This document shows positions 1 through 64,000 of a stretch of DNA of 64,000 nt, one piece after another. The position numbers and the translations under genes were made by a program. Source of the DNA: Tethya wilhelma (lineage: Eukaryota; Porifera; Demospongiae; Tethyida; Tethyidae); assembly GCA_964030475.1 (NCBI GenBank), contig CAXIPT010000004.1:2245327-2309326 (forward strand), given 5' to 3'. The notes below the pieces were generated by a model that had not been told where the DNA came from, made no database searches, and was given only the letters and a program-made list of their open reading frames with translations. Numbering within the stretch: the first letter of the stretch is position 1; each line of letters starts with the position of its first letter.

Positions 1-535
1 CAGATGGAAGATTTTGCATGAAAAAAAATGCCATATAGACCAATTATTGAGTCGTCTAACTGATGTGTCTGATATATATAGTGAGGAGTTGATTGACGTT
101 CCTATATGACTGAGACACCTGTCACTACCTCTACTGATTCTACTCAGGAATCACCCCCTCAAGTCGAGACAGACGAGCGGCGCTATCCCTCTCGTAGTCA
201 TCGACGTCCGAACTATCTTCATGATTCTTTAAGTACATCGTAAGACACTAATGTTCATGTGTTTAAGTGTTCAATAGTTTGTGCAGTAGTTGTACACTAT
301 TGTTAGTTTACCTTTGTTGGTTTTGTGTACACCTCTATTCTTAAGGAGAGAGGAGATGTAATGACTGTGTTTGTCATTGTGTATGTACTTCCTGTTTTGG
401 TAGATGTGCACATGTTGTTAATTGTTACAGAGTTGTTACAAGTTGAAGATATATCGTTTTACTAAGTAATACTCAGTTGAACTGTATCTAGTTGGGTGGT
501 TGCTAACTAGTACTAGTCTTGTACTGAGAAGATAA
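1..535 (+). mobile_element. 3' end of a decayed LTR retrotransposon (pol tail, polypurine tract, partial LTR)
   Basis: An open frame from base 2 to about 105 runs into a second frame that ends at a TAA at 241-243, so the coding tail is frameshifted. The second frame ends in a basic stretch with RRYPSRSHRRPNYLHD, the kind of C-terminal tail seen in Ty3/gypsy pol polyproteins. A purine run (343-356, AAGGAGAGAGGAGA) follows, then TGTAATGACTG, which has the form of a polypurine tract followed by the TG start of a 3' LTR. The LTR's right end is not recognised. The upstream body lies outside the window. The superfamily assignment rests only on this tail and is tentative. Confidence 0.5.
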
Positions 536-591
536 TTACAATTGGGATTTTAAAGAAGTTTGTCTCTTTAATGAACATGGCTGTAAGTACA

Positions 592-597
592 CACACA

Positions 598-645
<48 letters not shown>
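592..645. repeat. (CA)n microsatellite
   Basis: Nearly uninterrupted CA dinucleotides. The flanks on both sides (about 530-590 and 646-690) resemble flanks of the CA tracts near 23.9-24.2 kb and 25.3-25.4 kb, so the microsatellite probably travelled inside a larger interspersed repeat. An ambiguous base lies at 690. Confidence 0.9.
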
Positions 646-647
<2 letters not shown>

Positions 648-699
648 ATCACTATCAGGATTGGACTCCATTCGTCACATTGTGAAATANAAAAAGTCC

Positions 700-1290
700 G
701 GTTATGCATTTGAATTTGATGACTTTTACCGATTGATGTCACTGAACACGTGAAGGCAAGCGCCCACACTCATGTAGATAGTAGAGCCTCTACTATCTAT
801 GCCAGACTACTATAGCCACTAACTGGAGTACTCAGTTACTGGTTGCCATATTTGAATCCTCTACTAACACCAGAAGAGGTGAGAGTTACTAGCCTGCTTG
901 CTACCACTGTGACTCTTGCAAAATGATTATGATTACCTACAGAATAAGCAATCAGATTCATTGGTTCTAGCGTTCTAGATATAGTTTACTCAAGTTAGCA
1001 CTGCTTTTCAAGTCAGTTGAAGTGTGATCCAAGGAATGCCTATATCTGCGCGAGGCAATTTCCCTGCACTCAGTGTACTATGCTAGTTATTATTAATGCT
1101 TTACAGTACACAACAGTATACTGATGGTCTGTCAGAGTTAACTGACAGCCAAAACAAAACATACAGATAAAAGTAATTATAATTATAGATCAATTCAAGT
1201 GATTACGTAGTTTGGGTTTTCGATCTAGTCCTGGAGGCAACTGGAGATATGCTCTTGGTTATGTATATGTTTCATGCATTTTGAGAATTA
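700..1290. other. stretch without recognised feature
   Basis: AT-rich sequence with no convincing exon on either strand. Around 1090-1150 there is a string (GCTTTACAGTACACAACAG and a short GTCAGAGTTAACTGACAG palindrome) that weakly resembles the LINE-like tail sequence near 12190 and 32690. Confidence 0.4.
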
Positions 1291-2390
1291 ATTTTGTGCA
1301 ATTTGCAAATTGCGTAGTGCATTTTGGAAATTGTCAAAATGTGCACGCATGCATTTTGAATTATTTTTAAAATGTGCAAGAGCATTGTGCAATTTGCAAA
1401 CTGTGTAGTGTTTAATTTGCACATGTCAAATTGCACAACAGCAAACGGTGCACAACCCCCTACTCAATTAACCTTCTACCAGAAGTGCTTATTTCTGAAC
1501 TTTTGACGCATCATGGTATGGGATGCATGGAAAGAGGCTTACAAATTATACATAGCTGCATGCATGTCAGGCTGTAAGAAGACTCTGACTAAGTTTCTGA
1601 AGAGGGGTGTTGTGGGGCAGGCAACCACGTGCAGTGCTTGGAATATTATTTTGGCAAACAAGACGGAATCACTAGATCCATCAGTGCCATTCAAATGAAA
1701 CATTTGCACAATGTGAGGTAGAGAACACAGACTCTAAGGGCTTTCTAATCTTGTATTGTAATTGTCAGGTATAGCTATAGTAATTGTCAATTAGCTATAG
1801 AAATTGTCAGGTATAGCTATAGTAATTGTCAGGTAGCTATAGTAATTGTCAATTAGCTATAGAAATTGTCAGGTAGCTATAGTAATTGTCAGTTAGCTAT
1901 AGAAATTGTCAGGTAGCTATAGTAATTGTCAGTTAGCTATAGAAATTGTCAGGTAGCTATAGTAATTGTCAGTTAGCTAAAGCCTTGTATAGTAATTGTC
2001 AGTTAGCTACATGCAGCCTTGTATAGTAATTTTCAGGTAGCTATGGTAATTGTCAGTTAGCTAAAGCCTTGTATAGTAATTGTCAGGTAGCTATTGCCTT
2101 AGCTATAGCATCGCAGTTAGATTCTAAGAATGTAAAGGTCTACTGGCACAGGCACACTGCATGCAGATTATAGATAATGCAGATTAAAAAAGTACATTTA
2201 GGCTATTCCCTATAGTTTCCAAATTGCGCAGCTATAGTATAGGTTGTTCCTAGTTTGCGCAACTCAATTGCGCAATTTGCAAACTGCGCACAAAATTGCA
2301 CAATTTTTAAAATGCGTGCACATTCTGACAATTTCCAAAATGCGTTGCGCATGCAATTTACCAATTGTGCAAATCGTTAAAACGCGTGGA
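1290..2390. mobile_element. foldback element with long imperfect inverted arms
   Basis: The left arm (about 1290-1410, with GCATTTTGGAAATTGTC and GTGCAATTTGCAAACTG) is the imperfect reverse complement of the right arm (about 2260-2385, with GACAATTTCCAAAATGCG and CAATTTGCAAACTGCGCAC). The arms are about 100 bp each and roughly 850 bp apart. The interior contains a tandem array and a 61-residue open frame (1513-1698) without recognisable similarity. No clear target-site duplication was found, so the outer limits are approximate. The layout fits a foldback or long-TIR non-autonomous DNA element. Confidence 0.55.
1761..2100. repeat. tandem repeat, 20 bp unit with 40 bp higher-order period
   Basis: About 16 copies of a unit close to ATTGTCAGGTAGCTATAGTA. 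Adjacent units alternate between a GTCAGGT...AGTA form and a GTCA(A/G)TT...AGAA form, giving a 40 bp super-period that suggests amplification of a dimer. Units decay towards the right end, where insertions of GCCTTGTAT appear. The array lies inside the foldback element. Confidence 0.85.
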
Positions 2391-2692
2391 ACATATATAT
2401 GTTGATAACGTTTGTAATTTTATATTCAGGGCAATTCTCAAGAAATACCAGGACAAGCAGCACTCTCAAAGCTCCACCTCCTCTTCTGTTGCTAAGCAAC
2501 TAGCAACAGAGTCAGCCAAAGAGGATGTCCCTGTCATTACTATCCGGCAGTGATGAAGAACAAGGAGGTACTATGATAAGCTGTGATGCTAATGCATTTG
2601 CAATAATTCAAGTTACTGTATACCTACATCCATGAAAGTTATAAATATTTCAGTCCAAATTTATTCTCTTGCTTGTGTACCTTATTATCCAG

Positions 2693-5600
2693 GCCCAACA
2701 AGTAGTGATCATAGCAAACCAAGAGTTAATGTCGGCACTACTGAAGGACACTGAGAAAGAAGAAAACAGGGAGAAGATCTACATGGTGAACACAGCCTCG
2801 GACACAATATCAGTGAGTGACTGGCTTGTAGTACTATGTATATATAGTTTACTGGTCCAAATTTGGATGGTAATCATTTATATTCACTGAGTCATTTTCA
2901 CAATGAGATATACAGTGTAGTTCCTGCACTCAGTGATTCTGCAGTATAGTCATTGTCACATAAACTTTATCTCTCCCATGCACTCACCCTTCTGTAGATA
3001 TCAGAGCTGGCCCACGAGTGTCTTCTCTCCCTCACCTCTGCCCACCATAACCCTCACTGGCTGAGAGAGGAGCTGAGGATAGCAGGAGGACTGGACATCC
3101 TGGCATCCTGGTGGGTGGGCATTAATTAGAATCATTATTTTGTACCATATACATGCAGTCTTGTATTAATTTTAGTTATGCTGCTAGTTGCATGTCTTTT
3201 TGCAGTAGCAGTTAATAATATAATTTCTGAAAAACAAATAAAGCATAATAAATTCCAAATATAAATTATGTAAATCAACATGATTAGCGCATAGATAATA
3301 GAGTGGGAGTAGGGATTAGAAACGCGTGTATCATTCAATTATTACGTCAGACTGAATCCGTGACACGATGACGTCACGTCATTGCAAAGAAAACATATGG
3401 AAAAGATCGTTAGCACTGCACTGAGCCAAATTCAAAGCCGTGGCAAAACTTGTGAACGGTAACTACGCAAGCTCAACCAGTAACAGTTAGCAGTGTCAAG
3501 TTGACCTGGAAGCGATCTAAGTTGTCAATAAAATTAAAACTTAAGTATTTACTACTATAAAATATGAAGAAAGTCTAATGAATGAATTGTGTAGTTTTTT
3601 CTTCATAATACAACCAAAGTAGTAGCAATAAACTACTTCACTGCATTTGTAACAATCCAACCAATGCAAATGGACAGGTAAATTTTGCAGTACATTACTG
3701 AATGCCTATCAATAGTTGGACATTGGAGAAAATTTTTTGCGTAGTTTTTGTACTCAAAGAATACTTCTAAACTTAGTAAGTAGCTTGAGTTTAACTATAT
3801 TAAACTCTATATTGTGCAATAATACACAGATTGGAAGGGAGAAAACTCATGCTTGGACGTTGAGTTAGAATTTTGACCCTAGCTAGCTGAGATGTTAGTA
3901 CAGTCAGACCATACAGCAGCTGCTGCACGAGGGCGCGCTAGCGCGCGGGCCTTTAGTGACGTCACGAAAGAGTCATGTGACCGTGGCACGGTTTCATTAA
4001 CACACGAGCGCAGCGTTTCTAATCCCTACTCCCACTCTATTATCTATGATTAGCGTAAAGTAAAACAAATGAAGTGGTTTCTCAGGGGAATAATAATACA
4101 TGGATCATCCCTACTCAAATTGCAATGTCAAGTTTCACAAACAATGGATATATTATTCTATTCTAGCTCGATTTTACAAGAAGCTCATTTAATCAACAGA
4201 ATTCTAGTCTCACTGGATTTCAAACATCATGCATCCCCCACATTTTCATGTTTAATAATAATTATTATTATGTTTAATGTGATCTGTCCCCCACTCATTC
4301 CTTTGAGCACTATAATATTATTATAATAATAGTTATACAGAATTAACATACTGACTGTCGTACAGTAACTATACATTGCCTGAAAAACAAATGAAGTACT
4401 TCATACATATGAAGTACGTGCTACGTGACTTTGTAGAATAATTTGTCGTATGTTAATCAACATGATCAGTTTTAAGTAAAAGAACAAAAATTTTGTTTGA
4501 ATTGGTTTCTCTGGGGAATATATAGAATACTGTTTTTCCATAGTATGTTTATCGTGTAAACGTTTGCTATAAATTCAGCATCCTTGAGTGTAGCAGCTCA
4601 AACGAGCCAACTGTCGCCATTCAAATCGTTACAACTATACAACATCTCATCCTGAAGGTGTATGGGATCATGTACATCGTACAGCTGTCTCTCATTGCTG
4701 CCTCCATTCTACTGCCAGTGGTCTCATCTCTTCAACAAGGCCTTCCCCTCACTCTCCCTCCATCGGTGATAAAACCAACTGGTGATGGAGAAACCTGTCC
4801 TACTGACCAAGAGAGAGAAATGGCTCGAAATTCTATCACTTCTTTTGTTAGCAACAATTTGTTGCCAACTGTACAAGTGTTGTTGGAATCTGTCCCTCTC
4901 CCTCAGTGTGGGGATGGTCTGTGGTATCGTGTTGCTTTCCTCGACATGACTGATCCTACAGCGGAATGTCCTCCTACTTGGAGTGAATTTTCTCAGAGTA
5001 ATGTTCGAGCATGTGTCCGACCACCTTCAGTCTTTGCCGGTTGTGCATTAACTGTTTATAACGTTAGCATCGAGTACAGCAAGGTGTGTGGACGAGTCAT
5101 TGGCTACCAGTTTGGTGAAACTGGTGCATTTGATAGCACTGAACCACATCTCGATGGTCCTTATCTTGATGGTGTAAGTGTGACACGTGCTGTAACGCCT
5201 CCGTCTCATATTTGGTCTTTTGCTGCTGGTAACAATTTATGATTATCAAAGTCATGGCAATGTGTGTCCTTGTGATAACGACAGTGGAGCAGAACCTCCG
5301 TTTATTTTTGGCAATTACTTCTGTGAGACTGCAAATCATGCAAGTAGTGCCGACATGATCTTCTATGACGACGACCCTCTCTGGGATGGTCAGAATTGCC
5401 CTACTGGTGACTGTTGTACATTCAACTCCCCTCCCTGGTTTTTAGTTGAATATAATAGCACTGTAACAGGCGACATTGAAGTTCGAATTTGTAGTGATCA
5501 AGGTACTAGTGATGAAGGAACTCCAGTTGAATTGGTGGAGCTGTACATCCAGTAGTCATGTAGTGAACAATATTAACATACACTGTAGTGAACTTGGGAC

Positions 5601-8600
5601 AGCTATTGCTAGTGAAAAGATATATACTTTAATCGTCATGCATGAGTATTTTTTTAAAATTGTACCTATATGTACACCATTGATCAGGAAATTTTTGCTT
5701 ATACGTACTTGTTTAATTTTCATGTGTTAACTTTTTGCCGTTTTGAACGATTTGGTATAAACTTAAGATTTTCATACACTTTAATTTTTGCATTTTTTTA
5801 GTATATTTCACAGTTCCTTTAATGGCAAAAATTTCACGGTATAGGAGCTATAGCTATATCAGTGTGGGATGCTGTAGTAGTTGAGCTAAGAAGTTGAAAT
5901 TGCATGGCTATAGCAGCTAGTTTCAGCAACACTTCATGTCTATCGGCACCATGCATGCAGGTAATACCGTACAGCGGAAAGTTTTGTGGTGCATGTCTAA
6001 CTTTCATGAATGTCTCTTGTCAAAATTTCTTTCACGGATGAGCTGTGCGATGTCCATACATATATGTACGTTGCAGAGAACTTCGAAGATAAAAACTTTC
6101 CTTGATGGATCCTGATCAATGAATACCGCAAAAGTTAACGCCTACTATATATACGGTAGTAAACTATAGAGGTTATGGTCACATGCTTGGAATGGAAAGT
6201 AGGCTCTGTTTTCAAACCCACGTGTCATACCTCTGAAAAAGTATCTGTGTATAGAGTCATCAAGATTTAATGTTTGATCTATATTGGCTATGCTTTAATG
6301 TCTTTGTGCAATTAGCTCTCATTCATTCCTTAAGTAGTATATAGTCACACGGAAACACGTAAATATTCCTGACAAACAATTAAAATACTTCCTACATGTA
6401 AACTGCTACATGTATGTAGGGAAGAATTTGTCGTATGTTAATCAACATGATGGGTTGAGAGTAAGCTTGATTGACATAGTATCTCGGGAGAATGAATACT
6501 ATTATTCCATATAGTATGTAAGTATCACGAAAGTATTTAGCTATAAAATTCAGCACTTGTTGGTGTAGCGGATCATAAGAAACAAAGCTCCCACCACTGC
6601 GATCGTTACAACAGACGGTGCAATTATGAATATCATACATCTGCCTCTCATTGCTGCCTCCATCCTACTGCCAGTGGTCTCATCTCAACAGCAAGGCCTT
6701 CCTCTTTCTCTCCCTCTATCAATAATCACTCCAACTGGTGATGGAGAAACCTGTCCTACTGACCTTCAAAGAGAAACGGCTCGAGATACTATCGCAGTCT
6801 CTGTTAACAGCCTGTTGCCAACTGTGGTGCAAGTGTTAATGGGGTTGTCTCTTTCTCTTCCTCAGTGTGGAGATGGTCTGTGGTATCGTGCTGCTTTCCT
6901 CAACATGACTGATCCTACAATGGACTGTCCTCCTGCTTGGAGGGAATTTACAGAGAATAATGTTCGAGCATGTGTGCGACCACCTTCAAACACTGGAGGT
7001 TGTGCATCGACTTTTTACAACATTAGCATTGAGTACAGCAAGGTGTGTGGACAAGTCATTGGCTACCAGTTTAGCACTACTAATGCATTTTGGCGCCATC
7101 TTCCTGGAATTGATGATCCTTACGTTGATGGTGTAAGTGTGACTCGTGGAACTCCCCGCTATCATATTTGGTCTTTTGCTGCTGGTTACTATGATCGACC
7201 AGAAGGATATGGTGTGTGTCCTTGTGATTATCTCTATGGTACACAACCTCCTCCTTCATTTGTTGGTAACAACTATTATTGTGAGACAGCCTATCATGTA
7301 AGTGAGCGGGACCAGGCTGAGACCTTTTATCCCGACGACCCTCTCTGGGATGGTCAGAATTGCCCTAGTGGTAACTGTTGTACATTCAACTCCCCTCCCT
7401 GGTTCTCGGTGGAACTCAACGCCACTACTACTGACAATATTGAAGTTCGAATTTGTAATGATGGTCGTACAACTGGAGACCAGACTCCAATTGAACTGGT
7501 CGAACTATACATCCAGTAATCAATCAAAAAATATTTAGAATAGCTATACGTATACATGCAGTAGATATAAATTTGTGTCTTTGTACCTGTGGGGACTAGT
7601 TATGTATTGTATAATAGTAATGTGGAAATTTCTAAAACAGTTGTTGTAGTTGTTTGGTAGAAAGGTTGAAACTTATTAACAGTTTCTGTAACAGTTAACG
7701 ACTCTCAAGTTGAAATTTTTTGTAGTGATTTGTCATTAATTTTGTGAAATCTTGTTGCCTAATGAATTGCACAATACATAGTATACTGCAGTAAAAAATG
7801 TACTGTACAGTTAGTAACCATGCCGTGAACGATGCTAACGTGTACTGAACTTTGGATATAGCTGAAGTATATGTAACAGTTCCAATGAATTTAAATTTTA
7901 CTCATAATTTATTAATTTGAAAATGCCAAGCATGTTTTCATGTGCTTGGATATCTTTAATGTAATTAGCTCCCACTCTTCTCTCAAGTGCTAGTCACACG
8001 GAAAACCTTTTGAGCTGAGTGTCTGCTCCATGGATGACAAGTTAAGATTACATGCTTGGATAGAGACTGATTGATGTTACACGTGTGTGAAGTAAATTGT
8101 TGTACATGGGTACTGGGTACTAACATGATTGTTCTGGTCTCTTGGGAATATAGAATAATGTGCTTTTCATGAAAACTTTTGCTATTAAAGTTAGCACTCA
8201 TTGGTGTTGCAGCTCATACAAGCCAACTCATCACCACTGCATTGTTCGACTGTATAGCTCTTCCTAGACTGCAATCATGTACATCATACAGCTTTCTCTC
8301 ATTGCTGCTTCAATTCTACTGCCAGTAGTCTCATCTCAACAGCAAGGCCTTCCTCTCTCTCTCCCTCCATCAGTGATCCCTCCAACTGGTGATGGAGAAA
8401 CCTGTCCTGCTGACCTTGAAAGAGAAGCCACTCGAGATGCTATCATAAGCTCCGTTGACAGCCTATTGCCAACTGTGGTGCAAGTGTTAATGGGATTGTC
8501 TCTCCCTCAGTGTGGAGATGGTATGTGGTATCGTGCTGCTTTCCTCAACATGACTGATCCTATGATGGACTGCCCAGCTACTTGGAGTGAATTTTCAGAG

Positions 8601-11600
8601 AATAATGTGCGAGCATGTGTCCGACCACCTTCAGACACTGGAAGTTGTGCATCAACTGTTTATACTGTCAGCAGTGGGTATAGCAAAGTATGTGGACGGG
8701 TTGTTGGCTACCAGTTTCGTGGACCTGATGCATTTTGGCGTTCTGGAAGTGTAGGAATTGATGATCCTTATGTTGATGGTGTAAGTGTGACTCATGGAAC
8801 TCCCCGCTCTCATATTTGGTCTTTTGCTGCTGGCAACAATGATCGATTACGTGAAGTTGTTGGATGTCCCTGTGCTAATCCCAGTGGTACGTTACCTCCA
8901 TCATTTGTGGGCAACAACTACTTCTGTGAGACTGCTAACCATGAAAGTGGTACATATATGCACTTTTTCTTCAACGATCCTCTTTGGGATGGTCAAAATT
9001 GCCCTGCTGGTGACTGTTGTACATTCAACTCTCCTCCTTGGTTCTCTGTGGAACTCAATAGCACTACTACTGATGATATTGAAGTTCGAATATGTAGTGA
9101 TGAGACTACTACTCAGGATGAAAAAATCCCAGTTGAANTGTGGAGATGGTCTGTGGTATCGTGCTGCTTTCCTCAACATGACTGATCCTACAATGGACTG
9201 TCCTCCTGCTTGGAGGGAATTTACAGAGAATAATGTTCGAGCATGTGTGCGACCACCTTCAAACACTGGAGGTTGTGCATCGACTTTTTACAACATTAGC
9301 ATTGAGTACAGCAAGGTGTGTGGACAAGTCATTGGCTACCAGTTTAGCACTACTAATGCATTTTGGCGCCATCTTCCTGGAATTGATGATCCTTACGTTG
9401 ATGGTGTAAGTGTGACTCGTGGAACTCCCCGCTATCATATTTGGTCTTTTGCTGCTGGTTACTATGATCGACCAGAAGGATATGGTGTGTGTCCTTGTGA
9501 TTATCTCTATGGTACACAACCTCCTCCTTCATTTGTTGGTAACAACTATTATTGTGAGACAGCCTATCATGTAAGTGAGCGGGACCAGGCTGAGACCTTT
9601 TATCCCGACGACCCTCTCTGGGATGGTCAGAATTGCCCTAGTGGTAACTGTTGTACATTCAACTCCCCTCCCTGGTTCTCGGTGGAACTCAACGCCACTA
9701 CTACTGACAATATTGAAGTTCGAATTTGTAATGATGGTCGTACAACTGGAGACCAGACTCCAATTGAACTGGTCGAACTATACATCCAGTAATCAATCAA
9801 AAAATATTTAGAATAGCTATACGTATACATGCAGTAGATATAAATTTGTGTCTTTGTACCTGTGGGGACTAGTTATGTATTGTATAATAGTAATGTGGAA
9901 ATTTCTAAAACAGTTGTTGTAGTTGTTTGGTAGAAAGGTTGAAACTTATTAACAGTTTCTGTAACAGTTAACGACTCTCAAGTTGAAATTTTTTGTAGTG
10001 ATTTGTCATTAATTTTGTGAAATCTTGTTGCCTAATGAATTGCACAATACATAGTATACTGCAGTAAAAAATGTACTGTACAGTTAGTAACCATGCCGTG
10101 AACGATGCTAACGTGTACTGAACTTTGGATATAGCTGAAGTATATGTAACAGTTCCAATGAATTTAAATTTTACTCATAATTTATTAATTTGAAAATGCC
10201 AAGCATGTTTTCATGTGCTTGGATATCTTTAATGTAATTAGCTCCCACTCTTCTCTCAAGTGCTAGTCACACGGAAAACCTTTTGAGCTGAGTGTCTGCT
10301 CCATGGATGACAAGTTAAGATTACATGCTTGGATAGAGACTGATTGATGTTACACGTGTGTGAAGTAAATTGTTGTACATGGGTACTGGGTACTAACATG
10401 ATTGTTCTGGTCTCTTGGGAATATAGAATAATGTGCTTTTCATGAAAACTTTTGCTATTAAAGTTAGCACTCATTGGTGTTGCAGCTCATACAAGCCAAC
10501 TCATCACCACTGCATTGTTCGACTGTATAGCTCTTCCTAGACTGCAATCATGTACATCATACAGCTTTCTCTCATTGCTGCTTCAATTCTACTGCCAGTA
10601 GTCTCATCTCAACAGCAAGGCCTTCCTCTCTCTCTCCCTCCATCAGTGATCCCTCCAACTGGTGATGGAGAAACCTGTCCTGCTGACCTTGAAAGAGAAG
10701 CCACTCGAGATGCTATCATAAGCTCCGTTGACAGCCTATTGCCAACTGTGGTGCAAGTGTTAATGGGATTGTCTCTCCCTCAGTGTGGAGATGGTATGTG
10801 GTATCGTGCTGCTTTCCTCAACATGACTGATCCTATGATGGACTGCCCAGCTACTTGGAGTGAATTTTCAGAGAATAATGTGCGAGCATGTGTCCGACCA
10901 CCTTCAGACACTGGAAGTTGTGCATCAACTGTTTATACTGTCAGCAGTGGGTATAGCAAAGTATGTGGACGGGTTGTTGGCTACCAGTTTCGTGGACCTG
11001 ATGCATTTTGGCGTTCTGGAAGTGTAGGAATTGATGATCCTTATGTTGATGGTGTAAGTGTGACTCATGGAACTCCCCGCTCTCATATTTGGTCTTTTGC
11101 TGCTGGCAACAATGATCGATTACGTGAAGTTGTTGGATGTCCCTGTGCTAATCCCAGTGGTACGTTACCTCCATCATTTGTGGGCAACAACTACTTCTGT
11201 GAGACTGCTAACCATGAAAGTGGTACATATATGCACTTTTTCTTCAACGATCCTCTTTGGGATGGTCAAAATTGCCCTGCTGGTGACTGTTGTACATTCA
11301 ACTCTCCTCCTTGGTTCTCTGTGGAACTCAATAGCACTACTACTGATGATATTGAAGTTCGAATATGTAGTGATGAGACTACTACTCAGGATGAAAAAAT
11401 CCCAGTTGAACTGGTTGAGCTTTACATCCAGTAGTCAGTGATCAATACTAGCACTGCACAGTGAACTTGGACAGCTATTGCTTTTAAGTTTGTGTTATAG
11501 TTTGACAGGGAAATTGATTAGCAGTTTCAGCAACACTCTGATACAATAATTGCAACTCTCAAGTAAAAATTTGTTATTAATCTTGTGATTAAAATTAATC

Positions 11601-12556
11601 ATCTTTATCTATAGCTATATAGTACAAGAAGACCTTTATAAATGTGTACAGTATAATAATTATTATGTTTTACCTCCTTAATTCTATTGTGGTTGCCATA
11701 GTGATATCCTGTTGTAGAAATCTATTGGTATTAGGTTATAGTAGTGTTCAATGAATTTATAAATAATTACGTATGTGTCGATTGGAATGTAAGTTTTAGG
11801 TTCTAATTCACACTGGTGTGTCACATTGACCATGCACGACCAGTGATCATATACATCCTAGCTCGAACTATATAAGCTCATTATAACCACACAAACCAAG
11901 AATTCTGTTCTCAATGGACTGAGTGCCATGTGCACATTTTAATTTCTCCCACTCTTCTCTTTAGCACTATTGTCACACAGAAATGCTTGTTAAACTAATT
12001 ATAGTGATTTGATCTAACGATGGAGTAATTTGTCTTATGGGATTAAGTAACACGAATCCACGATTAGCTATAGTTAAAATTGGAGTGATATAATCTTGGG
12101 AATAGTATAGCTCTTTCTGAAGGAAATATATAGCCCATTTCTAACCTGCTTATTTTTAAGACAAAATTATTATTATTATTATTATTATTATTATTGCTTT
12201 ACAGCTCAGGGCTGAAGGTCTGCTAGAAGAGCAGCCTAACAAAAACATAAAGTAATTACAAGTATGTACAATAGTGGACAATATATACAAGTTGATATTA
12301 ACATTTAATGATTAAAGTTCAGCTTAGTGAGTCTGCTACAGCGTGAGCATGGACAACAGTAGTGAAAGCTACAAGGGTTATTATTTTTCACTTTGCTATT
12401 TTTTCTTTTATTGTTGTCGTAGTGATATCCAGCTGTGAAGGTCTCTCTCAAGTGGACTCATCCGGCCTCAGTGATGGAGTGGGTGGTGACTACATCGGCA
12501 GTGTGTGTGCTAGGATCTCTGTGTTGGAGGAGAGGCAGCTGAAGTGTCTTGAGAAC
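2693..12556 (+). CDS. WAPL: WAPL-like cohesin release factor, internal exons only (partial)
   Basis: Three exons are seen: 2693-2812, 2998-3110 and 12433-12556. Each is bounded by AG and GT. The phases fit: 0 between exons 1 and 2, TG|C between exons 2 and 3, and 0 leaving exon 3. Exon 2 encodes ECLLSLTSAHHN and LREELRIAGGLDI, matching the WAPL-domain pattern of LLSLTS, then W.KEELR, then GGLD. Exon 3 ends in EERQLKCLEN, at the place where WAPL proteins have a CLRVLE(N/S)VT helix. WAPL opens the cohesin ring with PDS5 in the nucleus. N-terminal exons and everything after exon 3 were not located. The last intron is 9.3 kb and contains the secreted-protein cluster on the same strand. The family call is from recalled motifs, not a search. 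A truncated copy rather than a live gene is possible. Confidence 0.5.
3290..4048. mobile_element. MITE with 36 bp TIRs and 7 bp target duplication (CATAGATA family)
   Basis: The left terminus starts CATAGATAATAGAGTGGGAG. The right terminus (4013-4048) is its exact reverse complement over about 36 bp. Both ends are flanked by the direct repeat ATTAGCG (3283-3289 and 4049-4055), which defines a 759 bp insertion. There is no transposase inside. The element lies in the large WAPL-like intron, upstream of the first secreted-protein gene. Confidence 0.85.
4568..4573 (+). promoter_or_regulatory. TATA box of secreted-protein copy 1
   Basis: TATAAA followed by ATTCAGCA, about 100 bp before the ATG at 4670. 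The same TATAAA(A)TTCAGCA block precedes copy 2 (6542-6547) and, as TATTAAAGTTAGCA, copies 3 and 4 (8183 and 10456). Conservation across paralogues supports a core promoter, although long stretches of the upstream DNA are also similar by descent. Confidence 0.5.
4670..5555 (+). pseudogene. secreted cysteine-rich protein, copy 1 (frameshifted)
   Basis: The first copy of the tandem secreted family. The frame from the ATG at 4670 encodes a signal peptide (hydrophobic core LSLIAASILLPVV) and the family core CGDGLWYR...MTDP...CPPTW...RACVRPP up to about 5240. There one extra T, relative to copies 2-4, shifts the frame into a TGA. The downstream frame from about 5239 continues the family pattern (CPC, PPFIFGNYFCETA, DPLWDGQNCP, ELVELYIQ) to the TAG at 5553-5555. 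Because the rest is well conserved, this may be a young pseudogene, an allele, or a base error. No intron would repair the break. The family has no name I can give with confidence. Confidence 0.7.
5556..6541. other. intergenic spacer between secreted copies 1 and 2
   Basis: AT-rich with no exon recognised. The last 250 bp (about 6300-6541) is similar to the DNA upstream of copies 1 and 3: a pyrimidine-rich CTCATTCATTCC block, a TAGTCACACGGAAA block, then the TATA region. The tandem unit is therefore gene plus upstream region. Confidence 0.5.
6626..7519 (+). CDS. secreted cysteine-rich protein, copy 2
   Basis: A single-exon 297-residue protein with a clear N-terminal signal peptide (hydrophobic LPLIAASILLPVVSS, likely cleaved before QQQG), so probably extracellular. 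Conserved landmarks are CGDGLWYRAAFLNMTDP, CPPAW, RACVRPP, YVDGVSVTRGTPRYHIWSF, CPCD, PPSFVGNNYYCETA, DPLWDGQNCP, CCTFNSPPWFSVEL and the C-terminal ELVELYIQ. More than a dozen cysteines suggest a disulfide-rich fold. The pattern belongs to a family I recall from sponges and cnidarians, without known function. TATAAA lies about 85 bp before the ATG. It is 82% or so similar by eye to copies 3 and 4 and lies within the presumed WAPL-like intron. Confidence 0.85.
   Translation: MNIIHLPLIAASILLPVVSSQQQGLPLSLPLSIITPTGDGETCPTDLQRETARDTIAVSVNSLLPTVVQVLMGLSLSLPQCGDGLWYRAAFLNMTDPTMDCPPAWREFTENNVRACVRPPSNTGGCASTFYNISIEYSKVCGQVIGYQFSTTNAFWRHLPGIDDPYVDGVSVTRGTPRYHIWSFAAGYYDRPEGYGVCPCDYLYGTQPPPSFVGNNYYCETAYHVSERDQAETFYPDDPLWDGQNCPSGNCCTFNSPPWFSVELNATTTDNIEVRICNDGRTTGDQTPIELVELYIQ
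7520..8182. other. intergenic spacer between secreted copies 2 and 3
   Basis: No exon seen. Contains the conserved pre-promoter blocks (CTCCCACTCTTCTCTCAAG, GTCACACGGAAAACC) shared with the other copies, ending at the TATTAAA near 8183. Repeated exactly at 9793-10455. Confidence 0.5.
8277..9137 (+). CDS. secreted cysteine-rich protein, copy 3 (cut by the N join)
   Basis: Starts at ATG 8277 with the family signal peptide and matches the intact copy at 10550-11434 base for base until the N at 9138, after which the sequence becomes the middle of copy 2. It lacks only the last eight codons (ELVELYIQ and stop). If the duplication is artefactual, this and the 10550 gene are one gene. If it is real, this is a chimera that continues in another frame. 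Confidence 0.6.
9139..9792 (+). pseudogene. 5'-truncated duplicate of secreted copy 2
   Basis: Identical to 6866-7519, from CGDGLWYR to the C-terminal ELVELYIQ and stop, but without signal peptide, start codon or promoter. It exists only because of the duplicated 2272 bp block and is probably not a real locus. Confidence 0.65.
10550..11434 (+). CDS. secreted cysteine-rich protein, copy 4 (intact)
   Basis: A single-exon 294-residue protein. The signal peptide (MYIIQLSLIAASILLPVVSS) is followed by a QQQGLPLSLPPSV stretch, then the cysteine-rich body with CGDGMWYRAAFLNMTDP, RACVRPPSDTGSC, YVDGVSVTHGTPRSHIWSF, PPSFVGNNYFCETA, DPLWDGQNCPAGDCC and a C-terminal ELVELYIQ. Several N-x-S/T sequons (for example NST near residue 263) fit secretion. 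Function is unknown. An extracellular, matrix or recognition role is inference only. The start at 10550 agrees with all paralogues, and the TATTAAA element lies about 95 bp upstream. Confidence 0.85.
   Translation: MYIIQLSLIAASILLPVVSSQQQGLPLSLPPSVIPPTGDGETCPADLEREATRDAIISSVDSLLPTVVQVLMGLSLPQCGDGMWYRAAFLNMTDPMMDCPATWSEFSENNVRACVRPPSDTGSCASTVYTVSSGYSKVCGRVVGYQFRGPDAFWRSGSVGIDDPYVDGVSVTHGTPRSHIWSFAAGNNDRLREVVGCPCANPSGTLPPSFVGNNYFCETANHESGTYMHFFFNDPLWDGQNCPAGDCCTFNSPPWFSVELNSTTTDDIEVRICSDETTTQDEKIPVELVELYIQ
11930..12345 (+). promoter_or_regulatory. relic upstream region of a lost secreted-family copy
   Basis: Carries the same ordered blocks as the upstream regions of the secreted genes: TTTCTCCCACTCTTCTCTTTAG, TTGTCACACAGAAA, and at about 12309 ATTAAAGTTCAGCTTAGTGA followed by a GTCTGCTACAGC block. 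It is interrupted by an (ATT)n tract and a LINE-like tail at 12170-12250. No secreted ORF follows; instead the WAPL-like exon begins at 12433. Read as a decayed fifth unit of the tandem array. Confidence 0.5.
12171..12245 (-). repeat. (ATT)n tract with possible LINE-like 3' tail
   Basis: About eight ATT units, then GCTTTACAGCTCAGGGCTGAAGG. In reverse complement this resembles the end at 32600-32725 (TGACCTTCAGTGCAG ... TACTGTAAAGC then AAT repeats). A shared tail with a simple-repeat terminus is what non-LTR retrotransposons leave, but no reverse transcriptase is present at either site. Confidence 0.35.
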
Positions 12557-12797
12557 GTAAGAAGTTATATATAAAAATCTTGTACTTTGAACTTTAAGCA
12601 AGAATTATCATTATTGTATCCTGAATTTGGGAGGAGTTAAGTATCAGAGACTATACATAAGTGTATTAAATCGCCAGGGCCTAGTTTTCTCAGTATACCA
12701 CTCATAAGTACCTATAGCTAGTTGACATATTATATCTATCGCCGTGGCTTAGTTTTCTCGGTATACACTTGTGCACGAGTACCTATATAGTGTACAT

Positions 12798-12889
12798 ATA
12801 GAGCGGGTGCAATCAATGTCATCAAAAACCGGAAGTATTTTGAGTGATACGGAAGTGACTCATTTTACGTAATTGCACCCGCTCTATTA
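12798..12889. mobile_element. short palindromic MITE
   Basis: Inverted termini ATAGAGCGGGTGCAAT and ATTGCACCCGCTCTAT enclose about 60 bp. No convincing target duplication beyond a TAT. It sits just downstream of the WAPL-like exon 3. Confidence 0.5.
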
Positions 12890-12929
12890 TAGGTTATACT
12901 TGTGTTGGATTGAATCAAGTACAGTCTAA

Positions 12930-13035
12930 TAATTTATTAATATAAAATGGTTTATAATAATTTATAGTCTAAGACAACAACATTATAATTTATAGTCTAA
13001 GATAACAATAATTTATAGTCTAAGACAACAACATG
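12930..13035. repeat. tandem repeat, about 26 bp unit
   Basis: Three to four copies of a unit close to AATTTATAGTCTAAGACAAC followed by AACAT, with small length differences between copies. Confidence 0.7.
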
Positions 13036-13394
13036 ATGTGGCTATTAACCTGGGCCTAGTTTGCCTATTTAGCATTGCTAGGCTTGGTTTGAGTGGATTA
13101 AAATTGTAACAAGTTGAGTGTGCCGAAGCTTGTGCATCATCAGTGCCTTCATACATTATCCAATTTTGTGTTCGTGCTGCATGAACAAGTCAATAAAATT
13201 TTTTGCTAGAGTATATTGAATCTCCGTAGAGTATAGGTACTGTATATTGGCACACTTTAATTTTTAATATAGTTTTTAACCTCCAATATTTATATACAAA
13301 AAAACATTTTAATAAACTATAACTTGCAAGATACACTTGACAACAGTTCAAACTATAATGTAAGTTTTTTTAAAATTGTTTTTCTTCCTTTATA

Positions 13395-13904
13395 TTACTC
13401 GGTGGCAGCAATTTGTTCTGTTTTTTTGTTTTTTGTGGCAGGGGAGTGTTTTGCAGTGTATTCCAGTTTTGAAGCTATAGCTACACCAAGAATATTTAGA
13501 GCTTTGTTTTTCCCAGATTTGCCTTTGCTTGGTATAGGCTTAACAATGGTTACATCAAGTGCTTGACGTGAATCATTTGTGTCTTCATCGGCTGATTTGG
13601 TGAACTGTTGTTTACAGCATCCGGTTCCCTGTGCAGGGCAACAGTAGGTGCCACTAGGGCAACACCCATCAATACAGCATACAGGGGAGTCAGCAGTGCA
13701 ACAGTTATCTAGATCTTTGCAGCATACAGGGTAGATAGTAGTGCAACACCCTGACCCATCAGAACAGCATACAGAGGCGTCTGGTGGACAACATCCAGAA
13801 TCGTCTTGACAGCAAGTCTCGTCATCTTTGCAGTACTTTGAAAAGCAAGGCTTATCTGCCTCTACCAGTGCAATGGTAATTGTGACTAGATAGAAGAGCA
13901 GCAT
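13395..13904 (-). CDS. secreted granulin-like cysteine-rich protein
   Basis: A single-exon 169-residue frame starting at ATG 13904. It begins with a signal peptide (LLFYLVTITIALVEA). About 85 residues of repeated CC pairs follow (CCQDDSGCC, CCSDGSGCC, CCKDLDNCC, CCIDGCC, CCPAQGTGCC), and then a basic tail of about 65 residues. Spacing of CC pairs by five or six residues with D/G/S-rich turns is the granulin/epithelin pattern, but this protein has an extended run of pairs and not a clean single granulin module. Granulins are secreted growth or defence factors; the exact role here is unknown. It lies on the strand opposite to the WAPL-like gene and secreted cluster. Confidence 0.7.
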   Translation of the reverse strand: MLLFYLVTITIALVEADKPCFSKYCKDDETCCQDDSGCCPPDASVCCSDGSGCCTTIYPVCCKDLDNCCTADSPVCCIDGCCPSGTYCCPAQGTGCCKQQFTKSADEDTNDSRQALDVTIVKPIPSKGKSGKNKALNILGVAIASKLEYTAKHSPATKNKKTEQIAATE

Positions 13905-14974
13905 GTTGAAGAGATGTTTCTTGCATGCGATTCAGAAGTACCCTTGGTCAGTTGGTTGTTCTTCTTGGTTGTTCTTGGGTAGTCCAGCCAATGATATACC
14001 GCTAGAAAACCTTTTGAGCTCACTTTTTAAATATAGCTAGGAAGTACTGGTGGTGTTGCATCATCAGCTGAACTATATGTAGTGTCAAGAGTGTATTCAC
14101 ATTCTGTTTAAGTTAAGTGGGTGTCAAATGTGAATATCATTAATTTGCTAGCTAGCCTAGCGGAGTACATTATCTACGCCTAGCCATACCCCCCACCCCC
14201 CTTCTCCCTTTGTTTTATAATGATATTCACATTTGACACTTACTTAACTTACACAAAATGTATGTCATTCAATCAAAGCGGGTATATGTTGTCGCATACT
14301 CTTCTTAGTACACTCTTGACTCTTCTTTTTACACTCTGTCAAGAGTGTATTAAGGAGAGTACGCAGCTACATGTAGTGTTACTTCACTTGTCCTATCTAT
14401 CGTACACTGATGCACCTATAGGAAAATCAAAGTAGCGTGCACGTGTGTATAAGCACAAGATCCTAAGTTGGTGACGGTATTATAATATCTTCTATAATCT
14501 GTATGTATAATTATTACATCACCAAATCTGTCCTTTGATTATGTTTACTGTAGACAAGCCTTTTTCTTTTATGCCTCCTTGTGAGAGAGTTCATGTGACA
14601 TGAAATACAACAATTTTGTACATTCTATATGGCACTACACAAAATCTAACTTGACAATCAGGTGTTTTTACGTCTGGTTCCAACATCCTCTGCTAGACTC
14701 TTATCTCTCAGCCCTTACTAGCAAAAAATGTGAATTTACTCTAATTTACTGTTCATACCCAATGCACACTTGTTTTGTTTTTGTTTTTGTTCCTTTTTTT
14801 TTTAAGCTTTCTTAGCTTACTTAACCTTTTATCTCTTGGTTATGTTAAACACACACATACACTTATAATAATTGTGCAATTGGCATAATCAGTTATGGTG
14901 CTGCATGCATTCAGATCATACTATAGGAATCAATTAATGTATGAATGAAAATGGATATCTATACACACACACAG
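13905..14974. other. AT-rich stretch with a short inverted repeat
   Basis: No exon recognised. An inverted pair (14102-14148, TAAGTTAAGTGGGTGTCAAATG, against 14221-14255, CATTTGACACTTACTTAACTTA) and a nearby pair AAGAGTGTATT...AATACACTCTTGA suggest a small palindromic element at about 14085-14360. Confidence 0.4.
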
Positions 14975-15753
14975 GTTCCCACTCCCCAGAGGTTATCTCA
15001 ACTCTCCTCTACCCCCATGACTTCACCTCACAGAGGGGAGCAGGTCAAGAGAGTCCTCAACAGCTCCTTTGCCAAGAGAATAAAATCATTATGGTAAGAC
15101 TTCCATAATTTGTATCAAAACTAACTTCCTTGAGCATCAACAACCTTGCTAAGGAACTAAGTTTATTGACTATACTCTAGCTGTTGTGTTGTTAGCTCTT
15201 GTACAATAGCTATTTGCTGAAAAATTATAATAATATCATAGAGCACAAAATATTGGTGAAAATAAAATTTGCCGGATTGTCCCAAATTTCATGCATGGTT
15301 CACAGTTTTATTTTGGAGGTTGCACTTGCAACAATACATATATTCTGTATATGCAGTGCAAATTAGACTGTTTCGTGGATTTAATATTGGTGATCCTTAC
15401 CAAAACCACCAATCTGCCAAATTTTTGTGCTATACGGTAATCGGTTTATCTTATCTTACATTCACATATTATGTATAGAACTCCCCAAAAACGAGACTTT
15501 TCTTCTTCATCAAACCCATCTTCACAGGATGACAGTCAAAGGTCAAAGTCCAACTCTGAAGCAGACGCCGGCGGGACAAACTTGTTATTGGAACAGGTTC
15601 TATGGGGTGAGAGTTCAACGAAGGACCATGAGGATGGAGATGGGAGTGCCGGGGTGAAGGGTGGAGAGGGTGGAGATGAAAGTGACGAAGAGGAGGAGTA
15701 TGAGAGCATCCAGACTGACCCTCTGGTGTTTAGTCGTGAGGAGTTTGATGCTG
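14975..15753 (+). CDS. two-exon module, copy 1 (unknown protein)
   Basis: Exon A is 14975-15093 and exon B 15528-15753; both have AG/GT borders. Exon A reads, entering in phase 1, SHSPEVISTLLYPHDF and on to QESPQQLLCQEN; this frame is chosen because it is the only one open in all four copies. Exon B reads DDSQRSKSNSEAD...LLLEQVLWGESS, then a long acidic run (GDESDEEEEYESI) and TDPLVFSREEFDA, leaving in phase 1. The A-B pair is thus a symmetric 1-1 module. I do not recognise the protein. The acidic, low-complexity part looks like a nuclear or regulatory linker. No start or stop is seen, so the rest of the gene is elsewhere or lost. Confidence 0.45.
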
Positions 15754-16006
15754 GTATGTTTGATTTAATATCAGTGATTTCACTAAAATTAATAATCCTC
15801 ACGTACCACACTTGTAGCCTAGAACAATAATATTTCACCTCCAATCTTTAGCTAACTGTACATATTGTGCAACATCTTCAATAAATTGCACTTCTTATTA
15901 CAGCACCTATTATTAGTTTCCGAGGCTCTAACTATTAATCAAGATTGTCATGTATGCTGGGCCATGCAGTGATAGCTCAGCATGTCTTTTACCCTAACAT
16001 GNACAG

Positions 16007-16730
16007 GTTCCCACTCCCCAGAGGTTATCTCAACTCTCCACTACCCCCATGACCTCGCCTCACAGAGGGGAGCAGGTCAAGAGAGACCTCACCGGCTCCT
16101 TTGCCAAGAGAATAAAATTATTATGGTAAGACTTCCATAATTTGTATCAAAACTAACTTCCTTGAGCATCAACAACCTTGCTAAGGAACTAAGTTTATTG
16201 ACTATACTCTAGCTGTTGTGTTGTTAGCTCTTGTACAATAGCTATTTGCTGAAAAATTATAATAATATCATAGAGCACAAAATATTGGTGAAAATAAAAT
16301 TTGGCGGATTGTCCCAAATTTCATGGTTCACAGATTTTATTTTGGAGGTTGCACTTGCAACAATACATATATATGCAGTGCAAATTAGACTGTTTCGTGG
16401 ATTTAATATTGGTGATCCTTACCAAAACCACCAATCTGCCAAATTTTTGTGCTATATGGTAATCGGTTTATCTTATCTTACATTCACATATTATGTACAA
16501 AAACGAGACTTTTCTTCTTCATCAAACCCATCTTCACAGGATGACAGTCAAAGGTCAAAGTCCAACTCTGAAGCAGACGGGACAAACTTGTTATTGGAAC
16601 AGGTTCTATGGGGTGAGAGTTCAACGAAAGACCATGACTGAGGAAGGAGATGGGAGTGCCGGGGTGGAGGGTGGAGAGGGTGGAGATGAAAGTGACGAAG
16701 AGGTGTTTAGTCGGGACGAGTTTGATGCTG
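16007..16730 (+). pseudogene. two-exon module, copy 2 (exon B frameshifted)
   Basis: Exon A 16007-16125 is intact. Exon B (about 16540-16730) has a 4 bp insertion after the KDH codons, giving an immediate TGA, and a 33 bp in-frame loss that removes the EYESIQTDPL part. The introns are also 95% or more similar to copy 1. The N at 16002 stands just before exon A, at the place where other copies have a (CA)n tract. This could be a tandem duplication or the second haplotype placed in line. Confidence 0.5.
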
Positions 16731-16978
16731 GTATGCTTGATTTAATCTCAGTGATTTTTCACTAAAATTAATAATCCTCACGTACCACACTTGTAGCCTA
16801 GAACAATAATATTTCACCTCCAATCTTTAGCTAACTGTACATATTGTGCAACATCTTCAATAAATTGCACTTCTTATTACAGCACCTATTATTAGTTTCC
16901 GAGGCTCTAACTATTAATCAAGATTGTCATGTATGCTGGGCCATGCAGTTATAGCTCAGCATGTCTTTTACCCTAACA

Positions 16979-16979
16979 T

Positions 16980-17045
<66 letters not shown>
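16979..17045. repeat. (CA)n microsatellite
   Basis: About 33 uninterrupted CA units, directly after the CCCTAACATG string that also precedes the N at 16002. Confidence 0.95.
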
Positions 17046-17047
<2 letters not shown>

Positions 17048-17220
17048 CAGTTCTTTCTGCTCTTCTGAGTACAGCAACACCAATGCAAAAACTGAGTCAG
17101 CAAACGTTACGTAAGTTTGTGTTATAGGTTAACATCATAAAGCCACCTGAGTGACTTTGTCTTGTTTTTACATTTGTTGAATCTTGCATGGGTATGCCTG
17201 AGCAGGCATGTACTATAAGG

Positions 17221-17266
17221 TTAGCCTCGTTCCCAGGCTCCCTCTCCGGAAATGGGAACGAGGCTA
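17221..17266. mobile_element. 46 bp minimal MITE with 8 bp target duplication (TAGCCTC family)
   Basis: A hairpin with TTAGCCTCGTTCCCA against TGGGAACGAGGCTA, flanked on both sides by CTATAAGG (17213-17220 and 17267-17274). An 8 bp duplication fits a hAT-type donor. Confidence 0.8.
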
Positions 17267-17627
17267 CTATAAGGTGGTGTGTGAATTGCGTGTAGTACTG
17301 GCTCCTGTTGTCTGTGGTGATGGTCAATTGTATATATAGCCATATGTAGCTGGATCAACCATAATTATATAGACCATGATAATCATGTCATAATACAAAC
17401 CATACTCTTGCAAATGTACCACGTGCCTTTCATGTGATTGTAAAATGTGCACTTGCCCAACCATTAGGTGTAACCATTCAAATGTATAACAGGAACAATT
17501 TTTGGCTGGCCACGCACGATTACATGTCTTGCACTATAAGGCGCTTAATTGGCAATTATTTTGCGTGTGCATGCAGAAATATTTCCATATAATTTATATA
17601 CCATAATAATTATTATTGCGGGAATTT

Positions 17628-17812
17628 TTCGTGGGAGGAAATTTTCCATTTTTGTCTTGAATAGAAATTCACAAGGGAAAATCTTTGTAGACTGTGTCTC
17701 AACATTAGTGATGACCTCGTATCTTACAGATTTCATGGGGGAAAATTTTCGTGGAAAGCTGCCAAACTGCAAATTCGCAAAAAAATTTTCTCCCACAAAA
17801 ATTTCCCACTAT
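17628..17812. mobile_element. short inverted-repeat element
   Basis: Termini GGGAATTTTTCGTGGGAGG and CTCCCACAAAAATTTCCC are imperfect reverse complements, with further partial pairing inside. Non-coding. The remaining 17267-18083 shows nothing else convincing apart from A- and C-homopolymer runs near 17950-17985. Confidence 0.5.
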
Positions 17813-18083
17813 ACGGTAAACAGTTTGCAGAACAATTTGCATGCCAGGGTGTGCAATACAGACAGGTTGTATAGTACAATACAATTTGCAGACAGATCAT
17901 ACACATTGAAAAAACAACAATAATTATACTAAAATATACTAGAAAGAAAAACAACAAAAAAAAACAATACAAACCCCCCCCCAAAATGGGTAACTACTAA
18001 GGCCTAATTTATTTACAGTCATAGCTTTATATATACTCAAACTTATAAGTGAGATATACTAGTATAGACAGCTATACAGTACA

Positions 18084-18544
18084 CTACTTTTGATTGAGTA
18101 ACTGTTTCTCTAGATCTCTTACTATCAAATCAGCAATACCATTCTGACCAATCTTCATTAATGCTCCACATAGTACATTCCAAGTTTTTGGTCCCTCTGG
18201 CCATTTACTCCACTCACTCAACATTACATTGTCTTGACCTTTCAGCCATGCTAGAAGCACATCCTTAGGCAAATTTTTCATAGCATCGACCCTATAAGGA
18301 TTCAAACCTAGTATTCCACCTAGTGTTTTCTGCTGTTTTTCATCCAATTTGTACAAATATTTTTCAATGATGTAGTCCACGTCTGTTTCCTGAAAAACTA
18401 TATATTATTATAATTATTGTATAAAAGTTGGTACAGTTTAATATATGCCTGATAATCCGTACAAATAAATTATCTTCTGGTACCTTTTGGCGTGCTTGCT
18501 TTAAGCTTTTCCAGAGCTGCCTTGAGTTCAGCTTGCTGTGCCAT
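18084..18544 (-). CDS. single Death-domain protein (119 residues)
   Basis: Exon 1 is 18484-18544 (ATG at 18544) and exon 2 18084-18382, joined in phase 1 using the acceptor after GAAACAG. The product is a short helical leader (MAQQAELKAALEKLKASTP) and one Death-fold domain. Its six-helix pattern includes LYKLDEKQQKTLGGILGL, LPKDVLLAWLKGQDNV, WPEGPKTWNVLCGALMKIG and IADLIVRDLE. Death domains mediate homotypic assembly of signalling platforms, and a lone domain of this size suggests an adaptor or a decoy. It is a close relative of the 25628-26084 gene and of the C-terminal Death exon at 46206-46483. The start is the first ATG in the exon and gives the same two-exon layout as that relative. Confidence 0.75.
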
Positions 18545-18784
18545 GCTAAGCCACATACAGTATATAAATCACTATAAGTCAAAACTTGCGATCGAAACCT
18601 GTATCCAAACTATACATGCGAATTAGCGAATTGTGTGTAGTATGGGCTGTGTGGTAACTGTCATAATTATGTAACTGTATCCATCATATAGACCATGATA
18701 TGTCATAGTACAAACCATACTCTTGCAAATGCAGCACGTGTCTTTATTATACTTATGTTATAGTATGATTGTAAAAACACACAC

Positions 18785-19708
18785 TTGCGCTGTCAAGAAA
18801 ATTTTGGTCTGGCAAAAATTTCGGTCCGGGTGGACCAAAATTTGCAAAAAATTTGGTCCCCCCTTAAAAATTGCGGTCCGGGAAGAAAGTCACCGAAAAG
18901 TAGCTTGCTAAAAGGTTGAACATCCATTCACTCTTATAAAATAAACTCGCCTAGGCTCTAGAAACAGTCTTTTACAGAGATAGACTCCAGAGCCTGGCTG
19001 AGCTAGCTAGCACGAGGAGCTAGAGTCCCATGTACCGGGCACGAGCGGGCGTCCTAATTCCGAGCGAAGCGAGGCTATAGAAGAAATCGCTATAAAAGAA
19101 ATCGCAAAGTATGGGATTGCAATTGTTGTGCTCAGCAATAATTTATTTTTGTCAATACAAATTACTTAATTTATTTTTGTCATTACAATAATTATTATCT
19201 TTTGCATCTCAACTGATTATCAAGTTTGTATGTATATAACATTGCTCAGCTGTTGAGGGAAACAATGCTGCTACTGCACTGCAATGATTGAAACTATAGT
19301 TATGTAGGGGGGGCAAAATACTTGGCATTATGTCATGTAAAATTTTCGATCCTGGACCATTTTTTAAAACGCCGTGGCTAGAGTACCGGTAGTCCGTATA
19401 CTTTCCTTTTGCTTTTGTATTGCAGAATTACGCAATATACAGTATTCGGATTTTGCCAGTGCTGCATTAAAGTACCGGCACCATTGACTGCAATATATTT
19501 AGCTTAGTTTACGGTGACCGGTACTCTAGCCACAGCGTTTTTATTTGATCAAAAATTTTGGTTTTGTAACCCCGGACCAAATTTATCAGGAGGGGACCAA
19601 AATTTTCAAGGTAATTTCTAAAAATAATGGTCCTGGACCAAATTTTTCATGCAAATTTTGGTCCGGGGGACCAAAATTATCAGGACCAAAATTCCAGTGA
19701 CAGCGCAA
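18785..19708. mobile_element. inverted-repeat element rich in GGACC motifs
   Basis: Termini TTGCGCTGTCA and TGACAGCGCAA with imperfect long arms built from AATTTTGGTCC/GGACCAAAATT blocks (18785-18895 and 19560-19708). The neighbouring string matches an uninterrupted relative at 22014-22030 (CACACACTTGCGCAACTA), which suggests the pre-insertion site. A second element with termini CGCCGTGGCTAGAGTACCGG and its complement is nested at about 19371-19545. Confidence 0.6.
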
Positions 19709-19776
19709 CCATTTAGTGTAATCAATAAAAAACTTAACAACATTTGGTGGCCCAAATTAAGAATGAATATATCTGN

Positions 19777-19887
19777 GCACACACACACACACAAGCACAC
19801 ACACACACACACATACACACACGCACACACATACACTCACACAGTGACATACTTGAAACACACATACGCATACACACACACACACAC
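19777..19887. repeat. imperfect (CA)n tract
   Basis: CA repeats with G and T interruptions, beginning next to an N at 19776 and running up to the AG before exon A copy 3. Confidence 0.9.
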
Positions 19888-19892
19888 TGCAG

Positions 19893-20011
19893 GTTCCCAC
19901 TCCCCAGAGGTAGTCTCAACTCTCCACTACCCCCATGACCTCACCTCACAGAGGGGAGCAGGTCAAGAGAGACCTCACCAGCTCCTTTGCCGAGAGAATA
20001 ATATCATGAAG
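19893..20011 (+). pseudogene. solitary copy 3 of exon A
   Basis: A 119 bp exon-like block with intact AG and GT borders. Its open frame (SHSPEVVSTLHYPHD...LLCRENNIMK) matches the other A exons. The alternative frame is closed by a TAG, which is what decided the frame for the family. No matching exon B lies downstream before the next A copy at 22446. Confidence 0.5.
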
Positions 20012-20429
20012 GTGAGCTAGCTAGCTTTCATAGCAAAACTAACTTCCTTGGGCATTAACAACCTTGCTAAGGAAGTAACAGTTTTAATGCTGTGTGATAA
20101 AGTCCAAACAAGGGCCTTACTGTATGTCAAACCACCCATTCATTACGATCTTTGTCACATTTGCTACATCATATATCTGCATACGTATACCTGTTCGTCC
20201 TTGCTACTGAGCATCATGCATGATCATTGCCATGCTGTCTAGGTTTTGTGTCGCTCATGATTATGTCGATTATGATCTTTACATGACGTAACCGGTCAGA
20301 AAAGGCATTTCTTTATAGCTGACTCAGCACCTTTAGAAATGCCCACACAATCTGGAGCCCTCAGGAAGGTGCATGTGAACAGAATCATATGACAGAATAC
20401 AATAACTCATTTAGGTTAATAAGAGCAAC

Positions 20430-21330
20430 ATCATAGTGTGGAGTAAAGATGTTTATTTCAATATCTACTGTCTTACTCTCAAATACAAATAGGAAATTAA
20501 ATCTAAGGATCAGACAATACCAGAGGCTAAGGATGGTTCATATCAAAAAGTAAGTGTGTCTGGTAGTAAATAGCAGCACCATAGTGTGGAGAAATTTTTT
20601 TTTCCATTTCTACATGTAGTCATACAATATTCACATTGGAAATGCAAATCTTACTCTCACGTATATACATATCGTACAAGGATTGGACAACACTAGAAGC
20701 AATGGACAGAGCAGATCAAGATGCTAGTGAGTCTGATAGCTAAAAGCAAGACCATAGTTTGGAGGAATGATGTTTGTTTAATTTTTACAAACAAACTCTA
20801 TTTACAATTGAATTGCAGTGCCTATATATCGTCCAGTATCGAACTGGAAACCTTAGGATCGGACAACACTAGAAGCTGTGGAATGTTCAGATGAAGAGGT
20901 AAGTGAGTCTAGTAACTAAAGTCCATTTGGTTTGAAAATGCCGCTGGAAGTGAAATATGAGAGTCATGCAATACTTTTCTTATGGGACAAAATAGCTAAC
21001 TTTTGACTGCTAAGGCGTAGCAAGCTGGAAAAGTAATCAAACGAATGGAATGAACAAGCGCTTTCCAATGGTGCTTGAAATTTTGAAATTGACTGGATAA
21101 TAAGAAAGTTATTCAACCATGCAGCATTCTCAAACCAGATGGACTTTAATAGCAATACCAAAGTATGGAGAAGTAATGTTTGTTTCCATTCTTACATTCT
21201 AACTCTGTTTACATGTACAGTGCCTATACTGTCCAGTATCAAACTGGAAATGTAAGGATCGGACAACAGTGGAAGGTTCAGATCAAGGGGTATGTGAGTC
21301 TGACAGCTAATAGCTACACCATAATAATTA
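20430..21330 (+). repeat. four diverged tandem units of about 170-200 bp
   Basis: Each unit has, in order: CCATAGTGTGGAG, ATGTTTRTTT, a TGCCTATA..GTCCAGTAT block, a GGATCGGACAACACTAGAAG block, then GTTCAGATCAAGAGGTAAGTG and GAGTCTGATAGCTAA. Units start near 20430, 20575, 20750 and 21155. The third is split by a MITE at 20917-21148. Every unit keeps a donor-like GGTAAGTG or GGTATGTG, as if a small exon had been repeated, but no consistent reading frame was found. Confidence 0.5.
20917..21148. mobile_element. MITE, AAGTCCATCTGG family, copy 1
   Basis: Termini TAAAGTCCATTTGGTTTGA and TCAAACCAGATGGACTTTA. Two other copies are at 27709-27945 and 38603-38921. All are bounded by TA, which fits a Tc1/mariner-type target, although the TA is also part of the inverted repeat. 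Confidence 0.75.
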
Positions 21331-21366
21331 TTATTATTATATAGTGTGAAAAAATGATGTTTATTC

Positions 21367-21799
21367 TTAGCCTCATTCCCAGGCTCTCACCTTTGACCTT
21401 ACACTCACGGTAATGAAGGAGAAGCCTGGTCAGATATATCATAGATAATATAGACTACATTATTTATGGATATATCACGTGAATTTCGTCATTGATGATG
21501 TGAAGTTAGATGTGACCTTTGACCTCTACCGCAATCATGTCGACTTACGAGCGCCTAGCACAAACAGCTCGAGAATAAGTAATTTTACTGTACTTACCTT
21601 GCTTATTTTCATAGTTTGGGCAACTTAAATCAATTTATGAACGGAAGCAGCGTTATAGACTCGCTGCAGCTCACAGAGGTCAAAGGATGTGTCTACCCTA
21701 GTGTCTATCCCCACGTCATTCACGTGATATATTCAACCAGGCTCTCTCCTTCCTTACCGTGAGTGTAAGGTCAAACGTGAGAGCCTGGGAATGAGGCTA
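21367..21799. mobile_element. MITE with 60 bp TIRs and 8 bp target duplication (TAGCCTC family)
   Basis: The left arm TTAGCCTCATTCCCAGGCTC and the right arm (about 21737-21799) are reverse complements over about 60 bp. The flanking direct repeat GTTTATTC occurs at 21359-21366 and 21800-21807. Inside, at 21430, a string CATAGATAATATAGACTAC matches the end of the other MITE family, perhaps a nested remnant. Confidence 0.8.
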
Positions 21800-21807
21800 G
21801 TTTATTC

Positions 21808-22369
21808 CGTTCTTATACAGTCTAACTCTAGATCTGTTGAATCTCTGGGTGTGCCTGAGCAGGCACTATACTCCTGTTATCTATATCTGTGTGGTGACTT
21901 GTCAATTAGCAAAATGTAGCTGGATCGTCATGATAATTATTATGTCATAGTACAAATCATACTTTTGCAAATACAGCACATGCCTTTCATGTTACAGTAT
22001 GATTGTTAAATCACACACACTTGCGCAACTATATGGTGTCATTTGGTGTGTGGTGATGGTCAAATGTAGCTGGATCACCATGATATGTCATAGTACAAAT
22101 CATACCTTGGCTTTTGCAAATGCAACACGTGCCTTTCATGTTACAGTAAGATTGTTAAAACACACACATTTGTGTAACCATTAAATGGTGTAATCGGTCA
22201 CATGCATAAAAACAAAAACATGTACCACACTGAGGTGGCCCAAATAAAAAAAAATAGATATCTATAAGGGGAAAAAAGCAAGTGCTACAGTACTGTATGC
22301 TCAGTGATTCAGAAGTTCAATTTCATTCAACTAGCAATGAATCTTTATAGTGGATATCTACACTTTGGC
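21808..22369. other. stretch without gene
   Basis: Contains two imperfect repeats of a block with CATGCCTTTCATGTTACAG and GTAAAACACACAC (about 21975-22020 and 22130-22165) that also resembles 17430-17470 and 18730-18790, so it is a dispersed repeat. No exon recognised. Confidence 0.4.
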
Positions 22370-22402
22370 ACACACACACATACACGCACACATGTACGCA
22401 TA

Positions 22403-22444
<42 letters not shown>
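22370..22444. repeat. (CA)n microsatellite
   Basis: CA units with a few G/T substitutions, running straight into the AG of exon A copy 4. Confidence 0.9.
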
Positions 22445-22445
<1 letters not shown>

Positions 22446-22446
<1 letters not shown>

Positions 22447-23122
22447 TTCCCATGCACTCCCCGAGGTTGTCTCAACTCTCCACTACCCCCATGACCTGAC
22501 CACACAGAGGGGAGCAGGTCAAGAGAGACCTCACCAGCTCCTTTGCCGAGAGAAGAGAATCATCAAGGTAAAATTTCATAATCTGTATATAACAACACTA
22601 ACTTCCTTTGGCATCAACAACCTCGCTAAGGAAGTAACTTCAGGTTGTTTGCCACACTCTGTTGAGTTGGATAAAGTGTGTGTCAAAAGCCAACATTATT
22701 GTATCAACTATATGTGTCTATATAAGATTGGAAACAGCTATTCTTTTTGGCACAAAAAGCATCCAATTTCTCTCTATGTACTTTCACAAACAACAGTACA
22801 AGCTCTCTGTGTGTGTGTGCCACATTAAGATAAACTAATATATTGAATTATCCTACATTCACATAATAATAATTATAATAGAACTTTTCTTCTTTGTCAA
22901 ACCCAGCTTCACAAACTGACAATCAAAGGTCAAAGTCCAATTCTGAAGCAGACAGGACAAACTGGTTATCGGAACAGGTTCTATGGGGTAAGAGTTCAAT
23001 GAAGGACCGTGAGGATGGAGAGGGGAGTGCCGGGGTGAAGGGTAGAGATGAAAGTGACGAAGAAGAGTATGAGAGCATCCAGACTGATCCTCTGGTGTTC
23101 AGTCACGAGGAGTTTGATGCTG
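22446..23122 (+). pseudogene. two-exon module, copy 4 (exon B acceptor damaged)
   Basis: Exon A is 22446-22567, one codon longer than the others and open in the family frame (DSHALPEVVSTLHYPHDL). The exon B counterpart, about 22916-23122, keeps the frame TDNQRSKSNSEADRTN...EYESIQTDPLVFSHEEFDA. However, the CAG acceptor present in copies 1 and 2 is CAA here, and the nearest upstream AG would break the phase. Most likely decayed. Confidence 0.45.
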
Positions 23123-23356
23123 GTATGTCAATGACTTTCACACTTGGTTAGTGGTTTCTCAATTAGTACCTACAACATCAAGCCCAGACACATGTGCATC
23201 ACAGGGTGGCTTCAGTGCACATTTTTGTCTACCGTTCAATTATATAGCACAACAAACTATAGCCTATACAGTGCCTCTTGTTTTAAAAAACAAAAACAAA
23301 GCTATAGAAAGCTATAGAACTTTGATTATTGTTTCTGGAGATTTTAGATGCATACA

Positions 23357-23357
<1 letters not shown>

Positions 23358-23404
<47 letters not shown>

Positions 23405-24534
23405 CAAGCTGGTCAACACCAGGAGATCTTAGTCAGGCACCATAATGATTATACACTTCTATGCTATGAGAAATTACTCTGTTTGCATGTTACCAGCTGC
23501 CAGTTAGGTAACAAGATATATTGCAAGAAGGAAGTACTGTGAAGCAATACCATTATAGTCAGGCACAAATCCCACTTGGAAGTGAAGTACATATTAGACT
23601 ATTGTATAGCCTTGTTTAGCTACCTGGTTAAATATGCACAATCATGTCCTGTGTACTGAGTAGATTCATTTGTTATCTATCTATATGGTATGAACAAGAG
23701 TATAATATTATTCTCTTGATATGAATCTGGGAAAGACCAGGGGGAACTCCGCTGCTACGGATATCACCTATGTACATACTGTATGGAATTCCATATAATT
23801 ATAATCACCAAATTCACCACACTAGTATAATAACAGCTGCAGTTACACTGCATGGGTAGGAGCAACTGAAGGAAACACTACCCTGATAGTCTAAGGCAAC
23901 ATAAATTAACCTTTACAATAATACCACAGTTCAAATCAATAATAATATTAATGTGTAATACCAGCTGTAAGATGTGTGGCAATTTATTGGCCGGTTTCAA
24001 GACCTTTTCAGAGATGATTGGGGTTTTAAAGAAGTAGGTCTTCTTTATGCATGGAAGTAGAACTAACATAACTGACATACATTGCCAATTCAGTACACCA
24101 TACAATTGAGAATTTCACTATCAGGATCAGCCTTTATTCATTACATTGTGAAAATTTCAGAGGCTCTGTAGAGATCCTCTACCCCCTATCTAGAAATATC
24201 CTGCTTTCTATATTCTGCCACTTCAGTTGTAACCGTATAGGCCTGTTTTGAAGTTCAGCATTATGATATTCATTGCACTGATAATATAGCTACCATACAT
24301 AACTACCATAGCCATTACATCTGTAATGCCCATGGGACTGGGTGTGATGTCAACAGCTGAGTTATACCTATACAGCTGCATGATGTGACTTCGTTTATGA
24401 TTACCTTAGGATTCATCGGATGTTGTGAGGAGTTCTTTGCCCTCAGGGACCTCTTCAGAAATGATTGGAATTTTTATCCTTTATGAACACTGTGGCTGTG
24501 AGTTAACTAGAACTGTAGAAAATGCTACACACAN

Positions 24535-24630
<96 letters not shown>

Positions 24631-25430
24631 TAACTTCATTAAGGTGGTCAACACTGGAAATCAGAGAGCTAAATAGAGGCTATACAATAGTCTAGTGTGT
24701 GCATTTCTTACAGTGGCATTTGTTATTGTGTGTGACTATATATATTGCAAAAAGGAAGTGCTTTGAAGCAATACTGAAATTAAGTTTGTTATTTTGCTTC
24801 CTAAAGTAGCAGCTGGTCATGTGTGATACTAACATAGCCTCTTAAACGAGGCCCTCCCAGGGCCTGGCTACTGTTGGCATGCCTAGTTTGATCACAACCA
24901 GATAGCCATGAGATAACAATGTAGAGTCAAAACAAATTTATAGAATTTGATAGTTATTACAAATGAATCTATATACTCAGTACAGGGCATGCATGAGTGT
25001 GCATTTATGTCATGAATGCACTTGGGGGAGGCCATGGGAAATTCTGCTGCTACAACACTGTACTTCCATAAGGCTATGTATAATCACCACACTAGTAATG
25101 TTAACAGCTACAGTTATGTTGTGGTGATCTCAACAATAGTGCATGAGTAGGAGCAACTGAAAGAAACACTACCCTGATAGTTCAGGCAACATAACTAACC
25201 TCTACAATAATACCAAAGTAAAAATGTGTACACCAGCTGTAAGATATTCTGGGCAATTGTTTTGTAGGATTCAGTGGATCTCAGTGAGAAGTGCCATGCC
25301 TTCAAGACCTTTTCAGAGATGATTGCATGCGATTGGGATTTTGAAGCCTGAAGTTTGTCTCCTTCTTGAACATGGCTGTTGGACTCCATTTGTTACATTG
25401 TGAAGTACTTAGAGGCTTTGTAGAGATTAC
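23358..25430 (+). repeat. diverged tandem segmental duplication of about 1.2 kb units, each starting with (CA)n
   Basis: Unit 1 is about 23358-24170 and unit 2 about 24527-25430. Shared ordered blocks are: a CA tract (23358-23403; 24527-24628, with an N at 24534), GGTCAACAC, GCAARAAGGAAGTRCT, GGGRAANTCYGCTGCTAC, CACCACACTAGTA, GGAGCAACTGAARGAAACAC, TACCCTGATAGT, ACAATAATACCA, and TTTTCAGAGATGATTG. A related fragment is at 530-690. Non-coding. Confidence 0.65.
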
Positions 25431-25627
25431 AAACTTCAAGATTAATGTTAAAACTTTAGTATCAACAGCACAACAAAGTTACATTTATATACTCTGTTAT
25501 AAGCATTTTTGTATACAAGCAAAATAACAACAACACTAACTTTTAATACTATTATACATGTAGTTAACAAATCCATAGAATCTGATCTCTACAATTCATA
25601 CTGAAACTTCTACAGTCCAGTAACTGT

Positions 25628-26084
25628 TTATAGTATCCCAGGCTTAATTTTATCTTTGCGTATGTCATCTGCAATACCTTTTTGGCTTATCCTCTCTAAT
25701 GCTGCACACAGTACATTCCATGTGTGAGGTCCTTCAGGCCATTTACACCAGTCACTGTTTTTAACTTCATCTTGACCTTTTCTCCAAGCTTTGATCATAT
25801 CTTGAGGCATCTTGTTCATGTTGTCCAGTCTATAAACGTTCAAACCTAATATTCCACCCAGCTGTTCACACTGGGATCTATTCAGTTTGAACAGATAGTC
25901 TTCAGAGACAGCAGTCCATTCTTCATTGGTAGCTATTGGAACTGGAAAAGAAATAATTTGACTTATAACTAGAGCTTGTGTCGCGTATTATTAATTTTAT
26001 ACCTGCTTGTTCTTGCTGCTCAGCTGTACCAACACCGCGAGCCTGCTCTGTTTGAGCCTGTTGCTGTCTTCCCGAATCTGTCAT
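25628..26084 (-). CDS. single Death-domain protein (131 residues)
   Basis: Exon 1 is 26003-26084 (ATG at 26084) and exon 2 25628-25941, joined in phase 1. The product has a glutamine-rich N-terminus (TDSGRQQQAQTEQARG) and one Death domain, with EEWTAVSEDYLFKLNRSQ, LGGILGLNVYRLDNM, MPQDMIKAWRKGQDEV, WPEGPHTWNVLCAALERI and GIADDIRK. Same two-exon plan and same strand as the 18084-18544 gene. A cytosolic adaptor role in Death-domain signalling is inferred from size and fold. The stop is the TAA at 25628-25630. Confidence 0.75.
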
Positions 26085-26832
26085 AGTTCAGTGCTCGGCC
26101 CGGCCGGTTCAGTTTAATTTGGTTGGAAGATATCTATGGGTGTGGCCTATATTTTTGGCTTGCGCATGCGCATGCGCATACGTTATACGTACGGTGGTAC
26201 GTCCCATAGTATTGACTCTTGGCCGGCAGTATAACTTAAGTTACCTGTTTGTTATAGTTAACTCCACTGCTTAGTTATAACTGATTTGCAAGAATTGAAC
26301 CAATGCAATTATAAGCTATGGTATACTATTGCATGTACAGATCCTAATAATAATTATTATTACGCATTAACATTCCATTTACAACACTGAGGATTCATGT
26401 GAGGAAGCAAGAATAAAAATGAAGTAGTCATGCATGTGCCGAAATTGAGACAATGTCCTGCCTTCTTCCAATACTTTTTATATGCACTGCCCATTCCTAC
26501 ACCACTTATTTTTTGAAATTTTTACTACTTGTTCTATTATAGTATATAAATTGTGAACAAAAATTTGTTTTGTAAGAAACACATGTACATATACAGACTA
26601 GCTCATACGTGAAGAGAATACTGTACATGCATGCATGTCATACACAATAATAAAAATTATATGCCATGCATTAAAATTAATGACGATCCAATTTTCAAAA
26701 TAAATATTAGTAGATTCTAATTATTGTAAGATTAACTTTGTAAACTGCCATTTTTTATTATAATATTCAGTTATCTACCATGCATGTGTGCCTTTGTCAA
26801 TATTTGAAGCTATTCCTGGTTGGTCAATGTCC
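26085..26832. other. intergenic stretch
   Basis: Between the Death gene start at 26084 and the 3' end of the Roc-COR-ZU5-Death gene. Holds a short alternating purine-pyrimidine run (TTGCGCATGCGCATGCGCAT near 26158-26180) that could be a promoter-associated GC patch of the Death gene. Otherwise AT-rich with nothing recognised. Confidence 0.4.
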
Positions 26833-29800
26833 CTAAGTGCTGTGCAGAGACTCTCCCATGCATGTGGGAGGACCACTCTCTTCCATCACATCATCTTGGT
26901 TCAGCCAGGCATCTATCATGTCGTCAGGAAGGTGGTCCATTCTCTTGAGCTTTGATCGTCCCAGTCCTAGTGCTTGTCCTAGTAGGATCATGTCTGTCTT
27001 CTCAAGAGGCTTAAGGTACTTGCGGATCTTAAGATGATGCCGTTCCGATAAGGCTGCATGTAAGAAAACATCTTTCAATATGCAGCATGGTTCATGTAGG
27101 ACATTCTAATTAATGTATACCTTGTGGTTTAGCATCATTACCAGCTTCACACCCTGTACCTTGTAACTGACTACTTGTTAAATTTCCTACAAAAAGAAAC
27201 AAAACATGACAGTGGCATGCTTTGATCAATGTCACAAACCATTCAGGTCATTCTCTTTTTAGAATATAAGTAAAAACAAAAATTAAACAAAACTGAAAAA
27301 TTATGAAGACCTCCTGTACCTGTCGTTGATGAGTTTGGGCTGATTGTGATCAAAAAACTCGAACAGTCACTCTCGACTCCTTTCAAGTTTACTTTGTAAC
27401 ACAAATTGGGCATAGTAGCTGGAGTTTCATCATCAGGCCTTTTCCATTTAGCACTGAGCTCACAACTAGCAATATCAGCAGATACATCTTGCTTTGATTC
27501 CAAAATGAACTGTTCACTTATCTGCACACGCACACACACACAAATTGTCAATTATTATTTGTAGTGATCGACTCAATTGAAGTCTACATGTATTCACATT
27601 CACTTGAGCCTTTATTTCAACTGATTTAAACAGCAACTTTAAGTAGATTTTATTGGTGCCTAACTACCCTTTACCAGTCCAAATCTCTGCATTGCATGTC
27701 CCATACACTAAAGTCCATCTGGTTTGAGAATGCTGCCGGAAGTGAAATAAATAATGAGATTCATGGCAATACTTTTCATATGGAGCAAAAAAGCTAACTT
27801 TTGACTGGTAAGGTGTAGGAAGCTGGAAAAGCAACCAAAAAAAGGGGGAGAACGAGCACTTTCCAATGGTGCTTGAAATTTTAAAATCGGTTGGATATTT
27901 ACTGTCAATTTTTTCTACCTGCATTTTCAAACCAGATGGACTTTAAGTATTGCCACTGCATCAAAAGCCACCTCTGGGGCTTAGGTGAATGTGAATTGAC
28001 TTTACTTAGTTCTAACCTGTCGGCGTGAGCATGGTTCAATTATCCATCCATCGTCAGTGGTCACACCAGCCTCAGCAATGTCAACAGAAATGGTAGTGCT
28101 ATCTTCGGAGAAGCAAAACGTTATCTTTCTCATGAGAGTCCAACCACCTTGAGTATACTCTTGCTTCACAGCCTGTCAGTGTTGTCAGTGTTTGTGTATG
28201 TATATCAGTGAATGTACAACCACAACATGTCATACATGTTGGCCACAACATATCAAAATTATGGTGCACACATTAAGATCCGGAAAATCATTAATTAGGT
28301 TTAAAATCTAAGCATAATTACAATATACAAATGATATGCACATATTAGCTACTACTGTAACCATTTGTTTAGATCCTAAAACAAAGTGTTTAGATATTAA
28401 AATTGCCATGGATGTGAATATGGATGATATTGTATTTTGCCACAGCTTCTCTTCCTCCCACTCATATGTACATGTTGCAACCACAAAAAAATGTGAAGCT
28501 ACAGTACTCAGGAGTACTATGAAATGTAGATTGCAATGTATGGTTAAATTTTGGTATAAGCTTATAAAAACAGTGACCAACCTCAACGCATTCTTTCATC
28601 CTGGGAGTCACAATCAGTTTGATCAAGAACCAATCCAACATGGCACTATTTGGACGATAGTAAATCCATCCTGAGTACAGAACAGGTGGCTTTTTCGGTA
28701 CAGTAGGTGTGGCTTCAGGTTGTTTTGGCAATCTAATGTGAGTTGGAACCAGCAAGACAGACCAGCTTAATCCAAAGAGTGAAAACGTGCTCACGTTAAA
28801 AGTGCCCCAGTTACTATTGACAGAAAACTTTCCTCCATTGAGTGGCTCAAAAGTGTACGGAGGTTCTTTTGTAGAACTCTGGGCGAAGATAGGTACTAAT
28901 GCTTTTGTATCATCTTCTGTTTTAAGCGAACAGCAATGTTCCAGTTCAAGCGTGATAGGTTTTTTGAGATTTTTCGATGGCTGAATGTAGTAAACTGGGC
29001 TGACTAAGGTATGCTTTTCAGGAAGCTTAAAATTACCAGATAGGCTTGCCCCAACAGTAAATTCACATTGTGTATCGTGTTTCGAAAGTGCTCCTGGAGG
29101 TACATGTATCTTCAGGCCATGCTTCTCCCAAGAAAGAGTTTGAAGTTCATCAGATTTTAAAACTATCAGCAAAGATTGGCTGATAAACTGGACACCAGGA
29201 AGTGGTATGGTTTGAGTAAACCATGCTGAGTGCTTCCTGTGTAGCTCTCCATAGACTTTGGGATTTTCCCTGCATATGCAATACTGAGCTGTATCATTGA
29301 CAGTAGCAGCATGGGGTGTACCCTTGCAATCTCCTTGTCCTTGATGTGGACACATAACTGCATTACTGTAGGGTACATTATCATGACCAAGTGTTTTGAA
29401 AGCTTCTTCTAGACCAGATTTGACTTGTTTGAGAATTCCAAAGCAAATTCTAAAAGCAACACCTGGACATTTCGGAGATTCAGTCAAGTATACTTCTAGT
29501 CTATCAAATGCATCGATAATAGTAACCTCAGCAGGTTCGTCAGGAAGGCAAAACTTGATACAGTTCCGATATAGGGTGTCGGTGCGTTTCCATCCACAAC
29601 AAGAAATGAGGTACACAGAGAGACGGGAAAAAGTACCACAAGGAGCACAGCCATCTTTAAAACAAAGAACAGCTGGAGCTAAAGGAGCATCTTTTGGACG
29701 ATGATCTTCCAAACTTTCAGTTGTAATCTCTTGTAGAAGTGATGGCATAAAATAAACACTGTTTCTGATTGGGGCATCTGGGTCTGTCACTCGGGCCATA

Positions 29801-32800
29801 ATCAAAAGTTTGATGAAAATCTTCACTAGCTCTGCTGGGGAGAAAATATCTGGTATGTAGTGCTTTGAAAAATGTCCTTCATTCAGCATTTTGAATTCAA
29901 TTTCACCAAATTTTGTGTAACGATTCCATTGTTTGTCCACTCTTTCAGACTCTGATTTGGCTCGAAGTTCGAAACTAAAAGCAACCAGTTCAGTAATCTT
30001 GTCAACAATAACTTGTGGATTGACAAAAATGATGTTTTTCAGAATTCTTGGATAATAGAGAATGATGTTTAACTTGTGAAGATACTCCAAAGCTGCGTTC
30101 ACCTTAACTTTGGTCATGTGCAGGCTCAATGCCAGCTTATGGCATTCGTCCAAAGTGATAACACTCTTGTCTAACTTTTGCATGTCTTGTTCAAGTAGGA
30201 ACCAGGCTATTGGGATCCTGTAAGGGGGGTGCTTTTCCTTTTCAGATTCAATATCTTCCCGGATTTTACTTGCAACATCAAAATCTTCATCTTGTGGGTC
30301 CTTTGCATTCAATGGATACAGAATGTCTAGAGGAGGTTTATAGGAAAACAATTTTGGTCCAAGTGTACGTTTCAAATTTTCAACTAGCCAGTGGTTCTTT
30401 TCCTCAATGCTTGCCATCAATTCATCAAGTGTTTCAAAGGCATCTCTGTGTGTTCCTACCACCATGACCTGGCTATGTTCCTCTTTGGACAATGTACGAG
30501 CACAGTGTTGAATGATCTGATCATTTCGGAGATGGGATACATAGCTCGTGCCACGAAGTTTTCCAGATTGTTGATCATAATACTCAATCTTTGGGTACTC
30601 ATGAAGACTTTCTGGCAGCTTCAAAACAATCATAATGACCGATGTATTTTTCACAAAGGCCGGGAGTAGCTCAATGAACTGAGGTTGGCCACCAGTGTCC
30701 ATGAAATGGATCCAGTGAAGATACAAAACTTGCTTTAATTTCTTCCCTTTTTCTAACGAAGCTAGAATTTTCTGCCGGGCTTGAGAAGATTTAGCAACAC
30801 TCACATCATGATCCATATCATCAGTTTGAGTATCCACATCAACAGGCTGACTTTGAAGCTCTGCAGCTGGTGGATGTTTGGTTTCAGTCTGATCAGTAGT
30901 TTCAATTGTTTCATAATGAGTTATTGATCCTTCACTGATTGAACTAGCCAGCATTTCATTCAGCTCATCGTACGTAACTTTGTGCCATCCTTTTTGGTTC
31001 GCTCCAACAAATTCACGAGAAATAGCTCGAATCGGATCATCAAACAGTGGTGTGCTTTTACGTATCTCTTTTAGCTTTTCGAGTTCGTTGAATAGAAAAT
31101 ATTTGGTGTGAGTTTTTCCATTCCCGGCAGATCCAGTGACTAAAACTTTTGTGATGTGAAGAGTCACATATCCACTTTTGAGGGCTTCTCTAAGAATTAC
31201 TGCATGTGACAAAACAAGAATATATATAGGTCATGATACATGATTCAATTACCATAGATCGGGAAATTTTCGCTGCTCTAAATTTTCGACACTATAGCGC
31301 GCATGGCAGAAATTTTCCCGATCTATGGTAATCGTTTTTCTTGCATGCATAGCTATACTATAATTATTATGTGATATACACTACATCATGCAATCAGTGC
31401 ATGGCATGATGCAATGCTGAACTGCTAGCTTATCGACCACCGAAGGTGGGAGAGGAAATGTAACGGCGAGTCGGCGACCCAGCAAAATTCATATCAAGTC
31501 TAAAAATAGTACAAACCACAAGTCATGTAAAATTATTGTGCTTGTGCCATGTATGCAGAGGAGGTACGACACGAGTGCGCCTTTGCTGAGCTGGCAAGTC
31601 TGTTAATTACATTCCAATCATGTGACCGCAATACTTCATAATGAGAATTGATCACGTGCACCTGCGTTGCCAGCTCAGCAAAGGCGCACTCATGTCGTAC
31701 CTCCTCTGCCGCGTATGTATGCAGTACTTTCTAGTATTTATGAAGGCACCGATGGTGCATAAGCCTCGACACACTCAACTAGCTAGCACACTTATATGCA
31801 TACACAGTGTAAAAGAGTGTAACATAACTCAGTATCACTGAAAACTTCAAAACTACAGCCTACTAGTGATAGTGGCTGGCATAGCTAATACAGCTGTGGC
31901 CTGAAGCAGCACATGTCACAGACTATAAACCAGATGAGCTCTGCTACGGTTATGTACATGCATTGGAATACTCATGCAGCTGCTGTCAAAGTCTAGCAGT
32001 GACAGCACGGTAAGCTGGGCCTCAGGAAGAGCCTAGCTAACTACTGATGCATTAGCTATAATGATCTAGCTTGTGTAAAGTCTTTGCATGCCCTATACCA
32101 GTCACCACTCAGTCAAAGATTCCAATTAATACTCACCATCTTTCTAAACCTCTCACAGCAGCATCACCAGAGCTCCAGTCTGAAACATCACTCCTATCTG
32201 AAGCTGAGGATATTAACTATGAAAGTCGTGATTCTGTCCCAGGAGTGACGTTCAAAACATCTGAAGGCCAAAGCAAGTGGACACCTGTTGTACCAAGACG
32301 AAGAAAAAGGAGAGAAAACAAGCATAGCAGTGTGGGTCATGTAGAGAGCAATGGAGATTCTAGTGGCAATGAAACATTGGACGTATCGTGTGCTAGAAAG
32401 GTTGAGTATGAAGAACGTAATGGTGTACCAGGAATAAGTGTTTATCAGAGATGTCCAACACCCAAGTGGACTCCTATCAAAGCTGCCTCTAACAAACCAG
32501 TAGCATCCAGAACTAGGTCTAAAACTTCTTATCTTCACCCAGTTACAGGCACCTAGTAGCTTAAATGTATTAATGTTTTACGTATGGCTGGAGGTTAACT
32601 CCTCCTGACCTTCAGTGCAGAATTCTAGATTGTATTTCTAACTCTCTCTCTTTTATGAGCAAACTATACCCAATTCTGTGTTCTGTACTGTAAAGCAATA
32701 ATAATAATAATAATAATAATAATATGCTTACATAGAAAGCAGACCAACTCATATCTGTCTTGCCAAACAACACTAACCAACAGCCATGCATCCAAAGAGC

Positions 32801-34781
32801 CATGCAGCATTGCACCTCAGCAACACAAATTCTAGATAACGCACACCAAATTAGTAGGCGTGGCCTCGAAGCTAAGCGCTCAAAGAAGCACAAAAGCCTC
32901 AAAACTCAAGAACTACAGTGTCTTGGACAGCAAAAAATATATTTTTACAAGATCATTCAGAGTTATGAACGTAAGTACCATCAATTTTGTCGCTAGAGCT
33001 GCCTTTCTTGAGATTTCGATGGGACAGACAGACAAAACGACTACCGTAACGCTCTGCACGTGCTACGCACGCGCCGAGGCTTAAAAATTGAAGAGAAAAG
33101 TTTGTGCAGTACAAATAGTAGCATGTAGCTTGAACTAGAAAAATAAACATGTGCAAGCTTCAAGATCCTCACCTTTGTTTCAATGTTAGAGAAAAATTGA
33201 CAGCCAAAATTTACTGCTCATAACTCTCCTGCTAGCAATGTGCATAGTTGTCCAGGAGTCCGAGGAATCAATGAATATTGGAGATAGAAGAGCATGTCTT
33301 TGAGGACTAGCTACTCAGCCAGACTCAGCCACTTCTGTGTTGGTAGTAAACTTGGTACGAGCAGAGCGTAAGTAAAAAAACCGTAAACAATACCAGACCA
33401 TACCGTATTTCTCCATGACACAATATTATTATCTATATTTAGTATATCCGGCCTGGCCATTTGAATTTTGCTGGGTACACATAGCATATGCGCTGTTACC
33501 TGCCCTCTCCCGTCTTCGGCAGTCGATAAGCCCTTGCTACCAATGATGCACCCTCATAAACGCATTTTTGTTTTTGTGTTACTTTGTTTTCATGCATTTA
33601 GAACAAAGTCAAAGGTTGTCAGTTTGAAAATGCAATTCAGTTCATTTTGGGCTGGCGTCCAGAAAACCAGTTAAAAGCAAAAAAAAAACCCCTGATTTAT
33701 AGAGCTAAACTTGAACAGTTTCACATTCATAGTTAGTGCATACATGAATAATTAAAGTAGAGAAAAGTTTCAACGTAGCCTTGAATCGTCAATTTTGAAA
33801 ACTAAATTCAGGTGATTCGCATGTGCTGGCATCCAAAAAAAAACTAGCTGGAGGCAGTCCTATTTTCAAGAGAAGTGTGTACATGAAGTGATTCAAATTG
33901 AAGCTAGAGCAGCTTAGAGCAACTTTTCACAATTTATCACCACCACCACCACTTTTCTCAATTCAGGCTGGGTATATCCTTGCTTAACACAATGACCACA
34001 TTTGTTCAGTAAAAGTATCCATACCTGATTTAGGCAGAGGCTCGCCTTCTTCCAGTAAACCATATTTCACCCGAAGTTGATCTGAAAGTTCCTTTTCATC
34101 CACCAATGGAGTACGGAGAATCTTCACTACATTTTCCTGAGAAAGGACCACCTTAGAATACCCATCCAACCAAAATTGCAGCACCTTCTCTAACAGGTAT
34201 GTATGTCGAGCCTGACTACCCAGTTGCGCACTCACAAGAGTTGACTGTAGTTGACTGACATCTATTCCTAACATAATTCCAATTTCAAACCATTTGGAAG
34301 CCACAGGAGCAAGATCTTGTAGTAATTCTTTCACTGTTAAAAATAGTATACAAGCATCTAATGACATTGAACACACAAAAAGTTTGTAAACAGTCAACTC
34401 AAGCAACTCACCAGGGCCGGGATTTGTCTCAATGTCTCCACCAAGGAGCAGTAGTAGCTTCAAATATAAGAGTACAAGTGATACACATTTCAGCGAAGAT
34501 ATTTTGATGAGCCAGCTTTTCCAAACACTTAAGCTGAACATTGAAAATGAAAGTGGATCTTTCCATGATGAGATGATCAACACCAGAGAACAGACAAATA
34601 GTGAACATGTCAACCCAAGAGATGGACAAGTGTAGGGTGAGCTCCGAGCACACGGCTGCTTTCTATGGATGCTGCTCTGTGGACTCCTAATTCCTCTCAG
34701 TTTGACTGGTCTCCAGACTCCCAAGGTACAGTAGGAGCAGCCAATACGAGCCCTCCATTCTTGCACACTCTGCAATGGCAT
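26833..34781 (-). CDS. 2A-leader / Death / Roc-COR / ZU5 / Death protein
   Basis: Seven exons with matching phases are seen: 34412-34781, 34025-34333, 28582-31199, 28017-28172, 27320-27521, 27121-27186 and 26833-27053. Together they give 1313 codons plus a stop. Exon 1 encodes two hydrophobic segments and ends in a 2A-like motif (GGDIETNPGP). Exon 2 is a Death-like domain (ELLQDLAPVASKWFEIGIML to ELSDQLRVKYGLLEEG). Exon 3 holds a Roc GTPase (P-loop GSAGNGKT near residue 249, DTGGQ switch, THRD base motif), COR, a cysteine/histidine-rich stretch and ZU5 (SWEKHGLKIHVPPGAL). Exons 4-5 encode a module in the position of UPA. The last exon is a Death domain (LLGQALGLGRSKLKRMDHL). Inferred to be an intracellular switch that recruits Death partners. 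Exon 1 starts at the ATG at 34781, matching the paralogue at 37019. The link between exons 2 and 3 (2.8 kb intron) rests on phase only. Confidence 0.7.
27709..27945. mobile_element. MITE, AAGTCCATCTGG family, copy 2
   Basis: Termini TAAAGTCCATCTGGTTTGA and TCAAACCAGATGGACTTTA. Lies in the intron between exons 4 and 5 of the Roc-COR-ZU5-Death gene. Confidence 0.75.
31253..31327. mobile_element. short palindromic element
   Basis: CATAGATCGGGAAATTTTC and GAAATTTTCCCGATCTATG enclose about 40 bp. The terminal CATAGAT resembles the 7 bp-target family, but no matching flank duplication is seen. Lies in the 2.8 kb intron before the Roc-COR exon. Confidence 0.5.
31559..31706. mobile_element. MITE, GAGGAGGTACGACA family, copy 1
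   Basis: The arms GAGGAGGTACGACACGAGTG and their reverse complement extend about 40 bp to GCTGAGCTGGCAA. The direct repeat ATGTATGCAG is at 31549-31558 and again at 31715-31724, eight bases beyond the right arm. The length would suit a Mutator-like 9-10 bp duplication, but the offset leaves this uncertain. Intronic. Confidence 0.55.
32071..32556 (+). CDS. unknown open frame with internal repeat, possibly retroelement-derived
   Basis: A 161-residue open frame. Two related segments occur: YESRDSVPGVTFKTSEGQ followed by SKWTPVV, and YEERNGVPGISVYQRC followed by PKWTPI. The C-terminus (ASRTRSKTSYLHPV) resembles the basic tails of some retroelement polyproteins. A LINE-like tail and (AAT)n follow. 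The first codons have no clear start context, and the frame lies within the large intron of the Roc-COR gene on the opposite strand. It could be an exon of something larger. No function proposed. Confidence 0.3.
   Translation: MCKVFACPIPVTTQSKIPINTHHLSKPLTAASPELQSETSLLSEAEDINYESRDSVPGVTFKTSEGQSKWTPVVPRRRKRRENKHSSVGHVESNGDSSGNETLDVSCARKVEYEERNGVPGISVYQRCPTPKWTPIKAASNKPVASRTRSKTSYLHPVTGT
32696..32724. repeat. (AAT)n microsatellite
   Basis: About nine AAT units after TACTGTAAAGC, in the position of a simple-repeat LINE terminus. Confidence 0.85.
32725..34024. other. intronic stretch without recognised feature
   Basis: Part of the intron between the first Death exon and the Roc-COR exon. Short poly-A runs (33677, 33833) and a (CAC)n run at 33941-33953, nothing else. 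Confidence 0.4.
34413..34442 (-). other. 2A-like ribosome-skipping motif, copy 1
   Basis: Codons for GGDIETNPGP form the last ten full codons of exon 1, preceded by a leucine run (LLYLKLLLLL). This meets the 2A core consensus D(V/I)ExNPGP, where the ribosome fails to link the final glycine to proline and yet continues. After splicing the downstream product would begin P-V-K-E-L-L-Q, directly before the Death domain. Confidence 0.8.
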
Positions 34782-34787
34782 AATCAT

Positions 34788-35199
34788 GTGTTTGTGAGCG
34801 CTCGAGCTCTGATCTGATCATCTGAGCTGATCACCTGACTTTCCTTGACTGCACGTGCGCACACTCTGGCTCACGATCACATGCACACGCCACTCCCCCC
34901 CTTAGCGTCATAAAACGTTAATTTTTCCAAAATAAATTGAGGTCTAGTTTATCTTACACTCATCCCGATCAGTGAGTTTCATCATCAGACGGAAATCTTA
35001 GCTCAATCCTCTGCTCTCAGCCTCTGTGCCTAGCCCTAGCCTAGATGCTGGCTCTGTACTCCTTACCGGAGGCGGAGGTCTCGACTCGTACTCGTCCGTA
35101 ACAGAAAACGGTATTAAAATTGTATTTCTTATGATTATTATCTTGACTTTAATAATTTCTTGTGACGGTGTCCTATTATCAATGTGGGATGTCCCCCNT
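34788..35199. other. upstream region of the Roc-COR-ZU5-Death gene
   Basis: GC-richer than its surroundings (ACGTGCGCACACTC, CCACTCCCCCCC), as expected of a promoter. No TATA box. A segment at about 34916-34985 (AATTTTTCCAAAATAAATTG...TATCTTACACTCAT) is the inverted counterpart of 40375-40440 upstream of the Death/MED25-like exons, so the two may share promoter ancestry or a repeat. Confidence 0.35.
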
Positions 35200-35600
35200 T
35201 CTTAAGCTACTATTTAGCTCTTTCTCTTTCTAACAAGCCTAAAAACATGGCCTAAAACCATCGCTAAAGTACCAAACAAAAATATGCCAAACCTCCAATT
35301 TTCTCCATCTTCTTCTTCTTCTTCTTCTTATTCTTCTATGTTGGCAAGCCTTTTCTCAGAGACCGCTCACTTTCAGAAGCTGATTCTTGAACGAATAAAC
35401 TTGGTATCTTTGTCTTCAGTCGCTTTTTGCATCGGTTATTCGTTTCTCTAGCTGAGTCGTTAGATACAAGACGAAAAGCGCCTTCTCCGTATGGCAGCCA
35501 TTCATCTCTACTCATTAATAAATTCATTAGCTACTTTGGAAATCAAAGTGACGACCCTTTCCAGTTAGACAAGTGTGCGTTATTTGGAATCCGAATATTC
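35200..35600 (+). repeat. dispersed repeat, copy 1 (inverted copy at 52040-52420)
   Basis: TTCTTAAGCTACTATTTAGC, a (TTC)n run, GCTGATTCTTGAACGAAT and ATACAAGACGAAAAGCGCC also occur as reverse complement at 52040-52420, in the same relative order. Starts beside an N at 35198. Identity of the element is unknown. Confidence 0.6.
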
Positions 35601-35877
35601 GCTGCCTGCCCGTTTTACCTGAAGATTTCTGGTTGTGCTGAAGTCTCTGTAACCAGTTACCGGTACCTTTCAGCCTTGAATATTCAGGAGGTGAATAGAC
35701 TACTTTATTACATAGTTGTCATTATAAGAAGATGAGCAGCTGCTTCACTGACATAATTTGCTGATATTGTAGATTCATATAACATAAGCTATAAATATCC
35801 ATGCTGATAGTGTACAAGTAACTACCATATACACACGAACTTAACTGTGATGTAGAATTATGAAAAAATGAGAACAA

Positions 35878-36149
35878 ACAAGTGAAAAAAACATTGGAAA
35901 TGTAATGAGACATAGGAATGGCCAAATCGTAAAAAAGAAAGCAAACAAGATGGAATAGCTGTTTGAGTGTGTAAAGAATTATTCCTATGGGCAAAATAAG
36001 GGACTCAACATGGAAAGAGAGTACTACATGCAGCCCACACAGGAATGATTCTGCACACACTCAAACAGCTATTCCATCTTGTTTGCTTTCTTTTTTACGA
36101 TTTGGCCATTCCTATGTCTCATTACATTTCCAATGTTTTTTTCACTTGT
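35878..36149. mobile_element. foldback element with 110 bp arms, copy 1
   Basis: The left arm from ACAAGTG and the right arm ending CACTTGT are near-perfect reverse complements for about 110 bp, including CATTGGAAATGTAATGAGAC and CAAACAAGATGGAATAGCTG. The unpaired centre is about 50 bp. A second copy is at 51466-51730. Confidence 0.8.
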
Positions 36150-36314
36150 AAAGTTTTCTATAGCTAAGAAACAAGAAATTCCCTATTTACAGCATACAGT
36201 CTGTGTGTTTCTGTACAATGATTTGCCATGATACAGTCGCAAGAAGTTTACCACACATGTAGATTATCTAATAATCTAAACAATGAATATCAAAAACAAG
36301 ATTGTTGAACATAC

Positions 36315-37019
36315 CTCTATGCTCGCCTTCTTCCAATAAACTATGTTTCACTCGTAGTTGATCTGAAAGTTCTTTCTCATCCACCAATGGACTATGGAGA
36401 ATCTTGACTACATTTTCCCAAGAAAGGACCACCTTAGCACTTCCATCTGACCAAAATCCCAGCATCTTCTCAAATAGATACATATCATCAGGCTGTGGCA
36501 CACTATGAAGAATTGCCAGCAGTTGATTGACATCTATTCCTAACTGAATTCCAATTTCAAACCATTTTGAAGACACTGGTGCAAGATCTTGAAGTAATTC
36601 CTTAACTGTTATATCTGTAACAAAAGTTTAGTACATGAAGTATTTCATATGAACAATTTCAACTCAAGCAACTCACCAGGACCAGGATTAGTCTCAATGT
36701 CTCCACAAAGAAGCAACAATAGCTTAAAATAAGATAGTAGAAGTGAAATTGTGAAGAGCCAGCCTTTCCATCTCAAGCGAACTATTGAAAGCGAAGGTGG
36801 CTCATTCCATGATGAGATGATCATCATCAAAGAAACAAAAAATAGTGAACATGTCAGCCCAAGGGAAGGACAAGTGTAGGGTGAGCTTCGAGCACTCCTT
36901 TTTTCGTGAATGCTGAGAGTAATCTTAGTTCCTCTTAGCTTGACTGGTCTCCAGACTCCTAAAGCACAGTAGGAGCTGCCGATGCGAGCCCTCCATTCTT
37001 GAACACTCCACTGAGGCAT
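36315..37019 (-). CDS. 2A-leader plus Death-domain gene, paralogue (partial)
   Basis: Exon 1 is 36677-37019 (ATG at 37019) and exon 2 36315-36605; both junctions are phase 1. Exon 1 encodes QWSVQEWRARIGSSYCALGV, a hydrophobic segment (LGLTCSLFFVSLMMIISSW), a second one (LLLSYFKLLLLL) and then CGDIETNPGP at the exon end. Exon 2 is the Death-like domain (ELLQDLAPVSSKWFEIGIQL ... ELSDQLRVKHSLLEEGE). The exon-exon order and motif positions repeat those of the 26833-34781 gene. Exon 2 leaves in phase 1 towards exons that are not found before that neighbour begins. It may be a truncated tandem copy, a short isoform, or an alternative first part of the neighbouring gene. Confidence 0.65.
36678..36704 (-). 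other. 2A-like ribosome-skipping motif, copy 2
   Basis: Codons for GDIETNPGP, preceded by a cysteine and five leucines, at the last codons of exon 1. The core is identical to copy 1, whereas the flanking leader differs at many positions, which points to selection on the motif. Confidence 0.8.
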
Positions 37020-37052
37020 GCCGCGGTATAAACAGCTACTAGACAGTCAAAC

Positions 37053-37827
37053 CATAGATAATATAGACTACGTAACCGGGATTGGTGACTTCTCACGTGA
37101 GCAGTATAGTCCTGTACTTTGTCGTTGGACAAAGTGTGTCGTGGTTTTGTTGAGTGAAAGATGCAGCTGGTGGGTTGTATAGCCCACACAAAAAGAGCCA
37201 AGAACGCAAATACACTATGATTGCATGAAAGTTCAGGCATAAAATAAATAGATATAGAGCAGAAGCAAGTATTGAAAGTCATTTTATTACAATCTATTGA
37301 CATATACAATGATAAATGAACCATTTAGTACAAAATGAAACAAAATATCTAAACGGCACGGCTGTTTTGGACTGTCCTGTTCAGCAGAAGCAAAACACTT
37401 GGATAGAAGGCAACATAATGGATACTCCAAAGGCTCCTACAGTTGATTAGAGCCTACAGGTTTGAAAAAAATAGTCAGTACTAAAAATTATACATGATAA
37501 ATTATGACAAACTCACCCGCTGAAGTAGCGTACTTTTTTTGGACTCATACTCGAGAAATATTCAACTTGACTGACTTTTAGCCACATAAACAGCTAGTTA
37601 CAGAATTGAAATACTTGAATAGGCAGGAAATAACTGCCATATAAACAATCATCTCTAGAAAATCTACTTCAGAAAATACTAACTTCCAAGACAGCTCAGT
37701 GTTTTGTGAATAAATGACAGCTGTACTTGGGCGCGCGAACAAGAAACGGCGACACGCAGAGTTTGTATTAGTGTATTGCTCACGTGAGAAGTCACCAATC
37801 CCGGTTACGTAGTCTATATTATCTATG
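37053..37827. mobile_element. MITE with about 50 bp TIRs and 7 bp target duplication (CATAGATA family)
   Basis: Termini CATAGATAATATAGACTACG and their reverse complement (about 50 bp). Flanked by GTCAAAC at 37046-37052 and 37828-37834. No transposase. It sits between the start of the 2A-Death gene (37019, minus) and a possible first exon on the plus strand (37889). Confidence 0.85.
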
Positions 37828-37888
37828 GTCAAACCGCAAAGGCTAAATACGCGCCAAATTTACGGGGAAGTGGGCGTGTCCTCCAAAA

Positions 37889-37941
37889 TGGCCGATTTGG
37901 GAGTTGAATGTAGAAGCGAACAGCCTCCTAGATCCTTCAGG
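37889..37941 (+). CDS. possible first coding exon (unassigned)
   Basis: ATGGCCGATTTGGGAGTTG in a favourable start context (CAAAATGG), open for 17 codons (MADLGVECRSEQPPRSF), then a consensus donor CAG|GTAAGA in phase 2. It could be the first exon of the Death/MED25-like gene downstream. Direct joining to the Death exon at 40490 gives a stop, so at least one more exon would be needed. None was recognised. Confidence 0.3.
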
Positions 37942-38253
37942 TAAGACTAGATTTGTAAAAGACTGTAGAATTGATTTATGATTGTGTTTTCCACGTAAGT
38001 TTCTTTATGTAGATTAAGTGGCCGTCTACTTTTGTGCTACTACCCTGTCTGTGCATGAGGCTTCATACTGGCCAAACTGGATACTTGCTTGCTCGCACTC
38101 AAGGCCACGTACCTCTGAACTAATTTTCCACCTATTTCTGCTGAGTTACTGAGTAGTAAGTATGGGACACACTTAGAAACAATGTTTATTAGTTTAGTGA
38201 TGTATCATTAAGGCTCAGTGTGTCAGCAAATTTTTGAATCTCTGGGTTCTTCC

Positions 38254-38327
38254 TAGTCTAGCGAGCCTAGACCCTCCTCCCCGTCATGTTACATGCCCTA
38301 GAAGAGGGGTCTATGCTGCTAGACTAG
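38254..38327. mobile_element. 74 bp palindromic MITE with 8 bp target duplication
   Basis: TAGTCTAGCGAGCCTAGACC pairs with GGGGTCTATGCTGCTAGACTA. Flanks GTTCTTCC at 38246-38253 and 38328-38335. Confidence 0.75.
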
Positions 38328-38602
38328 GTTCTTCCCAATAGAAATGTCCAAAGACTTTAGATGGGGAGGTTGGAATGTGGGGGTGTGGTACTGAATTTTC
38401 GTGGAAGTCAGGCTCTGCCTGACTAGGGGTGTGGTATATGTTTGTCATGGGTGGCCATGAGGAGGTACAACAGTCAGGTTGACTGCTGAGCTGGCAGTAA
38501 TCAATTGAGCAGTAATTAGCACGTGTGCGTACATTGATTACCAAGACGTAATGTCAAGGCATGCATTGGCGCTGTTTCCGGAGGATGCTTGCTTCAAGCA
38601 GC

Positions 38603-38921
38603 TAAAGTCCATCTGGTTTGAGAATGCCACTGGAAGTGAAATAATGAGATTCACACAATACTTTTTATATGGGGCAAAATAGCTAACTTTTGACTAGTAA
38701 GGTGTAGGAAGCTGGAAAAGCAACCAAAAGAACGGGGAGAATGAGTGATTTCCAATGGTGCTTGAAATTTTGAAATCGGTTGAATATTTAGAAAGTTATT
38801 CACTGTAGTGTTGAAAAAAGTGAATGAACAAGTAGTAAAAATTTCAAAAAAATAAGTAGTGTAGGAATGGGCAGTGGGGTAAAATTTTTCTATCGGCATT
38901 CTCAAACCAGATGGACTTTAG
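38603..38921. mobile_element. MITE, AAGTCCATCTGG family, copy 3 (nested)
   Basis: TAAAGTCCATCTGGTTTGAG and its complement at the ends. About 80 bp longer than copies 1 and 2, owing to extra sequence near the right arm. Confidence 0.75.
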
Positions 38922-38968
38922 CTCAGTTCTGGACTCATTTTCTGAGAATCTTCCTTGACTATTGGGGC

Positions 38969-39539
38969 CTAGCCTCGTCCCCAGGCCCGAAAAAGGGCCT
39001 GGTACACACTGTTTGCGCATGCGTGTAATTATCGCCGTGAAACCACGTGGTTTTGAGAAGATTTGTGGGTGTGTTCATACATGACATAATTATGTATATG
39101 GAACGCTCAACCAGTTTTAGGGTCCCTTAGAAAGCGTCTGTGAGCATATTTATTAGTTGTAGAGCAACTAATTGAGTAGTACCTCATTAGATAAAAATGC
39201 TTACAACGGACATCTGCGTTGGCAAAGTTGGGAAATTGTCAGTGGTGAGTGTCTGTCTTGTGAAAATAGGATAAAATCTAATTCAAAATGATAGATAAGT
39301 AGAAAGACATCCAGCGACCTACTCTCAGCCGAAAACTTTGGCTAAAAATATTGCTATTCTGTGGATCACTTTTCTTCATACTTTTAGAATGGGGGTTCAA
39401 GGTACACTAATTGAGAAGTGACGTCAAAGTATACGGACGTACCGCGGATAGTATACATTTTCCTTGGAATTCCGAAGATTGAGCGCATGCACAAACAGTG
39501 TGTACCAGGCCCTTTCTTTCGGGCCTGAGGACGAGGCTA
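38969..39539. mobile_element. MITE with 8 bp target duplication (TAGCCTC family, nested)
   Basis: TAGCCTCGTCCCCAGGCCCG and the right complement, with a further paired block (GGTACACACTGTTTG). Flanks ATTGGGGC at 38961-38968 and 39540-39547. Confidence 0.8.
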
Positions 39540-39662
39540 ATTGGGGCCATAGTGGCATCATGTAAGGATCTAAGAAGTCGCATTTATTGACATTATGTCA
39601 TAGCAATTAACGTCCACTAATTAGTGCCAGCTCAGCAGTCAACTTGACTGTCGTACCTCCTC

Positions 39663-40489
39663 TGAGGGTGGCCAGATGTTCTTTGTGGGTGGAGTCCTGC
39701 GAGACTAGTCACTTCCATATGCACTATCCCAGCAACAGAGGTTTCCTGTGTGGTCACTGGGTCACAGAGGGTACAAAGTTTGTTTTACTTCCAAGCCCCT
39801 CACTGATATCACCATACATGATGGCCATGCTCCTGTGACACTTCTACATTGAGATTGAATTGCACATGATGTGTACTTCCTTCACACATTTTGCGTTATA
39901 ATTTATTTATATATTTTTTCTGAATAAGCAAGCCAAGATGTTAGATAAGAGCAGTATTTGGCCAATTTAGATCAATCTATTTATATTCACAGTATAATTA
40001 TGGTATAAGTATTGACTTTCTTTGACCTTGTGATTATACCTAAAATCTCGGTGACCTTAAATTTTGATACTTTCTGCGGGGCTTTGCAGTTCAACTGTAG
40101 ATAATAATTTGCAGGTTGATCACTATAGTCTTGTGTAGCCAGCCCCTCTCTAATATTCACTCCACACACATGCTTTTGTGGAGCATTAATTCGTGTGGAG
40201 CGAATATTAGAGAGGAGCTGGCTATTGTAGTTGATCACATACGTGACTTGTCATACTTTGACTGCACTTGTACTTTTGACCTATCAGTCAGTATCCGGAC
40301 TGCATGCTGAACAGTCGACGATAGCGGTTGGTTCATAATTCAGTTCAGCGGCTGCTTCAAATTTCCATCTGAGCACTGATTGGAATGAGTGTAAGATAAC
40401 ATAAGACCCCACTACCAAAATAAATTAATTTTTTACCAGCATGATGAGGATAATATTAAACTTGTAGAATAATAATTTTTGTCTTACAG
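39663..40489. other. region upstream of the Death/MED25-like exons
   Basis: Contains a 95 bp palindrome at 40134-40226 (GTAGCCAGCCCCTCTCTAAT against its near complement), probably another MITE, and a block at 40375-40440 shared in inverted form with 34916-34985. No exon identified. Confidence 0.4.
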
Positions 40490-43408
40490 TCAGTTCCAGA
40501 ACTGAGGGACTTGTCAAATGAACTTGTTCCAGCTAAACAAAAGTGGAAAGAAATTGGTGAACAACTTGGAATCACTGATGAGCAATTTAAACAGTGGTCT
40601 CGTCTTGAATCCCGCAATAACCCGGCCCCAAAGATGCTCTGTTGTGTACTAGACTCCTTGTTGAAAGGTAACACCAGTGTCAGTCCAACATGGGACAATA
40701 TTATAAGGGTTCTTGAATCAGTTGGAGAGGTCGATCTAGCACAACAACTGAAGCTGAAATATTTAAAGCCAATAGGTGGTTCAGTAGCAACAGGTCAGTA
40801 TCAATGATAGTGGTTTTTCTTTCTTTGTTGTTTACTGGTAATATGTATGGGGGTGTGATCAAAAGGCGAAAACCTACTGAGCTACAAGCAGAGTGTTTAG
40901 CTGTTAGATTTTCAAGTGCTTGGGCCAAACTGCAGCCAACTGTTGACTGAGGACATCTAATAACTATCCTGCAAAAACTGCTGTTTTGTACTACTGACAT
41001 AATAATACAAGTGTTATGCTTGCAATTATTAAAATTCACCTATTGTTCTATTCCACACACTCTACATCAAAAGGAGCTTCCACTAGTAAGGTCCAAAGTG
41101 GCCAACAGCCAGGTGGCATGTTACAAAGACCAACTATCATATGGAGTGGACAAATGGAACTACCTGAAGTGGTAAATACACACTGATTCTTCCTCAAGGT
41201 CATAATCGTGTGTCTTTGTTTTCCAGCGTGACAACCAGCGACAGATGCGTCACATCCAGTGCAATGTCTTGACATCAAAACCAGATATCATCCGTGATAT
41301 GTATGTGACACTGACTATCACAGCCTCATTCCCACGCCGGCAGGCTCTTCACCATGTAGTTTTGAATTTGATGGTCTTTACTTTGAATATCATGTTTTGA
41401 TCCATGGTCTTTACTTTGAATATCATGTTTTGATGGTCTTTACTTTGAATACCAGTAAAGATCACGAGAGTTTTGTTGTAGTAAAGTAGGAACAGAGAGT
41501 TAGGCCTTCGAATGAAGCTAGCACTATAGTTGTGTGTTTGGTCATGCTATTTATCAAACCAATCCGCTCATGGCATGCAATTTTCAGGAATCCAGGATTA
41601 TGGCCCTCCAAGATGACAATAAACTCCTATCCCAAGTCAATCTTTGTACGTTGACAACATGACATTATTTATAACTGGTTGCCTAATTTTCATATTTTTG
41701 TATGTCTGTGTAACTAATAATTAAATCATGTTTTTATTTTATTTTAGCAGAAAATTTTCAATCTATAATATACTTTCATTGTATGCAAAATTTGATCTTG
41801 ACATTGATTATAGAAAATAGTCATCCATGGCAAAAACTAGAAGTCATGATCTAAAGCAATGTGATATTAATTTTCTTTTTCTTTTTTGCTCCATTTTAAT
41901 CTACTCCATTCTGTTTTTGTTTCCTTCCAGAACTCCATCATGCGTGCAATGAAGTTCCAGCCAGGTGCTGCTGCAGTGAAGACTGTCACATTCCAGTTCC
42001 ATGAGAATCCTCAAACAGTGACCAAGCTTCGAATGCTCATGACCAGTGAAGTGAAGAATGTGAGTAATCATTTAGACTTAGTGTTGACATACAAATATTA
42101 AGCAACCAATGGTACAGACCTCAATTTTGATCCTACATACACATTTGTTCTTGTGTGCTGCATATTTAACTTATTATTATACACTTGGCATGCTAGCATT
42201 CACATTCTAGCATCTACATCATTAATTTAATGCTATTTAGTGGTCATATTAACTGTACATAATTATAATTATGATACTACAGTTTGCCATAGTGCAGCTG
42301 GTTGATGCCCAGGCGGTGCAGTGTCCCATCAGAGCTCTCATACTGGTGTGGAATGATAAGCAGAAGCAGTTTACAGGCCTCATCCCACTGGAACAGGTAT
42401 ACCACTTCTGTAGTTTAATCTATAGGGGTACAATGTACTTGTGTACAAGTGGAGGAGAGTCCAGACTATGTATGCCCTCACATAGCACTAGCTGACTCAT
42501 TGTCATCTATCATCCAAGTAACAATTATTGGTATGGGTTTTTTTTTGTTTGTTTTTTTTTGGGGTTTCCAATTATAAAATCAGTATCCATGGCACTCAAT
42601 CGCTGTCTGTTTGAGTACGTACATTACATTTAGTCTGTATTATTACTGTCTCCAACTCACTTGTCATCTTTGGAGGTTTAGTTCTACTGTCTCACATGCA
42701 CACACAATCATGTCAATCACAGGAGAAGTTTGTGCAAGTGGTCTCACAGGTGTTGTTTCAACGTCGACAAATGCAACAACAACAACTACAACAACAGCAG
42801 CAGCAACAATCTACGGTGTGTTTTAGACCATTAAAAAGTATCTCAAAGTTAGTATTGTCCAAATTATACCAGGCTATGTTCTTATCAAGCTAAACCTTTT
42901 TCTACTATCCCTGATGGCATTTTGAGTTATTAAGGGGTTGAATATAATTGTCGTTGTTTGACTCTTATTGTTAGTTGTTTGTTTATCTACAGCAGAACCC
43001 TGGCTTTCAACCACAGGGTTCTCAGCCTTCTTCATCCCAGCCATTGGGTGGTAACCCAGTTCAACCATCAGCTCAACCAGGACTCCAGACCCAAGGAGGA
43101 GGAGGCCAGCAGACCACAGGGACAGCAACAGCAATGGCAGCGCGGGAAATGGATCCTAATATGGCGGGGCAAACCTCCAATGTGCCAGCACAGAGCCAAC
43201 AGCCTCAGCAGGGCCAGCAAGGTGCATCACAGCAACCACCACAGATGGGAGTAGGACAACAGCAACAACAGCAGCAAGTACAACCATCCACTGGAATGCC
43301 TCAACCACACACAGTATGTTAGTTGTATGAGTCACACTGTAGGAGCTCCTGTTGCAAGCTAAAGTTGCACCTATCCATGTGTACATACTTAAGGGTGTAC
43401 ACACACAT

Positions 43409-43496
<88 letters not shown>

Positions 43497-44818
43497 NNNN
43501 NNNNNNNNNNNNNNNNTCCAAATGTTAAAATGATTTCAGTTCACGACTGACATAATACCCAGTACTAGTGCATGATTATTACAAGAGAAATGCATTAGTT
43601 TTCACACACTCACACACACACACACACACACATACACACACACACACACACTCACACACTCACACACACACACACACACACGTATGCATGCACACATGCA
43701 CACGCACACACACACACACACACACATGCATATGTACACACATACATGCACACAAATGCACACTGTGTTTTCATTGCATCACTGTAGAAGTAGCTCATCA
43801 TCCCTGCTTATGATTATTTTTATTCTTTCTTTTTTTTCTTAAATCCTCTGAGTGTTTTATTAATACAAGGTAGCATTGGGAGCAACTTAGTGTATGCTTT
43901 AAACTGCTCTATGTCATTGCAAACATAGGATCAACAACAACAACAACAACGTCAAAAGCAAATTGAAAGGGTCCAGGTCATCATCAATGCTTTGGCGAAC
44001 TCAGGACCTCAGCAACAGGAGCAGATTCTTCAACGATTCCCTACACTGACTCCAGAGCAGAAGCAACAGCTGCGCACCCGAGCCGACAACCTCAGACACC
44101 AGCAGATGATACAAGTACAACAGCAACAGCAGCAACAGCAAGGCTATGGGAATCAAATGGGAGGAGGTATGCATACACATTAGAATGACACACTGGTGAT
44201 CATTGCGGTCCACAGATTGGTAAAAAAAAATAAAATCATCCACAAAGAAGCTAAGAAAAATTTAACCGACATAAATTTTTGGTTCTTGTTTCAGGATTGT
44301 CATTTTCTCACACTTACTCCATGCCTAATTTCTGTGAAAAGTACATGTACCATAGTGAGGCTACAAGTAAAATATTTTGGGAATTCTGTGTTTGGTCAGT
44401 CTATCACGAAAAGTTTATCTATAGAGATAAGGGTATTAGCCTCATAAACCAGGCCCTCCCCGCTATGCTAAGCCCACGCTTAGCAATAAGCATAGCAGGG
44501 AGGGCCTGGTTTACTAGACTATATGGGTATTATGTAGAGATTGTGATTAGTTCACAATGTTTTGTGCCATTATCTTTAATGACTCTCTGTTACTGACCTA
44601 CATTCTGTTCAGGTATGCATTACCAGGCTGGTATGGCCATGACAAACCAAGGTGTTGGGATGCAGTGGCCACAGATGGGTGGAGGGGGCATGCAAATGGG
44701 GGGACGTATGGCTCCTTGGATGGGCTTTGCTCGACCTCCTAATCCCATGGCCCCCCAACAGCAACCCCAGCAACAATTCATGTTCCCTGAAAGTGGAATG
44801 TATCATTGGCAAAGTTAG
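40490..44818 (+). CDS. MED25-like ACID/PTOV protein, apparently with an N-terminal Death domain
   Basis: Ten exons, all phase-consistent: 40490-40793, 41074-41171, 41227-41300, 41588-41645, 41931-42059, 42283-42396, 42723-42815, 42993-43313, 43929-44166 and 44613-44818 (TAG). The first is a Death domain (KWKEIGEQLGITDEQFKQW to LAQQLKLKYL). Exons 2-7 match the MED25 ACID domain: IIWSGQMELPEV, NVLTSKP, WPSKMTINSYPKSIF, MKFQPGAAAVKTVTFQFHEN, CPIRALILVWNDKQKQFTGLI, KFVQVV. The rest is glutamine-rich and ends in a G/M/P-rich tail, like MED25 C-termini. MED25 docks transcription activators onto Mediator in the nucleus. No von Willebrand A domain, which starts normal MED25, was found. The Death-to-ACID join is inferred from strand, spacing (280 bp) and phase 1 to phase 1. 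Two adjacent genes is the alternative. The start codon lies upstream, unseen. Confidence 0.65.
41369..41450. repeat. tandem repeat of about 31 bp, nearly three copies
   Basis: Units of GGTCTTTACTTTGAATATC then ATGTTTTGAT; intronic within the MED25-like gene. Confidence 0.8.
43402..43516. repeat. (CA)n microsatellite ending in a 20-N gap
   Basis: CA units from about 43402 to 43496, then 20 N (43497-43516). A further CA-rich run with TATG and CTCA interruptions covers 43604-43756. All in one intron of the MED25-like gene. Confidence 0.95.
44436..44522. mobile_element. palindromic MITE (TAGCCTC family)
   Basis: TAGCCTCATAAACCAGGCCC pairs with GGGCCTGGTTTACTAGACTA around a GCTATGCTAAGC stem. 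GGGTAT occurs on both flanks but is not perfectly adjacent on the right. Intronic. Confidence 0.6.
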
Positions 44819-45149
44819 CAAAAACTAAATTCTGAATCAGTATATCACAAACAAAAACAATAACTAAATATCTACTCCATAATGATACAGAAGTAGTTTC
44901 ATCAATATTTGTACATGACCGTGTTTCTAAAATTAATCATTTATGGGTAAATAATTATTATAATGAACACTGTTACACAACACTTGGTGCACTAATCTGC
45001 TGCATAATATAATTATTATTATAATATATTCCCCTAAATAGAGTAGATCATCAGTACTCAGTTTGCCAGCATCACTCTGTGAAGCAACACAAGTGACATG
45101 CAGTCACAAACAAATTTATTCTTGAAGTGTCAGCCTAACTGTTTTGACA

Positions 45150-45222
45150 TAGCTTCATCCCCAGGCCCCTTTCTCCCTCCTTATTTTTTGAGCATGGAGG
45201 GGCCTGGGGATGATCAAAGCTA
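45150..45222. mobile_element. 73 bp palindromic MITE with 8-9 bp target duplication
   Basis: TAGCTTCATCCCCAGGCCCC pairs with GGGGCCTGGGGATGATC...AGCTA. Flanks GTTTTGACA at 45141-45149 and 45223-45231. Confidence 0.75.
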
Positions 45223-45597
45223 GTTTTGACACATGAATTTGATTACAGACACCCTCTTACCAGAGCTAAGAGGTACATATGTATTTGTATCCCGGGAAGC
45301 CATAGTATTAACACATTTTTTCACGGTGTATAACGTGAAGAAACGTGAGCAAGGGGAAAACCNTGCAAAGTTTCTGTGAGTTTTGTTGGTGTATAGAGTT
45401 AAAAGAGTGTCCTAAGGAGGCCTCTAAACATATTTGAAGCCTTATCTTTCTTTCTGTGAGAATTTATAAACATCAACATTTTGTATTGTGTCTATGGGAC
45501 AGACGACCCATTCCTACTGATAATTCTATCATACGTACGGTAGTATGGCACGCGCATCGTAACAAAATTCAACGACGTAATATGACATCGACAACGA

Positions 45598-45745
45598 CTG
45601 TATAACGATGTAATATTGCATTGAATCGACGTAATATTACATCGTGATCGATGTCGATGCAATATTACGCCGAAACGATGTAAATTGCCACCGTGTCCAC
45701 AACGGTGCAATATTACATCGTTTCGGCGTAATATTGCATCGCAAA
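45598..45745. repeat. cluster of palindromic CGATGTAATATTRCATCG-type motifs
   Basis: Five to six imperfect copies of a palindrome around (G/C)TAATATTAC or CAATATTAC, each bordered by ACATCG/CGATGT or GGCGTA. It lies between two Ns (45363 and 45749), so this piece may be misplaced. No gene is associated. Confidence 0.6.
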
Positions 45746-45905
45746 AAANACCAGTATTATTAGCAAGCCATCACACATTGCGATCACATTATATTATGTG
45801 TATACAACATATTGATCTCAATCAGTCCAGAATTTGATGCTGCATGCATGATATTATGCTTGTGTGACCATCACTTTAATTAATTTTATCATGCATAAAT
45901 ATAAT

Positions 45906-45953
45906 CATAGATATTAGAAGTAATACGGGCATATTACTTCTATAATATCTATG
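45906..45953. mobile_element. 48 bp minimal MITE with 7 bp target duplication (CATAGATA family)
   Basis: CATAGATATTAGAAGTAATA and its complement, almost without a loop. Flanks ATATAAT at 45899-45905 and 45954-45960. Confidence 0.75.
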
Positions 45954-46205
45954 ATATAATTATGTATTCCAATTCGGTATTTAGTGATTCGCCTACCATA
46001 TCTGCATGCAGGACAGTATTTTATAATGGGGGGGCTTATGTGAATGTTACATGCAGTGCCTTCCGAGCTTCAATTTTGAATTTGATCTGTCTTGATTAAT
46101 TTTTAATATACCTTTTATTGTCTATTATAGCTAAACACAAACTTAATGTTGGTAAATTAATCACAAAGTATAGTACAAAAATTATAAATATATTTAAGAT
46201 GAAAA

Positions 46206-49200
46206 TCAACAACATTGTTCCTTTTCTATCTCATCGGCAATGCCAGTTTGTCCCATCGCTTGTAATTTCTCGACTAACACTTCCCATGTTAGGGGATCAC
46301 CAGACTTTACTTTCACATTATCTTGTTTTCTTAGCCAAGCTAGCACTATGTCCATAAGGTCTTTGCCCTGGACAGTAAATGGGCTTAATCCTAGTAATCC
46401 TCCAAGAAGCTGTATCATATCTTTGTCCAGCTTTTTGAAATACAACAAGACTTGGCCCCAGTCATCTTCGGATAAGATCTTAGCTATACAAATAAACAAA
46501 GAAGGCACGAATGAATACATATATAGTCTAGTGTAATTACATGCACCCCGTGCCATCAACAAAAATATAATACCTGATTTAGAAGGTCTATTTTCCATTG
46601 ATGGTTGAGGTTGACTAGTTGATGGTTTGCCTTTGCTTACCATAGAAGAATTTGCTACAATAACAATATGTGATGAATATGCAGTAGCCAACATGTTAAC
46701 AAGTATCTGGTGATAAACATGTGGTTATAAACAAGCTCATTTACAGACTGTTGTGTGTATTGTGTTTATTGTGTTGTTGTAGCTCTGTCCTGTGTTGATA
46801 AGTGTTTATGTGACTACACCTTACTTGTAAATAGCGTTGATTGTCTTGTGTGTCCACCTTAATTTCTGTTACTATGTGTTGATAGGGAGCTGACTATTTA
46901 AGTAGCTGTGTTTTGTGTAAGGATTAGAATTAGTCATAGTCAAGATTATTCTGATGTACTCCAATGTTCTACAACTAATAAGAATACTTTAACTGTCAGT
47001 GTGACCAACCGGCGCTGGGCAGCGAACCTGGATCAGTCGCATGCAACACTAGTGGGTCGTGTTACAAAATTGGCGTAGTCGGCAGGATCTCTCAACAGTA
47101 AATCTCTTGGACAGAATCAGCAGACATGGCATCGAGGCCATTGGCACTTCCCGAGATCTTCACAGGAGAAGAAAGACAGAGTTTTAGCGACTGGGTGGAC
47201 CATTTCGAGAGCATTGCCACGGTGAACGAGTGGAGTGCAGATGCTAAGAAGAATTGGATCCGGGCTAGACTCACCGGAAGAGCAGCTACCTCTTTCAAGA
47301 GATTACTGGATGCAGAGAAGGACACTTACGACCATATTGTTGCAGCACTTAAACGAGAATGTTGATTATAATANCGCACTGCTTTGAATTTGAAATGGCG
47401 AACGGGCGCCATTTTGTTGAATGTCGCGAAATTAATGCCCGGCCACGCCCTTTTATACTCCGCCTCTTCGTTTAAGAAAAGGTTCGAGCCGGAGTGTAGG
47501 AAGGAAGTATTTATGGCGGAGTTCCAACGCAGGAAGAAGCGTCACACAGAGGACTGGGCATCTTTTGGAGAGAACCTGAGAGCGCTGGTGGAGAAGGCCT
47601 ATCCCACGCTGCAGGTGGAGGCACAGGAGCTCCTAGCGTTGAACCGTTTCCTCTCGGAGATTGTGGACCCGCAGCTTGCGTTTGGAGTACGCCAGAGAGC
47701 CCCTGCATCAGTGGACGCAGCAGTAGCAGCTACGTTGGAGCTGGAGACGTACCTGCAGAGACCCATGATGACAGTGGCTGGGGTGGAGCTGGAGGATCGC
47801 AGCGATGACGTCATGGCTGTGGCGTCTGCAGGAGCAAGACGGAGTATCGAGGATACGTTGGCACTGCTATTGAGGCGCATGGACAGGTTGGAGAAAGCAC
47901 TAGAGGGTGACGAGGAGAGGAGCCGTTACCGAGAGGATAGTGCAAGGGGCAACCTGCGACCATGGGATGATGGCAGGAGGAGACTAACGTGTTGGAGGTG
48001 TGATCAAGAGGGACATGTTGCGAGGAACTGTACCCAAATGACTCCTGGGAACTCTGCTGGGAAACACCAAACTGTGGGAGCGGTGAGCTGTGCTGACCAG
48101 GATCAGAATGAGTTTGAGCGAAGTGATTGTCACAGTGGACCAGGTACTGCAAATCGAGTGGATGTGGGGATGCGTATCAACACAGTTCATACAGTGAATA
48201 CTGCTGGAGATCAAGAGACCGACTGTTGTGTACGTGTTCAAGTACAAGACACCAGTGCCTGCTGTTTGGTTGATACTGGAGCAGCTGTATCACTGATTTC
48301 ACACGACTTATGGAACCGACTGGATGTCAAGCTGCCATTGGAGAAACCCGACTGCGAGCTAGCTGGAGTTCAAGGAAAACCGCTGAAGCTTCATGGATCA
48401 TGTACTGTCGAAGTGAAGTTCAGAGGAGTGGAAGCTACGTTCAAGACCAGGGTGTACATTGCAGATTCGATAACTACAGACGTGATTCTAGGACAAGATT
48501 TCCTCCAGGCGAATTACTGTGTGGTGGAGATGGGATCCATCAATCAACTTTGTTTTGCTGGTCACAAGAGTGTGGTTACAATGGGCCAAGGGGACCCATC
48601 CGATTCAAGTTGCGTCGCAGTGGTGGAGATAGCACGCAACGTTGCAAACCCCGATTCTGAGCTAGAGAAGATGGTGCCCGTGATTATCCCTGCTGGTTTG
48701 GCTGAAGCAGTTGGAGAGAAGCAAGCTAAAGAGAAGACAATTGCAATGGTGGAACCCGTGTCAGAAGAGTGTGACTTTGAAATCCTTTGTTCCAAGAACC
48801 ATGGTCGACCCCCTGAACCAGTTGTCATTCCTAAGATTAAAATTCGGGACGAATTTCTCGAAGGAGGGGGTGATGTGATGAATATGCAGTAGCCAACATG
48901 TTAACAAGTATCTGGTGATAAACATGTGGTTATAAACAAGCTCATTTACAGACTGTTGTGTGTATTGTGTTTATTGTGTTGTTGTAGCTCTGTCCTGTGT
49001 TGATAAGTGTTTATGTGACTACACCTTACTTGTAAATAGCGTTGATTGTCTTGTGTGTCCACCTTAATTTCTGTTACTATGTGTTGATAGGGAGCTGACT
49101 ATTTAAGTAGCTGTGTTTTGTGTAAGGATTAGAATTAGTCATAGTCAAGATTATTCTGATGTACTCCAATGTTCTACAACTAATAAGAATACTTTAACTG

Positions 49201-50701
49201 TCAGTGTGACCAACCGGCGCTGGGCAGCGAACCTGGATCAGTCGCATGCAACACTAGTGGGTCGTGTTACAATATCATTGGCAGATAAATAATTTATTGT
49301 TATAATTATAGCTGCATGAGCGCCATTATAATAGCTCGTTGGGCCGTATGCTCCTGCATGAATTTATACCTGAGTTTGGGCTGATTGTGATCAAAAAACT
49401 TGAACAGTCGCTCTCAACTCCTTTCAAGTTGACTTTGTAGTACAAATCAGGTATAGTAGCTGAAGTTTCATCATCAGGCCTTTTCCATTTAGCACTGAGC
49501 TCACAACTGGCGATATCAGCAGATACATCTTGCTTTGATTCCAAAATGAACTGTTCACTTATCTATACACACACAACATAATAAATCATTATAGTCAGTG
49601 ACCTTTGTTACAAAAGTCTTTATTCACATTCACTAGCTGCAGGTAGATTTTGGTAGTTCCTATAACTACCCTTTACCAGTCAAAATCTCTGGGTTGTATA
49701 CATGCACTAAGCTACTTTTGGGGCTCAGGTAAATGTGAATGGACTTTACTCAGAGTTTTCAGTTCTAACCTGTCGACGTGAGCATGGTTCAATTATCCAT
49801 CCATTGTCAGTGGTCACACCAGCCTCAGCAATGTCAACAGAAATGGTGGTGCTATCTTCCGAGAAGCAAAATGTTATCTTTCTCATGAGAGTCCAACCAC
49901 CTTGAGTATACTCCTGCTTCACAGCCTGTAGTTGACATAATTATCAATGCATGTATGACCAGATTATGTCATGATAGCCACATGTCAAGATAAAGAGTAC
50001 ACAAACATCGCTTTTTTATGCCACAATTTTAGAGTACTATGGAATGTAAATTGTCCATGCATGATTAATTTTGGTAAGAGCTAAACAATGACTAACCTCA
50101 AAGCATTCCTTCATTCTGGGCGTGACAATCAGCTTGATCAAGAACCAATCCAACATGGGACTATTTGGACGATAGTAAATCCATCCCGTGTATAAAATAG
50201 GTGGTTTTTTGCGCACAGCAGGTGTGGCTTCAGATCGCTTGAGAAATTTAGTGCGAGTTGGACCCAGCAATGAAGACCAGCTTAATCCAAAGAGAGAAAA
50301 TTTGGTTACGTTAAAAGTTCCCCAGTTTCGGTTACTTGAAAATTTTCCTCTGCGAAGGGGTTTAAAAGTATATGGTGGATTTTTTGTAGAACTCTGGGCA
50401 AAAATAGGTACCAAGGCTTTCATATCATCTTTTGTCTTTAGAGAACACCAATGTTCCAGTTCAATTGTGACGGGTTTTTCAAACACTTTGGATGGTTGAA
50501 TGTAGTAAACCGGACTGACTAAAGTATGCTTTTCAGGAAGCTTGAAACTACCAGACAGACTTGTTCCAACAGTGAATTCACATTGAGTATCGTGTTTTGA
50601 AAGTGCTCCTGGAGGTACATGTATCTTTAGACCATGCTTTTCCCAAGAAAGGGTTTGGAGTTCATCAGATTTCAAAACGACTAGCAAAGATTGGCTGATA
50701 A
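46206..50701 (-). CDS. ZU5 / Death gene (5' part missing, intron holds an LTR element)
   Basis: Five exons: 50097-50701 (ZU5, cut at the N at 50702), 49770-49925, 49370-49562, 46573-46654 and 46206-46483 (stop at 46206-46208). Phases match those of the 26833-34781 gene exon by exon. ZU5 (SWEKHGLKIHVPPGAL) and the following module (YTQGGWTLMRKITFC, TTDNGWIIEPC, ISEQFILESKQDVSAD) are over 85% similar to that gene. The Death exon (SEDDWGQVLLYFKKLDKDM, LLGGLLGLSPFTVQGK, PLTWEVLVEKLQAMGQTGIA) is instead closer to the single-domain Death genes. The Roc-COR part is absent because the exon ends abruptly at the N; this may be an assembly break or true loss. A 2.6 kb retrotransposon sits in the fourth intron. 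Confidence 0.65.
46669..49271 (+). mobile_element. short LTR retrotransposon encoding only gag and protease
   Basis: LTRs at 46669-47066 and 48874-49271 are each 398 bp and look identical; both run TGTGATGAATATG to GTGTTACA. A primer-binding site-like TGGCGTAGTCGGCAGGAT begins at 47071, and a purine tract (GAAGGAGGGGG) precedes the 3' LTR. AATAT occurs at both outer junctions as a likely 5 bp target duplication, overlapping the LTR end by one base. There is no reverse transcriptase, RNase H or integrase: the frame passes from protease straight to the purine tract. It is inserted, on the opposite strand, in an intron of the ZU5/Death gene. Confidence 0.85.
47126..48892 (+). pseudogene. retrotransposon gag-protease frame, interrupted
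   Basis: The frame from ATG 47126 (MASRPLALPEIFTGEER, a gag N-terminus) stops at 47363-47365. The continuation (RFEPECRKEVFMAEFQ...) opens in the frame that ends at 48892. About 110 bp carrying an N (47375) separates them and looks like an insertion or a bad join. The second part has a zinc knuckle (CWRCDQEGHVARNC, C-x2-C-x4-H-x4-C) and a retroviral-type aspartic protease (CCLVDTGAAVSLIS, later VILGQDFLQ). It ends in EFLEGGGDV over the purine tract. Particle formation and polyprotein processing are the known roles. Reverse transcription would depend on another element. Confidence 0.75.
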
Positions 50702-50975
50702 NATACAATAAAGTCACATAATGGTGTGCATATTGTATAATTATAATACAATGAATTATTGGGTGTCCACCATGCTAAATAATTAATCAAACTCTGCCAG
50801 TGTATTTGACATCTGTGCACGAGTCATTGCCTGTGGGGTCACTGTAGGCATAGCATTAAAGTTTATAGTGCATCCATGTAAATTCTGAAGAGATATAGTT
50901 GGAACTTGATGAGAAGATGATGCAGACATATCAATAGTATGAGTTTTGCTTGACATATGTTGGCTAATGTCATTA
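50702..50975. other. short spacer after an assembly N
   Basis: Starts at the N that truncates the ZU5 exon. AT-rich; the minus-strand frame continues from the recombinase fragment but without recognisable domain. Confidence 0.4.
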
Positions 50976-51135
50976 AACAAGATGGTCCAGGAGCATTTGA
51001 GAGTATAGAAAATACAGCTTTATGTTGTGTATCATCTACTCTTTCATAAGATCTCAAAACCTCCAAAGAACGGTGTCCTGTTCGTTCTTGGATTACTTTC
51101 TCAGGTACTCCACGTCTCTGTAGCTGACGATGCAC
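50976..51135 (-). pseudogene. tyrosine recombinase C-terminal fragment (Crypton-like)
   Basis: Encodes RRGVPEKVIQERTGHRSLEVL then RSYERVD. The RTGHRS...R.Y pattern carries the second catalytic H-x-x-R region and ends with the YER that would include the nucleophilic tyrosine, as in Crypton-type and domesticated tyrosine recombinases. The N-terminal part is missing: upstream sequence (51136 onward) does not continue the domain. A mobile-element relic next to the broken ZU5 exon. Confidence 0.5.
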
Positions 51136-51465
51136 GTAAACTCTGATTTGTTTTGCGTCCTTGGATTCCAGCAGAAATGCACATTTTCTTCAACTTTGAA
51201 CACAAGATATTTTTTCCGATAGGAACCGAACTATACCATGGTGTACCTGGATTGCTTGAAATTCTTTCAAGAGGTCCAAGTCTTTCTCTACAGCATCTGA
51301 TGGTAGCTTGCTTATATACATGTCAAGAATGCGGACTAGACATCGTTCACCTGCTTCTGGAGTTGGAAATAGTGGCTCTTCACTCGAAGCTGCTTGAAAC
51401 TGCCATTTCTATTCTTTGCCATAGTTTTACTGTGCATGTGCAATAGAGAGCCAATCATGTTGAAT

Positions 51466-51730
51466 ACAAGTACAAAAACATTGGAAATGTAATGAGACAC
51501 AGGAATGGCTAAATCGTAAAAAGAACGCAAACAAGATGGAATGGCTGTTGAGTGTGTGCAGAATTCTTCCTGTATGGGCTGCATTTAACAATCTCCTTAT
51601 TGAGTCTCTCATTTTGCCCACAGGAAGAATTCTTTACACACTCTTAACAGCCATTCCATCTTGTTTGCGTTCTTTTTACGATTTAGCCATTCCTGTGTCT
51701 CATTACATTTCCAATGTTTTTTGTACTTGT
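51466..51730. mobile_element. foldback element with 105-110 bp arms, copy 2
   Basis: From ACAAGTACAAAAACATTGG to CCAATGTTTTTTGTACTTGT, with the same arm content as copy 1 at 35878-36149. The right-hand flank (51731-51790, TTGTTCTCATTTTTCCATAA) matches the inverted left flank of copy 1, so the mobilised unit may be larger and asymmetric. Confidence 0.8.
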
Positions 51731-51789
51731 TTGTTCTCATTTTTCCATAATTCTACAAATAACAATTGAGTTGGTGTGTGTAGCTAGCT

Positions 51790-52039
51790 ACTAAGCTAGT
51801 AGTCTGGCAAGCCAGCTAGACTGTGGCCGGGCTGTTGTGTACTGAGCCTGCTTGATACTGAAGTGTAACACACATCTCAGTCATTTGCATGATTTGGAGG
51901 CAGGAGCTGTATCATAAGATTTACTTGCCTTTCTATATGGTATGATAATCAAAGTCCTGATTCATTTCTTAAGAAGAGCAAGAGCATCCAGGTATCACAA
52001 AATAGTTCCAGGCAACTTGCATTTGAATTCCAAATAACG
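51790..52039. other. stretch without recognised feature
   Basis: AT-rich; nothing convincing. Confidence 0.4.
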
Positions 52040-52420
52040 CACACTTTTGTGTGTGGAAACGGTCGTCAATTCGAATTTTCTAGAAGCTAACGAATTATGC
52101 ATGAGTGTAGAAATTTAATGGCGGCCATATGGAGGAGGCGCTTTTCGCCTTGTATCTAGCTACTCAATAAGAGGCACTAAAAACTGATGGCAAAAGCGAC
52201 TGTCCTGGAAGAAACCAAGTTCATTCGTTCAAGAATCAGCTTGTAAAAGTGAATAGTCTCTAAGAAAACTCGAGCCAAGATAGAAGAAGAAGAAGAAGAA
52301 TAAGAAGATGGAGGTTTGGCATGTTTGTGTTTGTTACTTTAGCGATGGTTTTAGGCCATGTTTTTGGGCTCATTAGAAAGAGAAAGAGCTAAATAGTAGC
52401 TTAAGAAGCCTTTTAGTGCT
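52040..52420 (-). repeat. dispersed repeat, copy 2 (inverse of 35200-35600)
   Basis: Contains GGCGCTTTTCGCCTTGTATC, ATTCGTTCAAGAATCAGC, a (AAG)n run and GCTAAATAGTAGCTTAAGAA, in inverse order and orientation to copy 1. Confidence 0.6.
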
Positions 52421-52690
52421 AAGCGCTCAGTTTTTGCAGAGTTATTCGCGTGAATATTTGTATTGCGCTAATGGGCCATCCGTGCCATTCCTGTGTACCC
52501 TACCGTACTGGGAATATAACAATTATAGCATGGTTGCCAGGCAGCTGTAAACCTACCTTGCCCTCAGGCTCTGTAGGTTTACTGCCATAAATCCCTGTAA
52601 CCGTGCTTTAACTATAACACATAAATATAATTTTGGATTTTGAATGTTCGTACAAAATTATGATTAAAGAAAATATATTTTGAAAAAAGA

Positions 52691-52930
52691 GGATTTGTTC
52701 CCATGGTGCTACAAGGCTGTTGTCATGGTTACACATTGTTAATAATGTGTACTAATTAATTCCAGCTGCGCATCATAAGCATTTTCTAAATAATGCACAC
52801 CTTCATTAAAAATTGTAAGTTACCATTATCTCATTAATTATGCCTTTATTCATTATGTGCAGCTGGAATTAATTAGTACACCACCTGAGTAACCAAGACA
52901 ACAACCTTCTACCACCATGGGAACAAATCC
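52691..52930. mobile_element. 240 bp inverted-repeat element with about 75 bp arms
   Basis: GGATTTGTTCCCATGGTGCT and GTGTACTAATTAATTCCAGC occur in the left arm and as reverse complement in the right arm. Short unpaired centre. No target duplication identified. Just upstream of the DIRS-like ORF. Confidence 0.7.
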
Positions 52931-53190
52931 AACATATTTTTTTCCTTCTCTGTACTTCTGAGAGCCCTGGCTCGATCAGCATGTCCTTTGCATTGTCCTT
53001 CTGGAAACCCGCCAATAATAATTAACCAGCTGTTAGTAGAAATTAACTGCATGCCTAAAATCCCGCCAAAACACTGACCTTTCAGTCCTTTCAACAGCTC
53101 GTCGAGCGAAGTTTGCACCTCTTCTTCTCTGCTAAATAGAATCAAGTTTCGAGAGGTGTAGCAAGGCTTTTCCAGTGGAAAATCTGAGCC

Positions 53191-53682
53191 ATGAGCGACT
53201 TGGAAGAGGACAAGCGGGTTCTTGACCCAGCTAACGAGAAGAATCGGAATAGGGATCTGCCTGACCCCAATGCTGTCTTATCCAGCCTGACAGGTTCAAG
53301 ACAGGCGATGGATGCTCTGGCGAAAGCTCTTATCCCAGGCCTCTTGGCTGAACTGACAGAGCGGCCAGCGATGAGTACTGGTACACAAGTAGTGCATGGA
53401 CATATTAACCCAGAGGTCACCTCTCCATTAGCGGTTAGCACCGCTAGTATGGTAACTAACCAGCTGTCAATACTATGCATCTGGGAATACCAACAACAGC
53501 AATACAGCTGTTAATGTTGTGAGCAATACAGCTCCTAGTGGTAACATGTCCCATTTTTAGCCTGTGACCCCTTGGATGGGACAGCCACCATACTACCTCT
53601 CAGCCTATCCTTGGCCACCTATTAGTATTACACCTCAGATATCAGATGCCCCTGGCCCGTCAAGACAGGTCCAGGGGAATGG
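53191..53682 (+). pseudogene. DIRS-like retrotransposon ORF1, 5' half (interrupted)
   Basis: From ATG 53191 the frame reads MSDLEEDKRVLDPANEKNR, then a proline/serine-rich body. A frameshift near 53470 and a TAG at about 53556 break it; the last frame (PVTPWMGQPPYYLSAYPW to SDAPGPSRQVQGNG) runs into the transposon end at 53683. The matching 3' half appears at 63611. Assignment to a DIRS-type gag-like ORF is from general resemblance (acidic linker, later PKLD...LSKLQQFSLD pattern) and is tentative. Confidence 0.4.
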
Positions 53683-54095
53683 ACCTTATTCACAATTATT
53701 TTTCTAAATAACGCACACCACCGCGCGCTATGGCGGGAACAGTTTCTGGGGCAAACAGCTGCACACATTCTTTTCTCTATTTTTGTACACTTTTCACCAG
53801 AGGTTTTTAGACAGCTGCAATAATATTGCAAGTTCCTTCTTTGCAAAAAGCTTGAAGCACACAAGAGTAAGTAAATAAATTTTACAAACTACGGGATGAA
53901 TGAAAATTATTCAGTCTACAGCATGCTTTGTACTGCATACCTGTATGTAATAAAATGGTTAGCACTCCAAGAAGCCTTCTGCTTGCAATATACTACAAAA
54001 CATTCATTTTTTTAATCTTTTAAACTGCTTGCATATAGAGAATACTGTAGAAGCCGTACTTTACTACGTAGCTAAAGCCAAAGTTTACTATACAT

Positions 54096-55673
54096 ATGAT
54101 GATTATTGCTGACCTCACAACCACAGGAATGCAAAATCAAGTCCCGTGGCCAACCTGGGTACCTATCACCAACACAAGTTTTTCTTTGGGATTTACTATA
54201 GCACATATGACAAACTATTTTATAACCAGGATTACATTGGATGGCAAGTCAGCTAATGATTTTAAGAACATTAATTCCCATGCGTACCCCCTATTTCAAG
54301 ATGGACACGTACAAGATATTAGGGTACATACAATAGGAGATATCACATATATTGAAGCAAAATGTCTTCCAGAAATGAAGAAGAACATCGTTTACACCAC
54401 ACGAGTTGCACTGTGTAATTTCACTGCTGATATACTGCGTGCACAATGTGGATGTGCAGCAGGAAGGGGACCACATGGCAGCTGCAAACACATAGCAGCT
54501 TTGTGCTATGCACTAGAAGATTTTATTCGGAATCACAAGTTACAAGACCCTCCTGTCGCATGTACATCCCAACTCCAAACTTGGAATCAACCAAGAAAGC
54601 GTAGTCTTGATGCTGTTCAATCAAATGACATCAAGATTGTTAAGGTGGAGTATGGTGTAGAGAAGAGGACATTGAAAGTTTATAAATACGATCCAAGACC
54701 AATCTCTTTGCAGTGTACTTCAGCTCAAGAAGTTCAGTCACTGCGTGAAGCTGTACGGAATAAAGGTGATTATTCCCTACTACATGTCATTGCTTCAGAT
54801 TCTTCTCGATCAACACAATCAACCGTATCCACTCGTCTTCCTCCAATACCTCGATCATTAGTAGAGCGAACTCGACATCTGCTCAAGCAGCAACCTCAGC
54901 CTGTGTCCCTTCAAGATATTATAGATCATGGCACTATTCTTGTGAAGAAATTGGCACTCAGTAAAGATGAACAAGATGCAGTTGAGAGAGCAACTAGAAT
55001 GCAACACATGTCTAAACGCTGGCACGAAGAGCGATATGGACGGCTGACTTCATCAGATTTTGGTGAAATCATCAAATGCAGACAGTACCAAGGCCATGCA
55101 GAGAGGAAGTTGTATCCAACCCATAGTAACTTAACTTCATCAGCAATTCTGTGGGGAAGAAATAATGAATCTGTTGCTCGTGAAGAATACGTCAAGCAAT
55201 TGGACAAACAGCTATCGGTTAACAGTTGTGGGATAATTATAGCTGGTTGTGGTTTCCTAGCCGCTTCTCCTGATGGTATCATATGTGATAAAGAAAATGG
55301 GACGAGGTTAGGAATGCTAGAGATTAAATGTCCATTTTCACATAGGAATGATTCCATAGCCGCTGCATGTGAGAAGAAATCCTTTTTCTGTAAAAAGGAT
55401 GATACAGGAATTCGTCTGAAAACAAATCACAACTACCACTACCAAGTCCAAGGCCAAATGGCTGTTTCAGGTCTTCCATGGTGTGACTTTGTTGTTTGGA
55501 CATTGAGTGATATCCACATTGAAAGAATTTATTTTAGTGAGGAATTCTGGAAGAAAGAGTGTTACCCTAGATTACACAGCTTTTATTATGGAATAATATT
55601 ACCTGAACTACTACTTACCAGATATCCTTTGGGACTGAGTATTTTAGATTTTAGACAAATTCTATCATGCTAA
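54096..55673 (+). CDS. transposon-borne SWIM zinc finger / YqaJ-type nuclease
   Basis: A 525-residue open frame from ATG 54096. Residues about 110-145 hold a SWIM finger (AQCGCAAGRGPHGSCKHIAA, CxCx(n)CxH). Residues about 310-480 match the YqaJ/lambda-exonuclease-like PD-(D/E)xK fold: WHEERYGRLTSSDFGEI, WGRNNESVAREEYV, AASPDGII, LEIKCP (catalytic D and ExK) and HYQVQGQMAVSG. YqaJ nucleases process DNA ends for strand annealing. In this transposon group the protein is presumed to help excision or repair. No stop or frameshift is visible, so it may still be functional. It ends 110 bp from the end of the opposing transposase frame. Confidence 0.75.
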   Translation: MMIIADLTTTGMQNQVPWPTWVPITNTSFSLGFTIAHMTNYFITRITLDGKSANDFKNINSHAYPLFQDGHVQDIRVHTIGDITYIEAKCLPEMKKNIVYTTRVALCNFTADILRAQCGCAAGRGPHGSCKHIAALCYALEDFIRNHKLQDPPVACTSQLQTWNQPRKRSLDAVQSNDIKIVKVEYGVEKRTLKVYKYDPRPISLQCTSAQEVQSLREAVRNKGDYSLLHVIASDSSRSTQSTVSTRLPPIPRSLVERTRHLLKQQPQPVSLQDIIDHGTILVKKLALSKDEQDAVERATRMQHMSKRWHEERYGRLTSSDFGEIIKCRQYQGHAERKLYPTHSNLTSSAILWGRNNESVAREEYVKQLDKQLSVNSCGIIIAGCGFLAASPDGIICDKENGTRLGMLEIKCPFSHRNDSIAAACEKKSFFCKKDDTGIRLKTNHNYHYQVQGQMAVSGLPWCDFVVWTLSDIHIERIYFSEEFWKKECYPRLHSFYYGIILPELLLTRYPLGLSILDFRQILSC

Positions 55674-55785
55674 GTCATTCAGTGTGTAAATGTAGCCACG
55701 TGCACTCAATGTTATTTCTGCTACATGTATTCTGTGGTCAATAACCATAATAAATATTAATATAATTTGTGGGTATGTGCCAGCT

Positions 55786-57239
55786 TCATACAAGTGGTTT
55801 GTGAAAGTTTGACAGAAAGGAACATACAAAGAATACTTGATCAGCCAGAGCTATCATATTATTTGGAATCTTGTAGAGAATCCTGAAAGCTTTGACTCGT
55901 TTGATAGCTCTCTCTACATGGATTCTTATAGATGCTATTCTTCTTGTTTCAACCAGTTCCCTCTCAGTGAGTTGTTCTTGATATTTCATTGGAGGGATGT
56001 TAAGGGTTACACCTCTAGGAGCCAGTAAATCTGCTATGGTGAACCCTTTGTCTGCCATTACAGAATCTCCAGCTTCAAGATAGTCCAATATACCACTCTG
56101 TAGAGTAAGTTCACGATCAGACACACTTCCACCATACAAGTTTGACACAAAACTGATGGCTCCTGAAGGTGTGATTCCGACAAGCACTTTCAGTGTGTTG
56201 TGGTTCTTGTAAGAACTAAATGTCTGCTGTTGGGCTGTTGGGCTGGAGGGCTGCTCAATAAAGATTTCTGTAGCATCAAGTACTACACGAGTAGCTGGGT
56301 AATCGTTGAAAGAAGCAGGCATGTTGGAATCTACGTGCTCTCTACTTGGCCATATACTTACTTCCTTGAATTTGGAGAACATGAGATTTATCCAGGTAAT
56401 GCATATTCGCGATACACTTGATTGTGAAATCCCAAAACGAAATGCCACATCTTCCTCAAGTAGACCCAATCGTAGTCGACAAAGGACAAGAAAAAATTCG
56501 TTCAGTGGAGATAGTTTTCTAGGAGCACCACGTGTTTCATCGATATCTCTCTCTTCACCTTCATTCTTTCCCCAGTATCGCAGATGGTATACACATGGGC
56601 CGAGGAAATTGAAGCAAATTTCAAGCATTTCATAGTCCTCAAACCCTGTGAAGAACTTTACGAGATGATTGTCGTTCGCTATCATTTCAATTCTGAAAGC
56701 AAAACAGACTGTCGAGCTATCGGTCTGAGTACCAGTACTGACCATGATTGGTTCACACTTTGCAAAGGATGACTCTGATGTGTTGACGGCAGCATCACAG
56801 TAAAGTTTCACTTCACTTGAGTAGCAAGGAGAAAGGTATGGTATACCACTTGAACTTCTTGGTGTATCCTGTACATGCATTGGCACATCCAACGAACAGT
56901 AGCAATGGTCATGGTGTATGGTGTCTCTTCTCTCAGTGAGTGTGATGTATTGATCTCGTAAAGATTTGAGAGGAATTGGCTGGCGAGCTGTTGGAGACTT
57001 CCTTTTTTTATTGCTCCATGGAAACAACTCTGGGACGTCATGTTTCGACTTCTTGTAGCCATTTACGAAATGGTTGCCACATATTCTGCTATGCCTATTG
57101 ACACTGTGATGGCTTAACCGCATTCTTATCAGCCACTCTCGAAGAAGCACAGGATTGTCAAAAGGGAGAGAATAAAATGATACTTTGGATGATAGCTGTT
57201 GCATCTGCATCCTGGTACTACACACTTATTACCAGGCAT
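55786..57239 (-). pseudogene. THAP-DDE transposase, copy A (THAP start frameshifted)
   Basis: A 479-codon frame open from 57225. The natural start (MPGNKCVVPGC, ATG at 57239) is in another frame because about 4 bp are missing after the SYH codons, so the first THAP cysteines are cut off. The rest of THAP is present (SRICGNHFVNG, ELFPW). The DDE_Tnp_4 domain follows: VVLDATEIFIEQPSSP (first D), SDRELTLQSGILDYL and SVMADKGFTIADLL (second D), and ETRRIASIRIHVERAIKRVK (final E). A coiled or helix-turn-helix segment with LSPLNEFFLVLCRLRLGLLEED precedes it. The catalytic part looks intact; DNA binding is probably lost. Confidence 0.75.
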
Positions 57240-57840
57240 CCTGTATGTGGTTAATTGTTATGTGGAAGTGTAATGTAGATGAGTAAACATTGCGTTGAGT
57301 AGTAAAGTAAAGTACGGCTTCTACAGTATTCTCTTTATGCACGCAGTTTTAAGAGTCTTAAAAGATTGTGGAGCATTAAAAAAATGAATGTTTTGTAGTA
57401 TATTGCAAGCAGAAGGCTTCTTGGAGTGCTAACCATTTTATTACATACAGGTATGCAGTACAAAGCATGCTGTAGACTGAATAATTTTCATTCATTCCGT
57501 AATTTGTAAAATTTATTTACTTACTCTTGTGTACAGAAAAAAATGTGTGCAGCTGTTTGCCCCAGAAACTGTTCCCGCCATAGTGCGCGGTGGTGTGCGT
57601 TATTTAGAAAAATAATTGTGAATAAGGTCCATTGTGTTTGAAACAAAGTTGATAAAAATATTGATAAGGATTTTGTTTGATGGCTTTGAAGGTCAAAGTC
57701 AGAACTGTCAGATTTTTACCAAAAATAAAAATAAAATCCTTGCAAAAGTTTCTATCTATAGTAATACAGTATTTAATATTTCCAGCTATATGGTTATAAT
57801 TCATGCAAATTTGAAATTTCCACAATCAATAATCAAGTAC

Positions 57841-58398
57841 CTGGTTTGGAAGTTCTAGCTGGCTGAGCAGCTTGACTAGTTGCAGTTAATGTGCTTTTGC
57901 TTACCAGAGACAAATTTGCTGCAGTAATGATAAAAAATATATAAAAATAGAACTAGAAATACACAAACATTACAATAACTGACCACCAGCCACAAAAAAG
58001 TGTCAGGTTAATTTATTTGTATAATTTATTGTATATACGTTTACCTATACACTTTGGACTAATGGTGATCAAAAAACTATGAAAGTCCTCCACTCCATCC
58101 ACTTCTACTGTCCAGTCTAAATCCTTAGCAACTGCACTATCTGAAGATCCTTTCCATTTAGCACACAGCTCACAACTTGCAATGTCTGAATCATTTGTGT
58201 TTGATTTCAGAATGTCTTCCTCACTTATCTGCAGATAGTAGTGATCAATATGAGTACAGAGCATAACCAAATTATGCATAATTCATAATGGTTACTATAT
58301 ATAATTACGGTATAGCTGGAAATATTGATGGGGATTTCAATGATCAAAAATTAAATTATCAAATTTAAGTTTGCCAATATTTTGGCTACCATATTATT

Positions 58399-58451
<53 letters not shown>

Positions 58452-61303
58452 TTGTTCAATTTAAATTTGTCGGTGTTTATCTGGCGAGCAAACAGTCCAA
58501 TTTTTTTTTGACTATCAATATTTCTAGCTATATGGTAGTATGGTACACTGGTATACCTTAGGGGGTAGGCAACGTGGTACAATATGCCATCCATTGTCAG
58601 TTGTAATGCCAGCTCTGTCAATCTTGAGGAAAAGGGTACTGCTCTCATCCAAGAACCTGATCTTCTTGTTGGGAAGCATTTCATTCCACCCTCCCTGTGA
58701 GTATTCTAGCTTCACTGCCTGTGGAGTTTAATCATGTATGTGGCATGTCAATGATGTCATGTGGTAAACCAATAGTGGGCCATGCTACAAATATTGTGTA
58801 AACCAAGATAAGACTGAGTCAACTACAAATGAATTTATGTGCAGTTTTGTGGGTGGGAGTTGAACATGATGTGTGCATCATGCCATGCATGACTTAACTC
58901 ATGTATACATACGTACTTCTATGCGTTCCTCAATCCTTGGAATCACAATTAGCTTGATAGAAAACCACTCAAAGCTATGACTAATTGATCGGTAGTAAAT
59001 CCATCCTGAGTACAAAACAGGAGGCTTTTTTGGCACTGCAGGTTGAAACCAACTTAATCCAAAGAGTGAAAACGTGCTCACGTTAAAAGTGCCCCAGTTA
59101 CTATTGACAGAAAACTTTCCTCCATTAAGTGGCTCAAACGTGTATGGAGGTTCTTTTGTAGAACTCTGAGCAAAGATAGGTACTAATGCTTTTGTATCAT
59201 CTTCTGTTTTAAGCGAACAGCAGTGTTCCAGTTCAAGTGTGACAGGTTTTTCGAGCACTTTGGATGGTTGAATGTAGTAAACCGGACTGACTAAGATATA
59301 CTTTTCAGGAAGCTTGAAATTACCAGATAGGCTTGCCCCAACAGTGAATTCACACTGAGTATCATGTTTTGATAGTGCTCCTGGAGGTACATGTATCTTC
59401 AGGCCATGCTTCTCCCAAGAAAGGGTTTGGAGTTCATCAGATTTTGAAACAATCAGCAAAGATTGGCTGATAAACTGGACACCAGGAAGTGGTATGGTTT
59501 GAGTAAACCATGCTGAGTGCTTCCTGTATAGCTCTCCATAGACTTTGGGATTTTCTGTGCATATGCAATACTGAGCTGTATCATTGACAGTAGCAGCATG
59601 GGGTGTACTCTTGCAATCTCCTTGTCCTTGATGTGGACACATAACAGCATCACTGTAGGGTACATTTTCATGGCCAAGTGTTTTGAAAACTTCCTTGAGT
59701 CCAGATTTAATTTGTTCAAGAATTCTGAAGCAAATTCTAACAGCAACACCTGGGCACTTTGGAGATTCAGATAAGTATACTTCTAGTCTATCAAACGCAT
59801 CAATAATAGTAACCTCAGCAGGTTCATCAGGAAGGCAAAACTTGATACAGTTCCGATACAGTATGTCAGTGCGTTTCCATCCACAATGAGAAATGAGGTA
59901 CACAGAGAGACGGGGAAATGTTCCACAAGGAGCACAGCCATCTTTAAAGTATATAACAGCTGGAGGTAAAGGAGCATCTTTTAGACGATGATCTTCCAGA
60001 CTTTCAGCTGTAATCTCCTGTAGAAGTGAGGGCATAAAATAAATACTATTTCTGATTGGAGCATCTGGATCTGTTACTCGGGCCATGATCAAAAGTTTGA
60101 TGAAAATCTTCACTAGTTCTGCTGGGGAGAAAACATCTGGTACATAATGTTTTGAAAAATGTTCTTCATTCAACATTTTGATTTCAATTTCACCAAATTT
60201 TGTGTAACGATTCCATTTTTCGTCGACCCCTTCAGATTCAGGTTTTGCTCGAACTTCAAAACTAAAAGCAACCAGTTCAGTAATCTTGTCAACAATAACT
60301 TGAGGACTGACAAAAATAACATTTTTCAGAATTCTTGGATAGTAGAGAATGATGTTTAACTTATGAAGATACTCCAAAGCTGCATTCACCTTAACTTTGG
60401 TCATGTGCAGGCTCAATGCCAGCTTATGGCATTCGTCTAAAGTAATAATACTCTTGTCGAACTTTTGCAAGTCTTGTTCAAGGAGGAACCAGGCTATTGG
60501 GATCTTGTAGGGAGGATGCTTTTCCTTTTCAGACTCAATATCTTGTCGTATTTGATTTGCAACTAGTTGGTCTTCTTCATTTGGTGTCTTGGCATTTAAA
60601 GGATAAATAATCTTATTTGGAGGATCGTACAAAATCAATTTTGGCCCAAGTGTACGTTTTAAATTCTCTACTAGCCAGTGGTTCTTTTCATCTATGTTTG
60701 CCATCAATTCTTCTGGTGTTTCAAAGCCATCTCTGTGTGTTCCTACCACCATGACCTGGCTATGTTCCTCTTTGGACAATGTACGAGCACAGTGTTGAAT
60801 GATCTGATCGTTTCGAAGATGGGATACATAGTTTGTGCCACGAAGTTTTCCAGTTTGTTGATCATAATACTCAATCTTTGGGTACTCATGAAGACTTTCT
60901 GGCAGCTTCAAAACAATCATAACAACTGATGTATTTTTCACAAAGGCTGGGAGTAGCTCAATGAATTGGGGTTGGCCACCACTGTCGACAAAATAGACCC
61001 AATGAAGATTGAGAACTCGCTTTAAATCCTTGCCTGTTTCTATCAGTCTAAGCAATTCTTGACGGGTAATAGAATCAGTACTAAAGATGGATTTTTGATT
61101 CTCATCAGATTTTTGGTCAATTGTCTCAACAAGTCCAATATCTATCAATTTTGCTTGAGATTTCGGCTCTGGTGGGGAAGATGATTCGGATCTCAATTCA
61201 GTTGTAAGATTTTGATTTTGAAGCATTTGTGATTCTTCTGATTTTGTTGGCTTTTTTGATTCTACTGAACCATGTTCCAAGTTTCCAAAATCTTGGAGTG
61301 GTC
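57841..61303 (-). pseudogene. Roc-COR-ZU5 gene fragment, both ends lost at transposon borders
   Basis: Exons 58917-61303, 58557-58718, 58045-58228 and 57841-57918 repeat exons 3-6 of the 26833-34781 gene with the same phases. The large exon has DSGGQ and THRD of the Roc domain, all of COR, the CPHQGQGDC/CICTE region and ZU5. It begins after the P-loop, because the sequence switches to transposon DNA at about 61304. The last Death exon is also missing: after 57841 the next landmark is the transposon end at 57628. Long unbroken frames suggest recent loss. Without P-loop, leader and Death domain it cannot be a normal switch protein. Confidence 0.75.
58401..58448. repeat. (CA)n microsatellite
   Basis: About 24 CA units in an intron of the truncated Roc-COR-ZU5 copy. 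Confidence 0.95.
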
Positions 61304-61304
61304 A

Positions 61305-61543
61305 ATAGGAATGATTCCATAGCCGCTGCATGTGAGAAGAAATCCTTTTTCTGTAAAAAGGATGATACAGGAATTCGTCTGAAAACAAATCACAACTATC
61401 ACTACCAAGTCCAAGGCCAAATGGCTGTTTCAGGTCTTCCATGGTGTGACTTTGTTGTTTGGACGTTGAGTGATATCCACATTGAAAGAATTTATTTTAG
61501 TGAGGAATTCTGGAAGAAAGAGTGTTACCCTATGGAATAATAT
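61305..61543 (+). pseudogene. 3' fragment of the YqaJ-type nuclease, copy B
   Basis: Reads RNDSIAAACEKKSFFCKKDD through HYQVQGQMAVSG to WKKECYP, then a stop. Lacks the SWIM finger and the catalytic PDG...ExK region, and a deletion removes the last 45 codons or so. Confidence 0.75.
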
Positions 61544-61736
61544 TACCTGAACTACTACTTACCAGATATCCTTTGGGACTGAGTATTATAGATTTTAGAC
61601 AAATTCTATCATGCTAAGTCATTCAGTGTGTAAATGCAGGCCACGTGCACTCAATGTTATTTCTGCTACATGTATTCTGTGGTCAATAACCATAGTAAAT
61701 ATTAATATAATTTGTAGGTATGTGCCAAGTGGTTTG

Positions 61737-63156
61737 TGAAAGTTTGACAGAAAGGAACATACAAAGAATACTTGATCAGCCAGAGCTATCATGTTATTTG
61801 GAATCTTGTAGAGAATCCTGAAAGCTTTGACTCGTTTGATAGTTCTCTCTACATGGATTCTTATAGATGCTATTCTTCTTGTTTCAACCAATTCCCTCTC
61901 AGTGAGTTGTTTTTGATACTTCATTGGAGGGATGTTAAGGGTCACACCTCTAGGAGCCAGTAAATCTGCTATGGTGAACCCTTTGTCTGCCATTACAGAA
62001 TCTCCAGCTTCAAGATAGTCCAATATACCACTCTGTAGAGTAAGCTCATGATCAGACACACTTCCACCGTACAAGTTCGACACAAAACTGATGGCTCCTG
62101 AAGGTGTGATTCCGACAAGCACTTTCAGTGTGTTGTGGTCCTTGTAAGAACGTTGGGCTGGAGGGCTGCTCAATAAAGATTTGTGTAGCATCAAGTACTA
62201 CACGAGTAGCTGGGTAATCGTTGAAAGAAGCAGGCATGTTGGAATCTACGTGCTCTCTACTTGGCCATATACTTACTTCCTTGAATTTGGAGAACATGAG
62301 ATTTATCCAGGTAATGCATATTCGCGATACACTTGATTGTGAAATCTTAAAACGAAATGCCACATCTTCCTCAAGTAGACCCAATCGTAGTCGACAAGGG
62401 ACAAGAAAAAATTCGTTCAGTGGAGATAGTTTTCTAGGAGCACCATGTGTTTCACCTTCATTCTTTCCCCAGGATCGCAGATGATATATACATGGGCCGA
62501 GGAAATTCAAGCATTTCAAGCATTTCAAGCATTTCAAGCATTTCATAGTCCTCAAACCCTGTGAAGAACTTTACGAGATGATTGTCGTTTGCTATCATTT
62601 CAATTCTGAAAGCGAAACAGACTATCGAGCTATCGGTCTGAGTACCAGTACTGACCATGATTGGTTCACACTTTGCAAAGGATGACTCTGATGTGTTGAC
62701 AGCAGCATCACAGTCAAGTTTCACTTCACTTGAGTAGCAAGGAGAAAGGTATGGTATACCACTTGAACTTCTTGGTGTATCCTGTACATGCATTGGCACA
62801 TCCAACAAACAGTAGCAATGGTCATGGTGTATGGTGTCTCTTCTCTCAGTGAGTGTGATGTATTGATCTCGTAAAGATTTGAGAGGAATTGGCTGGTAAG
62901 CTGTTGGAGACTTCCTTTTTTTATTGCTCCATGGAAACAACTCTGGGACGTCATGTTTTGACTTCTTGTAGCCATTTACGAAATGGTTGCCACATATTCT
63001 GCTATGCCTATTGACACTATGATGGCTTAACCGCATTCTTATCAGCCACTCTCGAAGAAGCACAGGATTGTCAAAAGGGAGAGAATAAAATGATACTTTA
63101 GATTCATGATAGCTGGTGCAATTGCATCCTGGTACTACACACTTATTACCAGGCAT
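61737..63156 (-). pseudogene. THAP-DDE transposase, copy B (THAP intact, DDE broken)
   Basis: From ATG 63156 the THAP domain is complete (CVVPGCNC ... CGNHF ... FPW). A short tandem expansion encodes repeated MLE triplets (62505-62545, four CATTTCAAG units). The frame is lost near 62460-62500, and again near 62150 where about 20 bp are missing after IEQPSSP. The last part (SDHELTLQSG, SVMADKGF, HVERTIKRVK) is otherwise well conserved. Confidence 0.75.
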
Positions 63157-63610
63157 CCTGTATGTGGTTAATTGTTATGTGGAAGTGTAATGTAGATGAG
63201 TAAACATTGCGTTGAGTAGTAAAGTAAAGTACGGCTTCTACAGTATTCTCTTTATGCAAGCAGTTTTAAGAGTCTTAAAAGATTATGGAGCATTAAAAAA
63301 ATGAACGTTTTGTAGTATATTGCAAGCAGAAGGCTTCTTGGAGTGCTAATCATTTTATTACATACAGGTATGCAGTACAAAGCATGCTGTAGACTAAATA
63401 ATTTTCATTCATTCTGTAGTTATTACTCTTGTGTGCTTCAAACTTTTTGCAAAGAAGGAACTTGCAATATTATTGCAGCTGTCTAAAAACCTCTGGTGAA
63501 AAGTGTACAAAAATAGAGAAAAGAATGTGTGCAGCTGTTTGCCCCAGAAACTGTTCCCGCCATAGTGCGGGGTGGTGTGCGTTATTTAGAAAAATAATTG
63601 TGAATAAGGT
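63157..63610. other. right terminal region of transposon copy B
   Basis: Non-coding subterminal DNA and inverted repeat. Its TTGCAATATTATTGCAGCTG and GTGTACAAAAATAGAGAAAA blocks match the inverted left end of copy A (53760-53850); copy A's own right end has lost these blocks. Confidence 0.7.
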
Positions 63611-64000
63611 ACATTCATCTACAGTTCTGTCGACAATAGGTTCATCCATCGTTGATTCTGAGGACGACCTGGACCCACTCATAGATGAAGAGGAACGACT
63701 ACAGCTACTTGGTGTTGGCTCAGAGGAAGAAGAGGATGATGATGAAGAGGGCTTGCCTCCCCCTGCTAAACGGCCAAAGTTTGAACCTTCTGCCAGGACA
63801 GTTAAGGTCCTAAAAGCTGCCACATTACAGCCACTGAAGAACAACAACAGGCAGATCCTGACGAAGAGGTTTCCCCTTCCCTCCTGTGATGAAGCCCATA
63901 CCCCAAAGTTAGATGATCATATCTCATGTATTGTACAAAAGTCTGCAAACACATAATTTATGATTGCTTCCTGAGTAAGCTTCAGCAATTCTCCCTAGAT
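63611..64000 (+). pseudogene. DIRS-like retrotransposon ORF1, 3' half (window edge)
   Basis: Starts directly at the transposon border and reads STVLSTIGSSIVDSEDDLDP, an acidic run (GSEEEEDDDEEGLPPPAKRP), then FPLPSCDEAHTPKLDDH. A frameshift near 63950 is followed by a frame with CFLSKLQQFSLD at the window end. Composition and strand continue those of 53191-53682, consistent with one ORF split by the transposon block. Confidence 0.45.

Follow-up and report, generated by a model that had tools for sequence, protein, structure and literature searches.

A hydrophobic leader exon with a putative 2A end precedes a Death/Roc-COR-ZU5 gene in the sponge Tethya wilhelma and belongs to a large set of similar leaders

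A gene of Tethya wilhelma begins with an exon encoding a hydrophobic leader that ends in a 2A (StopGo) core and is followed in phase by a Death-domain exon and a Roc-COR-ZU5 body. The gene lies on the minus strand of a stretch of 64,000 nt (hereafter the window; Table 1). According to our preferred interpretation, to which we give a probability of about two in three, exon 1 is a genuine coding exon under selection, its working 2A partitions the Death/Roc-COR-ZU5 protein between cytosol and membranes, and it is part of a duplicated and shuffled set of leaders. The Gly-Pro bond at NPGP would usually not be made during translation; the hydrophobic leader, ending in NPG, would be released, and a cytosolic protein would run from Pro-Val-Lys-Glu at the Death domain into Roc-COR-ZU5. 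If skipping failed, the leader would be retained and the Death/Roc-COR-ZU5 protein tied to the ER or to secretory membranes. Duplication and shuffling would have placed the leader-2A exon, with its phase 1 end, in front of dozens of Death-domain exons.

Table 1. Position of the leader, Death, body and candidate last exons in the window.
Feature	Position	Strand	Remark or basis
Exon 1, cassette 1	34412..34781	-	start codon 34781-34779; ends with the 2A core and one base
2A/StopGo core with its two preceding glycines, GGDIETNPGP	34413..34442	-	reading of the sequence
Intron 1, 78 bases, GTGAGT...AACAG, phase 1, open if unspliced	34334..34411	-	sequence
Exon 2, divergent Death domain, 309 nt, phase 1-1	34025..34333	-	profile match; C1 paralog
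Open frame of exon 3 (Roc-COR-ZU5 body; 3' end of the exon not fixed)	28465..31199	-	Pfam ZU5; AF2 model; homolog P0001
Possible Death-like exon, frame ends early; gene membership uncertain	26836..27105	-	no Pfam match
Candidate last exon, Death-like, with stop codon	25628..25941	-	Death-like; no Pfam Death match
Cassette 2 leader exon	36678..37019	-	CGDIETNPGP at 36678-36707
Cassette 2 Death exon, approximate limits	36321..36611	-	phase 1 donor

The GGDIETNPGP codons at the end of exon 1 (34442-34413) follow a leucine-rich run, LVLLYLKLLLLL, as described in an earlier note on this DNA, and directly 3' of them stands G|GTGAGT, a phase 1 donor after 34412. The leader of about 122 residues postulated there is also found, since exon 1 comprises 123 codons, i.e. 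122 from ATG to NPG and 123 with the Pro. The core is of the (D/G/C/N)(V/I)ExNPGP type that defines the 2A/StopGo motif (PMC12846837). D(V/I)ExNPGP had 0 occurrences in 200 base-shuffled windows, and a longer 31-base pattern with two matches in the window was found in none of 100 dinucleotide shuffles. The hydrophobic character ascribed to the leader stands insofar as hydropathy revealed two hydrophobic stretches (residues ~50-74 and 91-115), the first of which stops 48 residues ahead of the skip point; as these stretches begin only at residues 50 and 91, the leader is no simple N-terminal signal peptide. Considering the length of the ribosome tunnel, we assume that the first stretch should be out of it at the 2A, and the second should not.

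Exon 1 (34781-34412), exon 2 (34333-34025) and exon 3 (from 31199) can all be joined in frame in phase 1, and the splicing drawn here is predicted from these junctions. The joined product of exons 1 and 2 reads NPG/P-V-K-E-L-L, with one exon 1 base after the 2A. Exon 2 was not recognised as Death by Pfam, even at E 1. A profile of 14 exons from the same genome, compared with the PDB at E up to 1, gave 17 matches, 16 of them Death-domain proteins (including FADD, the best at E 1.1e-4, PIDD, ankyrin-2 and RIPK1); the sole other match was NF6 (E 0.33). Together with the phase 1 join, this bears out the in-phase Death exon proposed earlier. The single-sequence fold of exon 2 (mean pLDDT 56, one meaningless match at E 7.9) was dropped as evidence. 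Exon 3 lies within a 922-codon frame in which Pfam detected a ZU5 domain, and Pfam Roc scored under its cut-off on the window frame (14.7 vs 27 bits). An AlphaFold2 model of the exon 3 body, based on 25 sequences (mean pLDDT 71.6; 190 of 866 residues below 50, mostly at the far end), best matched LRRK2, LRRK1 and bacterial Roco RocCOR. Furthermore, the closest public homolog, P0001, has precomputed ZU5 and COR domains. The body is thus confirmed as Roc-COR-ZU5, Roc-COR by fold match and ZU5 by Pfam, as the note had it. It shares the Roc-COR fold with known ROCO proteins (LRRK1/2, bacterial Roco), whereas the ZU5 after COR, the N-terminal Death domain and the 2A leader set the window gene apart from them. 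The C-terminal Death domain of the same proposal has only indirect support: the candidate exon (25941-25628) aligns with the exon 2 type (probability 97), but no Death match was obtained for it in PDB or Pfam searches, and its Death identity is not firm.

The join of exon 2 to exon 3 is supported by a paralog at C1:19630184-19633214, where the reading frame passes from Death to the Roc P-loop uninterrupted by an intron. This paralog possesses the same leader N-terminus as the window gene (MPLWSIQEWRARIGSSYCALGVWRP; at the N-terminus of the C1 copy, MPLWSIQEWRARIG) and the 2A, and there is one in-frame TGA inside its body. 2A leaders lie upstream of the ROCO relatives at C1, C2 and C4:1648454. 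The two window paralogs closest in identity (58902-61301, 83%, and 50040-50774, 80%), both ZU5-bearing frames on the minus strand, have no 2A site upstream within the window, which speaks against the preferred interpretation.

A second leader-2A-Death cassette, absent from the earlier note, is present at 37019-36321. Its leader ends LLLLLCG, in agreement with the favourable L-rich (A/S/C)G context. The regions 34040-34781 and 36321-37019 align in five blocks of 81-85% identity, the last of which stops at the ATG, and the cassette 2 intron, paralogous to that of cassette 1, contains an in-frame stop. For the two leaders the dN/dS (NG86) amounts to 0.28 overall and to 0.19 over their final 40 alignment columns (33 codons); for the two Death exons it is 0.51. 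All of these values come from one pair of copies and thus from a small sample. In view of the value of 0.28, the leader exon is under selection as coding sequence. An unused exon 1, i.e. a pseudo-exon or unspliced upstream frame with translation from exon 2 or 3, would fit the many public homolog predictions that begin at or inside the body, near the Roc domain; however, the leader dN/dS, the conservation of the start codon and N-terminus in three copies (cassettes 1 and 2 and the C1 paralog) and the phase 1 junctions found throughout the genome make this highly improbable. Because both Death exons of the window end in phase 1, cassettes 1 and 2 could serve one body as alternative first exons. 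Other close same-strand leader pairs are found at C3:213687/214387, C2:1357688/1358534, C1:17935653/17936761 and C9:169684/173502; these are possible alternative first exons as well. A transposon-like insert (37051-37829) with 56-nt terminal inverted repeats, 98% complementary, lies immediately upstream of the start codon of cassette 2, and inverted arms of 112 nt are present at 35878-36149.

In the 124.6 Mb genome, exact D(V/I)ExNPGP is encoded at 77 sites (D-sites; reversed-pattern control, 0) and NVERNPGP at 12 (N-sites; control, 1), giving 89 candidate 2A sites, and these controls rule out their origin by chance. Cores with G or C in the first position have 0 sites each genome-wide. L044 and L045 seem to be unrelated or chance matches, and L086, which reads DIKINPGP and thus has a broken core, was left uncounted. 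A Death-like exon is located downstream on the same strand at 62 of the 86 sites examined, many of which are tandem duplicates and thus not independent. The window gene is therefore one of a large set and not the single odd gene that it had appeared to be. With a Death-like HMM built from eight seeds, a sense-downstream exon was found at 50 of 72 D-sites; the matches around these sites comprised 57 sense-downstream and 2 antisense-upstream (both at L014), with none elsewhere. One of the seeds, a plus-strand Death-like frame of the window (40460-40807), has no Pfam match. The 14-sequence A1 profile alone was positive at 49 of the 72, including 35 that were not seeds. Three of five further D-sites and all nine N-sites examined (of 12) have a Death-like exon; the nine are L077-L085, each an NVERNPGP leader ahead of such an exon. 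At 22 of the 72 first-examined D-sites no Death-like exon was found in the downstream sequence covered (~0.6 to 3.5 kb per site), and absence there is no proof of absence. In a seed-free test, five of the 150 Pfam Death matches listed (from 591 candidates) had a same-strand 2A upstream within 3.5 kb, with 0 downstream and 0 on the opposite strand. Among the matches listed, 2A leaders are therefore present on a minority of Death exons, mostly outside Pfam's best list.

A candidate donor (score >3 with a donor table, no more than 45 bases away and ahead of any in-frame stop) was found at 66 of 72 sites, and it is in phase 1 at 62 of these 66, mostly 1-13 bases past the motif (34-37 bases at L039, L070 and L071). 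The octamer itself was fixed by the search pattern and its constancy carries no weight; the flanking residues were unselected. Among 68 sites (four retroelement-like ones dropped), G stands directly before the core at 67, and L occupies positions -6, -5, -4 and -3 at 60, 62, 62 and 57, respectively. In contrast, the residue two before the core, usually A, S or C, is G in cassette 1 (LLLLLGG), as at none of the other 71 sites. For this reason predicted skipping is less sure for cassette 1 than for the site set as a whole. The earlier reading of the motif as a 2A core is strengthened in that the motif recurs genome-wide, the leader is selected and the context is L-rich and ends in G, and it is weakened by this one atypical residue.

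The same departure from the usual residue would suit a membrane leader or signal-anchor that has kept an NPGP-like end by accident, with little or no skipping and a protein that is just tethered to the membrane. In fact, 59 of 72 leaders contain a 19-residue window with a mean hydropathy of at least 1.6. Annotation has led to the proposal of sponge NLRs that are bound to membranes (PMC12909245), and in some artificial constructs the 2A reaction was inhibited when the segment preceding the 2A was translocated into the ER (PMC2978324). However, simple tethering would not account for the conserved, unselected G and L context before the core or for the low dN/dS at the leader end. Furthermore, in a leader-family search (whose short query has the core at its own end) all 37 matches with E below 1e-5 extend across NPGP and correspond to D-sites of the genome-wide set. 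We therefore consider tethering with little or no skipping unlikely, and retain a working 2A as the preferred interpretation.

The bodies found further downstream include ROCO-ZU5, NACHT, NB-ARC-like, ankyrin, MYND and PARP types, and the genes with the leader-2A-Death arrangement look immune-related. At least six of the 51 ROCO-body matches listed, at five places, have a same-strand 2A upstream within 8 kb (C3, at 6.9 kb, being a weak case), with none downstream and none on the opposite strand. For NACHT, at least six of the 102 matches listed have a 2A upstream, two have one downstream on the same strand, and none on the opposite strand. Single loci were assigned by Pfam to ankyrin repeats (L040), MYND (L050), PARP (L039) and an NB-ARC-like ATPase (L063).

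At L010, L017, L046, L072 and L089 the 2A core is followed by a PHD-like or similar Cys pattern, judged by eye, which we take to be retroelement-like (L010, the one locus scanned, has a PHD match of E 6.5e-5, just under the Pfam cut-off). By this pattern, at least 5 of the 77 D-sites look retroelement-like. As 2A is known in non-LTR retrotransposons (PMC11512398), with the same core, the leader exons could be remnants of the 5' ends of such elements, captured by genes or merely located beside them. This seems quite improbable to us, since the same-strand Death exons (one follows each of the two window cassettes, as distinct from the retrotransposon 2A), the phase 1 donors and the selection on the window leader fit genes; capture from a retrotransposon in the distant past is a possible origin of the leader. 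A retroelement Gag/aspartyl-protease frame is present on the plus strand of the window (47375-48889).

The closest precedent for a working 2A leader comes from sea-urchin NLRs, 2A-like sequences being reported in ~35% (85/241) of them (PMC4981915). A sea-urchin NLR leader (SpNLR2A) not only skips but also serves as a signal sequence, its activity being about 80% by a cell-free translation estimate, and reporter assays in cells of mammals and plants demonstrated dual targeting (Roulston et al. 2016, PMC4981915). The dual-targeting principle invoked in the earlier note is thus published, and in view of the ~35% a single genome with widespread 2A use is, as such, no novelty. In SpNLR2A and Tethya alike, a hydrophobic N-terminal leader terminates in D(V/I)ExNPGP and precedes a Death-type innate-immune protein, and by analogy we infer skipping, at whatever efficiency, a signal-sequence role and thereby a dual location for the window leader as well. 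However, the sea-urchin leader has 26 aa (PMC4981915), whereas that of the window has 122 residues with two hydrophobic stretches; in Tethya the leader is a separate phase 1 exon, N also occurs at the first core position, and ROCO-ZU5, ankyrin, MYND, PARP and NB-ARC-like bodies are found in addition. As its body is Roc-COR-ZU5 rather than that of an NLR (Death, NACHT and leucine-rich repeats), the window gene may work like an SpNLR gene, but is none.

StopGo is described as mostly viral and, in cellular coding sequences, very rare, in contrast to the 89 candidate sites in this one animal genome; an example of motif 6, which belongs to the L-rich class, was active in reticulocyte lysate, and N at the first core position was active as well, to about 90% or more (PMC12846837). 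Nearly all 68 Tethya sites resemble viral motifs 2 and 6 in the L-rich run, the A/S/C and the G before the core, which then reads D(V/I)ExNPGP, or NVERNPGP at other sites (PMC12846837). In contrast to a viral polyprotein, the Tethya cores belong to cellular genes and lie at an exon border, and cassette 1 ends in GG. The NVERNPGP leaders would represent cellular use of a core variant described from viruses.

A broader interpretation, which we put forward tentatively and regard as possible rather than probable, is a general StopGo first-exon system in which D(V/I)ExNPGP and NVERNPGP leaders on many families of Death-domain sensors set the share of membrane and cytosolic protein. The inhibition of 2A by ER translocation in some constructs (PMC2978324) suggests a targeting-dependent switch: engagement of the first hydrophobic stretch by the ER could suppress skipping, and the outcome would then depend on the condition of the secretory pathway. 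If skipping is real, one immune-type protein would be placed in two compartments at the level of translation, an arrangement apparently spread by duplication and exon shuffling. StopGo leaders could also explain missed first exons or stray membrane segments in gene predictions. NPGP was found in none of the 39 public homologs, which are predicted sequences, and leader plus Death matched no public protein of 604-1923 aa; this counts against the preferred interpretation, but may reflect either missed first exons or true absence. No paper on 2A in sponge genes was among those listed from the open-licence literature searched; two in which '2A-like' occurs beside a sponge term (PMC5890393, PMC10253181) are on other subjects by their titles. 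The ROCO-ZU5 gene class is not named in those parts of the 2A literature that were compared, the searches not being aimed at ROCO or ZU5. Within this scope the statement of the earlier note that it knew of no such description in a ROCO/ZU5 gene is not contradicted; the principle is known, and the ROCO-ZU5 class and the wider range of Death-domain gene kinds appear to be new.

The genome also has a Bcl-2 repertoire of animal type; the best matches listed for it are Bcl-2 family structures and do not point to any phylum. Some further loci deserve mention. At G000:C13:183783-200529, four tandem genes (L068-L071) carry the 2A core inside a long open frame and not at an exon end; the upstream part is hydrophobic, the frame was followed over 474 codons from the core onward in L069 and L071, and L069 has no Pfam match. 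The plus strand of the window also encodes a YqaJ exonuclease-like frame (54072-55670) and, at 4544-11431, tandem frames sharing a signal-like start (IIQLSLIAASILLPVVSSQQQGLPL).
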